NCBI GenBank assembly: GCA_963682025.1
Contig: OY821522.1
Coordinates: forward strand, 26,241,652 to 26,305,651
From: Cordilura impudica
Taxonomy: Eukaryota > Arthropoda > Insecta > Diptera > Scathophagidae
Length of the DNA: 64,000 bases
Reading direction: 5' to 3'
Part shown: one piece after another, positions 1-64,000 of the stretch
Position numbering within the stretch: position 1 is the stretch's first letter
How the letters are laid out: each line of letters begins with the position of its first letter
Notes under the pieces: model-generated
Seen by the model: only the letters and a program-made list of their open reading frames with translations
Told to the model about the DNA's origin: nothing
Database searches by the model: none
Program-made: the position numbers and the translations under genes

Positions 1-561
1 TGAAAATTTCCATTTCTCGTTTTCAGTTTTTCTTTCATATTGGCGAGTTTTTTTATTATAACGTGATAACGATAAAAAAATATGTGGCAATACTACTAAC
101 ATGAGCTATGTTCTGTGTTCTTGGTATTATTAATATTATATGCATATTATTTTTGTTGCATTTTTTTATGTTGTTGTACAATTATTATATTCAACCACTA
201 AACTGTTACAACAAACACACTGGGTTTTATGTTTTTTTTAGAGATATCTACATATTTTTGCTCGTATCTAATCACAATGATGCCCAATGTAGCCCATTTT
301 CAATACCAACCTGCTGGGAATTATGGCAAATGATATTTTTGTAACCTTATCCAGTTAGATGGCTTTTTTTGTGAACGAGCGTGATTTCAACAGACAGACG
401 GACAGACGGACAGATGGGCATCGCTATATCGACTCGAGCTGTGATAAGGATCAAGAATATATATACTTTATGGGGTCGGAAATTAGTTTTTCGATGCTTT
501 ACAAACGGAATGACAAACCTATGTATGTATACCCTCTGCCACTGACGTGTGGATGGTATAA
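1..561 (+). mobile_element. Tail part of a DINE-1/Helentron-like element, first tandem copy
   Basis: This is the 3' part of a non-autonomous element whose start lies left of the window. It matches 2639-3199 base for base except at the first position. It has a (GACAGACG)-type run near 390-415, the phrase TATGGGGTCGG near 470 and a degenerate terminal hairpin (TACCCTC paired loosely with GGATGGTA) near 528-559. It ends GGTATAA at 561 and is followed at once by the head of the next copy. A 78-codon open frame at 108-344 is repeated with the repeat but is not kept intact in the diverged copy near 55400, so I do not call it a gene. Assignment to the DINE-1/Helentron group is an inference from the terminal hairpin and target-site behaviour. 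Confidence 0.7.
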
Positions 562-649
562 CAAGTAAGAGTGTTAAATTCGGCTGTGCCGAATTTTTTA
601 ATACCCTCATCCTGAGTCTTTAATTATTAATTTTTTATTTTTTTTTTAG

Positions 650-1320
650 AATTTTTAATTTTTAATTTTTAATTTTTAATTTTTAATTTTTAATTTTTAA
701 TTTTTAGTTTTGAATTTTTAATTTTGAATTTTTAATTTTTAATTTTTAATTTTTAATTTTTAATTTTTAATTTTTAATTTTTAATTTTTAATTTTTAATT
801 TTTAATTTTTAATTTTTAATTTTTAATTTTTAATTTTTAATTTTTAATTTTTAATTTTTAATTTAAATTTTTAATTTTTAATATTTAATTTTTAATTTTT
901 AATTTTTAATTTTTAATTTTTAATTTTTAATTTTTAATTTTTAATTTTTAATTTTTAATTTCTAATTTTTAATTTTTAATTTTTAATTTTTAATGTTTAA
1001 TGTTTAATTTTTAATTTTTAATTTTTAATTTTTAATTTTTAAATTTTAATTTTTAATTTTTAATTTTTAATTTTTAATTTTTAATTTTTAATTTTTAATT
1101 TTTAATTTTTAATTTTTAATTTTAATTTTTAATTTTTAATTTTTAATTTTTAATTTTTAATTTTTAATTTTTAATTTTTAATTTTTAATTTTTAATTTTT
1201 AATTTCTAATTTTTAATTTTAAATTTTAAATTTTAAATTTTAAATTTTTAATTTTTAATCTTTAATTTTTAATTTTCAATTTTTAATTTTAATTTTTAAT
1301 TTTTAAGCTTTAATTATTAA
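650..1320 (+). repeat. AATTTTT heptamer array inside the DINE-like element
   Basis: About 670 bp of nearly uninterrupted 7-bp AATTTTT units with scattered single-base variants (TTTCTAA, TTTAAATT, TTTGAATT). The T-rich strand is the plus strand. The array lies just inside the head hairpin. Confidence 0.95.
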
Positions 1321-2638
1321 TGTTTTATTTTTCGTTATTCATTGTTCATTTTTCATCTTTCATTAGTCATTGTTCAATCTTAATTTTTCATGTTCCATTT
1401 TTCAATTTTCATTTTACACTTTCCATATCCCATTTTTCATATTTCAGTTTCCATTTTCCATTTTAAATTTTTCATTTTTTAATAATCTTTCATTTTTTAA
1501 TTTTCTTTATTCATTTTCCACTTTCCATTTTTAATTTTTCAATTTTCATTTTCCATTTTTCATTTTTAATTTTATTTTTATAATTTCCATTTGCCATTTT
1601 TCATTTTTCTATTTTCATTTTCATTTTCCATTTTTCATTTATAAATTTTCATTTTCCATTTTTCATTTTTCAATTTTCATTTTCCATTTTTAATTTTTCA
1701 GTTTTCGTTTTCCATTTTTCATTTTCCGATTTTCATTTTTCAATTTTCATTGTCCATTTTCCATTTTTAATTTTTCAATTTTCATTTCCCATTTTTCATT
1801 TTTAATTTTTCAATTTCCATTTGCCCTTTTCATTTTTCAATTTCCATTTTTCATTTTTCCATTTCCATTTTTAATTTTTCATTTTCGATTTTTCAATTTT
1901 CATTTTCCATTTTTCCATTTCCATTTTCCATTTTGCGTTTTCCATTTTTCATTTTTAATTATTTAATATTAATTTTTCAATTTTCACTTTCCATTTTTCA
2001 TTTTCATTTTCCATTTTTCATTTTTAATTTTTCAATTTTCAATTTCCATTTTCTATTAGTCATTTTTCATTCTTCAATTTTCATTTTCCATTTTCCATTT
2101 TTCATTTTACAATTTTCATTTTCCATTTTTCGTTTTCGATTTCCATTTCCCTTTTTAAGTTTTCAATTTTCATTTTCCATTTTCCATTTTCCATTTTTCA
2201 TATTTCAGTTTTCGTTTCCATTTTCCACTTTCCATTTTTCATTTTTCAATTTTCATTTTCCATTTTTCAATTTTCATTTCTCATTTTTCAATTTTCATTT
2301 TCCAATTTCATTTTCCATTTTTCATTTTGCATTTTTCATTTTTCAATTTTTTTTTTCATTTTCCATTTTTCATTATTCATTTTCCATTCTCCATTTTTCA
2401 TATCCTATTTTACATTTTTCATTTTCCGTTTTCCGCTTTTCATTTTCCATTTTCCATTCTCAATTTTCTATTTTCCATTTTTCATTTTTCAATTTTCTTT
2501 TTTCATTTTCCATTTTTCATTTTCCATTTTCTATTCTCTATTTTTCATTTTCTATTTTACATTTTCCATTTTCCATTTTCCTTTTTTCATTTTCCATTTT
2601 TCATTTTTATTTTTCATTCTCCATTTTCATTTTCCATT
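1321..2638 (+). repeat. Degenerate CATTTTC / CATTTTTC simple-sequence array
   Basis: About 1.3 kb of 6-8 bp units of the CATTTTC, CATTTTTC and AATTTTC types. It follows the heptamer array in the same order as at 6530-7165 and 54160-55260. Long open frames in it (1933-2742) translate to Phe/Ser/His/Ile low complexity and are by-products of the repeat. Confidence 0.9.
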
Positions 2639-3289
2639 GGAAAATTTCCATTTCTCGTTTTCAGTTTTTCTTTCATATTGGCGAGTTTTTTTATTATAAC
2701 GTGATAACGATAAAAAAATATGTGGCAATACTACTAACATGAGCTATGTTCTGTGTTCTTGGTATTATTAATATTATATGCATATTATTTTTGTTGCATT
2801 TTTTTATGTTGTTGTACAATTATTATATTCAACCACTAAACTGTTACAACAAACACACTGGGTTTTATGTTTTTTTTAGAGATATCTACATATTTTTGCT
2901 CGTATCTAATCACAATGATGCCCAATGTAGCCCATTTTCAATACCAACCTGCTGGGAATTATGGCAAATGATATTTTTGTAACCTTATCCAGTTAGATGG
3001 CTTTTTTTGTGAACGAGCGTGATTTCAACAGACAGACGGACAGACGGACAGATGGGCATCGCTATATCGACTCGAGCTGTGATAAGGATCAAGAATATAT
3101 ATACTTTATGGGGTCGGAAATTAGTTTTTCGATGCTTTACAAACGGAATGACAAACCTATGTATGTATACCCTCTGCCACTGACGTGTGGATGGTATAAC
3201 AAGTAAGAGTGTTAAATTCGGCTGTGCCGAATTTTTTAATACCCTCATCCTGAGTCTTTAATTATTAATTTTTTATTTTTTTTTTAGAA

Positions 3290-3650
3290 TTTTTAATTTT
3301 TAATTTTTAATTTTTAATTTTTAATTTTTAATTTTTAATTATTAATTTTTAATTCTTAATTTTAATTTTTAATTTTTAATTTTAAATTTTAAATTTTTAA
3401 TTTTTAATTTTTAATTTTTAATTTTTAATTTTTAATTTTTAATTTTTAATTTTTAATTTTTAATTTTTAATTTTTAATTTTTAATTTTTAATTTTTAATT
3501 TTTAATTTTTAATTTTTAATTTTTAATTTTTAATTTTTAAGTTTTAAGTTTTAAGTTTTTATTTTTAATTTTTAATTATTAATTTTTAATTTTTAATTTC
3601 TAATTTTTAATTTCTAATTTTTAATTTTTAATTTTTAATTTTTAATTTTT
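3290..3650 (+). repeat. AATTTTT heptamer array
   Basis: Left arm of the heptamer array of the third tandem copy. The 475-bp satellite begins exactly where it stops. Confidence 0.9.
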
Positions 3651-6025
3651 AGTCATTTATTGTTCGGTTTAAGATCATGTATATATTTTTCTAATGAAAG
3701 AAAGATAATAATTTTTGTAATGTAAGAGAAATATTAGAAAAAAATTGAAGACAGCGCTAGATGGAGTAGCTACTTTCGAACAAAGCGACTTGTTCATCGT
3801 CAGCATCCTTCTGCCTATTACTTCAACTCATGCTTAATCAACTATTTAACTCAACATTTGAAAGAAAAGAACATGAGAAATGTTTTTTCTTTTTATATAC
3901 GAGAGTGTGTATGAGCAAGCTGAGCTTTTCTAATTTTTAGCTTTCTCTACATTAACATAGCCAGATCAATTACAAGTCTTGTAATATGAACAGCTCTTTG
4001 TTTTTGCCATTGTCCATTAGATGGAACTGTTATGGCATGTGAAATCTTAACAGATTACACAAATGCATTGTACCTCATGTGTTGTATGTTATTGTTATGT
4101 ATTGTTGATCTGTATTGGAATAATTAGTCATTTATTGTTCGGTTTAAGATCATGTATATATTTTTCTAATGAAAGAAAGATAATAATTTTTGTAATGTAA
4201 GAGAAATATTAGAAAAAAATTGAAGACAGCGCTAGATGGAGTAGCTACTTTCGAACAAAGCGACTTGTTCATCGTCAGCATCCTTCTGCCTATTACTTCA
4301 ACTCATGCTTAATCAACTATTTAACTCAACATTTGAAAGAAAAGAACATGAGAAATGTTTTTTCTTTTTATATACGAGAGTGTGTATGAACAAGCTGAGC
4401 TTTTCTAATTTTTAGCTTTCTCTACATTAACATAGCCAGATCAATTACAAGTCTTGTAATATGAACAGCTCTTTGTTTTTGCCATTGTCCATTAGATGGA
4501 ACTGTTATGGCATGTGAAATCTTAACAGATTACACAAATGCATTGTACCTCATGTGTTGTATGTTATTGTTATGTATTGTTGATCTGTATTGGAATAATT
4601 AGTCATTTATTGTTCGGTTTAAGATCATGTATATATTTTTCTAATGAAAGAAAGATAATAATTTTTGTAATGTAAGAGAAATATTAGAAAAAAATTGAAG
4701 ACAGCGCTAGATGGAGTAGCTACTTTCGAACAAAGCGACTTGTTCATCGTCAGCATCCTTCTGCCTATTACTTCAACTCATGCTTAATCAACTATTTAAC
4801 TCAACATTTGAAAGAAAAGAACATGAGAAATGTTTTTTCTTTTTATATACGAGAGTGTGTATGAACAAGCTGAGCTTTTCTAATTTTTAGCTTTCTCTAC
4901 ATTAACATAGCCAGATCAATTACAAGTCTTGTAATATGAACAGCTCTTTGTTTTTGCCATTGTCCATTAGATGGAACTGTTATGGCATGTGAAATCTTAA
5001 CAGATTACACAAAGGCATTGTACCTCATGTGTTGTATGTTATTGTTATGTATTGTTGATCTGTATTGGAATAATTAGTCATTTATTGTTCGGTTTAAGAT
5101 CATGTATATATTTTTCTAATGAAAGAAAGATAATAATTTTTGTAATGTAAGAGAAATATTAGAAAAAAATTTAAGACAGCGCTAGATGGAGTAGCTACTT
5201 TCGAACAAAGCGACTTGTTCATCGTCAGCATCCTTCTGCCTATTACTTCAACTCATGCTTAATCAACTATTTAACTCAACATTTGAAAGAAAAGAACATG
5301 AGAAATGTTTTTTCTTTTTATATACGAGAGTGTGTATGAACAAGCTGAGCTTTTCTAATTTTTAGCTTTCTCTACATTAACATAGCCAGATCAATTACAA
5401 GTCTTGTAATATGAACAGCTCTTTGTTTTTGCCATTGTCCATTAGATGGAACTGTTATGGCATGTGAAATCTTAACAGATTACACAAATGCATTGTACCT
5501 CATGTGTTGTATGTTATTGTTATGTATTGTTGATCTGTATTGGAATAATTAGTCATTTATTGTTCGGTTTAAGATCATGTATATATTTTTCTAATGAAAG
5601 AAAGATAATAATTTTTGTAATGTAAGAGAAATATTAGAAAAAAATTGAAGACAGCGCTAGATGGAGTAGCTACTTTCGAACAAAGCGACTTGTTCATCGT
5701 CAGCATCCTTCTGCCTTTTACTTCAACTCATGCTTAATCAACTATTTAACTCAACATTTGAAAGAAAAGAACATGAGAAATGTTTTTTCTTTTTATATAC
5801 GAGAGTGTGTATGAACAAGCTGAGCTTTTCTAATTTTTAGCTTTCTCTACATTAACATAGCCAGATCAATTACAAGTCTTGTAATATGAACAGCTCTTTG
5901 TTTTTGCCATTGTCCATTAGATGGAACTGTTATGGCATGTGAAATCTTAACAGATTACACAAATGCATTATACCTCATGTGTTGTATGTTATTGTTATGT
6001 ATTGTTGATCTGTATTGGAATAATT
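3651..6025 (+). repeat. Tandem satellite, five units of 475 bp
   Basis: Units begin with AGTCATTTATTGTTCGG at 3651, 4126, 4601, 5076 and 5551. A partial restart (AGTCATTTTTT) at 6026 merges into the heptamer array. Spacing is exactly 475 bp each time. I could find only isolated single-base differences between units (for example near 3914, 5014, 5171, 5717 and 5970). Each unit holds a TATATACGAGAG stretch and no long open frame. The array has heptamer sequence on both sides and is absent from the other element copies. I do not recognise the monomer. An array of LTR-like units cannot be excluded. Confidence 0.95.
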
Positions 6026-6520
6026 AGTCATTTTTTAATTTTTAATATTTAATTTTTAATTTTTAATTTTTAATTTTTAGTTTTTAATTTTTAATTTTTA
6101 ATTTTTAATTTTTAATTTTTAATTTTTAATTTTTAATTTTTAATTTTTAATTTTTAATTTTTAATTTTTAATTTTTAATTTTTAATTTTTAATTTTTAAT
6201 TTTTAGTTTTTAATTTTTAATTTTTAATTTTTAATTTTTAATCTATAATTTTTAATTTTTAATTTTTAATTTTTAATTTTTAATTTTTAATTTTTAATTT
6301 TTAATTTTTAATTTCTAATTTTTAATTTTTAATTTTTAATTTTTAATTTTTAATTTTTAATTTTTAATATTTAATTTTTAATTTTTAATTTTTAATTTTT
6401 AATTTTTAATTTCTAATTTTTAATTTTTAATTTTTAATTTTTAATTTTTAATTTTAATTTTAATTTTAATTTTAATTTTAATTTTTAATTTTTAATTTTT
6501 AATTTAAATTTTTAATTTTT
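6026..6520 (+). repeat. AATTTTT heptamer array
   Basis: Right arm of the heptamer array that flanks the 475-bp satellite. Near 6450-6480 the unit shortens to 6 bp (TTTTAA). Confidence 0.9.
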
Positions 6521-6529
6521 AAACTTTTA

Positions 6530-7165
6530 TTATCAATTTTTAATTTTTCGTTTTCATTATTCATTTTTCATCTTTCATTACTCATTTTTCAATCTTAATT
6601 TTTCATGTTCCATTTTTCAATTTTCATTTTACACTTTCCATATTCCATTTTTCATATATCAGCTTCCATTTTCCATTTTAAGTTTTTCCTTTTTTTAATT
6701 TTTCAACTTTCATTTTTAATTTTCGTTATTCATTTTCCACTTTCCATTTTTAATTTTTCAATTTTCATTTTCCATTTTTCATTTTTAAATTTTCATTTTC
6801 CATTTTTAATATTTTATTTTTCAATTCTCGTTTTCCATTTTTAATTTTTCAATTTCCATTTGCCATTTTTTATTTTTCGATTTTCATTTTCCATTTTTCA
6901 TTTTTCCATTCTCATTTTTCATTTTTCATTTTCCATTTTTTCAATTTTCATTTTCCATTTCCCATTTTTCATTTTTCCATTTCCATTTTCCATTTTGCGT
7001 TTTCCATTTTCCATTTTTCATTTTTAATTATTTAATATTCATTTTTCAATTTTCATTTTCCATTTTTCATTTTCATTTTCAATTTTTCATTTTTAATTTT
7101 TCAATTTTCTATTTCCATTTTCTATTAGTCATTTTTCAATTTTCATTTTCCATTTTTCATTTCCC
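6530..7165 (+). repeat. CATTTTC-type simple-sequence array
   Basis: Same composition and order as 1321-2638 but shorter. It ends at the junction with non-repetitive DNA near 7166. Confidence 0.9.
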
Positions 7166-7181
7166 TTTTTCTAAGGGACAT

Positions 7182-7313
7182 GACCAGCACAGCTGGATTA
7201 GTTTATTAGGAGGTCCAAACGATCTGACCAGCAAAGCTGGATTAGTTTTTTAGGAGGTCCAGGGGAACTGACCAGCAAAGTTGGAGCTTTATTAAGAGGT
7301 CCATGAGACCTGA
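7182..7313 (+). repeat. 44-bp tandem repeat, three units
   Basis: GACCAGCA(C/A)AGCTGG followed by an AGGAGGTCC block recurs at 7182, 7226 and 7270 with a 44-bp period. A partial GACC restart lies near 7310. The units sit between the truncated DINE-like copy and the BEL/Pao remnant. Their origin is unknown; they may belong to the noncoding 3' part of the BEL/Pao element. Confidence 0.8.
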
Positions 7314-7357
7314 CCCTTATAGAGGGGACTGACCAGAAATTATCCAAGCAAAAATGG

Positions 7358-7709
7358 TTAGTTGGGCCAATGGAAGTCTCGGGCTCGAATATGTCTTATT
7401 GAGTATAATTTGAGGGGTAAGTTCAGTCCTAAAACCAAAACAACCCGCAACGCGAGACTAAAATTTGGACCAGCATGTTGAAATTCAATAAATTCTTCCT
7501 TTAGATTGTCAGGAACGGATATATAATATAATAATCTTTCTATAAGAGTGGGGGAAAAAGTTACCACATGCCGTACTGGTAGTGGATTCGATTGGGAAAC
7601 GGAGGACATAGAATTTTGGGTGCGCAGAGATGTAACTTTTTTTATGGATATTTGACTGACCAGAGTGATAAACTGAACGTGCAGAGTTGTCCTTTTTAGA
7701 TCCGGTGGC
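7358..7709 (-). pseudogene. Downstream part of the BEL/Pao post-integrase open frame
   Basis: On the minus strand this reads on from 11016-11163 once the Transib element and one CTTAG copy are removed; the lysine/serine-rich frame stays open across the join. No catalytic motif is visible. The frame is of the BEL/Pao element because the upstream half carries a zinc knuckle and follows the BEL/Pao integrase. Its exact role is unknown. Confidence 0.45.
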
Positions 7710-7714
7710 CTTAG
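7710..7714. other. Target-site duplication CTTAG, left copy
   Basis: CTTAG directly precedes the left terminal repeat of the Transib element and recurs at 11011-11015 directly after the right one. Five-base duplications are typical of Transib insertion. Confidence 0.85.
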
Positions 7715-7751
7715 CACTATGGGTAAAACTTTGATATTTTTGGCATAAATT
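7715..7751 (+). repeat. Left terminal inverted repeat of Transib
   Basis: CACTATGGGTAAAACTTTGA followed by TATTTTTGGCATAAATT. It pairs with the reverse complement of 10974-11010 with a few mismatches. Confidence 0.85.
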
Positions 7752-8216
7752 AAATTTTTTTTTTGTTTAAAATTTAAAATCTGCTTTCGTTTTTTAATTC
7801 GTATACTCTAACGGTTACATAAACGTTTTTTTTTTATAATTTTTATGTTGCACCCTGTTATTTTATGAAAGAAAAAAGTCAGCTGTTTCACGGTTGCATT
7901 ATGAACAGAAAATGCGCGCGAAATTTTTAATAAATTTGATCGTGAGTAAAACATTAATTGTAAACACCGTGAAAAAGTTTAAATATGGAAGAAAATTGAC
8001 AAGGTATGTAAAACAATTTGTGATATAGTTTAAAAAATAGTTGTGTGTTATTGTCTAGTAATTGTTGGTGTGTTATTATAGGTCGAAACTAACAAACATA
8101 CGTGTGTTGTGTGGAATATAACTTCTGTGTATAGAAAGCTATTTGCAATATTTCTAAAAAAAAGTTATTAATCGAACTGTATATAATCAAACATCATTAA
8201 CACTTTTTGCTCCTTC

Positions 8217-10275
8217 TTGTTCCTTTTGGGAAAAAAACTTCATTTTGTAGTTACATACGAGTTTTACCATTCAACACTGCTTGAGGTTTGGAGCAGCAAA
8301 AATCGAGAAACAGATAGTGTAAAAGAATTTATTTTGGAGAATATTAAACAACAAAACTTATCAGATGAGCAATATCAGTTAAATACACAAAAAGTCAAGC
8401 ACTTTATTGCTTTCATAAATTTAAATTTGCCAAAATGCTATCGAATACTTGAACGATTTAAAAAAAACACTCGCCTTGGCTTGCATTCAATATAACTATT
8501 GAAATAAGTGATTGCGGCTTGCCCGGCAATAAACGAGGTCGGAGGGATTTAGACTGTACTGATGCAGGGCCTCGTTTGAAGAAAAAGTAAGCATCTGAGC
8601 TTGCCGCAGAACAAAAACAAACTGCATTTGTGTTGAAAAAAAAACTGTTAGCAACGAGAACATAACAGGAATTATAAGGAAACTGGAAAGGACTGATCCG
8701 TTGCCAATAAGTACTGATGAGGCATTAGCTTTTTTAATTGAAAATGGCTTTACAAAGCATCAATACATTAACATCAAAGCATTAAATAAGCAGCATGGAT
8801 GTGACATTTATCCCCCTTACTCCGAGATTGTAAAATCAAAATTGAAATGCAGACCTAAGGAAATCAGCTATTGTGATACTAAAACAGAAGTAACAATGCA
8901 AAATTTACTGGACCATACAGCTGATCGCCATACTTGAAATGCAGAAGGACGTCCTTGATGTTGCTGCACCAGCACGTTGCAAATTAATTGTAAGTTATGT
9001 GTTCGATGGTTCGACAGGACAGAGTTCATATAAACAACGTTTTCAATTGGATGAACATATTGGACTAGACCATTCATTCTTGGCAACCATAGTTCCATTG
9101 AAATTAATAGATGAGCTTAATAGAGTTATTTGGCTTAATAACTCTCCACAGTCCGTCAGATTCTGTCGGCCTCTAAAAATGGAATTTATAAAAGAAACTA
9201 CTGAAATTATTTTAAGTGGAAATAGTAAGATATTCAAATTAAAAACATCCAAGAACACATCTATGTACACAAGGGAAAAAACGTTCTTGTAAAATATGAA
9301 GCACATATGACCCTGATAGATGGTAAAGTTCTGAATATTTTAACTGGTACCAACTCATGTCAATCCTGCCTAATATGTGGTGCTAAGCCAAATCAACTGT
9401 TAAAAACCCATGACTTCAACTCGAAAATATTTGGCGTTAAACCAAATAATCTTAAATATGGCGTAAGGTCTTTATATGCATGGATAAGATTTTTTGAATT
9501 TGTAGTAAGAATCACGTATAGAATGGAATAAGAGATATGGCGTGTTAAAAATGGTAACAAAGTCAAAGTCTCTTTGCGAAAACAGTACCTTCAAGAAAGG
9601 TTGTGGACGGAAATGGGTCCCAATGTAGACAAACCCAAACAAAATGGCAGTGAAAATAGCAACGATGGAAATTCTGCAAGAAGAGCATTCAGAAATATTG
9701 AGCTCTTATCGTCCATTTTAAATTTCGATTTAAACATTCTCAAACACTTTTACATTATATTAATTGCCATATCTTGTGAATATAAGATTGATACAGAAAA
9801 ATTCAAAAACTTTTGTGGTCAAACATTCAATATGTATTTTAAAAAGTATTCTTGGTATCCAATGTCTCCAATTGTGCACAAAATTTTGGTACATGGGCAC
9901 CACATAATGGATACTTGCATACTTCCTGTTGGAATTCTAGGAGAAAATGCATCAGAAGCGAGAAACAAGCTGTATAAAAGCGACAGGAGATCACATGCAA
10001 GGAAATGGATAACAAGACAGACGTTTTTAATAGAGCATTGGATTCTTCAGACCCACTAATGTCCACCCTAAGTTTAACAGAACGAAAAAAAATTAAAAAA
10101 AAGAAGAGCCTGCCCAGAGAATTCATTGCCTTTTTTCGAAACACCTGCTATTAACTTTACAGACACATTAGAAGGTGATGAAAATGAAAATGAAGCAGAA
10201 GACGATGAGGCCGACGAAATTGACAGTTTTGGACTGGAGAATATTGAGTTGGAAGAAGAAAATGAAGACGATTAA
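8217..10275 (+). pseudogene. Transib transposase, RAG1 core-like, broken
   Basis: The protein is recognisable in successive frame pieces at 8217-8495, 8701-8937, 8939-9292, 9307-9531 and 9574-10059, with an acidic C-terminal tail in another frame to 10275. Family landmarks are visible in order: an Asp in VFDGSTGQSS (about 9005), a second Asp in TLIDGKV with the CxxC pair SCLICGA (9319-9390), and HKILVHGHH followed by GENASEARNK (about 9880-9965), whose SEARNK Glu matches the third catalytic residue of Transib and RAG1. The role would be cut-and-paste transposition by a DDE transposase in the nucleus. Stops and frameshifts separate the pieces, and no convincing start codon is visible at the left, so the copy is dead. 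An intron could explain some breaks but not all. Confidence 0.85.
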
Positions 10276-10973
10276 GTTAGAAAATATTAGAATTTGTCTC
10301 ATATGATTTTTTTTTCAGGGAACCGGTTGAGCCAACCTTACTTCTATTCAACTAATTTTTATTTAACTTATCTTATTCAATAACTTAAGCTTTAAAAAGT
10401 TTCTGGAAAATAAAATGTAAGCATAGTTAAAATATCTCCGGTCTTTGAAGTGTTAATGAGCAGTTTTATACTTTAACAAAAGACCTTGTCTATCGTCTGA
10501 GTTTACCAAAAAAATATAAACACATTAAACTTAAGTGGTTTTATCCAAAAAGTAAGGTTAAGAAATTGTTTTTTTAGTCCTTGACCCTAATGGATTAATT
10601 AAATAAAATATTTTTAGATGCAAACTTACAGATTCTTGAAACAGCTTTCTAGTGACATATATTTCAACAGGATCGGTTTATAAATAGCCAACTTATGGGC
10701 GATTATACGTTCAAGATTTGGAGGCCTATATTTCGGGAAATATGGACCGGCACCAAAAATTTTCTTCTTCTTTTTTATTTGCGTTTTATGCCCTTTTAGG
10801 AAAAAATAACGAAAATAAAAAAGCCGAGGTGCACCCATGCCGAATTTATGCCAAAACCTGACCTCATGTTTTAATGGGGAGGCGGAAGAAGGCGTGGTCC
10901 AAAAAAAAACAAAAATTCCATTTTGGTGTTAGTTAAGTTCGTGCAAATTTTTAAGTGTCTAGCTTTAAAACTA

Positions 10974-11010
10974 CAATTAATGCCAAAAATATCGCTTTTT
11001 GCCCATAGTG
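10974..11010 (-). repeat. Right terminal inverted repeat of Transib
   Basis: Read on the minus strand it begins CACTATGGGCAAAAAGCGAT and continues to GGCATTAATT. The heptamer-like CACTATG is identical to that of the left end. Confidence 0.85.
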
Positions 11011-11501
11011 CTTAGGAGGTTTCGAAGAAGTGTTTGACCGATAAGAATATAAAAGAACGTTATGGTCACCTTTAGACTCCCGGCACTTAAAGGTGCTCAC
11101 GCAATCTTTAGCCATATGGGAGTTAGCTAAACAGCGAGAGCAGTAGTGGTGAAGAACTACCATATGATGTTTTTACTCGTGACTCACCTTTCGGAAGACC
11201 GGACACGAACGTAGAGGATGTTTCTTCGGCCAAACTCTGCAACGTCGATTAGTTGAATCAATTATTTTTAATATTTTATTTTTGCTATTCGCGCCCGCAT
11301 TTTCGAAGATTTCGGCAAAGGTTCGGAGATCGGTGTTGGTGTTGCGATAGTTTCAGGCGCAACAGTCGAAGGAGGCACACCAACAGGTGCAGGTGCATCT
11401 ATGGAAGTAGGCGTCGATAAATTAGCTTCTAGAGGAGCAGTCATAGCGGTTGCAGGTGCTAATGATTCCGCTGCACTCATTTCTTCTTCATAATCGTCCA
11501 A
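11011..11501 (-). pseudogene. BEL/Pao open frame with Pro/Ala/Thr-rich N-part and zinc knuckle
   Basis: A minus-strand frame opens with Met at 11501: acidic start (MDDYEEEM), then about 60 residues rich in Ala, Pro and Thr. After a stop and frame change, 11163-11016 reads HHYCSRCLANSHMAKDC, followed by FKCRESKGDHN, a double Cys/His knuckle of the BEL/Pao type. It starts about 85 bp after the integrase stop at 11584, so the knuckle protein lies downstream of pol rather than upstream as in the usual gag. It may be a third open frame of this element, or the gag of a second copy. Transib interrupts it at 11010. Confidence 0.6.
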
Positions 11502-11583
11502 GATAGCATTATCAAAAAATGTGGTAATGCGTCCATAATTCTAAAAAATAACAAGTTAACGACGATGAAGAAAATTACTATTA

Positions 11584-12367
11584 TTAAGCAGTCAAAAGAC
11601 CCAGCTTTGCGATATGTCGTCTTACAATTCCATTCGCAGTGCGTATGTCTACCACCTTAACATGTCCGTCACTACTTGACTTTCTCGATGATACCTAATC
11701 TCCACGACGTTGGAGGTTATTGTTCGTGACGAATCACGACCAAATCATTTTCCTGTATATTACGATTGGGATGTTGCCATTTAAAATGTTTATTCAAGAT
11801 CGTTAAATATTCGTCTTTCCACCGTTGTCAGAAATTCTGAGAAATAGCCTTCATTTTTCGAAACCGATTAAGTAAACCAATAGGCGATTCGTCAATCTTC
11901 GGTTCCAGGGGAGCAATTATTGGGGAGCCGATTAAAAAGTGACCGGGGGTCAACGCAACCGGTTCCTGAGGATTGTCGGTCATAGGGTAAAGAGGACGCG
12001 AATTAAGGCACGCTTCTATTCTCGTAAGAACCTTCGATTTATATAATTGCGCTTCTTTTCGAAAATGAAGTTTTCGGCTTCCCAGAGGCCACGGAACACC
12101 TGCAGGGATAAAACGCCAGCTGAGACTTCTTATACCACAGGTGGAAGAAACAGTGGTTTGACATTCCCTTAGATAAATACGAAAATATTTTTCCAATTCT
12201 AATAACGCCCCCACAAAGTTAGTACCATTGCCATAAGAAATAGTACCCGGACATCCTCAACGTGATATAAATCTGTGAAATGCCGATGAATATGTAGCCG
12301 CAGACAAATCTGATGTTGCTTCCAAATAATTGCTTTCGTAGAAAAGCATACAAAAATACAAACGTAG
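11584..12367 (-). pseudogene. BEL/Pao integrase, core and C-terminal part
   Basis: On the minus strand the frame starts inside the integrase core (KAIHLEATSDL, then NGTNFVGALLELEKYF with a stop in between) and continues through IEACLNSRPLYPMT and LTPGHFLIGSP to a C-terminal domain (DLVVIRHEQ near 11745, DIRTANGIVRRHIAKLGLL near 11620) ending at 11584. These are signature BEL/Pao integrase blocks; the enzyme would insert element cDNA into the host genome. At least one in-frame stop and a frame change near 11820 break it. The N-terminal part lies at 20029-20690, displaced by the LINE insertion. Confidence 0.85.
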
Positions 12368-12586
12368 TAATTTTCATTTTCATTTCATTTATTTAAGTCA
12401 ATGGAACATGATTTCCTTACAGACTATGATTAAAATAATTACATATGTATTAATTTATGTACAAAAATTTACAAATTAAATAATGTAAAGAGGAGTAATT
12501 TAAAACAATCTTTTGATGTACAAAACTCTTAGCTGGTTTGGCATTCCATTTAAAGCTATTTCATTAATAGCATTTATATCGACACA
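12368..12586 (-). other. 3' untranslated end and tail of the jockey-like LINE
   Basis: AT-rich sequence that continues the LINE beyond the errantivirus insertion. The stop codon of the reverse transcriptase frame falls about 30 bases from the junction, and the tail of TGAAA/ATGAAA repeats ends at 12368. Confidence 0.65.
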
Positions 12587-12590
12587 CGCG
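12587..12590. other. Target-site duplication CGCG of errantivirus copy 1, left
   Basis: CGCG precedes the 5' LTR and recurs at 18973-18976 after the 3' LTR. Four-base duplications are normal for errantiviruses. Confidence 0.85.
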
Positions 12591-13117
12591 AGTTACGTAT
12601 GTACTTCCACATACCCAACAAAAGCACACATATATAGACAACGTCGAAGAAATAATCAAAAAATACATTAACAAAAATTCGAGCAAACGACACCTGTAAA
12701 TTCACACAACAAAAAAATAGGAATAAGTCATTGCCACAAAACAATGACGAAATGTTTGTTCAAGGCCTATGTGAATGTACAAGAGTCGTTGCTCTGATTG
12801 TGAAATGTTGGAATCATCAAATTGCGTTTTGCTATAGTTAAATGCAATTTTGTTGAAATATTTGACCAAAATAAATATTAAAATTTAAACTAAAGCAATG
12901 ATTGCCCAATAATGCTTTCTTTTTGAAATAAAGAAAAGAATTGTTGATTGCACAACAATGTTTTGTCGACTCATGAATATATGTATGAAAATAATCGAAT
13001 TCTGAAGTTTGGCATAAAATAAAGAAATATTTTTAAGTTAGTCTTAAGACCATCAATCATTAATTAAGTCACTAAATTTTTTAAAAAATTAAAGGAGTGA
13101 TATTTTGATTTTTAACT
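12591..13117 (+). repeat. 5' LTR of errantivirus copy 1 (527 bp)
   Basis: Begins AGTTACGTATG and ends TTTTTAACT, the AGTTA/TAACT-type ends of errantivirus LTRs. It matches 36212-36735, 42977-43500 and 18473-18972 with few differences. Confidence 0.92.
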
Positions 13118-13135
13118 GGCGCAGTCGGGTAAAAC
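13118..13135 (+). other. Primer-binding site, tRNA-Ser type
   Basis: GGCGCAGTCGGGTAAAAC directly follows the LTR, like the tRNA-Ser primer sites of the 17.6/297/ZAM branch of fly errantiviruses. The same site follows the 5' LTR of copy 2 at 36736. Confidence 0.8.
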
Positions 13136-13180
13136 CATATTCCAAATAAAATACTACGTACATTAAGGGACTTGTGTAGT

Positions 13181-13480
13181 GTTGAACAATATATTAAAGT
13201 ACAAAGAGTTAATTAAAGAACATAAATACATAGTGATGAACAAAAAAATTAAAGTACAAAAAATTAATTAAAGAACATAAATACATAGTGTTGAACAATA
13301 AATTAAATAATATAAAGTACTCAAAATAAATTAAAGAACATAAATACATAGTGTAGAACAATAAATTAAATATTATAAAGTACTCAAAATTAATTAAAGA
13401 CCATAAATACATAGTAGTGAACAATAAATTAAATCACAAAATTAATTAAAGAACATAAATACATTGTGTTGAAAGCTTAA
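13181..13480 (+). repeat. Tandem repeats in the errantivirus leader
   Basis: The phrase ACATAAATACATAGTG recurs near 13218, 13275, 13337, 13401 and 13454, each with ACAATAAATTAAA or similar. The period varies from about 54 to 64 bp. Copy 2 has only about two such units (36800-36905). A minus-strand open frame across them is a by-product. Confidence 0.8.
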
Positions 13481-13523
13481 AATAAAAAAGTTAAAAGACA
13501 GTGTAATATAAAATTAAAGAAAA

Positions 13524-16500
13524 CAAGTAAGAGTGTTAAATTCGGCTGTGCCGAATTTTTGATACCCTCCACCTCGGTTTGAGTATTGATAATAAATGTA
13601 AACAAAATATTGGAAAAATATGCATGCGTTTCCTATATGCATGCGTTTCCGGTTATATGACATAACTTCTCGTTTAATTTAGTTTTTGCTAATTAAATAA
13701 CTCGCCTTAACCTCCATTGCAAATGTAATGGTTGTGTAGGGTGGCTATATCCAATAAATCGTGCTAATTGGAGATGGCTGTATAGTTTCTTTTAACTGGC
13801 GAAATATTTTTTCATTGCGGCCATATAGGTCGGATGGTGTAACAAAATAATAACCAAAAAAAAGCTCTCTCAATTTTTTTTATTAAAATATTGCCATATT
13901 TGGAAAACATAGAGAATAAATTTATAATAATAAATAATTAAATTAGGGATGCCAAACGCAAAAAACCAAATGTCCCAAACATTTTAAATAAACTAATTTG
14001 TTATCTTTATTTTCTGAAAAACTTCAAATATTCATCCAAAAAAAAAATTGTGAAAAATAATATATGTATAAATAACATTCTCATCAAATTGCGATTATTT
14101 ATGTAACAATTTTTATGTTCGCAATTCTTAAATATTATTTGAGGTTTTCTAAAAATCACTGAATTTAAATAAATGTTTTCTGTAGTGCGAATTCAACGAT
14201 CCGACAGAATTTCAAAGATCCGACAATCGTAAAATATATCGACAGCTATTGTTGTTTGCACTGAGGATTAAGTGATTCACTAAATACACACATCTTAACG
14301 ACAGTCGATAAATCTATTTTTCTATTTATTTAAATTGTAAACGAGTGGCATCTCTGTTAAAATAAGCAAAAAACACAAAGAAGAATAGAAAAAACAAATT
14401 ACTTCGTGTTTGACAGGATGATTTTATGTTTATGTTTAATATCTCTATTTTTTTACTAATATTTCTGTTTATTTATTTGAAAATGAAATAATGAATTGAA
14501 TATGCTATTTAATTTTTTTATGTATATAAAAACGTTTTTTAATAGAAGCAAAATATTTTCACTATTTTATGATTTTTATTTATGTATGACGACATTTCAA
14601 CCTAAAAATTTAAGTTTTTATCGATTCAATAAACAACACAAAAATGGTTGTCGTTTACATAACAACAACAGCTAACTTTAACAATAGCGAATATCGTTTA
14701 AAAATTTTACTGATAATTTTGCTTTTCTTTTTTAACGATTCGACAATCGTTAAAAGAAGTTACTGAAAAGCTATTAATTTCTCCTGAATGCCAATATTTT
14801 TTTTTAATGTAAACATTTTTTAAATGTAAACATATGTGGTGTTTGTTTTGAAATTTCAATTTGTGTTTAACGAATAAAATTTATATGTATATTAAAGATG
14901 CAATTGATGTCTTCTAAATTTAAAATTATTATTTCCGACGTTTTGATATGATTTTCTGAAATTCAGTTAATATTTTCTAATTTATAATTGGAAATTTTAA
15001 TTCCAGTTTTTAGAATTGATATTTTCTTAAATTTGAATGGAAAATTTAAAAAGTGCAATTTTGTATTTATGTGAATAATAATGCTTAAGTAATTATAAAC
15101 AATTTTTAAAAATTAGATGTAATCGAAATCAGATATTTTATAGGTAAAGCAGAATAATAATTCTATATAACTATGTAGAACTTTTTTGAAAGCAAAAAAC
15201 TCATTGATAATTCGGTAACTCTATTTTGTAAAGACAACAAAAAGTTAATATGCCAAACTTATGTTCATATTTATAAAAGAATAATGAAAAAACGTATGAA
15301 ATAAAATACCAGCCCGTGTATACTCTTAACATTGTTATGTATAATATCTATTTGAAAATATTGACCTTCATGTTAAAATAGAAATAACTATTGCAAAGCT
15401 AATTAGAACAAAAATTGTGGCGCCATCTATTGTGGCATAGTCACGCTGAGCAAAATGAAGTGACACTCTGTTAATGCAAAAGAAATGTATTTTCCCCACA
15501 ACAAAATATTGCAGAATTTTATGTAAATAAAATAATATGCCGATTTATTTCCAACATGCAGTTATTATGGATATACATATATAGAATATATGTATATTAT
15601 TTGTATTATTTAATATGTGTATGTATGTATGTATATGTAAATATTACACACATAAAATACAACATCAAACGTTATTTTTGTGTTTTTCTCTTTTAATAAA
15701 TTAATACATAAAATTTTTTTTTGCTAAATTTACATTGTTTTCTTTTTATTAACAACTAGGTATTTTAGCATTATTTGCTTTAGATGCTGCTGAATTTTTA
15801 CTCCCTTTATATTAACTCGTAGTGTCTGCTTGTCGAAAAATTTTTGGATCGATTTGAACCCCTTTCCCGTGACCCAGTCGATCTGAAACTTTGCAGGCAG
15901 GCACGTGGCAATGACAGAAATGATCTAGTAAATTTTTTTAGTGATGCCAAAACAATGGAAACTTTTAAATTTTTCTACCAGAGTTGATAAAAAAATGTAC
16001 AAAGGGTTAGTTTTTATTATATTATTACCACAACGACCACAAAAACAACAAGTCCAGCTACGACAACAATATAACATTTAGAATAACAACAAGAACACTA
16101 TAGAAACATCATATTTTTCATTTTTTTTTTCAGAGATTTCCCTGGACCTGTTCCACCGATTTTAATGATTTTGGAAACAGAAATCTTCCCATGAATTTGG
16201 AGAATCATTCTCACTAAAAATGATCACCTTAGCTATCCTATTGAGGGCGTGATCGTGACAAGAACAACATAGAATATTATATTTTTTCAAGACTTTTTTT
16301 AGTTCTTCATTTAAATCTCGGGCCCTAATCGACCGATTTGGACGATTTTAAATAGCAAACTTTTCAGGATGTTAGTGAATCATTTTTTATGTCAGCGAGA
16401 ACCCTAGCTGCCCGATTGATGCCGCCATCGTGATTTCCACAAACGGACAGACGGGCAGATGGACAGACGGACATTGCTATATCAACTCCGGTTGTTATAA

Positions 16501-16609
16501 GGATCACAAATATATATATTTTATGGGGTCCAAATTTTTTTTTCTAATTATTACGAACGGAATGACAAACTTATATATACCCTCTGCACACTGGAGTGGA
16601 GGGTATAAA
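13524..16609 (+). mobile_element. DINE-like element inserted directly before the gag start (3086 bp)
   Basis: Copy 2 of the same errantivirus reads AAAGAAAATGAGCAGATTC without interruption (36953-36971), giving the unoccupied site. The insertion starts CAAGTAAGAGTG with head hairpin AAATTCGGC/TGT/GCCGAATTT and ends with hairpin TATACCCTC (16576-16584) / GAGGGTATA (16599-16607) plus AA. No target duplication is seen. Its tail has the GACAGACGG run (16445-16475) and the TATGGGGTCC phrase. The 2.7 kb interior is AT-rich and noncoding, with no transposase. It has no heptamer arrays, unlike the copies at the start of the window. Confidence 0.85.
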
Positions 16610-18590
16610 TGAGCAGATTCGACCAAAATAGAAATTTACCAGAAGAATCGGCCAATGAAGGACAAATGGCAGAGGTTATTAGGGCACAAGAAGATGCCAT
16701 TAACCAATTGAAAAGCCAACTACATGTTTTTCAACAACAGCATCAAGTGTTTTTGCTGGCACCCAAAGATGTCCTAACTCAATTCAGACAGCTAAAAGTT
16801 CTGGATGGCGACCATGATGTTCATGCTTTTATAGCCTCGGTGGAAGCCGTAATAGCACTATGTCCACAAGGCAATCTTCAGCTCATGAATCTAGCATTGG
16901 CGATCGTAACAATCGTAAAAATTGTTGGTGCAGTTGGGAGCTACATTAGGGAGCTAGGAACCGGCGCAACATGGAACCAAATAAAAGCTGGACTAGTAGA
17001 ATACTACAGACCGAAAACGACGTATAGTGACGTCTTCAATGAATGCAGAGATGTAAAAATTATATTGTGGATAATAATGGCTATAATGGCATTTACACCA
17101 ATTCGAGCTAATATAACGATTTACCCAATAATGGAGACAAACGGTTACGTGGAAATTATTAGCGGAAATTTTAATATTCCAATGGAATCCGATTTAATTT
17201 TGCATCAAATAGATATAGAGGAAATAAAAAATGTATTGTTATCAATGAAGAGCAATATAAGCACTTTTAGTAAAAATGAACAACATTTTATGAATAACAA
17301 AGTAGAAACATTATTAAGCAAGCTGAAGACAGTAACACCTAATGGCAGACAGAAACGAGGACTAATAAACTTGGTAGGTCATGCATATAAATATCTTTTT
17401 GGTACGATGGATAATAGGGACCAGTAAGATATCACTAATCATTTTAACACAATTGACACAAACATGCATAATTCTATAACTGGGCTAAATCAACAGATAA
17501 AAATTAATGATCATTTTAATAGAACAACACAATTAATAAAAGACACTATAACACAAAACCAAAAACAGATACTATACCACATGGAAGGAATTCATAAAAC
17601 AGTTAGAAACATATTAACAGGGAACATATATCTTGAAAGATTACTTATTTTGACAACAATTAAAAACTATATAGAACACATACAAAGCTATATTACAACA
17701 GCACAAAATAGGATTAGCGATGCAAGTATTTTAACAAAACAAAAAATAGATGATTACGAACTTGATATAAGAAAAATTCAATATTTAAGAACAGCAATCC
17801 TCGAAAAAAACTAATGAATTTATTTTTGTAATTAAGGTTCCAAAAACATTTAAAATTATAGAAATAATGACTATTATACCCGTACCATATTTTAATAAGG
17901 AAATAGAAGCTGAAATTGAAAATATATTCCATTACAATAATAATACATATACATATATGAAAGATAAATATATTAATGAATGTAAACTATCAAATCTTTG
18001 TACACAAGAAAAAACATGTAAACTGGTTACAAATTATAATACCGAAATCATAAATATTAATGACCAAACAATTGTGGTCAAGAATGCAGAGAATGAGTCT
18101 ATTACAAGTAATTATAATAACACAGAAAATGTTCTAAATGGAAATATTTTAGTACACTACAATAACTGCTCATTAAAAATAGGAAACCAAAAATTTTCAG
18201 ATAAAAACAATATATATTTAGATAAAATAATCGTTCCAAAATTTCAAAATGTAACATTTAATACAACACTTACAATGGAGGAAGTGAAACTAACGACAAT
18301 ACAAAATTTAAAAGAAATAGAAGAAATAAAATATAATAATAAAATTTATAACCTATAGCGTACCACCTTTTATATTAGCAACAGTAGTAATAATATTAAT
18401 AATAATATTGCATGATAGACGCAAAATGTCAAATGGAAGAATTCGGGAGGATCCTTCATCTAATGGGGGAGGAGTTACGTATGTACTTCCACATACCCAA
18501 CAAAACCCCACAAATATAGACAACGTCGAAGAAATAATCAAAAAATACATTAACAAAAATTCGAGCCAACGACACCTGTAAATTCACACA
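16609..18590 (+). pseudogene. Gag N-terminus joined to Env by splicing, with later breaks
   Basis: The frame opens MSRFDQNRN at 16609. About 150 Gag residues (16609-17058; Gln-rich segment, then a conserved capsid-like block) run in frame into Env at 17059. Env starts with a hydrophobic segment resembling a signal peptide (about 17060-17110). A furin-type site RQKR followed by GLINLVG lies near 17350-17375, as in fly errantivirus Env. A nonsense change at 17425 (GAA in copy 2, TAA here) ends the first frame. A frame break near 17800 and a one-base insertion near 18350 follow. A transmembrane stretch lies at about 18355-18410 and the C-terminus runs into the 3' LTR. A functional protein is not encoded. 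Confidence 0.85.
18465..18472 (+). other. Polypurine tract of copy 1
   Basis: GGGGGAGG immediately upstream of the 3' LTR, the usual plus-strand priming site. The same tract is at 42969-42976 in copy 2. Confidence 0.85.
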
Positions 18591-18972
18591 ACAAAAAAAT
18601 AGGAATAAGTCATTGCCACAAAACAATGACGAAATGGTTTGTTCAAGGCCTATGTGAATGTACAAGAGTCGTTGCTCTGATTGTGAAATGGAATCATCAA
18701 ATTGCGTTTTGCTATAGTTAAATGCAATTTTGTTGAAATATTAAACCAACATAAATATTAAAATTTAAACTAAAGCATTGATTGCCCAATAATGCTTTAT
18801 TTTTAAAATAAAGAAAAGAATTGTTGATCGCACAATAATGTTTTGTCGACTCAATTCTGAAGTTTGGCATAAAATAAACAAATATTTTTAAGTTAGTCTT
18901 AAGACCATCAATCATTAATAAAGTCACTAAATTTTTAAAAAAATTAAAGGAGTGATATTTTGATTTTTAACT
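18473..18972 (+). repeat. 3' LTR of errantivirus copy 1 (500 bp)
   Basis: Same ends as the 5' LTR, but shorter. A deletion of about 25 bp near 18850 removes the ATGAATATATG segment present in the other three LTRs, and there are a few substitutions. The divergence from the 5' LTR shows the insertion is not brand new. Confidence 0.92.
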
Positions 18973-20028
18973 CGCGCGATTTGAAGTACTGTTTTGGGCA
19001 AAGTTTGTGCGATAGCATGGAACATAAAAAATATTATGGTGACGAAGTACTCTACGTGGAACATACAATTTTATTTGCAATAACAAATCTGGACAGTCGA
19101 TACCACCAGTAACTATATCAAAGACAAATAGTGCATCTTGAAATCTATGATGATATTCTAATGTTTCGAGACCTAATAATAAACCTTTTGATCTACATAT
19201 AAGAGGGAATAGGATCAACAAACTAGAATGATGAAAGTACGTACTTGAGGGAAATACGCTGCACTCTCTCAATACGAGAGATGTATATTCCACAATGTGG
19301 GCTCCAAACAGCAGCAGCATATTCTAACTTTGATCTGACGTATATAACAGTCTAAACGTACATGGATCATAAAAGTCAGAACAGCTCTTTCTTATAACCG
19401 CAAGTATGACATAAGCTCTTGGAACAATATAATTAATATGTGGAATGAAAGACATTGTTGAGTCAAAAACAACACCTAGATCAATTGTTGAGTCTGCCGT
19501 TTTCAATTTATAATATCCAATTTTGAAGACCGATTGAATTGGGTTTCTAGATCTGGTGAAGGAGATATGAAGGCATTTATCCCGATTTAACTGAATGTTA
19601 TTGAATAAACACCATTTGTGCAGGTTGTCCAAATCATTTTAAAGGCTTAATACATCATTAATGGAATTTATTTTATTATATATTTTTAAGTCATCAGCAT
19701 ATAACAAATAATTTACATTAGAATAACAACTTGATACATCATTTATGAAAAAAAAAAAAAAAACAGCGGACTTAAGATGCTACCTGGAGGGACGCCTGAT
19801 ACTCGTCATATGGCGAAGATTCATAACCTTCAACGCCTACTCTACACATTATATTTGATAGATATGACTTTATCCAGATTAAGAAATTTGAATGGAAACC
19901 CATCCCTTGCAACTTAGAATAGAGAATATCTAAGGATACCTTATCAAAAGCCTTAGAGAAATCAGTATAAATGACCTCAACTTTTTGCCTAATTCTAAAG
20001 CTGATAAACAATACTCACTAAAAACTGT
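18973..20028 (-). pseudogene. Reverse transcriptase C-terminal part of the jockey-like LINE
   Basis: Minus-strand pieces show the RT motif VIYTDFSKAFDKV (about 19960), PPGSILSP (about 19780) and YADDLKIYNKI (about 19700), then the thumb region LHKWCLFNNIQLNRDKC (about 19600), with frames changing at 19770 and 19320. The protein ends YRTNFAQNSTSNR next to the errantivirus, and the last residues lie across the insertion at 12590, matching the HRTNYGxNEP-type end of jockey proteins. A run of 15 A at about 19749 disrupts the frame. The role would be target-primed reverse transcription. Confidence 0.8.
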
Positions 20029-20690
20029 TAGGTTTGTGATAGTTGACAAGCCCTGCCAGTAAAATTCTTAATGCTAAAGGGGCCTGCAAAGTCAACACCA
20101 GCTGTAGTAAATTTCCTATCAAGAGTAGTTCTTTCAGGCGGAGTGCAGCCATAATTTGACTACAAGACCGTTTTTTGTCGATAATGCACCGATCAACGGA
20201 TTTTTTATTTTAAACGTGGAACCCAATATTCAATGCGAAGTATTCGCAGCATTAATTGATTTCCACCGTGAATGTAAATCAAATGAACAAATTCTGTCAA
20301 AAGTAGAGTGAATCTGCTGAAATATGGTAAGACAATCGGATGTTGTTCAGTATAGGATTAATATGGTGATTTAATCAAACGACCTATCAGCCTTATAACA
20401 CCCTCTTTATCGATGAATAGATTCAAAGGAATCAAAAAAAATTTTGAATTTAAAGGTTTCTTTTCCAAGAGACATTTGTATTCATCTGCAAAATGATGGG
20501 TCTGAGCAACAATAGCTAAACGTAATTTAGCTCTTTTAACCTCACAACTAGTAAGAGCCACATTGAAATGACACGCGATCAAACCACAGTTTAGTCGTGA
20601 GAACACAGTTAATTTGTTACATGCAGTCAGAATTCTTGCTAACTGCACCTGGGTCAACAATCTAGATTCGCTGGGAATATTCTTCCCATC
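20029..20690 (-). pseudogene. BEL/Pao pol fragment: integrase N-terminal region
   Basis: The minus-strand frame holds QTHHFADEYKCLL and LIPLNLFIDKEGVIRLIGRL (20358-20530), then HLIYIHGGNQLMLRILRIEYW (about 20230-20295), an HH-type zinc-binding block, and PPERTTLDRKFTTAGVDFAGPF (about 20070-20140), where the integrase core starts. It continues at 12367 once the LINE is removed. Stops and a frame change at 20357 break it. Its upstream end merges with the LTR-like sequence of the next element near 20690. Confidence 0.85.
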
Positions 20691-20699
20691 ACTCGTTAC

Positions 20700-20990
20700 A
20701 ATTCAACAAACCAACCTTTGTCAAACAGCGCACGTGCAACTAAGCAAAGTTCTCACCATTCATCAAATTAACAATACTAACACCAGTCAACCAACGCAAG
20801 TAAAAATAAGCAACAGCAGGAAGCATCATCAACTTGTGCCCTTTTATGGAAACCATTTATAAAGGGTATAATGAGTAATAATTAGTTTAGTCCTATTTTT
20901 AATTTTAAACAATAAAGAGCGCATAGCACTTATAAAATATTTTCAATTTGTTTTCTTTAAAAAGGCACATATTGCCCAAGAAACAATAAT
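20700..20990 (+). repeat. Right part of a 5' LTR, gypsy-type element
   Basis: LTR-like sequence directly upstream of a tRNA-Lys-type primer site. It has a TATAAAGGGTATAATG stretch (about 20860) and AATAAAGAGC (about 20911). The left border is unclear because it meets the BEL/Pao fragment. I could not find a matching 3' LTR. Confidence 0.5.
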
Positions 20991-21008
20991 TGGCGCCCAA
21001 CGTGGGGC
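20991..21008 (+). other. Primer-binding site, tRNA-Lys type
   Basis: TGGCGCCCAACGTGGGGC. This 18-base type complementary to tRNA-Lys occurs in gypsy-group elements such as Osvaldo. It fixes the LTR end at 20990. Confidence 0.8.
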
Positions 21009-21617
21009 CTGCAAAATAAAAGAAGTGGATCCTTTTAAAATATTATGAAAAATTAAATTTTTACAATTTGAAAGATAATAATAAATTTCTTATTTGAACT
21101 GTGAAATATTGTGAAAAATTAATTTTTTTTTCATCTAAAAATAAAAGTTTTTTATTTAACTGAACTGTGAAATATTATGAAAATTTAAATAATAATAAAT
21201 TTCTTATTTGAACTGTATTATTTGAACATATTATGAAAAATTGAATTTTTACAAATCAAGAATAAAGAAGATAATAATAAAAAAATAGAAATAAAAAAAA
21301 ACCAAAAAAGCAATTTTAAACTAAAAACATTTTTTAAAATTTTTTTTTTGGAAAACACACCAGATTTCAACTATAGTCAACGGAAACCAGCTCTACAGAA
21401 CTCAAATCTACTCCAAAGACATCAACACTACGGAAGAATGATCCTCAAGTAAGCCAATTATCATTAATTTTGTGTTTGTTATTTAAGTACTAGTATTTTT
21501 TATGGTTTAATTTAATTCGATTATGTTCAAAGGTTCCATGTTTTTTGAGTTTAATTAATAAAAAGCTTTGAATCATAGTAATTTTTTGATTAAATTTAAT
21601 ATTTTTGTAATTCGGTG
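21009..21617 (+). other. AT-rich leader of the gypsy-type element
   Basis: Untranslated leader. GAACTGTGAAATATTATGAAAAATT-like units recur about every 70-80 bp between 21030 and 21250. No open frame. It runs into the assembly gap. Confidence 0.55.
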
Positions 21618-21817
21618 NNNNNNNNNNNNNNNNNNNNNNNNNNNNNNNNNNNNNNNNNNNNNNNNNNNNNNNNNNNNNNNNNNNNNNNNNNNNNNNNNNN
21701 NNNNNNNNNNNNNNNNNNNNNNNNNNNNNNNNNNNNNNNNNNNNNNNNNNNNNNNNNNNNNNNNNNNNNNNNNNNNNNNNNNNNNNNNNNNNNNNNNNNN
21801 NNNNNNNNNNNNNNNNN
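21618..21817. other. Assembly gap, 200 N
   Basis: A run of exactly 200 N, the usual fixed-size placeholder, so the true distance is unknown. It falls in the leader of the gypsy-type element. Confidence 0.99.
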
Positions 21818-22565
21818 ACACTAATTTAATGCTTAAATACTTTTAATTTCACTTAATAACATTTCATTTCACTGCCTTACATTATTTCGATTGGAACCAA
21901 AAATTTTACTCAATTTGGAGTAACATAATAACACTTTGCATTAACTGCACAACATTTTATTGCTTTAAAATTGCAATCCATTTTGTACCTAATTTATAAC
22001 ACTTTTCATGTAATTGCATTACATTCATTCGATTTTAATCGGTTCACATTAACGTAACATAATATTTCATTTGTTTACTATATAACCTTTCGTTCACTCG
22101 GAACTTGAAAATTTTTAATCAGTTTGAACTGAATTCATTTTTTAACCCGTTACATTTAACTTCATTTCTTCGTTCGATTGAACTGAAATTTAATTCATTG
22201 GTATTCATTTCATGCTATTGCATTTGTTCTATTAGAACTACATATTTTAATAAATTTGAATTCATATCCGTTCATAATATTTTCTTTAACGGCCTGCCAT
22301 TCGTTCGCCTAGAACTAAAATTTTAATCTATACTTTTCAGTTAACTAAATTGCAGTCATTCGAATTTTAATCAGCTCATTCTAACTCAACGTTAACCTGC
22401 TCATTTTTTTACAGCCTATATTTGTTCATTGAATTTCATTTATATTATTTAAATTGTGTAACATCTCATTACCTTTGCAATCATTGTCGTTATACCAACA
22501 CTCATTCATTCTTTCATATCGTCCGAATATATTTTCGTTAAAATTTTTATAGTTAGTCCGAAATC
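21818..22565 (+). other. AT-rich leader with degenerate TTCATTCGATT-type repeats
   Basis: Loose repeats of a CATT...CGATT(G/T)GAACTnAAATTTTAAT theme recur about every 80-100 bp up to the Gag start. No gene is visible. Confidence 0.5.
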
Positions 22566-24050
22566 ATGGCGGTACAGCATAGTCCAGGAAGTTTAGCTTC
22601 GGCTTTAGCCGAAAACGTTTCTTTGATATGCCAAGAAAGTTACGATCATACCAGCAACTTAGTTTCTACCAGGTGTAGACACGTTTTCCACCACGAGTGC
22701 CTTTTTAATTTCCTCAACGTTTCGACTTGTTGTCCGCAGTGTAATAAAACTGTCACTAAAAACAGTTTGTTAAAACATTCCGTCCGAGTTAATAATGAAA
22801 GTTTACCAGTTAATACTGGAACGATTCCGAAATCCGCGGAAAGAATTTTGTCCGGCAGAAAGCAAAGAAACGAAGAGTTTAATGCAAACCGAAATATTTC
22901 ACCAGGTCAGACTAGTGGTAAAGGAAGAGATAGTTTAGAGAATCGTATTAGATCCAAAATAGAAAATAGTTTCCAATGCGAAATAAATAGGCTTCACGCC
23001 GTAGTCGAAAGGTTATCTCAACAATTTACTAGCGTAAACATTAGCGCAAACAGAGAACCTGAATGGCCTAGAGAAAATTTTTCCAACCACGTCGGTTCAT
23101 CGCAATTTTTCAGCTCCTTTAGTTCATAACGTTCCCCATGAACCTAATTTTGCCCCTCCGCGTAATATTAGGCCTCCTTCAACTCACCCGTCTGTACCAG
23201 CAAGTCGTGAGAGAGCTTCTTTGTCGTCTGTTGCTCTTAATAATAGCGGCAAAATTGCAAGTCTGATAAATAGTTGGAAGTTAACGTTCACTGGAAACTC
23301 CAGAGGGTTTCCAGTACAAAAATTTATTTACATGGTAAACTCATTAACCCATGACAGTTTAGCAGGAGATTTTAGATTGTTAGGAGACCATTGCCACATT
23401 TTGTTTGCGTCAAAAGTTAAAGATAGTATCGGAGATATCGCAGCACCGTAAATGGAGTAGAATGGGAAGATTTGTGCCGAGCGTTGAAAAATCTTTTTAG
23501 CGATCATTTATCTGATATATATATCCGAGAAATGATCAGGGATAGGAAACAAAACGCTAATGAGAGCTTCGATGATTTCCACCATTCTATTCTACAGCTG
23601 AGCGAATCCGAATTGACAGAAATTTTGCGTAGAAATTTAAGACCTCATTTAAGAAGGGAATTGTTCTATCTACAAATTGACAACGATTCACATCTGCGCC
23701 ATTTGGTTTTGCGACGAGAGGCACTGAGTTTTGAACTCGACAGAGCTCCGAAGAACTTTCGAAGACAGGTTAATGAAATCGACGTAGAGGATGAATTTTT
23801 CGATGAAGACCCACCTGAAGAAGTTTGCGAGGTCCGCAAACCAAAAGAAGACCCTGCTAAACGCAAAATTAATATCTGCTGGAACTGCCGAAAGGAAGGC
23901 CACAGGTATATGGACTGTATCGAAGACAGAACCATATTTTGTTATGGATGTGGATCCGTAGGTGTCTACAGACCCCAATGGGAAACGTGTCAGGGAAACT
24001 TCCAGGCGAGCGCCAGCAACAACACCAGCTTCCGCTCGAGAATGAATTAA
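22566..24050 (+). pseudogene. Gag of the gypsy-type element with an N-terminal RING-like domain
   Basis: The frame starts ATGGCGGTACAG at 22566. Residues 19-59 have RING-H2 spacing: C22, then C37-x-H39-x2-H42-x2-C45 and C56-x2-C59; the expected first Cys (residue 19) is Ser. The frame shifts near 23110. A capsid-like region (KIASLINSWKLTFTG, then DLCRALKNLFSDH, 23250-23510) follows, with a shift near 23450. A zinc knuckle CWNCRKEGHRYMDC (about 23878) and a second partial one (CYGCGSVGVYRPQWETC) come next. Gag would form the particle; a RING suggests ubiquitin ligase activity or a protein contact. Three frames are needed, so it is inactive. Confidence 0.75.
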
Positions 24051-27000
24051 GTTCCCCTTCAAGCGAAAACATCATTGAAAACGTTATCCACCCCACAGAA
24101 ATTTTAAAGACCAGCTCTGACGGCAGCTCACAAACCGATTCCACCAATTTTGCGAATTTTACAATTTTGCAGAATGACAAGGAAAAGTCTAAACCAATTT
24201 TATTTCGACTCAGACCATACCATGAGAGAGTTAGATTATATGAATTAGCGAGAAAACGAATTTTCTGCGAATCGATTAACACCCCAGCGAAATTTGGCAC
24301 CAAAATTAATAAAGTTAGAAGAAATACTCTGCGAATTAGAACCTTTTATAAAATATTGAAGTTGAACAAATTCAAAGTTAAAAGTTGTATTGAATCTATT
24401 GAGAAGTCAAAATCTGACATAAGACCCTATATCCAAATTGATATCTTTGGAATGAAATTATTGGGACTCTTAAATTTAGGCGCCTCTTTTTCTTGCATAA
24501 GTGGTTCAGCAGCTAAAACTTTTCTTAGTAAAAACTTGCCTTTTAAAAAATTTTCTAATTTCGTTGAAGCAGCTGGCGGTCAGCAATATAAAATTTTAGG
24601 TTTCGTAGAAACAAATGTCACCTACCGAAATATTACCAAATTAGTATGTTTTTACATAATACCAGATCTAACTCATGATGTATACTTAGGTATCGATTTT
24701 TGGCATTCGTTCGGACTTAAGTCTATGATTTTTGGGAACAGCCGGTTAAAAATTGAAGAGCTTAATCAAGTTTGTGAGGAGAATATTCTAACTAATGAGC
24801 AAAGACAAAGTTTAGATCAAATTATAAAAATTTTTCCGGATTTTGATAAAGAAGGGTTAGGTAAGACCACCATTATTGAACATTCAATAGAAATAGAGCC
24901 AGGAGTTAAGACTATCAAGCAGAGGTATTTTTCTGTTTCTCCAGCCGTAGAAAAGAAAATACATGACGAAGTTAATCTCATGTTAGAGCTGGGAGTGATA
25001 GAAAAAGCCCCTCCTACTTGTTCTTGGAGTAGCCCTGTAGCCTGCGTCCAGAGAGAAGGAAAGTTTAGACTTTGTCTTGACTCTCGTAAATTGAATAGCG
25101 TAACTATTCACGATGCTTACCTTCAACCTAAAATCAACGAAATTTTATCAAGATTACCTAAAGCTGAATTTATTTCATCTTTAGATTTAAAACATGCTTT
25201 TTGGCAAGTTAGTTTAGAAGAAAATTCTCGCGACAAGACAGCTTTTACTGTTCCTAATAGGCCTTTATATCGATTTAAAGTGATGCCTTTTGGTTTAACC
25301 AATGCACCACAGACCCTTTGCCGATTAATGGATGTTATTATTCCACCGCATCTTAAAAATCGAGTCTTCGTTTATTTAGACGATTTGCTCTTAGTAAGCG
25401 ATGATTTCGAAGAACATATTTCTTTATTGCTCGAAGTAGCACAATTAATTCGCAAAGCCGGTCTGACGTTAAATATTGCAAAATGCAAATGGTGCATGAA
25501 GGAACTCCGATATTTAGGTTATATAATTGGTTCTGGGTGTATAAAACCTGACCCCACTAAAGTTTCCGCCATTAAAGGGTTAACCGAACCAAAAACAGCT
25601 AAAGAGGTCGTCAATTTTTAGATCTCGTAGGTTGGTACCGACGATTTGTAGAAAATTTTGCTTCGTTAACTAGTCCGTTAACTGACCTCACGAAAAAATG
25701 TAAAACTTTTGTATGGAACTCTGAAGCTCAGAAGGCATTTGATTTGATTAAAGAAAAACTGACATCTGCTCCGTTATTAGTAACACCAAACTTCGAACGA
25801 CCGTTCATAATTTCTTGCGATGCATGCAACTCTGGAGTTGATGGAGTTCTGGCTCAAGAAGATGACAATGGTGTCGAAAGGCCCATTGCATTTTTCTCGC
25901 ATAAATTAAATAGAGCCCAACAGAACTATTCTATTACCGAACTCGAATGCCTAGCTGCGGTTTTGAGCATAGAGAATATATTGAAGGTCACGAATTTAGC
26001 GTAATAACGGATCACGCTTCTTTAAAATGGTTAATGCGCCAACCAGACCTAAATGGCCGGCTAGCTCGATGGTCCATAAAGCTCCAAGGCTTTAATTTTT
26101 CAATTCTTCATCGAAAGGGAAGTGAACACGTTGTACCCGATGCTCTATCGAGGCTACCAACTGAAAATGTAAACCCTCTAACTTTTAGTAACATTGACAG
26201 CTTAGATTCGTTAGAACCAGAGATAGATTTATCTTCTCCATATTTTTCATCAGGACAATATTCCAAATTAATCATTGGTATCGGAAACAATAAAAATCGT
26301 TTGCCCGCTATAAAGGTCGTAGATGGTTTTATCTACAAACGCGTAGAATTTTTACGTGATGAATTTTCTGAGGCTCGATCATGGAAGTTGTGGGTTCCAC
26401 AGGAACTTACCTCTTGTGTGATCGAACGCGCTCATAATCCACCCATGTTTGCACATGGAGGTGTGGGAAAAACCCTCGAACGATTGAGGCGAAATTTTTA
26501 TTGGCCCAATATGGCTACTCAGGTTAGATACTTTGTATTAAGTTGCGACATTTGTAAACAAAGCAAAGCGCCAAATTTTATTTTAAAACCACCTATGGGT
26601 GTTCAAGCCAAATCGGCTAGACCTTTTCAAAGGTTATATTAAGATTTTATTAGACCTTATCCACGGTCAAAAGCTGGCAATGTAGCTATTTTTTTGGTAT
26701 TAGACCACTTCACCAAATATCCTTTATTTAAAGCGTTACGGAAAATGTCAACCACCTCTGTCATTGATTTTTTAGAGAAAAATGTTTTCCATTTATTCGG
26801 CGTTCCCGAAGTCGTCATTACTGAAAACGATTCGCAATTTAGATCGTCACTTTTTGCAAGCTTTTTGACAAAATATGGAGTGCAACATATCTTCACTGCC
26901 GTTTATTCACCCCAGTCTAACAATTCTGAGCGGGTAAATCGATCCATAATCGCTGGAATACGTTCGTATTTGGGAAAAGACCAGCGTATGTGGGATACGA

Positions 27001-27293
27001 ATTTGAGCCAAATAGGAGTCGCGTTGAGAAGCTCATATCACAGTTCATTAGGGTTTTCGCCGTATTATGTTCTGTTCGGACAACAAATGATGACTCACGG
27101 GCAATCCTATGAGATTTCAAAAAATTTAGATTTGTTAGAAGAAGGTGTGGATGTCTTAGATCGTTCGGATAAATTGCATTTCATTAGGCAGAAAGTTCAC
27201 GAAAATTTAGAAAAACCGTATGAAGTGAACAAAAGAAACTACGATCTGAGAACTAGGGCAGTTAATTTTTCAGAAGGAGAATTGGTTTACTGA
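24050..27293 (+). pseudogene. Pol of the gypsy-type element: protease, RT, RNase H, integrase
   Basis: Domains in order: protease-like LLNLGASFSCI (about 24470), with the catalytic Asp lost; RT with SSLDLKHAFWQVSL (25178-25220), MPFGLTNAP (about 25285) and VYLDDLLLVS (about 25373); RNase H from ISCDACNSGVDGVLAQE (about 25809); integrase zinc site HNPPMFAHGG and CDICKQSK (26430-26570); and core with LDHFTKYPLF, TENDSQFRSS (expected D-N-G) and SPQSNNSERVNRS (26700-26945). Frames change near 25620 and 25990, and a stop lies at 26641. The residues lost at the protease and integrase sites add to the breaks. No env follows. Confidence 0.85.
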
Positions 27294-28570
27294 CGAAATT
27301 TTTCGCAGAGCAATAACGCTTCTGCATATAATTCGAAACTTGCCCCCAAATTTCTGAAAGCCAAAATTGTAAGGAAGATAGGCTATTGTAATTAAAAATT
27401 AGTGGATTTAGCTGGAAAAGACCTCGGAGTATACGACGCGAAAGATTTGCAAAAAGCTTACACATAATAACCCCATAACCGTTTTCAGTTGATTTCTCAT
27501 TTTCAAAGAAATCCAAATCATCTGTTTTGTGACGGCCGTATGAAAATTCTTTTACTTAGTGTACATCAAACAAAAGAGAAAACGTATAACATGTAAACAA
27601 CACCTTATATGGTAATATCGTTTGCCAATTTCTGTTTGTGGCAAAAAAAAATTCTATTTTTAAACACTTGAGTTGGTGTTAATATTTCTCTGCCAGCATA
27701 ATTTCATTCATGTATAAAGCTGTTACTCGCTCTCATTCCCACCCATGTTTTCAGCCACTAACATTGGCTTACCTTGTTCCCCTCATCGTTAGATGTAGAA
27801 TTTTTTTTACATAGGAATTTAATGAATGTATGAGTGTTGGTTACACGAATGAGTGATTGCGATTTTTTTTTTTTTTTGCAAACAACAAAACTGGTTTGTT
27901 GTTTGATTTTTTTTGTGTGCAAAAAAAAAGTCTTGTATAATTGGGTCGTTATGAAGATGACGCTAAAATTTAAAGATGATTGAAGTTTTGATAGTGAAAA
28001 GAGAAGGAGTTGAATTCTGAAAGTCGAAGTGGAAAGTTGTATAAAGTTAAATATAGTGTAAAAGCAAAAATAAAGTAAAGTTAAGAATTAAATAAAGTAA
28101 AAAGACTAAAGTAAAGGCACTCAAAAAATTAAGAAAGTTAATAGTTTTAAAATAAAGTAAAATTAATATATAAAGTTCATATAAAGTGTTGTAACGAATA
28201 AAAGCTGGTGTGTAGTTTTTATGGATAATAAAACAAATACAAAACAGTCTGAAACTAAGATTTGTTAAATTTTGAAAAAAAAAACAAAAAACATGTTAAA
28301 ACCGGAAAATACAATGTAAAAAAAAAATGAAAAACTAAGATATGAAAAAAAATATTTAAAATTGTTATTGAAAACGTGTCAAACCCTGACAAAATAAAAT
28401 GTAGAATTTTGACAAACCAAAGACCTTATACCGAAAACCTGGAAAAGAATAAAAAATATAAAATTGAAATCTTAACCAAATACCATGCATAAACAAAAGA
28501 AGGATGGTTGCAGAAAGGAAAATGGCCAACAGTGCGAGCTCCACATAATCACGGCGCCAGGCGACTGGGC
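27294..28570. other. AT-rich noncoding stretch, possible unpaired 3' LTR region
   Basis: Follows Pol of the gypsy-type element. TGTGACGGCCGTATG at 27528 is an LTR-like start, but the sequence does not resemble the 5' LTR end at 20700-20990. It could be the other portion of a long LTR or a different element. A GC-rich patch (CACGGCGCCAGGCGACTGGG) lies near 28550. No gene. Confidence 0.35.
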
Positions 28571-29660
28571 GTAAATATTACACTTTTTATATATGTATAT
28601 ACACATTTATATTGTTAATAACCCAAAAAAATCAAAATTGTTATATCTATCTTTATAGTTAGATATTAACTTACCTTAATTTTTGAAAAAAAAAAGAAAA
28701 AATATTTAATTTAAATCCTACTTGTCTTTCATATAAATACTATATACTTACCCCTGTAATTAAGAAACTGAAATTGCACGTAAAAATTATATGAATACTT
28801 ACCCATTTATTAAAATTATACTTACCAAAATATTTTGCCTAATTCTTTATATCTAGAAATTAAAAAAAAAAAAAAAAAAACAAAAGAAGTTTTAATCAAA
28901 TTTAAATTAAAGATTATTTAAAATTACAGTCAAAAATCATACCGAAATTTCCAACCAAAATTTACATACGAATATGAACTAATTTAAACTAAGAGAATGA
29001 AATAAAAATAGAAAAGAGAGAAAATAATTTTATAACCCATAATTTAAATGGAAAATTACTAGCAAGTAAATATTTAAACCAAGTAACCAAGTAAATATTA
29101 AAAAAAAAAAAAACTGTACCTAAAACACATACAACTTAATATTATGTAGAAATTTTTATATGTATGTACAACTCCTTAAATATTAAACGCCTGAATTTGC
29201 GGTTATAAATTTACCGAAAATTTTTTGTAATCATTATGTCAATTAGACTCTATACTTGAATGAACAGTAACTTCCTGGTGGTAACTGTACAATTTAAAAT
29301 TCAAGTACAGTACCAGACAAAAGTTAAATTAAACAATGTAAACCACATGTAAAGGTAGATTTCGACCAAATTTATTTTAAATTAAAAGTTCCAACTAAAT
29401 TTAGATTAAAATACCATTTCAAACTAAATTTAATTAAATTAAAATTTCAACTAAATTTAATTAAAATTAAAAGTTCAAACTACATTCAAATTAAATTGGA
29501 GTAAATAAAAATATCAACCAAACTTAATTAAATTAATATTTCAACCCCATTTAAAGTAAATTGCAGTGTAAAACAAAACCATTTAACGAAACTAAAATGC
29601 TGAAAATTCAATAAAGCACATCATATAACCCAATGTAGAAAAACCAAAGCCAGTCCAAAT
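28571..29660. other. A/T-rich noncoding DNA
   Basis: Mostly poly(A) tracts and AAATTTAATTAAATT-like phrases (29340-29560). No open frame or motif that I can support. Confidence 0.6.
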
Positions 29661-29676
29661 CTTTTTATTTATGTGG

Positions 29677-29960
29677 GTTACCTCCAATTAAGATGGAGTC
29701 GAGGTAACATGATAGGGAGGGCTAAAGGGGCAGACCACCTCGTCCCCAATCCCAAGGTAAGTATGGCCATCCATCCTTTTAGCGTCCGTTTTTTTGACAG
29801 TTTTTTTTAGTAAATCGCACGTGAACATCTGTAGTGCGGTTTCCCTGGGTCTTAACAAGATCCCACCCCTCCGGCGAGCTAGGCCCCCTGCCAGCACGTG
29901 CGACCCGTTAAGGCTCAGGGAAACAGGAAGCGGAAGTTCCACCACCGCCGCACCATTACA
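29677..29960. other. GC-rich island of unknown origin
   Basis: Much richer in G+C than its surroundings. It opens with an 8-bp inverted repeat GTTACCTC (29677-29684) / GAGGTAAC (29701-29708) and includes CCCACCCCTCCGGCGAGCTA and GGAAGCGGAAGTTCCACCAC. A minus-strand open frame (29688-29981) has no recognised domain. It may be the 5' untranslated part of a LINE, or a fragment of a GC-richer element. Confidence 0.5.
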
Positions 29961-29981
29961 AAAATATATAAACAAAAACAA

Positions 29982-30209
29982 GCAATTTAAAATAAAAAAA
30001 ACATGCCATAAAATTATCTAACAAAAATTTAAATCATATTTAACCATAATAGAATACTATGAGATACAAAAATATGTTTAGAAAAAAAAAACATTGCAAA
30101 ATAATAATTAAGCAGTGATTATTTTAAAAGAAATGATATAGTAATTAATTGACTATAGAAATATGTATGTAGGTATAGAAAATAAGCGCAAGCCAAATTT
30201 GAGTGGCAT
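29982..30209. other. A-rich noncoding DNA
   Basis: Poly(A)-rich, with no feature recognised. Confidence 0.5.
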
Positions 30210-30665
30210 TGTTATAATTTTGTTGCCTTCGGTAGGAAAAAGTTCATATCGGATGCTATATTTATATGGGGACTAGGTCGAAACAAGGACCAACCCGGAC
30301 CATATCTAGTTAGGTCACTTTTTTTTTTGCAAAAAACATATTCGAACCAAATTTAAGAAAAATCTGTGCAATATTTTTGTTTTTTAGATAGATTTAAGTG
30401 AAGATCGGGAATCAGCTTCATATGGAAGTTATGTCTAAAAATTGTCCTATAGGGTTTATTTTTCGACTACTGATAAATGGATGTAATAAACGCAGACAAC
30501 CCAATTTGGCGGAGATCTACATAATAATTTGAACATTAAGGCAATTTAAACCGATTCCATAGGGGTCATTTGTATGGGGACTAGGTTTGAACATGTACCG
30601 ATTTTCACCAATTTCAATAGCGTCCGTTCATAGTTACAAACTCAAGTTTGATTACAAGACTTACA
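30210..30665 (+). mobile_element. DINE-like fragment of the GGTCTAGACC subfamily
   Basis: From GGAAAAAGTTCATATCGGATGC (30235) to AGTTTGATTACAAGA this follows the complete 705-bp element at 41366-42070. Head hairpin and GACG-rich tail are absent. The AGTGAAGATCGGGAA and GGGTTTATTTTTCGACTACT blocks are shared with 31371-31888. Confidence 0.65.
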
Positions 30666-31370
30666 AGGTTTAAAAATTCAAGAGCACTTACAAAGTATTT
30701 GATTTTTTTGAATAAATTGTCTTTCATTAACTTGGGGTCATATGCGACCCCAAGACAAAAGGGTTAATGGGTCTTATTATTTTTTTTTCAGAAAAACTAG
30801 GCTATTAAGATAAAATATAACATTTAAAGGTAAAAAAATCAATTTTTGATACAAAGTATTTAGAAAGAGTACATTTACTGAATATATCACAAAAAACTTA
30901 TTTTTTTCGAAATCCGCAAAAAGAATTCTTTGTAAAAAAAATTTTGGTAGAGGAATTTACTTAAAACTTCACACAGTTAATTTTTAATATATATTTAACA
31001 AATCTAAAAATATTTAACAAATCTTTAAAGTTCCAGATCTATTTTTTGAAATTTTGTCAAAGAAAATTTTTTAAAACTTATGAAAGAGTTTTCAAAATTT
31101 TATCAAAAACATTTTCCATTTTTGGTCTCACTTCGCCATAGGTTAACAACGTGGTAATAAAACATTACTTCATATATGAGTACTTATAGGTATATAGAGA
31201 CTAAAAAAACTATGGCTTTAATCAGTTTGTTAATGTTGAACAAATGTTCATCACATTACATGATTTTTTTGACTGACCCAAAACTTTGAATTTCTCAGTT
31301 TATTTGCTATTCACATATTTCTAGGGGGTAAGACTTTAAATTCGAACACGTTTTTTACCCTCCATATAAC
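30666..31370. other. AT-rich spacer with one strong hairpin
   Basis: CTTGGGGTC (30731-30739) / GACCCCAAG (30746-30754) form a perfect 9-bp stem with a 6-base loop. The rest is AT-rich without a recognisable gene. Confidence 0.5.
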
Positions 31371-31888
31371 GAAGGGCCACCCTAATGGGGACTAGGACAA
31401 AAAGTGGACCGCTCTTGACCATATTTGGTAAGGTCACTTATTTTTTGAAAAAAAATATAGATACCAAATTTGAGAAAAATCTGTGCAATTTTGTTGTTTT
31501 TTGATAGATTTAAGTGAAGATCGGGAAGCAGCTTTATATGGGGGCTATGACTAAGAATTATCCTATAGGGTTTATTTTTAGACTACTGATTAATGGGAGT
31601 AATAAACACACACAAACCCAATTTGACCAAAATCTATATGAATGATAATGTGAACCACATTATGACAATTTAAGTTGATTTCATAGGGGTCTTTTGTATG
31701 GAGACTAGGTCTGAACATGAATATGTATTCATCAATTTCAATACCGTTCATGCTATGCCCAATAGAAGCTTATATACCAAATTTCATCAAAATATATTGA
31801 TATTTGCGACGTGTAGTTTGATTACAAGATTTGTATGGACACACAGACAGACGGACGGACGGACATCGTTAAATCGACTTAGAAAGTG
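31371..31888 (+). mobile_element. DINE-like fragment, second copy, split by the LINE
   Basis: Parallels 41450-41960 of the complete element, including the GACACACAGACAGACGGACG run (31836-31865) and ATCGTTAAATCGACTTAGAAAGTG. It resumes beyond the LINE at 35339 (ATTCTGAGCCGATCGGT). Confidence 0.75.
31879..31888. other. Target-site duplication TTAGAAAGTG of the second LINE, left
   Basis: TTAGAAAGTG at 31879-31888 recurs at 35329-35338. The complete element at 41951 reads CTCAGAAAGTGATTCTGA uninterrupted, which supports insertion at this point. Confidence 0.85.
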
Positions 31889-32047
31889 TATATATGTATG
31901 TATGTATCTTTATTTACAAATATAAAATAATATTTTTAAATAAAGAAAGAAAAATATTTAACAATGACATATGTATGTCGTCTGTTATAAATATAAATAT
32001 ATAAAGTGTTCTAGACATGTTTATAAAAAATAACTAATATTTAAAAT

Positions 32048-33238
32048 TTAGATAAATTCCTCTATAATGAGTTTTCTATAATTTAAAGCATTTTCAACAT
32101 AATTATAAAGTGAATTCCAGTTGTTACATATTCGGTCATTCAAAATATTTATGACTTCATTGTCATTAAGAATTGGTTTACCAAGAAATCTGTTTCGTAA
32201 TTCTTTAAATATTGGACATCTTGCCATGAAATGTTGTGTTGTTTCATTTTCGCCGGTGTTGCATAAAGTGCATAAAGCAAAATCGTTCCATTTCGAACCC
32301 ATTGTTGTTGACTGTTATTTTCAAAGTTAAATTGAACCCCAAATTCTTTACTTATTTCATTGATTTTCTTTGCCCAAAATAACGCAAGTAGAGATAATTT
32401 GTTTCGTAATCTGGTTTGGTTGTACTGAAATAGCGCTTTATAGATATAGTCCATAAGTAAATTCAATGTGTAAAAATGACTGCATTCTACTTTTGTTTCC
32501 AAATACAAAGCATAGAAGGGTGTAAAGTCTGGTAGTTTTAGAATTCTCTTCAAGAAATACCTCTGTAACTTGTCTACCTCCTCGAATAAACAGTAACCCC
32601 CAGATCTGAGCTGCATATGCTTGTATAGATCGGCAGACTGATTGAAAAAGCTTCCACTTAGATTTCAGGCTTATGTTCGTTTTATTTAGAAAACTGTTCC
32701 ACGTTGCATTAATGCTATTCTTAGACGATATATTTCTTTTTTCAATATGTTTCCTAAAATTCGTTCGCGGGGTTAAAGTTATACCTAAATAGTTGTACTC
32801 ATTCTCAATTTTAATTTCTTGATTTTTGTACTCTATATTATCACTTAATGAAAGCCTGCCTCCTTTTCTGAATACCATCATTTCCGATTTAAGCATATTC
32901 ACCTCCATATTCCACTGCTTGCAATAACTTTCCAAGTTCTTTACCATGTTTCTCATTATTTGTATATCATCAGCCAATAAGACTATATCATCCGCATATA
33001 TAAGCAAACGTATATTTATATCATCTACCATCAGACCACCTCCCAAATGTTCATGGAGGTCATTTAAGTACAGTGTAAAGAGCAATGGGGACAGGAGACA
33101 TTCTTGTTTAACGCCAGTATAAGTTTCAAAGTATTCAGGAAAATATTCTCCTGTCCACACTGCGGACTTTGTATGTTTGTACACATTTTCAATAAAGTTG
33201 ACCACTTTCGTTGACATACTTAAAGAATGTACCTTATA
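32048..33238 (-). pseudogene. LINE reverse transcriptase, downstream half and C-terminal zinc knuckle
   Basis: The minus-strand frame begins VHSLSMSTKVVNFIENVY at the insertion boundary and shows TGVKQECLLSPLLFTLYLND (about 33070-33130), the catalytic box LIYADDIVLLADD (about 32980) and YNYLGITL (about 32790). After a frame change near 32600 it continues to a CCHC-type motif CTLCNTGENETTQHFMARC (32205-32265) and stops at 32048. Shifts near 32600 and 32300 break it. Confidence 0.85.
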
Positions 33239-34195
33239 TAAATTATTTTTTGGCTTTTCTTACCGATTCTTGTTTAATTAAAGGAAAGCTTTAGATATGA
33301 TTATTTTATTTATTTTTATTTACTAGTATTTATCAAGTATTTATTAGTATTTAATAGTATTATTTTATAGAATTTTAACAGAGAAATTAAATTATTTTTT
33401 AACTTCGTTTTTTAATAAAGATCAGTTTGGGCAATTGATCTACCTAATATGTAGGTCTGAGATCTGACGCTAACTAACTCTATTTTACTTAATGGTAATC
33501 AATATAAAGAAAAGTCAATTCCTCAGCGACAGAGAAACACCACCGAAAAAATGCTAAAGCAAGCCAAATCTGAAAATCATCAAAAAAAAAAAAAAACGCA
33601 ACTCAACCAAAACATATGGTTGGCATAAATTCAAGTCAAGTGCCTTGGTTTCACAATCATAAATCGTGGAAGTTTCAAGTAAACTGATTTGAGTACTGTT
33701 TACGCTGCAGAATTAGGGGACAAGACAATTAAATAAAATGCAGCGGTTTGAAGAAATGTTTTGTGAAACTGACACCCAAAACAATTAAAAGTGTGAATGG
33801 CCGTAATTGGTGCCAGAAAAATAATAAATAAAAATGCCTGGGAATTCAATATGATATTGCGACATGATGACAAATGTTAAACACAGCAATACGAGATTGC
33901 GGCATACTCGTGCCCGTTGTGAGTAATTTGATGAGGGCAAAACATTTATAAAATAAATGAACTAAATTTGTCATGTTGGGTGGCAACATATTTACTTTTA
34001 CAAAAATGAATGACGACATATGAATGTGGACGACATAATTGGCGGACTGACTTATTCGGAATATTTGGGCGACATATTGGGCGGACTGTATTATTCGCCA
34101 TATTCGCGGAGCGAATGGCGGACTGACGTGTTCGCCATATTTGCGGCGCGAATATTTGTTGCCAAGTCTTTCACAATGTGTGACATGCCTTAATT
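33239..34195 (-). mobile_element. 957-bp insertion in the LINE with TATA duplication, candidate solo LTR
   Basis: TATA at 33235-33238 recurs at 34196-34199. Removing the insert with one TATA restores the LINE frame across PLYKVHSLSMS. It contains no long conserved protein. Near 34030-34160 the phrase GGCGGACTGAC with TATTCGCCATATT recurs three times. A 4-bp TATA duplication and this length fit a solo LTR, but I do not recognise the family. Confidence 0.6.
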
Positions 34196-35328
34196 TATAA
34201 AGAGGTTTCCTCGGCACTCTATCGAAGGCGGCTTAAAGTCAACAAAAAATGCGTAAATCTTTTTCTTTTTGTTCAGTTTATAATTGACTATTACTGATAA
34301 TTTATAAATGTTATCTACTGTTGAATAGTGTGGTCTGAAGCCGGATTGAAATTCATTTAGAATATTATTCCCATAAAAAGTTTTGCCACACAGTTCATAA
34401 AGGAAATTCCTCTGTAATTGCAAGTCGAATTTATGTTTCCTTTTTTATAAATGGGAAATATAATACTGCGCTCAAACTCCTCTCCTACCTTTCCCGTTTC
34501 AAAAATTGTATTAAAGGCGTTAGAAAGTTGTGTAAGAAATTCGTCTGGTGCTTTATCTAATTTTGTCTTTTTGATGATGTTTTTAATCTCCTGTAGATTA
34601 ATATTTTTGTCCAAATCATAATCCACATGATACATTAGTGCATATTGAATGTCTTTTGACAAATTCGGTTGGTTAAGTAACGACTCAAAATATTTTCTAA
34701 ATTCATCAGCCGGTATAGATGTTCCAATTTTAAGACAATCACCCCTTATTTCTATAGCTAATTTCCTCCATTCCTTAGAATCATTTATCTTATTGATTTT
34801 ATTGTTAATTTCATCATAATACTCCTTTTTTCGTTTTCTACATTTACTTACGTACTCAAAATTTGCCTGCAGGTATATGTCTTTATCTTGTGGATTATTT
34901 GTTTTTCTAAATTCATTAAGCGAATCGAATGCTTTTTCTCTCGCGTTCATATATTTGAAATTAAACCATTTGGATTTGAATTTGGGGATATTTTTAAATT
35001 GTTGGGTGTTTGGCAAAGATTTTTTGATTACATCTATTAGTTGCTTTAAATTCATAAATCCTCCTTGGACATTTTGCAAATTTTTGCTGAGATTTTGTTG
35101 ATAATTTTCTTTGTATGAATCTTTCCATCTAAGCTTTGGCATTAGATTTAACTTTTTATTATCTTCATAGGTATTTTTTATACACAGCTTCAATTTAAGT
35201 GGCATGTGATCAGACCATATTTTTGATTCAATTTCAAAATTCAGAATTTATTGTAGCGCATCATGTGCGGTTGCACAAATATCATTTACAGAGTTGCCCA
35301 CGTTGCTCGTAAATGTATTTTCACCGTT
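34196..35328 (-). pseudogene. LINE protein: end of endonuclease, linker and N-terminal RT
   Basis: Starts within the APE endonuclease (SDHMPLKLKL near 35200), then a Lys/Asn-rich linker (KSKWFNFKYMNAREKAFDSL), then RT motifs FERSIIFPIYKKGN (about 34460), NEFQSGFRPHYSTVDNIYKL (about 34330) and FFVDFK (about 34240), where a one-base loss shifts the frame in the AAFDRVPRKPLYK block. The frame also changes near 34400. Confidence 0.85.
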
Positions 35329-35338
35329 TTAGAAAGTG

Positions 35339-35354
35339 ATTCTGAGCCGATCGG
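35339..35354 (+). mobile_element. Remainder of the split DINE-like element
   Basis: ATTCTGAGCCGATCGG continues the element broken at 31888, then stops where TAGGGCCGTC starts. In the intact copy the next bases would be TATAATTAAAGATGGG. Confidence 0.7.
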
Positions 35355-35547
35355 TTAGGGCCGTCTTAAGGCATGTCAGGGCCCCTGGGCACAAACTAAT
35401 TTGGGGCCCCACTGGAAAGTAAAAAAAAAAACGAATGACAAGAATTTTTTGTTATGATTTTAAATTTATTATGTTTAATACAAATTAATACATGTTATTT
35501 AATGTTATAAGAAATATAACCTAGGTATTTATGTTCTGATTTAAATT

Positions 35548-36211
35548 GGCTACGCTAAAGTTTTTTTTCGGGATTTCTGTGCTACAAAATCTTCTATTAT
35601 AGCCTCAAAATCAATTTTTTGAAGGACATCACTTTCAATGCTCATAATTGACAAGTTAGTTAGGCGTTCTTGTAACATAGACGTTCGTAATTCATTTTTT
35701 ATTCTCTTTAGCCGAGAAAATGACCGCTCTCCACCACACCTAGTGATCATTAAACAAAGAAATATTCTTGTAGCAACTTCAACATTTGGAAAAGTTTCTT
35801 CTAACTTATCGGACTTTATTAGGTTATGTAAAGCAGAGATACTCAAATCCGATGATTCCGTTGCTATGTTCTTGAGGTACTGCCTTAAATGAAAACATTC
35901 TGATCTGAACTCATTAATGTCTTTGTGGTAGAATTCGGCAAATTCTTTGCATTTTTTTGACAACTGGTCAGAATCAATTGTTATTAATTGAGAAAGAAAA
36001 CTAAAAATTTCATCAATTTCTTGGTATGCAGCGCAACGGGAATAAACGTTTCTACGCGGAATTTTTTTTTGCCCATTAACTGTACAGTCTCCGCTAATCC
36101 GTCCAAAAAAGTAAGACGTGTGCTGCGAATTTTCTTTCAAACATATCTTTATAGTCACCATTGGGTTTTTTTCTTTAGCGGCCGATTCGTACTGATCGAA
36201 ATTATCGCGTG
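35548..36211 (-). pseudogene. hAT/ZMYM1-like protein, C-terminal part with dimerization domain
   Basis: Minus-strand frame from RDNFDQYESAAKEKNP (next to the errantivirus LTR) through GRISGDCTVNGQ and CFHLRQYL to the hAT dimerization block ITRCGGERSFSRLKRIKNEL (about 35710) and a Lys-rich end. It continues the frame that breaks off at 43501: joining with one CGTG gives YVSNARDNFDQYESAAKE, typical of ZMYM1-like proteins. The open frame extends into the LTR to 36401, but that extension is LTR sequence. Confidence 0.85.
36208..36211. other. Target-site duplication CGTG of errantivirus copy 2, left
   Basis: CGTG at 36208-36211 matches 43501-43504 on the other side. Confidence 0.88.
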
Positions 36212-36735
36212 AGTTACGTATGTACTTCCACATACCCAACAAAACCCCACAAATATAGACAACGTCGAAGAAATAATCAAAAAATTCATTAAAAAAAATT
36301 CGAGCCAACGACAGCTGTAAATTCACATAAAAAAAATAGGAATATGTCATTGCCACAAAACAATGACGAAATGTTTGTTCAATGCCTATGTGCATGTACA
36401 AGAGTCGTTGCTCTGATTGTGAAATGTTGGCATCATCAAATTGCGTTTTGCAATAGTAAAATGCAATTTTGTTGAAATATTAAACCAACATATAAATCAA
36501 AATTTAAACTAAAGCATTGATTGCCCAATAATGCTTTCTTTTTAAAATAAAGAAAGGAATTGTTGATTGCACAATAATGTTTTGTCGACTCATGAATATA
36601 TGTATGAAAATAATCGAATTCTGAAGTTTGGCATAAAACAAAGAAATATTTTTAAGTTAGTCTTAAGACCATCAATCATTAATAAAGTTACTAAATTTTT
36701 AAAAAATTAAAGGAGTGATATTTCGATTTTTAACT
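36212..36735 (+). repeat. 5' LTR of errantivirus copy 2 (524 bp)
   Basis: AGTTACGTATG to TTTTTAACT, followed by the primer site GGCGCAGTCGGGTAAAAC (36736-36753). Confidence 0.93.
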
Positions 36736-36959
36736 GGCGCAGTCGGGTAAAACCATATTCCAAAGAATAAGGTAAAGGACTTATGTAGTGTTGAGCAAAA
36801 AAATTAAAGTACAAAAAATTAATTAAATAACATATATACATAGTAGTGAACAATAAATTAAAAAATTACACAAAATTAATTAAATAACATAAATACATTG
36901 TGTTGAAAGCTTAAAATAAAATAGTTAAAAGACAGTGTAATATAATAAAATTAAAGAAA

Positions 36960-38047
36960 ATGAGCAGATTCGACCAAAATAGAAATTTACCAGAAGAATC
37001 GGCCAATGAAAGACAAATGGCAGAGGTTATTAGGGCACAAGAAGATGTCATTAACCAATTGAGAAGCCAACTACAAGTTTTTCAACAACAGCTTCAAGAG
37101 TTTTTGCTGGCACCCAAGGATGTGCTAACTCAATTCAGACAGCTAAAAGTTCTGGATGGCGACCATGATGTTCATGCTTTTATAGCCTCGGTGGAAGCCG
37201 TAATAGCACTATGTCCACAAGGCAATCTTCAGCTCATGAATCTAGCATTGGCGATCGTAACAAACGAAAAAATTGTTGGTGCTGTTGGGAGCTACATTAG
37301 GGAGCTAGGAACCGGCGCAACATGGAACCAAATAAAAGCTGGACTAGTAGAATACTACAGACCGAAAACAACGTATAGTGACGTCTTCAATGAATGCAGA
37401 GATGTAAAAGTAAGCAATTTAAGAGTTATTTGCTTATTTTGAAAAAGCAAAATATAAAATAAATCAAATTTATTTGTTTGATGAGAATAAACCTAGCATT
37501 TATAAGTCAGATAGAGTTGACAAAGATTTATCCAATATATTGATAGAGAAAATTGATATACCATTAAGGACACATTTAGATCAGATCAGTACACTTAATA
37601 CTAATGCAACGAGATATTCTCAAATTAAAGCACTAGATGACCCATAGAGCAACAAATACTAAAAGATACAACCAAAATAACACAGTACCAAACACTAATA
37701 GATACAACCAAAATAACACAATAGACAATACTAATAGATACAACCAAAATAACACAGTACCAAACACTAGTAGATACAACCAAAATAACACAATACCAAA
37801 TACTAATAGATACCACCAAAATAACATAACACCAAACATTAACAGATACAGACAAAATAGCACAGCCATACAAAATCACTTAAATACTAACGATTCAGGC
37901 CAAACTAGAATTACCCGTATGAGCGTAGATACCCGTAACTCCAGATGGACACCTGAACCTATGAAGATAGGAAATGTTGAAGAACAATATGAAGAATGCG
38001 ATGAGGTAAATTTTTCAAGGCAGCCTCTAAGAACAGATTACCCATAA
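36960..38047 (+). pseudogene. Gag of errantivirus copy 2
   Basis: Starts ATGAGCAGATTC at 36960. The first 150 codons match copy 1, then the splice donor GTAAGC lies at 37410. The reading frame stops at 37440 and resumes after frame changes near 37450 and 37630. The C-terminal part (37637-38047) carries about five 12-residue repeats of the NRYNQNNTVPNT type, then MKIGNVEEQYEECDEV. No CCHC knuckle is seen, as is usual for errantivirus Gag. Pol begins in another frame at the Gag end. Confidence 0.8.
37660..37860 (+). repeat. 36-bp tandem repeats in the gag C-terminus
   Basis: About five and a half units of AATAGATACAACCAAAATAA(CACAGTACCAAACACT) type, each coding the 12-residue NRYNQNNTxxNT. Minus-strand open frames through them are by-products. 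Confidence 0.85.
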
Positions 38048-40898
38048 TAGTAGTAACAATAGGGAATATAAATATAAGGTGTCTAATTGACACTGGTTCA
38101 GATACTAGCATTAAGATTCAAAAAAAGCAAAAGGATATCAGAAGAGGAGATTGTAAAGACCCCAAATATATAGAATATTGACAGGCTTAAATAAAATGGA
38201 GAATGAAGTAGTTACACCTATTCCGAAACAATTCAAAGCAAGAGGAACATTAACTTGGAAGACTACGAATGTCAGGAGTGAGAAGTATGATGCCATAATG
38301 GGTCAGAATTTTTTAATCCCTTTCAGAGCACAGATAGATTTATCAAATGGACATTTAGATATATTTGGTAATAGAATATTTTTCGCAGATACATCTTCTC
38401 CGTATGTATATGACGAAGTATGCAATTTAGAGGGACTGGATGGATCTAATATGGAAAATTTTAATTTCTCACATTTGAATAATGAAGAGGCGAATAGTAT
38501 CGAGATGTTATTGAGAGAATTTGTTGATCTTTTCTAGAAAGAAGGGAACAATTTGTCTGCAACAAATGAAATATGTCATGAGGTTATAATGACAATTGAT
38601 AAACCATTATATTCGAAAATTTATAACTACCCTCAAATTCATGAACAGGAAATTCAGAGGCAGATAAAAGATATGCTTGAAAATAATATAATAAGGGAAA
38701 AAGTAATTTTCCATATAATAGACCTCTCTGGATAGTGCCGAAGAAAATTGATAATTCAGGAAAACAGAAATGGAAACTTGTTGTCGACTATAGGAAATTG
38801 AATGAGCATACAGTAGACGACAAGTACCCTATACCTAATTTTTCAAATACATTTAGCAAATTGGGAAATGCACAGTTTTTCAGCAGTATAGATTTGGCTA
38901 AAGGGTTTCATCAGATCTTGGTTAGGGAAGAAGGCAAAAAACGACGTTTTCGACACCCCAAGGTCACTATGAATTTATTCGAATGCCTTTCGGCTTAAAA
39001 AGTGGTCCCTCAACATTTCAGAGGCTAATGAATACTGTCCTCAGACAGTTTATTAACAAAATCTGTGTTGTCTATATGGATGATATTTTGGTTTTTAGTA
39101 CATCCTTGAAGGAACACATAATCAATTTAACACAAATATTCAAAGCATTAAGAAAAGCCAGATTAAAGATCCATGTGGATAAATGCGATTTTTTGAAAAA
39201 TCGGACCGGAGTGGGCATTAAACCATTAAACCAAACTCGAGCAACTTTAAACATATACAAGATTTAAAATTTGCCGAAAACGGTAAAACAGATAAAATCA
39301 TTTTTGGGCATGACAGGGTTTTATCGCAAGTTTATTAAGGATTATGCGAAAATTGCATTTCACATGACAAAGTATTTGAGAAAAGGCGAGAAAATTAATT
39401 CAAATGATCCTAGTTATATTTTCGCATTCGAAAAACTTAAGGATATAGTGACCAAACCCCCCAATATTGAGATATCCAATTTATGAGAAAAAATTTAAGA
39501 TAATAACTGATGCTAGTAATTTTTCTATAGGTGCCGTTCTAACACAAGAAAGCCATCCAATTGCATATGCTTCGAGAACATTAAATGAACATGAAAGAAA
39601 CTATGCAGCAATCGAAAAAGAATTGTTAGCAATTGTTTGGGGAGTAAAATATTTTAGACCATACATATATGGACGAAATTTTGATCTTGAAAGTGATCAC
39701 CAACCACTTAAGTGGTTAATGGCAAAATATTCGGGAAGGGATATCAGTCCCCGACTTCAAAGATGGCTGGTCGAGCTTGAAGAATACAGTTTCAAAATTG
39801 ACTACATAAACGGCAAAGATAATTATATAGCCGATTTTCTCAGTATCGTTGACGTTGAAAATAAGGAAATAAATGTTGCAGATTCTGTTAACCCAGATGA
39901 TAACGACCCTATTATAACCACGGAAAGGCTCAATGGTTCTCGTGAATCGCTGGATGTGCAAACATGCCATTCGCAAGAGGAAGACTTGAATAACTATTTT
40001 TCGATTTTGGACACGGTTGTAAGTAGGTGTAGAACCCAAATTATTATTGTGGAGAATAGATTCGGAAACACAAACAGTTTTCGGAAATAATAGAATCTTC
40101 ATTGATAAGTCAGACATTCAAAATGATAATGTGGAGGAAATAATCAAAAGAAATGTAGTAAAAGGAAAAATAGGAATATACCCAGAAATTAACGACCATT
40201 ATTATAATAAAGTTCATGAAAAATTGATTGAAATGTTTCCGATTACAACAAATGTCAAATTTGTCAGATGCTCTTGGTTTGCAACAGACATAGAAGATGA
40301 GGAAGACTTAAAAAAGCAGATTTCTAATTTCCATAAAATTGAATCAGGCCATTCAGGAATTACTTCTACATTCGAAGACCTGAAAAACAGACTATATAAT
40401 CCAAAACTAAAGACAATTATACATTCTATAATAAACAACTGTCAGATATGCTCATCAGCAAAATATGACAGAAAACCGATTAAACCAACCTTTTGTATAA
40501 CGGAAACACCGGACAATATTAACGAAAGAGTACATGTCGATACATATACTAATAGTAAAAATTCGTTTGTTATTTTCATTGATAAGTTTTCCAAACATTC
40601 CATTTATTTTCACCTACCAGATAGGAACAGGGTAAAGTGTACCCCAATGGCGGCTCAATATGCAAAATTAGATCGGGAGTTGATACGGAAAAGATTATGG
40701 GAAGCTAAGGAAAAGGTAATAAGGAAACGGAACGAGAATAGGGAAAATTATATAGAAACTAGACAGGAGGGTTTTATAAAAAACTATAAGAATTTACGTC
40801 ATAAAGAAGAACCCAACTTTAGAGAAAAATGCTTAGAAGGAGTACATACTAGTAATATTAAAAGACCAAATAAATTTAACAATCCTTTAACAAACTGA
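38048..40898 (+). pseudogene. Pol of errantivirus copy 2: protease, RT, RNase H, part of integrase
   Basis: Protease LIDTGSDTSI (about 38085). After a stop at 38535 comes [22 protein letters not shown] (38728-38785), [13 protein letters not shown] (about 38890), [12 protein letters not shown] (38983) and VVYMDDILVFS (about 39068). RNase H: FKIITDASNFSIGAVLTQES (about 39495) and YAAIEKELLAIVW. The integrase zinc site is present (HSGITST and CQICSSAKYD, 40345-40460). After VHVDTY and FVIFIDKFSKHSIYF the core is cut and jumps to C-terminal sequence (RELIRKRLWEAKEKV), so most of the catalytic core is missing. At least six frame changes or deletions. Confidence 0.88.
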
Positions 40899-40931
40899 AA
40901 TTAACAATTGCCCCTAAATCCAAAATTACAG

Positions 40932-43081
40932 ATTATATTGCGGATAAAAATGGCTATAATGGCATTTACACCAATTCGAGCTAATATAACGATTTACCCA
41001 ATAATGGAGACAAACGGTTACGTGGAAATTATTAGCGGCAATTGTAACATTCCAATGGAATCCAATTTAATTTTGCATCAAATAGATATACAGGAAATAA
41101 AAAATGTACTGTTATCAATGAAGAGCAATATAAGCACTTTTAGTAAAAATGAACAACATTTTATGAATAACGAAGTAGAAATATTTTTAAGCAATATCTT
41201 TTTGGTACGAGGGATAATACGGACCAGGAAGATATCACTAATCATTTTAACACAATTGACACAAACATGCATAATTCTATAACAGGGCTAAATCAACAGA
41301 TAAAAATTAATGATCATTTTAATAGAACAATACAATTAATAAAAGACACTATAACACAAAACCAACAAGTAAGAAAATTATGGTCGGTCTAGACCGACTA
41401 TACGATACCCTATACCATGCAGATATGAAAAAGTTCATATCGGATGCTATATCCATAAAGGGACTAGGTCCAAAAATGGACCGATCCTGATCATGTTTGG
41501 TAATATCTCTTGTATTTTGCAAAAATATGTACAAACAAAATTTGAGAAGAATCAGTGCAATATTTTTGTTTTTTAATAGATTTAAGTGAAGATCGGGAAG
41601 CAGCTCTATATGGGGTCAAAGGGATCATTTTTGGTATACTCATTAGTGGATGTAATGAATGCATACAAACCCAATTTGATTAAGATCTATATGACACTTT
41701 GGATCTTATGGCAATTTATGTCGATTTCATATGGGTAATTTGTATGGGGGCTAGGTCTGAACATGGACCGATTCTCACCAATTTCAATAGCGTTCATCCC
41801 ATGGCCGATAAAAGCTTACATACCAAATTTCATCAAAATATATTTATATTTGCGACCTGCAGTTTGATTACAAGCTTTACATGGACACACAGACGGATGG
41901 ACGGACGGACGAACGGACGGACGGACGGACGGACATTGTTAAATCAACTCAGAAAGTGATTCTGATTCGATCGGTATAATTAAAGATGGGTCTAGGTCAA
42001 ATATTTTTGGTTGTTACAAACAGCAGCACAAAGTCATTATACCCAAACCACATAGTGGTATAGGGTATAAAAACAGGTACTATACCACATGGAAGGAATT
42101 CATAAAACAGTTAGAAACATATTAACACGGAACACATATCTTGAAAGATTACTTATTTTGACAACAATTAAAAACTATAAAGAACACATACAAAGCTATA
42201 TTACAACAGCACGAGATAGGATTAGCGATGCAAGTATTTTAACAAAACAAGAAATAGATGATTACGAAGTTGATACAAGAAAAATTCAATATTTAAGAAC
42301 ATCAATCCTCGCAAAAAATAATGAATTAATTTTTGTAATTAAGGTTCCAAAAACATTTAAAATTATACAAATAATGACTTATACCCGTATAATATTTTAA
42401 TAAGGATATAGAAGCTGAAATTGATAATATGTTCCATTACAATAATAATACATATACATATATGAAAGATAAATATATTAATGAATGTAAACTATCAAAT
42501 CTTTGTACACAAGAAAAAACATGTAAACTGGTTACAAATCATAATAGCGAAATCATAAATATTAATGACCAAATAATTGTGGTCAAGAATGCAGAGAATG
42601 AGTCTATTACAAGTAATTATAATAACACAGAAAATGTTTTAAATGGAAATATTTTAGTACACTACAATAATTGCTCATTAAAAATAACAAACCAAAAATT
42701 TTCAAATACAAATAAAATATATTTAGATGAAATAATCGTTCCAAAATTTCAAAATGTAACATTTAATACAACACATACAATGGAGGAAGTGTAACTAACG
42801 ACAATACAAAATTTAAAAGAAATAGAAGAAATAAAATATAATAATAAAATTATAACCTATAGTGTACCACCTCTTATATTAGCAACAATAGTAATAATAT
42901 TAATAATAATATTGCATGATAGATGCAAAATGTCAAATGGAAGAATTCGGGAGAATCCTTCATCTAATGGGGGAGGAGTTACGTATGTACTTCCACATAC
43001 CCAACAAAACCCCACATATATAGACAACGTTAAAGAAATAATCAAAAAATACATTAACAAAAATTCGAGCCACCGACACCT
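40932..43081 (+). pseudogene. Env of errantivirus copy 2, split by a DINE-like element
   Basis: Begins after the splice acceptor with the hydrophobic signal-like segment (MAIMAFTPIRA, 40950). A deletion of about 70-80 nt near 41190, relative to copy 1, removes the furin-type cleavage site and the start of the fusion region. The 705-bp insertion follows at 41366. Beyond it the frame continues (42089-42400, 42429-42794) with Asn-rich ectodomain sequence and Cys residues (CKLSNLCTQEKTCK), breaks at a stop (42792), then a transmembrane stretch (about 42860-42920) and a C-terminus overlapping the 3' LTR to 43083. It cannot make a functional envelope protein. Confidence 0.85.
41366..42070 (+). mobile_element. 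Complete DINE-like element of the GGTCTAGACC subfamily (705 bp) in env
   Basis: Copy 1 reads CACAAAACCAAAAACAGATA without interruption at 17551-17570, giving the unoccupied site. The insert starts CAAGTAAGAAAATT with hairpin GTCGGTCTAGACCGAC (41383-41398) and ends GGTATAA, with TATACC/GGTATA pairing near the ends. A (GACG)n run lies at 41889-41935. No target duplication beyond the A-run. It has the same termini as the TTCGGC subfamily. Confidence 0.88.
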
Positions 43082-43500
43082 GTAAATTCACATAAAAAAA
43101 TTGGAATAAGTCATTGCCACAAAACAATGACGAAATGTTTATTCAAGGCCTATGTGAATGTAAAAGAGTCGTTGCTCTGATTGTGAAATGTTGGAATCAT
43201 CAAATTGCGTTTTGCTATAGTTAAATGCAATTTTGTTGAAATATTAAACCAACATAAATATTAAAATTTAAACTAAAGCATTGATTGCCCAATAATGCTT
43301 TCTTCTTAAAATAAAGAAAAGAATTGTTGATTGCACAATAATGTTTTGTCGACTCATGAATATATGTATGAAAATAATCGAATTCTGAAGTTTGGCATAA
43401 AACAAGGAAATATTTTTAAGTTAGTCTTAAGACCATCAATCATTAATAAAGTCACTAAATTTTTTAAAAAATTAAGGAAGTGATATTTTGATTTTTAACT
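42977..43500 (+). repeat. 3' LTR of errantivirus copy 2 (524 bp)
   Basis: Matches 36212-36735 with few differences and is followed by the CGTG duplication. Confidence 0.93.
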
Positions 43501-45330
43501 CGTGCGTTACTGACATAATCGATTAAAGATGCGTAAAGTTTTGTTGCAACGTCCAGTGTCAAAGTGTTTTTTTTTTGTAAACTTATGCTTGTTTTGTTTA
43601 TAACTCCTAAAAGATCATTCCAAATATCCGTTAGAAGCATAGTCTCAAATATTTCCATTTTTTTGGCTAGGCTTTGAGCTTCGTTTCTTGTTTCTCCTGG
43701 TTAATTGATGTCATTTGCAATTGATGTTAAAGCTTCAGATATATGAAAATAACCATTTGGCAAAGCATTAATAGCATTAGCACATGCAGACCATCTAGTA
43801 TCCGGGAGAGACTTCAAAACTTTATTTGTTCCCAAATTCGCTGTCATAATTTTCCATCGTTTGTTCGAAGCCGAGAAAAAATTAAATAATTTTTGGACGA
43901 ATTGGAAGTAGGATACTGCATCTGAAACACATTGAACAGCTTCAACACCTACCAAATTTAATGAATGTACCGCACATGGAACAAAAATGGCAAATTGATA
44001 TTTTTCTTTTATTCTTGCCTGAACTCCAGAATACTTTCCTGCCATATTTGATGCATTATCGTAACTCTGCCCTCGGCAATCTTTTATAGGAATATCAAGA
44101 CTTTCAGTAAAGTTTAAAATGGCACCTGCTATGTATTGAGCATTATGTTCATCCATAGGGAAAAATTACAAAAATCTCTCAATAGGCTCTCCGTCTTTGA
44201 CGTATCTAACGATAAAGGTGAGGTGATCAACATGTGAAAGATCTGATGTAGAATCCACACTAATAGAGTAGTATTTTGCAGCTTTTAGTTCATTAACAAT
44301 CGCTTTTAGCACTTGCTGTCCCATTATATTAACAAATTCATTACAAATATTTGCAGAAAAGTATGATGTATTTCCTGTTCCACTATTTCCGCAGTTTCGC
44401 ATGTGATCAGCAAGAAAAGGATCAAATTCACTTATTAGTTCTAAGCATCCCAAATAATTTCCTTTATTTTGAGACCCTAATATTTCATTATCACCACGAA
44501 CAGCAAGTCCTCTGGAAGCCAAAAATTTCACTACTGCAACAATTCTTTTAAGTACATTCTTCCAATAATTGACTTGTGTATTATATTGGGACAAAAACTC
44601 ACTGTCAATTCGCCCAGTAGTTTTGCTTCTTGCGACATATTTCATCATTGATTCCCTGTGTTGTTCTCATGCTCCATTAATAAATTACTCAGTTTTTATA
44701 TCCATTTGGAGAACTCAAATTATGAACAGTACCAGTAGTAGTATTAAATAGATGGCAGCAATAACAGTATGCAGAGTTCTTTGACGGTGAAAATAGGAGC
44801 CATTTTCTTTCTAAAGACTCACCATTCGTCAATATACGGGTTAACATATTTTTAGACAAGTATCTAGTTTTTGTTCAACCGCTTGAATCTGGAAAAATTT
44901 TAGAAGTTTCGGAGAAGTCACACTCTTTGTTTTGAAAAAATTCTGGCCCTTTTTGAGTCCAAATATCGCGTACTTCTTCCGTTAAAATTTCATCACAGTA
45001 CGTACCAGGATCAGGAGATACACTTTTTTTGCTCGTAAATAATAAGTCACAGAAACTTGAATTGGAGGATTCAGCATCTAATGTACCTGGTACTGTCTCT
45101 ACATCTGGAACTTGTATAATATTATCATTTTTGTCAGACGTAAGTCCTTTTTCCCGTTGAAATTTGAAAGTAACCGGATCTCGAGATGATGAAGGCGAAG
45201 AATAAGTCATGCTGTTTGTTTCTTCCACCGTAAAAAATTAAGTGAGTTTAGGAAGTTTTTCGGCTATTCCTTTTTGAGCTAGAACCTTTTTTCTTTTTTG
45301 TGAACCACTTAAATATGTTCTTTTCGACAT
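43501..45330 (-). pseudogene. hAT/ZMYM1-like protein, N-terminal and DUF4371 part
   Basis: Starts MSKRTYLSGSQKRKK at 45330 (minus). After a disordered Ser-rich segment, a TTF-type zinc-finger-like block ERKWLLFSPSKNSAYCYCC lies near 44790, then the DUF4371 region (VVKFLASRGLAVRGDNEILG near 44510, IVNELKAAKYYSISVDSTSD near 44260) and the core blocks GQSYDNASNMAGKYSGVQAR (about 44050), FVPCAVHSLNLVG (about 43970) and DTRWSACANAI (about 43790). In-frame stops or shifts at 45240, 44680, 44165 and 43700 break it. Such proteins are transposases or their domesticated relatives; breaks and insertions argue for a dead transposase. Confidence 0.85.
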
Positions 45331-45360
45331 AATTAAATTAGTTATAAAACAATATAAACA

Positions 45361-45927
45361 AGTTGTTTAGAACAAGACGTCAAACTGGTAAAAACTTCTT
45401 TTAAAGTTTTTCACTGAGTTTACCTTACACTTATTGACTGCGTTAAACTTTGACATTCATACGGGAAATCCCCTAAATATACAAGTTAATAAAATTAATA
45501 CATGATTCTTTGGTGGTTGCTGTTAGAATTTTTTTAATTTTATTTATTTAAAAAACTTAAGCTAATAGTGCTGACAATGCACTTTATTAAAATTCACAAA
45601 ATTTTGTTGATATTGTCCAATCATAAAAGGTATGCTAATATTGCAGTCACATAAATACAATTTATTGTAATACGATATTCGTGTTTAAAGCAATAAAAAG
45701 AATATTGTGTTGATATTGCAATTATAAAAGTGTACCTATTGTGAAATTTATTGCAACCAGATATTGATATTTAACAAAATGTGTTTAGTTTCACAAATTA
45801 AAATTTACGTTGATTTGGCCAATCACAGAAAACATAAAAAAAATTTTAAAACATTAGGGGGTTGCGTAATGCAAATGATTCCATTAAAAAACATTAGGGG
45901 TGTTTTGTTATCGTGCGCACGTTAACT
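45361..45927. other. AT-rich noncoding stretch, includes the start of a 3' LTR
   Basis: No gene seen. On the minus strand AGTTAACGTGCGC at 45927 directly follows a polypurine tract, so the right end of this stretch is the 3' LTR of the minus-strand errantivirus; its far end is not clear. A 31-bp direct repeat with AAACATTAGGGG occurs at about 45860 and 45890. Confidence 0.55.
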
Positions 45928-45959
45928 CCTCCCCCTTTTAAACGTCGGGACATCCCTGT

Positions 45960-47363
45960 TTCGACCTAATCTCCCTTATTATATCTTCCACGCTGATTAT
46001 CTCCTCCCATCTGCACTTGCGCTCTATGTAGTGGCTCATCCAGGTGACGACAGGTATAAGTATGACCAATGAGACCAGGGCGATTCTATGCGTGAACATG
46101 TAGTCCTAATGCCCTTGTATGTAACTTATGCTTTCCAAGTTGAGCCTGTGAATATATGAGAGCGTCAATAATTCTTCGTGACCCGTTTTTTTAATATTTA
46201 ATGTTTTCGGGGGATGTGGAAGTAGGTTTTTTTTTCCCATGCTTGTGTTTTTTATACCAAGTACCATTTATGGTTGCATTATTTGTGAATGCTATCAACA
46301 GGGTTCCATTTACTTTAATCGTTTCTCCTTCGGATACGTCTGTGTCGTACACGTTGTTCGAAAGAATTAACCCATCAGCCACCCATTGTATTGAAGGAAT
46401 ATTATCCGCCGATTGCGTGTGGCAAGAGGCTGAATTGTCGTTCAAGAGTTGGGAAAGGCATGTATTAATAGTTTCGTGACATATTTTCGTTGTGTCGACA
46501 TTGATGCAGCTTGTTACGGGGAGAGTGTAATCGTGGCATTTCGAAGCTTGATCTATCTCCAATCTTATAATGGAACCATTATGAATTACAGGGTATACTT
46601 TAAGATATTCACAAAAATTGGTAAAAATTGGAAATTTTATGACATAATAAATCATTGATTCATTTTGGAAAACAGATTCATTACTTACTCTTAGTCTATC
46701 ATTAATGCTAATAGGTACCATTTTTGATTCGAATTGTTTTTCAAGATTAATGTTATCAAGTATAGCGGGGTGTATAATGTTTTCTTTTGCCAAAATTATC
46801 GATAGCGCTAGGTTATTAAGAAATGAAATTATCTCACCGTTTGTCGGGGACACCAGCTCGAATAAGACCAAGTCATCTTCCCCAATGGCATTGCTATGCC
46901 TCTAATTCTGTAAAACTTTAACTCTTTCGGTCAGTTAATTTATTCTGTCCTGTATAGCCGAGTTCACCACCGTCTGTTTTTCACCATTCTGGATCAACAG
47001 ATCCTCCTGAGCTATAAGCAGTTCCATGTCGCTGTGGTCCGGTGTACCGGCCACGAATTTCAAAGCGGATCCTAGGAAGTCGATGGTTCCGCGGATCGTC
47101 TGTTCACATGCAGTGTTTCCAAAAGTCTACGAATCTCTCTTGTCTGCTCCTGTACCATCCCGGTCTCCCTTGGGTCAGATAGGTTCGTGAGAAGGTTCTC
47201 GCTCTTTTTTACCGCTAGTTCGTAGTCCGTCAGGTTCGTCTGGTGTACCAAGTAATCACAGTCCCTATATGTCGCAACCTCGCCATCGGTTATGGCTATA
47301 AAATACGAATCCGAATAATCGATAATCTTGGACGACGCCCAGGTTATCAGAGTAAGAAGTGAT
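45960..47363 (-). pseudogene. Env of the minus-strand gypsy-clade errantivirus
   Basis: The env exon probably starts at 47363, after a long pyrimidine tract ending TTTTTCTTAG. N-terminal blocks ITWASSKIIDYSDSYFIAI and CDYLVHQTNLTDYEL (47240-47340), then LKFVAGTPDHSD (about 47050) after a frame change at 47072, and a stop near 46935. The next frame, 46871-46191, contains Cys-rich ectodomain (CHDYTLPVTSC, CINVDTTKICHETINTCLSQL) and several N-x-T/S sites. A transmembrane stretch (ALVSLVILIPVV) and a charged tail lie at 46100-45970 in another frame. The role would be membrane fusion at cell entry; the copy is broken. Confidence 0.8.
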
Positions 47364-47405
47364 CTAAGAAAAAGAAAGGAGGAAAGAAGAAAAAAAAGGA
47401 GAAAA
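47364..47405 (-). other. Splice acceptor and pyrimidine tract for env
   Basis: On the minus strand about 40 bases of almost pure pyrimidine (CTTTTTCTCC, TTTTTTTCTT and so on) end in TTAG at 47364, just before the conserved start of Env. This fits the env subgenomic splice used by gypsy-like elements. Confidence 0.65.
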
Positions 47406-47907
47406 AGAAAATTCAGGTCGATGTGAAAAAATTGAAAAAACAAATCATCTTAAATTGTCCTTGTGGACCTTCCTTCCACCTATCAATACCGTAGTTCCTA
47501 AGTCTTTTTGAACGATACCCTGCACAAAGAACTTGTCGAATTTGTTACCGAGTCGTCTGTGTCGTTTTACGAAAACGACTTCGCCAGGTTGATACTTCCT
47601 TGCGGTGGTATTTTTATTATATCTCTCCATTACCTTATATTGCACTGACATTAAATGCTCCTTAACATCTGTCAAAATATTCCCGTTAAATTCGTTCAGG
47701 ATGTCCAACGGTTTCCTGTCACAGAGTGCACCGTATCATTATACTTGATCGTAGATAACAGTATTAGTTCGATGGTATCGTCTATGTTCTGTTGTGCTTT
47801 CACGCACCGTGCTATTTCCAAAAGCGTAGAATGGAATCGTTCCACTTTGCCGTTACTTGTGCTATGCATCGGAGGGGTAAAGAATTGTTCTGTTCCGAAA
47901 TGATCCC

Positions 47908-47910
47908 TAA
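47908..47910. other. Target-site duplication TAA, left of the MITE
   Basis: TAA here and at 48449-48451. With a single TAA the integrase reads TIVTLLRDHFG. Confidence 0.8.
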
Positions 47911-48448
47911 TATGGTGTTCACACTACGATATTTTGAGGTGTTTTAGCTCATGTTTTGCAAAACAAAACACAGTCGTTCACACTTGATTAAGTGTGTTTA
48001 AGTTAAATATTTCAGCAGATTGAACAGCTGTTTCAAAAATAAAAAACAATTGAAAAGTTATAAAATTTTGAAAATTGATAAAAATAATATCATTAAATTG
48101 GCGGCCAACTAAATAAATTATATTAATGATGAAATTATCAATATAGATGCGTTATTTTCATTTTTGTATTGTATTTTGTATTGTTATTTTTTGATTGTAA
48201 TGTCACTTTAATAGTAATGTTAAAAAAACAAGGATGCCAACTTGGCAAAAATGAGAAATATTGCACTGAACATGCGCAAAGTTAAATACAACTCTGTCAT
48301 ATTTTCGGTTTTTGAGGTGTTTAAGATTTAAACATCTCAATTGAGATGTTTAGCCAAACGAACAAATGTATGGGAAAACATCTCAATTTGACTTGTTTAT
48401 CGCATAAACACTAAACACTTCGCTAAACACTTAAGTGTGAACGCCATA
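47911..48448. mobile_element. MITE of PIF/Harbinger type (538 bp) inside integrase
   Basis: Ends TATGGTGTTCACACT and (reverse complement of the other end) TATGGCGTTCACACTTAAGTG form terminal inverted repeats of at least 14 bp with one mismatch. The 3-bp duplication TAA fits PIF/Harbinger. Related GTGTTTAG and TTCACACTT blocks repeat inside both ends. No coding sequence. Confidence 0.82.
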
Positions 48449-49145
48449 TAAGAAGTGTAACGATGGTGCCCGATTGGAACGATTTTTAATTATCCGAAAC
48501 CAATATCTTCACTTTCCTGTATCTGTTCATAATCTGAAATAAGGCCGTTTTAACATCTATACTAGATCTAGAAGTCATTGGGATCACAATTGCGAACTTC
48601 GAGAATTTATCCACGCAAGAAAGAAAATGCTGCTTATCCGTTATAATTATGTCGATATGCAGTATTTCGCCGGGGTAACTGGGGATGGGTGTTTCGGTCA
48701 TCGTCGTGTTTTGTGGCTTCCTCTGATACTTGTTCTCTCTACAGATCTTACAGTTAGCTATGATATATTTAAGTTTCTTTTTTATACCAGGAAAATAATA
48801 TTCGTCAATTATTTGTTGGAAATTCTCGTGCAACGACCTTTGCGCTCTGTTGTGTTCATTGGTAACTATTTCCCACTGATCATCCTCTCTTATGACATCC
48901 ATTATGAATTTCTCGGTGTGTATGAAGCGAGTGGATGGGAATCGGGAGACTAGACCATCCTGAAACTCTGCCAGTTTCGGAAGATCACACTGGATGGCCT
49001 TTGTGCCAGTAGAATCGATGATATTCGCCATATGCTCCAAAAGCTCGTTTACTGTGTTGTACGATATTGTGTGTCTTATAAATCACTGGAACAAGATTTT
49101 CCTACGTCCACAGGCCCGATCTCCTTTTGAGATTTGAAATTGGTT

Positions 49146-50805
49146 TTAATTGGGGAATCTGGTGGAGCTCACAACGTTTGTGGAAGAAATTTCGCTATGT
49201 GCCGTCTGAGTTTCGTCGTCTGACATTTGATTAACGTACTGCCTAGATAAGGCGTCTGCTACCACATTTTCTCGTCCTGGTTTGTAAAAAAATTTTGGTG
49301 AGAACTCCTCGATGAACGCTCTCCACCTTTTCATTTTTGAGTTGGGATTCTTATCGGACATGGAAAACGTCAATGGTTGGTGGACAGTGAATATATGGAT
49401 TCCAGAAACGCCATAAAGGGAATGCCTAAGGCTCTTCAGGGCCCACACGATGGCAAGCTGTTCTCTCTCGTTAGTGGCGTAATTCATTTCTGTGTCCGAA
49501 AGAGTCCTGGAGATCATGGTGATTGGTCTACCATTTTGGGACAAAACTGCCCGAAGTGCTACACCGGATGCATCTGTTATTAATTCGAAATTTTTAGTAT
49601 AGTCTGGATATGCCAGCAAAATATCCTCCGAAGCCAATATCTTTTTTTAATTTATCAAAAACCGCCAATGCTTCTTCATCCAAACATATTTTAATATTTC
49701 TCGAATTGTTGGCTGCGGTATGACCGTTTTCTCCGCTCAGATACTTCGTTAGAGGTTTTGCAATACGGGCATAGCCCATGACAAACCTTCTGTAGTAACC
49801 GGACAACCCAAGAAACGATCTAAGTGCCTTTAAATTCTGTGGGACCTTAAATTCGGTTATTTCTTTGACCATCTCCGGACATGTTCTGATTCCGTCTCTT
49901 GTCACGACAAATCCCAGAAAATTGACATGTGATCTAAAAAATTTGGATTTTACAGGTGAAACCCTCATGCTTGCGGCTTCGAGTTTCCTCAGAATGGCAT
50001 CCACATGCTTTAAAAGGCTATGTTCATCCGATGAGTAGACAATGATATCGTCCATGTAAATCTGACACATTTTCCCTATATCGTCCCGCAGAATGTCATC
50101 TATGGCTCTTTGGAATATGCTAGGTTCATTTTTGGGGCCGAATGGCAGTCTACAGAATTCATATTTGCCGTTATTAACGCTAAATGCAGTTTTCTGTCTA
50201 TCTCTTTCAGCAAGTCTGATCTGATGGAAACCTGACTTAAGGTCAAGGGTTGAAAAATACTTCAATTTTCCGAGGTTTGAAAGGATAATAGATATATCGG
50301 TCATCGGGTATTTATCGTCTATGGTATTTTCATTGAGTTTTCGATGACTAGACCATGGTTCGGATTTCCCTTTTTGTCCACACCCTTCTTCCCAACGACG
50401 TGTATCGCCGAATTGTATGGCGATGAAAATTTCCGAATTATACCGTCTCGAAGGAGAGATTCGATTTCTCCATTCACAAAATCTGCCATTGTAGCCGGAT
50501 ATGGGTATGATCTTCCATATATGGGGTCCTCAGATTTAGTTCGTATTCTCGCTTCTACTGCAGTGTTATACGGTAGTGCCCGATTTGGATCCGCAAATGA
50601 ATTTACATTAGACTCGAGAATTTTTTTAAATTTGTCTTGGATGTTCTGCGGTACGTGTTCACCATCTAAAGTAAGAAAGTTCACGAGATCGAGTTTCCCG
50701 TACGGCAATTCCTTACCTCCCTTATTGTATGTCAGTGTATTGTTCTTCGTATCCACCACAGCGTTAGTTTCCTTTAAAAACCTGAAACCTATTATACCAT
50801 CAAAC
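49146..50805 (-). pseudogene. Pol of the minus-strand errantivirus: RT and RNase H
   Basis: From the gap: protease-RT linker (KNNTLTYNKGGKELPYGKLD, 50750-50690) and RT N-terminus DPIYGRSYPYPATMADFVN (about 50520). After a damaged stretch (HGLVIENSMKIP) near 50330: LDLKSGFHQIRLAERDRQKT (about 50240), FCRLPFGPKNEPSIF (N-A-P changed to N-E-P) and CQIYMDDIIVYSSD (about 50060). RNase H begins FELITDASGVALRAVLSQNG (about 49590), with HQPLTFSMSD (about 49370), and ends at VVADALSRQYV. Two frame changes (about 50310 and 49620). Confidence 0.88.
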
Positions 50806-51005
50806 NNNNNNNNNNNNNNNNNNNNNNNNNNNNNNNNNNNNNNNNNNNNNNNNNNNNNNNNNNNNNNNNNNNNNNNNNNNNNNNNNNNNNNNNNNNNNNN
50901 NNNNNNNNNNNNNNNNNNNNNNNNNNNNNNNNNNNNNNNNNNNNNNNNNNNNNNNNNNNNNNNNNNNNNNNNNNNNNNNNNNNNNNNNNNNNNNNNNNNN
51001 NNNNN
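50806..51005. other. Assembly gap, 200 N
   Basis: Fixed-size gap that separates the protease region of the minus-strand errantivirus from the heptamer array. The array probably stopped assembly here. Confidence 0.99.
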
Positions 51006-54000
51006 ATTATAAATTTTTAATTTTTATTTATAATTTTTAATTTTTAATTTTTAATTTTTAATTTTTAATTTTTAATTTTTTAATTTTTAATTTTTAATTT
51101 TTAATTTTTAATTTATTTAATTTTTAATTTTTAATTTTTAATTTTTAATTTTTAATTTTTAATTTTTAATTTTTAATTTTTAATTTTTAATTTTTAATTT
51201 TTAATTTTTAATTTTTAATTTTTAATTTTTAATTTTTAATTTTTAATTTTTAATTTTTAATTTTTAATTTTTAATTTTTAATTTTTAATTTTTAATTTTA
51301 ATTTTAATTTTTAATTTTAATTTTTAATTTTTAATTTTCAATTTTTAATTTTTAATTTTTAATTTTTAATTTTTAATTTTTAATTTTTAATTTTTAATTT
51401 TTTAATTTTTAATTTTTAATTTTTAATTTTTAATTTTTAATTTTTAATTTTTAATTTTTAATTTTTAATTTTAATTTTTAATTTTTAATTTTTAATTTTT
51501 AATTTTTAATTTTTAATTTTTAATTTTTAATTTTTAATTTTTAATTTTTAATTTTTTAATTTTAATTTTTAATTTTTAATTTTTAATTTTTAATTTTAAT
51601 TTTAATATATTTAATTTTTAATTTTAATTTTTAATTTTAATTTTTAATTTTTAATTATTTAATTTTTAATTTTTAATTTTTAATTTTTAATTTTTAATTT
51701 TTAATTTTTAATTTTTAATTTTTAATTTTTAATTTTTAATTTTAATTTTTAATTTTAATTTTTAATTTTTAATTTTTAATTTTTAATTTTAATTTTTAAT
51801 TTTTAATTTTTAATTTTTAATTTTTAATTTTTAATTTTTAATTTAATTTTTAATTTTTAATTTTTAATTTTTAATTTTTAATTTTTAATTTTAATTTTTA
51901 ATTTTTAATTTTTAATTTTTAATTTTTAATTTTTAATTTTTAATTTTTAATTTTTAATTTTTAATTTTTAATTTTTAATTTTTAATTTTTAATTTTAATT
52001 TTTAATTTTTAATTTTTAATTTTTAATTTTTAATTTTTAATTTTTAATTTTAATTTTTAATTTTTAATTTTTAATTTTTAATTTTTAATTTTTAATTTTT
52101 AATTTTTAATTTTTAATTTTTAATTTTTAATTTTTAATTTTTAATTTTTAATTTTTAATTTTTAATTTTTAATTTTTAATTTTTAATTTTTAATTTTTAA
52201 TTTTTAATTTTTAATTTTTAATTTTTAATTTTTAATTTTTAATTTTTAATTTTTAATTTTTAATTTTTAATTTTTAATTTTTAATTTTTAATTTTTAATT
52301 TTTAATTTTTAATTTTTAATTTTTAATTTTTAATTTTTAATTTTTAATTTTTAATTTTTAATTTTTAATTTTTAATTTTTAATTTTTAATTTTTAATTTT
52401 TAATTTTTAATTTTTAATTTTTAATTTTTTAATTTTTAATTTTTAATTTTTAATTTTTAATTTTTAATTTTTAATTTTTAATTTTTAATTTTTAATTTTT
52501 AATTTTTAATTTTTAATTTTTAATTTTTAATTTTTAATTTTTAATTTTTAATTTTAATTTTTAATTTTTAATTTTTAATTTTTAATTTTTAATTTTTAAT
52601 TTTTAATTTTTAATTTTTAATTTTTAATTTTTAATTTTTAATTTTTAATTTTTAATTTTTAATTTTTAATTTTTAATTTTTAATTTTTAATTTTTAATTT
52701 TTAATTTTTAATTTTTAATTTTTAATTTTAATTTTAATTTTTAATTTTTAATTTTTAATTTTTAATTTTTAATTTTTAATTTTTAATTTTTATATTTTTT
52801 TAATTTTTAATTTTTAATTTTTAATTTTTAATTTTTAATTTTTAATTTTTAATTTTTATTTTTAATTTTTAATTTTTAATTTTTAATTTTTAATTTTAAT
52901 TTTTAATTTTTAATTTTTAATTTTTAATTTTTAATTTTTAATTTTTAATTTTTAATTTTTAATTTTTAATTTTTAATTTTTAATTTTTAATTTTTAATTT
53001 TTAATTTTTAATTTTAATTTTTAATTTTTAATTTTTAATTTTTAATTTTTAATTTTTAATTTTTAATTTTTAATTTTTAATTTTTAATTTTTAATTTTTA
53101 ATTTTTAATTTTTAATTTTTAATTTTTTAATTTTTAATTTTTAATTTTTAATTTTAATTTTAATTTTTAATTTTTAATTTTTAATTTTTAATTTTAATTT
53201 TTAATTTTTAATTTTAATTTTAATTTTTAATTTTAATTTTTAATTTTTAATTTTTAATTTTAATTTTTAATTTTTAATTTTAATTTTTAATTTTAATTTT
53301 TAATTTTTAATTTTTAATTTTAATTTTTAATTTTTAATCTTTAATTTTTAATTTTTAATTATTAATTTTTAATTATTAATTATTAATTTTTAATTTTTAA
53401 TTTTTAATTTTTAATTTTTAATTTTTAATTTTTAATTTTTAATTTTTAATTTTTAATTTTTAATTTTTAATTTTTAATTTTTAATTTTTAATTTTTAATT
53501 TTTAATTTTTAATTTTTAATTTTTAATTTTTAATTTTTAATTTTTAATTTTAATTTTTAATTTTTAATTTTTAATTTTTAATTTTAATTTTTAATTTTTA
53601 ATTTTTAATTTTTAATTTTTAATTTTTAATTTTTAATTTTTAATTTTTAATTTTTAATTTTTAATTTTTAATTTTTAATTTTTAATTTTTAATTTTTAAT
53701 TTTTAATTTTTAATTTTTAATTTTTAATTTTTAATTTTTAATTTTTAATTTTTAATTTTTAATTTTTAATTTTTAAATTTTTAATTTTTAATTTTAAATT
53801 TTTAATTATTAATTTTTAATTTTTAATTTTTAATTTTTAATTTTTAATTTTTAATTTTTAATTTTTAATTTTTAATTTTTAATTTTTAATTTTTAATTTT
53901 TAATTTTTAATTTTTAATTTTTAATTTTTAATTTTTAATTTTTACATTTTAATTTTTAATTTTTAAATTTTAATTTTTAATTTTAAATTTTTAATTATTA

Positions 54001-54140
54001 ATTTTTAATTTTCAATTTTAATTTTTAATTTTTAATTTTTAATTTTTAATTTTTAATTTTTAATTTTTAATTTTTAATTTTTAATTTTTAATTTTTAATT
54101 TTTAATTTTAAATTATTAATTTTTAATTTTAATTTTTAAT
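51006..54140 (+). repeat. AATTTTT heptamer array, about 3.1 kb
   Basis: More than 400 units of the 7-bp AATTTTT, with occasional 6- or 8-bp units. It becomes more degenerate from about 53950. Same strand and same position relative to the CATTTTC array as in the tandem copies at the window start. Confidence 0.97.
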
Positions 54141-55261
54141 TTTTCGTCTTCGATTAGTCATTTTTAATCTTAATTTTTCATGTTCCATTTATCAATTTTT
54201 ATTTTACACTTTCCATATTCCATTTTTCATATTTCAGTTTCCAATTTCCATTTTAAATTTTTCAATTTTTAATTTTTCGTCTTTAATTTTTTCATTTTCA
54301 AATTTTCATTTTCCATTTTCCATTTTTTATTTTAAAATTTTCATTTTCCATTTTTAATTTTTCATTTTTCAATTTTCATTTTCCATTTTTCATTTTTCAA
54401 TTTTCATTTTCCATTTTCCATTTTTAATTTTTCATTTTTCAATTTCCATTTGCCATTTTTAAATTTTCAATTTCCATTTGCCATTTTTCAATTTTCACTT
54501 TCCATTTTTCATTTTTCCATTTTCATTTTTCATTTTTCATTTTCCATTTTTCAATTTTCATTTTCCATTTCCCATTTTTAATTTTTCCATTTCCATTTTC
54601 CATTTTGCATTTTCCATTTTCCATTTTTCCTTTTTAATTATATAATATTCATTTTTCAATTTTCATTTTCCATTTTTCATTTTCATTTTCCATTTTTCAT
54701 TTTTAATTTTTCAATTTTCAATTTCCATTTTCTATTAGTCATTTTTCATTCTTCAATTTTCATTTTCCATTTTTCATTTTTCAATTTTCATTTTACATTT
54801 CCATTTCCCTTTTTCAATTTTCATTTTCCATTTTTTATATTTCAGATTTCGTTTCCATTTTTCACTTTCCATTTTTCATTTTTCAATTTTCATTTTCCAT
54901 TTTTCAATTTTCATTTTTCGTTTTTCAATTTTCAATTTTCATTTTCCATTTTTCAATTTCATTTTCCATTTTCCATTTTGCATTTTCCATTTTTCATTTT
55001 TCAATTTTCTTTTTTCATTTTCCAATTTTCATTTTCCATTTTCCATTCCCCATTTTTCATATTCTGTTTTACATTTTTCATTTTCCGTTTTCCGTTTTTC
55101 ATTTTCCATTTTCCATTCTCAATTTTCTAATTTCCATTTTCCATTTTTCATTTTTCACTTTTCTTTTTCATTTTCCATTTTCCATATTCTATTCTCTATT
55201 TTTCATTTTCTATTTTACATTTTCCATTTTCCGTGTTTCATTTTCCATTTTTCATTTTCCA
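54141..55261 (+). repeat. CATTTTC-type simple-sequence array
   Basis: Starts TTTTTCGTCTTCGATTAGTC and continues as CATTTTCCATTTTTCA-like units up to the element tail. It is alignable in order with 1330-2638, so the two arrays share ancestry. Confidence 0.9.
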
Positions 55262-55808
55262 TTAGAAAATTTCCATTTTCGTTTTCATTTTTTCTTTCAT
55301 ATTGGCGATTTTTTTTATTATAACGTGATAACGATAAAAATTATGTGGCAATACTGCTAACATGAGCTATGTTCTGTGTTCTTGGTATTGTTAATATATA
55401 TGAATATCATTTTTGTGGCATTTTTTTATGATGTTGTACAATTATTATGTTCAACCACTAAAATGTTACAACAAACACACTGGGTTTTATGTTTTTTTTA
55501 GAGATATCTACATATTTTTGCTCGTATCTTATCACAATGATGCCCGATGTAGCCCATTTTCAATACCAACCTGCTGGGAATTATGGCAAATGATATTTTT
55601 GTAACCTTATCCAGTTAGATGGCTTTTTTGTGAATGAGCGTGATTTCAACAGACAGACGGATAGACGGACATCGCTATATCGACTCGAGCTGTGATAAGG
55701 ATCAAGAATATATATACTTTATGGGGTCGGAAATTAGTTTTTCGATGCGTTACAAACGGAATGATAAGCCTATATATACCCTCCGCCACTGACGTGTGGA
55801 GGGTATAA
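55262..55808 (+). mobile_element. Tail of a DINE-like element, diverged copy
   Basis: Matches 2639-3199 with a moderate number of differences. The terminal hairpin is better preserved here: TATATACCCTCCGCC / GTGGAGGGTATAA. Together with the arrays to its left it would form one element whose head lies in or beyond the gap. Confidence 0.8.
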
Positions 55809-56700
55809 AAATTAAAAATTAAAAATTGAAAATTATAAATTAAAAATTGAAAATTAAAAATTAAAAATTAAAAATTAAAAATTAAAAATTAAAAATTAAA
55901 AATTAAAAATTAAAAATTAAAAATTAAAAATTAAAAATTAAAAATTAATAATTAAAAATTAAAAATTAAAAACTAAAAATTAAAAGTTAAAAATTAAAAA
56001 TTAAAAATTAAAAATTACAAATTAAAAATTAAAAATTAAAAATTAAAAATTAAAAATTGAAAACTAAAAATTAAATATAAAAAATTAAAAATTAAAAACT
56101 AAAAATTAAAAAAATTAAAAATTAAAAATTAAAAAGTAAAAACTAAAAATTAAAAATTAAAAATTAAAATTTAAAAATTTTAAATTAAAAATTAAAAATT
56201 AAAAATTAAAAATAAAACTTAAAAATTAAAAATTAAAAATTAAAAATTAAAAATTAAAAATTAAAAATTAAAAATTAAAAATTAAAAATTAAAAATTAAA
56301 AATTCAAAATTCAAAATTAAAAATTAAAAATTAAAAATTAAAAATTAAAAATTAAAAATTAAAAATTAAAAATTAAAAATTAAAAATTAAAAATTAAAAA
56401 TTAAAAATTAAAAATTAAAAATTAAAAATTAAAAATTAAAAATTAAAACTTAAAAATTAAAAATTAAAAATTAAAAATTAAAAATTAAAAACTAAAAATT
56501 AAAAATTAAAAATTAAAAATTAAAAATTAAAAATTAAAAATTAAAAATTAAAAATTAAAAATTAAAAATTAAAAATTAAAAATTAAAAATTAAAAATTAA
56601 AAATTAAAAATTAAAAATTAAAAATTAAAAATTAAAAATTAAAAATTAAAAATTTAAATTTAAAAATTAAAAATTTAAATTTAAAAATTAAAAATTAAAT
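55809..56700 (-). repeat. AAAAATT heptamer array, opposite orientation
   Basis: About 890 bp with the A-rich strand on plus, so inverted relative to 51006-54140. It starts directly after the GGTATAA end of the element on its left. Confidence 0.95.
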
Positions 56701-56756
56701 ACTCAGGTGGAGGGTATCAAAAAATTCGGCACAGCCGAATTTAATACTCTTACTTG
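56701..56756 (-). mobile_element. Inverted head of a DINE-like element
   Basis: Reverse complement reads CAAGTAAGAGTATTAAATTCG, then GCTGTGCCGAATTTTTTGAT and ACCCTCCACCTGAGT, the same head as at 562, 3200 and 13524. It shows that the array 55809-56700 belongs to a second element in the opposite direction, cut where it meets 55808. Confidence 0.85.
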
Positions 56757-58192
56757 TTTTATTCTAACTTTGTACAAATGTAATATATTTTAAGAAATAA
56801 ATTTGAGAACTTTTATCTCACTTTTTAATATACTCTAAAACTTGTTTTTTCATTTCATAATTTTTGCATCTTGCGGCAAATAGTTACTAATGCTGTTCTT
56901 GTTAATATTACTAGTTAGATGTGAATGAAATTCTTTTGTTAAAATAAACCTTATTTTATTTGTTGTTTCGTGTATGTTAATATTTTAATGGGTTTTGTTC
57001 TTGTATTTAGCAACACAGTGTATGTGTTTTTATTTTGTAGTTTATTTTAATAAAAAAAAAAACAGAACAATATTAGTAATATTTAAACCAATTTATTAAT
57101 AAAATGATATTTATGTTTTAAATTGCTTTTAAATTAAATATTTATATTCCAAATAATTTCAAAATGTTTAGGGTAAAAATTTAAATTATTTCCTCAAAAA
57201 AAAATGTTGATTTCAATATGTTTGTATGTTTGTTACTGTGTACTTTTTTTTGTATTGTAAGTTCGGTTTAATATATATACTCTTTTATTTAAGTCCTCTC
57301 GCAAAAATTATTCTTAAGGTGTTGTGAAATTTCTTGGTGTCACTGTCCGCTGTTTTTTGCTATGTTGTGTATGTAATATTTTCAGCACTTTTAGTACTCT
57401 TCTAAACGTTTATATTAAAGAAATTTTGAATTATATATTTATTGTTTGTATTGTTTTATGTGTAATATTTTAAAATTTATTTTTATCACAAATAGTTTTA
57501 TTTTATAACAAAGTTCTTTGGTGAGTTAAGGGTGAGTTTTTTAATTTATTGTTATTGTTTTTGAGTAAAATTTTTAATAGTTGTTTTAACTGTTTGTGTT
57601 GTTTATCATAAATATTTTTAGGGGTGTGTTTTGTCTTCTATTTTAAACTACATATGTAGTTTTCACTCTTTTATTCATGTTCATTTTTTAATATGTTGTT
57701 CAATTTGTACACTTACTATTTATTTTTACGATTTTTAACTTATTTTGTGTATTGTAAACTGTTTAAAAAATATCTTTTGTACAAATATTTTAACAGAAAA
57801 ATTGTATTTACTTAAATTTGCTTTTGAAATGTCTGTGAACTATAATTGTTTTCTATTCGACCTTTCCAAATTAAATTGTAAAAATAAAATATTCGAGCTC
57901 GAGGCCTGAGTTTTTCTTTAATTAAAATTCTTCTTTATCCTGCAATATTTCGATATTCATCGAATATCGTCTTCAGGGAGTATAGTAGATTTTGTGAACT
58001 ACCATGAAAATACGGGTTAGGGGAGACAAACTTTGTATGTAACGAATAAACGCGATAAATAAAAAGAATTGTATGTATTTCAGTTTATAAGTCTTATTCA
58101 TTTATTTCTTGCACATATGTATAAGTTAACACGAGTCAAGCGAGTGTTCACAAGAATACAAAAAACCAACAACAAGAATCTGTTTCTACAGC
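56757..58192. other. AT-rich noncoding DNA
   Basis: No gene recognised. A perfect palindromic stretch, CGATATTCATCGAATATCG, lies near 57950, next to a TTTATCCTGCAATATTT phrase that may be an old retroelement tail. Confidence 0.5.
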
Positions 58193-58658
58193 CGCCCAGC
58201 AAAACCTCGGTAATGATTAGTTATTACCATTGCATTACATGGTAATGTTAACCCCATACCTTTTGATTAATTTCAAGCTAAATGTAAGGACTTCCTGATA
58301 ATGATTTATGTAAATACTTACTGGTAATGACCACTGTTTGTATTATTGGACAAAAAACGCAGCAAAAGCTGTTAAATTTTACATTACATTACTTATAACA
58401 TATTGTGCGATGCCAATGTTTTGTTTTTACAGAAATTTACTTTACTCCATACATGTAATAAATTAATCAAAACCCTTCTTGTTATCTATAAAGTAACTAG
58501 TTATTTGTATCAGAACCTAGTAAGGATCTGGTAAGGCCTTTCCTCCAATGACACCCCCATGTTGAAGTAATGGGTTTCGTAATGGAAAGGTAACTACTGA
58601 ACACTTTTGATTTCTTATTCTAAAGCTCATTACATGTAATGGAAAGTTTTGCTGGGCG
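58193..58658. mobile_element. MITE with CGCCCAGCAAAAC terminal repeats (466 bp)
   Basis: Left end CGCCCAGCAAAACCTCGGTA and right end (reverse complement) CGCCCAGCAAAACTTTCCAT form 13-bp perfect inverted repeats. GGTAATG / CATTACC blocks recur throughout, so the element is rich in short self-complementary segments. No clear target duplication, so the superfamily is open. Confidence 0.75.
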
Positions 58659-59098
58659 TATACTCATGCATTGCGAAATAATAACAATAAATGAATTATG
58701 TTGAAAAATACAAGCCAGACGCTGACACTGCATAAATCGGGTGTATGGCTGTTCATTATAATAATTTGGTTTTGGTTTTGGGTAGTTAGTGGTGATTAAG
58801 ACGTAAGTTTAACAAAATGTTATTTTTGTAAGAAAAGACAAATAAATAAATTTCAATAATACCATTAATGAGACGTCGTATGTAATAGTTAATTCTGAGA
58901 TCCTGAATTAGTTAGATACTTATAATTGGCGAATAACAAACAATCGAACCAATTAACCAATTAACTACAACTCAAGGTTACAAAGTAAAACCCAACAAAT
59001 TTGTAGCTGTAGGAGACCACTGGCAACTGCAACCTAAAGGGAAAAACTAAAGGAGCAACGACACCAACGGATATTAGATAGGAACTTAACATTGATAA
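58659..59098 (+). other. Noncoding region upstream of gag, probable LTR end and leader
   Basis: AT-rich. It should contain the 5' LTR end and primer site of the errantivirus that follows; AATTGGCGAATAACAAAC near 58926 is a candidate but not a convincing tRNA match. Confidence 0.4.
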
Positions 59099-59107
59099 CA
59101 TGTAAGT
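59099..59107 (+). other. Candidate env splice donor
   Basis: ACATGTAAGTAGAG: the GTAAGT core at 59102 lies 36 bp before the gag start. Joined to the acceptor at 63531 it would create an AUG at the junction, in frame with Env. Confidence 0.55.
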
Positions 59108-59137
59108 AGAGGGCTTATTATAACTGGCAATCTTTGT

Positions 59138-60437
59138 GTGATTATCGATGGTTTTATGAGCAGTGAAATCGATATTTTGTTGAAAGAATTTGAAGGATTA
59201 GTCGTTTCAGAGGACTTGGATTTAAAAATGGCTATAACATCTGATCAATTAAAAACCATTGTAGAAAGCGCTGTTAGCAGTGCTCTTGTATTGCAGGAGA
59301 GACAGTTTGATATTAGGTTAAAAGAAATAAAACAGAGAATAACCAGTCTGACTGTTAGTGCACCTGAAATAGAAACATATGAAGAAGCGCAAATCAGGGA
59401 GGGGGCGGATTGCAATGAGACCCTATATATTGTGAAATCTTTACCAGATTTCGAAGGTAAACATGATACATACGTTTCATGGAGGAAGGCGGCTCACACC
59501 GCATACAAAGTATATGAAAATCATGTAGGTAGTTCTACTCATTACCAAGCCCTTGGCATTATAAGAAATAAAATTAGAGGACCGGCTGACATGGTGTTGG
59601 CTTCCTTCGATACCCCTTTAAATTTTAAAGCTATTATAAATAGGCTCGATTTCACTTACGCTGACAAGCGACCTATATATTTGATAGAACAAGAATTGTC
59701 CACCCTTCGACAGGGAAATATGACACTTCTCCAATATTATGATGAAGTGGAAAGAAAGCTCATGCTTCTTATCAATAAAACGATAATGACATATGATAAT
59801 GCTCTGGCCGCATCTCTGAATGAGAAATATAGGATGGACGCTTTACGGGTGTTTATATCGGGTACAAAAAAAAACTTTAAATGATGTTCTTTTCTCGGCA
59901 ACACCGAAAGACCTTCCATCTGCCTTGGCATTGGCTCAAGAAGTTGAGTCAAATCATGAGCGTTATATCTTTGCTAATAATTATGCTAGAAGTTTGGAAG
60001 ATAGGGCTCAACAAAAACACCAAATAAATAACAAAAATTTTAATAGGGATAAGAATAATAACCAACAGGGAAAAAATCCTTATTTTAACAAGCGCCAGGA
60101 ACCTGGTACTAAACATCAACAAAAACAAGAGGCGGAACCCATGGATGTTGACTCATCATCGCGGTTCAAACAGCCCCAACAATTATATAATCGGGGGCAA
60201 CCCCAACCACAAAATAACGTGAATCAGCCAGCAAAAAGGCCAAGTAGTGGCACAGCAAGATTTACAGGGCCAAAACACCAAAGAATTAATCACTTGGTGC
60301 AAAATGAAAATACATTTGATCGGGGGGATTCTGACTATCAGACTGATGCAGATGAAGAAGTTGAGAACATTGAATGTGAATTTTCGGAACATGACCAAAT
60401 TAATTTTTTAGTCATGACTCCCTGCTCCCGTACATAG
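59138..60437 (+). pseudogene. Gag of the plus-strand gypsy-clade errantivirus
   Basis: Opens with a hydrophilic, Glu/Lys-rich N-terminus. The capsid-like middle includes LPDFEGKHDTYVSWRKAAHTAY (59440-59510), then IRNKIRGPADMVLASFDTP. A run of nine A at 59868 shifts the frame; the second piece (to 60437) continues SATPKDLPSALALAQEVESN and ends in a Gln/Asn/Lys-rich, acidic tail with PMDVDSSSRF. No CCHC knuckle, usual for this group. The single shift in an A-run could be a sequencing error, so this copy may be less decayed than the others. Confidence 0.85.
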
Positions 60438-63400
60438 AAAGAATGATAGCAGGGAGGGTTATTAAATTTCTGATAGACACGGGTGCGTCAAAAAATTATA
60501 TTAAATCATTACAGGAGTTAAAACACGTAAAACGGGTAGATCAACCGTTTTTAGTAAAGTCGCTTCATGGCTTTAATGCAATTGAACAAAAATGCATTGT
60601 AAATCTTTTCAACACTAACGCGATTTTTTTCATTCTGCCCAATCTCACAACGTTCGATGGAATAATCGGACTTGATTTACTAACCGACACAAATTCGAAA
60701 CTGGTTTTTAAAAATAAGAAGCTGGAAACCAATACTGGGTCAGAACCCATTCAGTTTCTTAAATGCAAAAAAGTAAATTTCACAAGTGTGGAAAAGATTG
60801 AAGTACCCCAGGGAATATCTGAAAATTTTCAAAAAATGATTAAGGGCAGAATGGGTGTCTTTGCTGAACCTGATGGGGCACTACCCTTCAACACAAATAT
60901 TGTTGCAACCATTCCACAGAAAACGAAGATCCTATATATTCCAAGCTTTATCCCTACCCAATGGGTGTAGCAGATTTTGTGAATAACGAAATTCGTAACC
61001 TTTTAAAAGATGGCATCATCCGACCATCTAGATCACCCTACAATAACCCTGTATGGGTGGTGGACAAAAAAGGAACTGACGAGTTGGGAAATACTAAAAA
61101 GCGGCTTGTTATGGATTTTAGGAAACGGAATTCCAAAACAACATCTGACAAGTATCCTATTCCAAATGTGAATGTTATTTTGTCGAACCTGGGGAAAGCT
61201 AGATACTTTACCACATTAGACCTCAAGTCGGGATTCCACCAGATTTTACTGGCGGAAAGGGATCGTGAAAAACCCGCTTTTTCGGTCGGAAATGGCAAAT
61301 ACGAGTTTTGCAGACTACCTTTCGGACTCAAAAATGCTCCAAGTATTTTTCAAAGGGCCATCGACGATGTGCTTAGGGAACGAATAGGAAAGTTCTGTTA
61401 TGTTTACGTCGATGACGTAATTATTTTTTCAGAAAATATGAAAGACCATGTTGACCACATCGCTTGGGTCTTGGATAGGCTGTACGATGCCAATATGCGA
61501 GTTTCTCGCGAAAAATCGAATTTCTTTAAAGAAATGGTGGAGTGTTTGAGCTTTGTGGTATCTCGAGGGGGAATCACAACAAGCTCTAGTAAAATAGAGG
61601 CAATACGGAACTATGAACAAGCCACTATGCTTTTCAATGTCAGATCTTTTCTGGGACTGGCAAGTTACTATAGGTGTTTTATTAGGGACTTTGCTTCAAT
61701 AGCAAGACCTTTGACGGACATTCTGAAGGGTGATAAGGGCAAAATTGGTTCCGGTCAGTCCAAAAAAATTAATATAAAGTTTAACGAAAAACAACTTCAG
61801 GCTTTTAATAAGCTTAAGGAAGTTTTAGCATCCGAAGATGTTATGTTACTTTACCCCGACTATAAAAAACCGTTTGACTTAACAACTGATGCTTCGGCTT
61901 ACGGCCTGGGGGCAGTTTTGTCTCAAAACGGGAAACCAATAACCATGATTTCAAGGACTCTTAAAGAAAAGGAACAATTTTTCGCGACCAATGAGCGCGA
62001 ACTGCTCGCAATTGTCTGGGCTTTAAAGACGCTTAGAAATTATCTCTATGGGGTAAAGGATTTAAATATTTTTACCGACCACCAACCGCTTACGTTTTCG
62101 GTTTCAGACCGAAATCCGAACGCAAAAATAAAAAAGGAAAGCCTTTATTGATGAGTACAATGCTCAAATTTTTTATAAATCTGGGAAAGAAAACCACGTT
62201 GCTGACGCGCTATCACGGCAAAATATTCATGCCTTGCAAAATATCCATGCTTTGCAGAGCAACCACAACTTAGAAGAAGATGCAAATTCTGACATTGCTA
62301 CAATTCATAGCGAAATTTCTCTGTCTTATACTATTGAATCTACTGATAAACCTCTCAACTGCTTTCGGAATCAAATAGTAATTGAGGAGGGCACAGAATC
62401 ACTAACACGAACGTTCATTATTTTCGAAAAAAAAAACTAGACACTTCATTACTTTTTCAGACAGAACAACTCTAATGAAGAGGGTATCTGATGTTGTAAA
62501 GGAGGACGTAGTAAACGCAATCCATTGCGAACTCCCAATTTTGGCATTCATACAACATGGATTAGTAGAAGCGTTTCCCTCAGCAGCATTTCGTTTTGCG
62601 AAACATATGGTAACAGATGTTACTAACAGGGCGCATAGAGCGGCTCAGGAAAATACAAAACAGATTTTAGAAGATTATTTTTTCCCACAAATGACCCATT
62701 TAGCAAATGACGTTGTCGCAAATTGTAAAATTTGCAAAAAGGCAAAATACAACCGCCATCCACAAAAGCAAATAATCGGTGAAACACCTATTCCCTCATG
62801 TGTTGGGGAAATTCTGCATGTAGATATATTTTCCACAGATAAATTATATTTTTTATAACATGTGTAGACAAACTGTCTAAGTTTGCAATTGTTCAGCCTA
62901 TAGCCTCGAGGACTATAGTGGATGTAAAATTACCGATTCTTCAACTTATGAATTTTTATCATCGCACAAATACAATATTCTGTGACAATGAGCTTTCTCT
63001 TAATTCGGAAACAATAAAGTCACTCTTAACCTATAGTTTTAACGTTCAAATATCATATGCACCACCACTCCACAGTACTTCAAATGGACAGGTGGAAAGA
63101 ATACATAGTACCCTTTTAGAAATTGCCCGGTGTCTTAGGCTTGAAAAATCTATCAATGACACAGTACAATTAATACTTCTGGCAACCATCGAGTATAACA
63201 AAACAATTCATAGTGTTACGAATAAACGACCTATTGGCGTAATTCACTCAACTCCTCCAGAAATTGAAATCGATATAAAAAATAGGTTACAAAGAGCGCA
63301 AGAAGTTCAAATGCAGCGACTTAACGAAACAAGAAAGAATCGAGCATTTGAAAAGGGCGAAAAGTTCTCGTGAAAACAAATCGGAGATGAGGCAATAAGC

Positions 63401-63490
63401 TTACACCATTATATGTTGAAGAAACTGTTGAAGCCGACCTGGGGACAACGGTTCTCATTAAAGGGAGGGTGGTCCATAAGGACAATTTAA
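60425..63490 (+). pseudogene. Pol of the plus-strand gypsy-clade errantivirus
   Basis: Entered by a -1 shift at the gag end (PYIERMIAGRVIK). Protease FLIDTGASKNYI (60467). Frame change near 60920; then RT: VVDKKGTDELGNTKKRLVMD (61055-61120), TLDLKSGFHQILLAERD (about 61215), FCRLPFGLKNAPSIF (about 61310) and CYVYVDDVIIFSE (about 61397). RNase H: DLTTDASAYGLGAVLSQNGK (about 61880) and FATNERELLAIVWAL. Shift in an A-run near 62135. Integrase: NRAHRAAQENTKQIL and CKICKKAKYN (62630-62755), ILHVDIFSTDK (62812), a shift in a T-run at 62850, IFCDNELSLNS (62980), SNGQVERIHSTLLEIA (63085) and a C-terminal end VLIKGRVVHKDN. The first His of the zinc domain seems deleted. Most breaks are single-base slips. 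Confidence 0.88.
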
Positions 63491-63504
63491 GATAGTATAG
63501 TTTT

Positions 63505-63532
63505 ATTCATTTTTGTTCTTATTTAACCTAGG
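63505..63532 (+). other. Candidate env splice acceptor
   Basis: TTCATTTTTGTTCTTATTTAACCTAG: pyrimidine-rich, ends in AG at 63531-63532 a few bases before the env ATG at 63539. Confidence 0.65.
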
Positions 63533-64000
63533 GTTCTTATGGTGCTGCTTCTTGTCATGCCAGCGACGGCAAAATTGACTGACTATTCCGGTTCGGACTA
63601 CATTCCCGTGTCGGACGGCTATGCTATAATTTGGCAAAACTTTGAATACTTACGGCATACGACGAATCTTACAATCTATTCGGAGATTCTTAGGATACAG
63701 AAAATCTTAACATTTTCCCCAGTCGCATATGAAGAAGATACTAGACGCGGACATACGGCACATAAGGACATTGCTGGCCACAATAAACGTTCACCACAGG
63801 CACGCAAGAAGCATAAAACTTTTAGGTACGGCCCTTAAGGTGGTCGCTGGGACACCGGACTATGATGATTTTGAAAATTTAAAATTCAAACAGAGGGAGC
63901 TCATTGACGGCGAAAATAGGCAGATTCTCATAAATACAAGAACACAACAACAAATAAACAACCTTACGGACATTGTTAATTTCGTTGTTAAGAGCACAAA
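63533..64000 (+). pseudogene. Env N-terminal part, plus-strand gypsy-clade errantivirus, cut by window end
   Basis: ATG at 63539 with a hydrophobic signal-like start, then LTDYSGSDYIPVSDGYA and FEYLRHTTNLTIY, the same blocks as at 47240-47340 of the minus-strand element. After a frame change near 63735, LKVVAGTPDYDDFE (about 63838) and TDIVNFVVKS are in another frame. The entry continues beyond the window. The role would be membrane fusion; this copy carries at least one break. Confidence 0.8.

What the first reader, a model, noticed from the sequence alone, without database searches (positions are those of the whole stretch)
12591..18972. Provirus-like copy of a spliced env RNA
Two copies of one errantivirus lie in this window. 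Copy 1 lacks exactly 37410-40931 of copy 2, which starts GTAAGC and ends TTACAG; the join at 17058/17059 has no gained or lost base. Copy 1 still has both LTRs, the tRNA-Ser-type primer site, the polypurine tract and a CGCG target duplication. A chance deletion would not be expected to fall on both splice sites. The subgenomic env RNA of this family must therefore have been packaged, reverse-transcribed and integrated, giving an LTR-bounded, env-only element that would move with helper proteins.
Basis: partly seen in the sequence, partly recalled or inferred. Interest (0 to 1): 0.92.

Follow-up and report, generated by a model that had tools for sequence, protein, structure and literature searches.

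The report
Integrated copies of spliced retrovirus RNA
An insect genome carries several separately inserted copies of a retrovirus's spliced envelope message, with complete retroviral ends in the two best preserved ones, which shows that a shortened viral messenger RNA was copied back into the germline by retroviral machinery.

Summary
Copy 1 (12591-18972) lacks exactly 37410-40931 of copy 2, a GTAAGC...TTACAG segment holding the rest of gag and pol; no bases are shared at the join. It has two LTRs, primer site, purine tract and a CGCG duplication; copy 2 has its own CGTG duplication.

The host genome (1.49 Gb) decides it. The 26-base junction occurs at five places (control 0), the donor pattern at 30. 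One of the five is a segmental duplicate of copy 1, leaving four loci; one other (C1) is complete, with both LTRs and its own CGCG duplication. Of 40 scored matches, 35 cover one exon and stop at the splice point (34 to the base); none shows an imprecise loss of the intron.

Best explanation: spliced env RNA was packaged, reverse-transcribed with pol supplied in trans, and integrated. Precedents are murine leukaemia virus SDARE and foamy virus deltaTas; the literature listings I saw held no insect case. Later movement as an env element is unproven; weak phylogenetic evidence favours more than one copying event.

The parts
12587..12590 (.). CGCG target duplication, left copy
   Evidence: same four bases at 18973-18976
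12591..13117 (+). 5' LTR of copy 1 (S1)
   Evidence: matches 18473-18972; K2P 0.031 over 499 aligned bases
13117..13128 (+). primer-binding-site-like TGGCGCAGTCGG, overlapping the last LTR base (tRNA-Ser type label recalled)
   Evidence: read from sequence; shared with copy 2
13129..13523 (+). leader with five degenerate ~60-nt repeat units
13524..16606 (+). foreign insertion (INS1) in copy 1, begins CAAGTAAGA, ends at or just after GGGTAT; absent from copy 2
   Evidence: further copies in the stretches around S3 and S4
16609..17058 (+). first 150 codons of gag = upstream exon of the spliced env RNA
   Evidence: 58% identical over 160 columns to long-form Gag P0001
17058..17059 (+). splice junction (donor/acceptor point)
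17059..18578 (+). env exon (F-type envelope, frame broken further on; its end runs into the 3' LTR)
   Evidence: PF12259 3.8e-07 (over cut-off) and PF07253 6.5e-05 (under cut-off) in the frame 16609-17424; ORFs
18465..18472 (+). polypurine tract GGGGGAGG next to 3' LTR
18473..18972 (+). 3' LTR of copy 1
18973..18976 (.). CGCG target duplication, right copy
36212..36735 (+). 5' LTR of copy 2 (long form); CGTG duplication at 36208-36211
36960..37409 (+). gag start up to the splice donor, long form
37410..40931 (+). retroviral intron GTAAGC...TTACAG: rest of gag and pol (RT, RNase H, integrase pieces)
   Evidence: Pfam RVT_1, RT_RNaseH, Integrase_H2C2
40932..42976 (+). env region of copy 2, interrupted at 41369-42069 by another insertion
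42977..43500 (+). 3' LTR of copy 2; CGTG duplication at 43501-43504

Best explanation
The genome of an insect errantivirus related to the 17.6/297/idefix type was spliced from a donor 150 codons into gag to an acceptor just before env, giving its env messenger RNA. That RNA keeps the 5' R-U5, primer site, leader, start of gag, env, purine tract and 3' U3-R, so it still carried what reverse transcription needs. It was packaged into particles made by full-length copies, reverse-transcribed from the tRNA primer into LTR-bounded cDNA, and integrated by an integrase that chooses CGYG-type sites. The window's copy 1 (S1) is one such insertion, since duplicated once on the same chromosome (S5); one other complete insertion (S4 on C1) and two rearranged copies (S2, S3 on C2) exist. 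Shown: the exact junction at four non-duplicate loci, LTR pairs and target duplications at S1 and S4, absence of pol. Inferred: the RNA, its packaging, the helper.
For: (1) Exact GT-AG removal with no base shared across the break points. (2) The 26-nt junction at 5 genome places, 3 of them letter-perfect, control 0; 30 donor-pattern places, control 0. (3) Of 40 scored matches among 119 candidates, 5 span the junction, 18 end at the last exon-1 base, 1 ends one base earlier, 16 start at the first exon-2 base. (4) S4: LTR to LTR with CGCG on both sides; neither flank of S1 matches the S4 stretches. (5) S5 shares both flanks and the site of S1, so it is the same insertion duplicated. (6) Gag relatives P0001 and P0002 from outside data run through the donor point as ordinary Gag...VKVSNLR..., so the segment is coding sequence lost from S1, not gained by copy 2. 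(7) Env spliced from within gag is reported for the idefix subclade (PMC12992720, passages). (8) LTR divergence: S1 0.031, S5 0.048, S4 0.014, against 0.018-0.054 for copy 2 and seven long-form pairs (paired by position, four of them on partial LTRs, two near-identical duplicates), so helpers were active in the same period. (9) S2's left end is the first base of the primer site, where minus-strand cDNA normally ends, joined through a shared TGGC to another Ty3/gypsy RT; its right end is an LTR end followed by CGCG.
Against: No RNA evidence is available. S2 and S3 are rearranged and no 5' LTR is attached to them, so only S1 and S4 have fully checked retroviral ends. All five could in principle descend from one spliced founder. 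S4's primer site is damaged, so in its present state it is not a normal template. One of 15 fetched long-form acceptors has lost AG, as have 2 of the 32 genome matches with at most one mismatch to the acceptor pattern, not checked for family membership.
Confidence: 0.93

Rival explanations
1. A single spliced env RNA was copied once, and the resulting gag(N)-env provirus then spread by itself as a non-autonomous element using proteins of full-length copies; S1, S2, S3 and S4 are its descendants. (It shares the first step with the best explanation.)
For: Junction identical in all five. S1, S3, S4 and S5 carry allele A at exon-2 site 107. S1 and S4 both have five leader units, as do 6 of 13 measured long forms fetched.
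Against: Holding the five spliced copies as one clade is rejected, weakly, in both exons (AU p 0.0168 for exon 1 with 20 of 26 rows, 0.0169 for exon 2 with 20 of 21 rows). S2 carries allele C, found in copy 2 and 10 of 15 long forms, and three leader units. No change private to the spliced copies unites them in the sites tabulated, except S1 with S5, which are one insertion. Recombination between co-packaged RNAs could blur all this.
Confidence: 0.25
2. A chance deletion, or a template jump during reverse transcription, removed pol and happened to end at GT and AG.
For: Large internal deletions are common in LTR elements (general knowledge).
Against: No shared bases at the join; same join at four non-duplicate loci; no imprecise removal of the intron among 40 scored matches.
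Confidence: 0.01
3. The env messenger RNA was retroposed by a LINE-type element, as reported for HERV-K rec.
For: Such a route is documented for HERV-K(HML-2) rec mRNA (PMC4351823, passages).
Against: S1 and S4 have complete LTRs at both ends and 4-bp CGCG duplications, of the type seen at long forms; a retroposed mRNA would start in R, end in poly(A) and have longer duplications.
Confidence: 0.02
4. Gene conversion copied the spliced junction from one locus onto other long-form copies already in place.
For: Would explain one junction on different backgrounds.
Against: Needs an original spliced provirus anyway, and removal of 3.5 kb by conversion at loci on C1, C2 and C6.
Confidence: 0.04

Closest known systems
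Murine leukaemia virus SDARE (SD'-associated retroelement)
   Same: Spliced RNA from a donor inside gag is packaged, reverse-transcribed and integrated as a provirus (PMC10496198, passages including the abstract).
   Different: SD' is an alternative donor joined to an acceptor in pol and giving P50/P60, described from infected cells; here the product is a gag(N)-env join, in the germline DNA of an insect and old enough to be duplicated and broken.
Foamy virus deltaTas provirus (pregenome splicing)
   Same: DNA copy of a viral RNA with a splice removed; defective genome (PMC3814592, passages).
   Different: Removes about 200 bp; here 3.5 kb with all of pol.
Idefix-subclade errantiviruses of Drosophila
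   Same: Env exon spliced from within gag, F-type Env (PMC12992720, passages).
   Different: The five passages seen describe the RNA; none mentions integrated spliced copies. Subclade membership of this element was not tested by phylogeny.
HERV-K(HML-2) rec retroposed loci
   Same: Genomic copies of a spliced retroviral mRNA with exact splice joins (PMC4351823, passages).
   Different: Attributed there to L1: poly(A), L1-type duplications, 5' truncation; no LTR-pathway integration.
BARE1 of barley
   Same: LTR element with a spliced subgenomic RNA (PMC3735527, 12 of 29 passages).

Membership tests
Errantivirus (insect endogenous retrovirus, Ty3/gypsy) | F-type/gypsy Env as third reading frame | tested here: met
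   PF12259 3.8e-07 (over cut-off) and PF07253 6.5e-05 (under its cut-off) in 16609-17424; other env pieces gave no env family; relative P0003 carries both domains
Errantivirus (insect endogenous retrovirus, Ty3/gypsy) | Ty3/gypsy-type pol with RT, RNase H, integrase | tested here: met
   RVT_1, RT_RNaseH, Integrase_H2C2 in copy 2 pieces; of 120 listed relatives (807 found) two bear the names transposon 297 and 17.6
Errantivirus (insect endogenous retrovirus, Ty3/gypsy) | LTRs AGTT...AACT, 4-bp target duplication, TGGCGCAGTCGG primer site | tested here: met
   copies 1 and 2; that these motifs are typical of the family is recalled
Idefix subclade | env spliced from a donor within gag | tested here: met
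   donor 150 codons into gag, inferred from DNA copies; definition from PMC12992720
Idefix subclade | Pol phylogeny inside the subclade | not tested
   no reference Pol set was at hand
SDARE-type provirus (reverse-transcribed spliced retroviral RNA) | exact splice junction in integrated DNA | tested here: met
SDARE-type provirus (reverse-transcribed spliced retroviral RNA) | two complete LTRs and integrase-type duplication | tested here: met
   S1 and S4; not met or lost in S2 and S3
SDARE-type provirus (reverse-transcribed spliced retroviral RNA) | spliced RNA found in particles | not testable with these tools
   no RNA data
LINE-retroposed mRNA | poly(A), start within R, long target duplication, no LTR pair | tested here: not met
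   S1 and S4 ends

The most novel reading that the evidence does not exclude
The normal env messenger of this errantivirus is itself a regularly packaged genome: because what is needed for packaging lies upstream of a donor inside gag, each burst sheds LTR-bounded gag(N)-env satellites into the germline, which can supply Env (with a Gag-derived leader) from their own promoter while pol comes from elsewhere.
Probability: 0.2. Interest if true: 0.82.

Novelty: new variant of a known kind. Interest (0 to 1): 0.6.

Why it matters
It gives genomic evidence for a splice that otherwise needs RNA data, places the signals sufficient for packaging, priming and integration of this errantivirus within the LTRs, leader, first 450 nt of gag and the env region, and shows that an insect endogenous retrovirus can seed the germline with pol-less envelope copies. 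The ratio found here, four non-duplicate spliced loci to 30 donor-bearing places, makes leakage of spliced RNA into the replication cycle measurable in genomes. The fixed splice junction is a ready search key for other species and families.

Tried and rejected
Exon-1 and exon-2 trees were tried to find the parents of the spliced copies: star-like, few shared changes, one starred branch in exon 1 and none in exon 2. Rows dropped: L020, L021, L023, L027, L028, L035 from the exon-1 tree (fragmentary or divergent), L051 from the exon-2 tree. Of the 30 donor places one is copy 2 in the window, 20 were fetched and nine were not. The shared ins2 insertion in copy 2 and S4 was considered as a lineage marker and dropped: the two are 4.1% apart, while copy 2's is 1.9% from the one in the S5 stretch, so separate insertions at one site are likelier. 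The genome-wide acceptor pattern is too weak for counting (481 matches against 105 in the control at up to 3 mismatches; 32 listed at up to 1). Whether other errantivirus families in this genome have spliced copies was started with PF07253 (90 scored of 4165 candidates), but no loci were given, so it stays open. Rfam found nothing at its gathering scores in the window. Chance deletion, LINE retroposition and intron gain in copy 2 were rejected for the reasons given. The LTR 3.5 kb upstream of S2 is followed by CGCG, not by a primer site, and is not taken as S2's own.

Papers: eight searches of the open-licence PMC library listed no report of integrated spliced env copies in insects; the listings were capped (12-20 titles asked for of up to 1,001 found) and subscription journals are mostly missing there.

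Full report
What is there. The window lies at C6:26241652-26305651 of a 1.486-Gb assembly of 855 contigs, 29% GC, probably a fly, perhaps a calyptrate (inference from six chromosome-sized contigs, and from insect-type retroelements; no name is given). It holds two insertions of one LTR retroelement. Copy 1 spans 12591-18972, copy 2 spans 36212-43500. Each has its own 4-bp duplication, CGCG and CGTG, so they are separate integrations.

The junction. Copy 1's 16607-17058 matches copy 2's 36958-37409 and 17059 onward matches 40932 onward, without gaps near the join. What copy 1 lacks, 37410-40931 (3522 bases), begins GTAAGC and ends TTACAG, and the flanking bases offer no alternative placement. 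That stretch encodes the rest of gag and pol: RVT_1, RT_RNaseH and Integrase_H2C2 matches. Gag relatives P0001 and P0002 from outside data run through the donor point as plain coding sequence, so the donor sits inside gag. In copy 1 the first 150 gag codons continue in frame into env (frame 16609-17424, 272 codons). The distance from gag start to junction is 450 nt in S1 and S3; S5 has lost 147 nt of it, a multiple of three; S2 and S4 have lost 32 and 38 nt net (the start points set for S2 and S5 were two bases late, so its phases for those two are not used).

Genome test. A 501-base query over the junction gave 40 scored matches of 119 candidates: 5 span the junction, 19 cover exon 1 only (18 end at its last base, 1 a base earlier), 16 cover exon 2 only and all start at its first base. 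A 26-nt junction pattern with up to three mismatches finds 5 places, control 0; a 25-nt donor pattern finds 30 places, all with GT, control 0. Of 15 fetched long-form acceptors 14 have AG. Alignment of the five spliced copies shows the same join in each; S3 has a 6-base addition just after it and S4 two substitutions.

Are they separate insertions? S5 on C6 shares the 5' flank (about 5 kb in pieces of 91-96% identity) and the 3' flank (491 columns, 94%) of S1, with the LTR at the same place: one insertion, later duplicated. S4 on C1 (237645772-237650576) has both LTRs and CGCG on both sides, and neither flank of S1 matches its surroundings. S2 on C2 has no 5' LTR attached: its left end is the first base of the primer site, joined through the shared letters TGGC to the RT region of a different, abundant Ty3/gypsy element, whose uninterrupted form was read at four other loci; it is split by another retroelement, then continues through env, with an internal loss, to an LTR end followed by CGCG. 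The primer-site end is where minus-strand DNA normally stops, which fits a misdirected strand transfer, but it is one case, and a DNA-level join is not excluded. S3 on C2 is cut in the leader and in env and sits among other retroelement remains. So there are four non-duplicate loci, of which two are fully checked as LTR-type integrations.

Time. LTR-LTR distances (K2P): S1 0.031, S5 0.048, S4 0.014, copy 2 0.0515, seven long-form pairs 0.018-0.054 (paired by position; four on partial LTRs of 123-391 bases; L018/L046 and L019/L045 are near-identical duplicates). The spliced copies therefore entered while the family was active, S4 late.

One event or several? Trees are nearly stars. A single clade of all five spliced copies is rejected at p 0.0168 (exon 1) and 0.0169 (exon 2), and a clade of the four without S2 at 0.0358 in exon 2. 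S2 has the exon-2 site-107 allele of copy 2 and 10 of 15 long forms, the others that of 5 of 15. This points to more than one splicing-and-copying event, but the signal is small, S2 and S5 are short, and recombination could mimic it.

Mechanism. The spliced RNA keeps every cis element that the LTR pathway uses (two R regions, primer site, purine tract, LTR ends) and about 0.7-0.9 kb of leader and gag start, where packaging signals of retroviruses commonly lie (general knowledge; passages of PMC5086612 say that signals upstream of the donor can bring spliced RNA into particles). It lacks pol, so RT and integrase came in trans. The in-frame gag(N)-env product is a further inference. Whether env-only copies were mobilised again from DNA is not shown.

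Comparison. MLV SDARE (PMC10496198) and foamy deltaTas (PMC3814592) are the same kind of event in vertebrate retroviruses. HERV-K rec loci (PMC4351823) are copies of spliced RNA attributed to L1, unlike these. [quoted passage not shown] of all these papers I saw passages only. None of the eight literature searches listed integrated spliced env copies in insects. I file it as a new variant of a known kind: env-type, germline, insect.

Noticed in passing
window 13524-16606, 41369-42069, 30174-30623, 31385-31888: Two families of insertions that begin CAAGTAAGA, end at GGGTATA(A), carry ATACCC/GGGTAT inverted repeats near the ends and sit in A-runs without a clear target duplication (ends read for the first two); Helentron-like by recall only.
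   Followed up: partly
window 41369 and G000:C1:237648381: The same insertion family occupies the identical env position in copy 2 and in S4, yet the two insertions are 4.1% apart, suggesting an insertion hotspot.
   Followed up: partly
G000:C2:137988473 (L009): Primer site of a spliced copy fused by a 4-base overlap to RT of an unrelated, abundant Ty3/gypsy element (1156 first-look candidates), a possible reverse-transcription chimera.
   Followed up: partly
window 36736-36959, 13129-13523 and long-form loci: Leader carries 2 to 5 degenerate ~60-nt repeats, varying in number between copies (13 of 20 fetched long forms measured).
   Followed up: partly
window 1-7162 and 51006-55300: Large satellite-like tandem arrays related to each other, with an inverted stretch at 55805-56700; gaps of N at 21618-21817 and 50806-51005.
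   Followed up: no
G000:C1:224892947-224894350: Errantivirus env match lying in a 1500-aa open frame, unlike the roughly 400-520-aa frames of the other listed matches.
   Followed up: no
window 18330-18578: The env reading frame runs through the polypurine tract into the 3' LTR; relative P0003 has matching C-terminal residues.
   Followed up: partly
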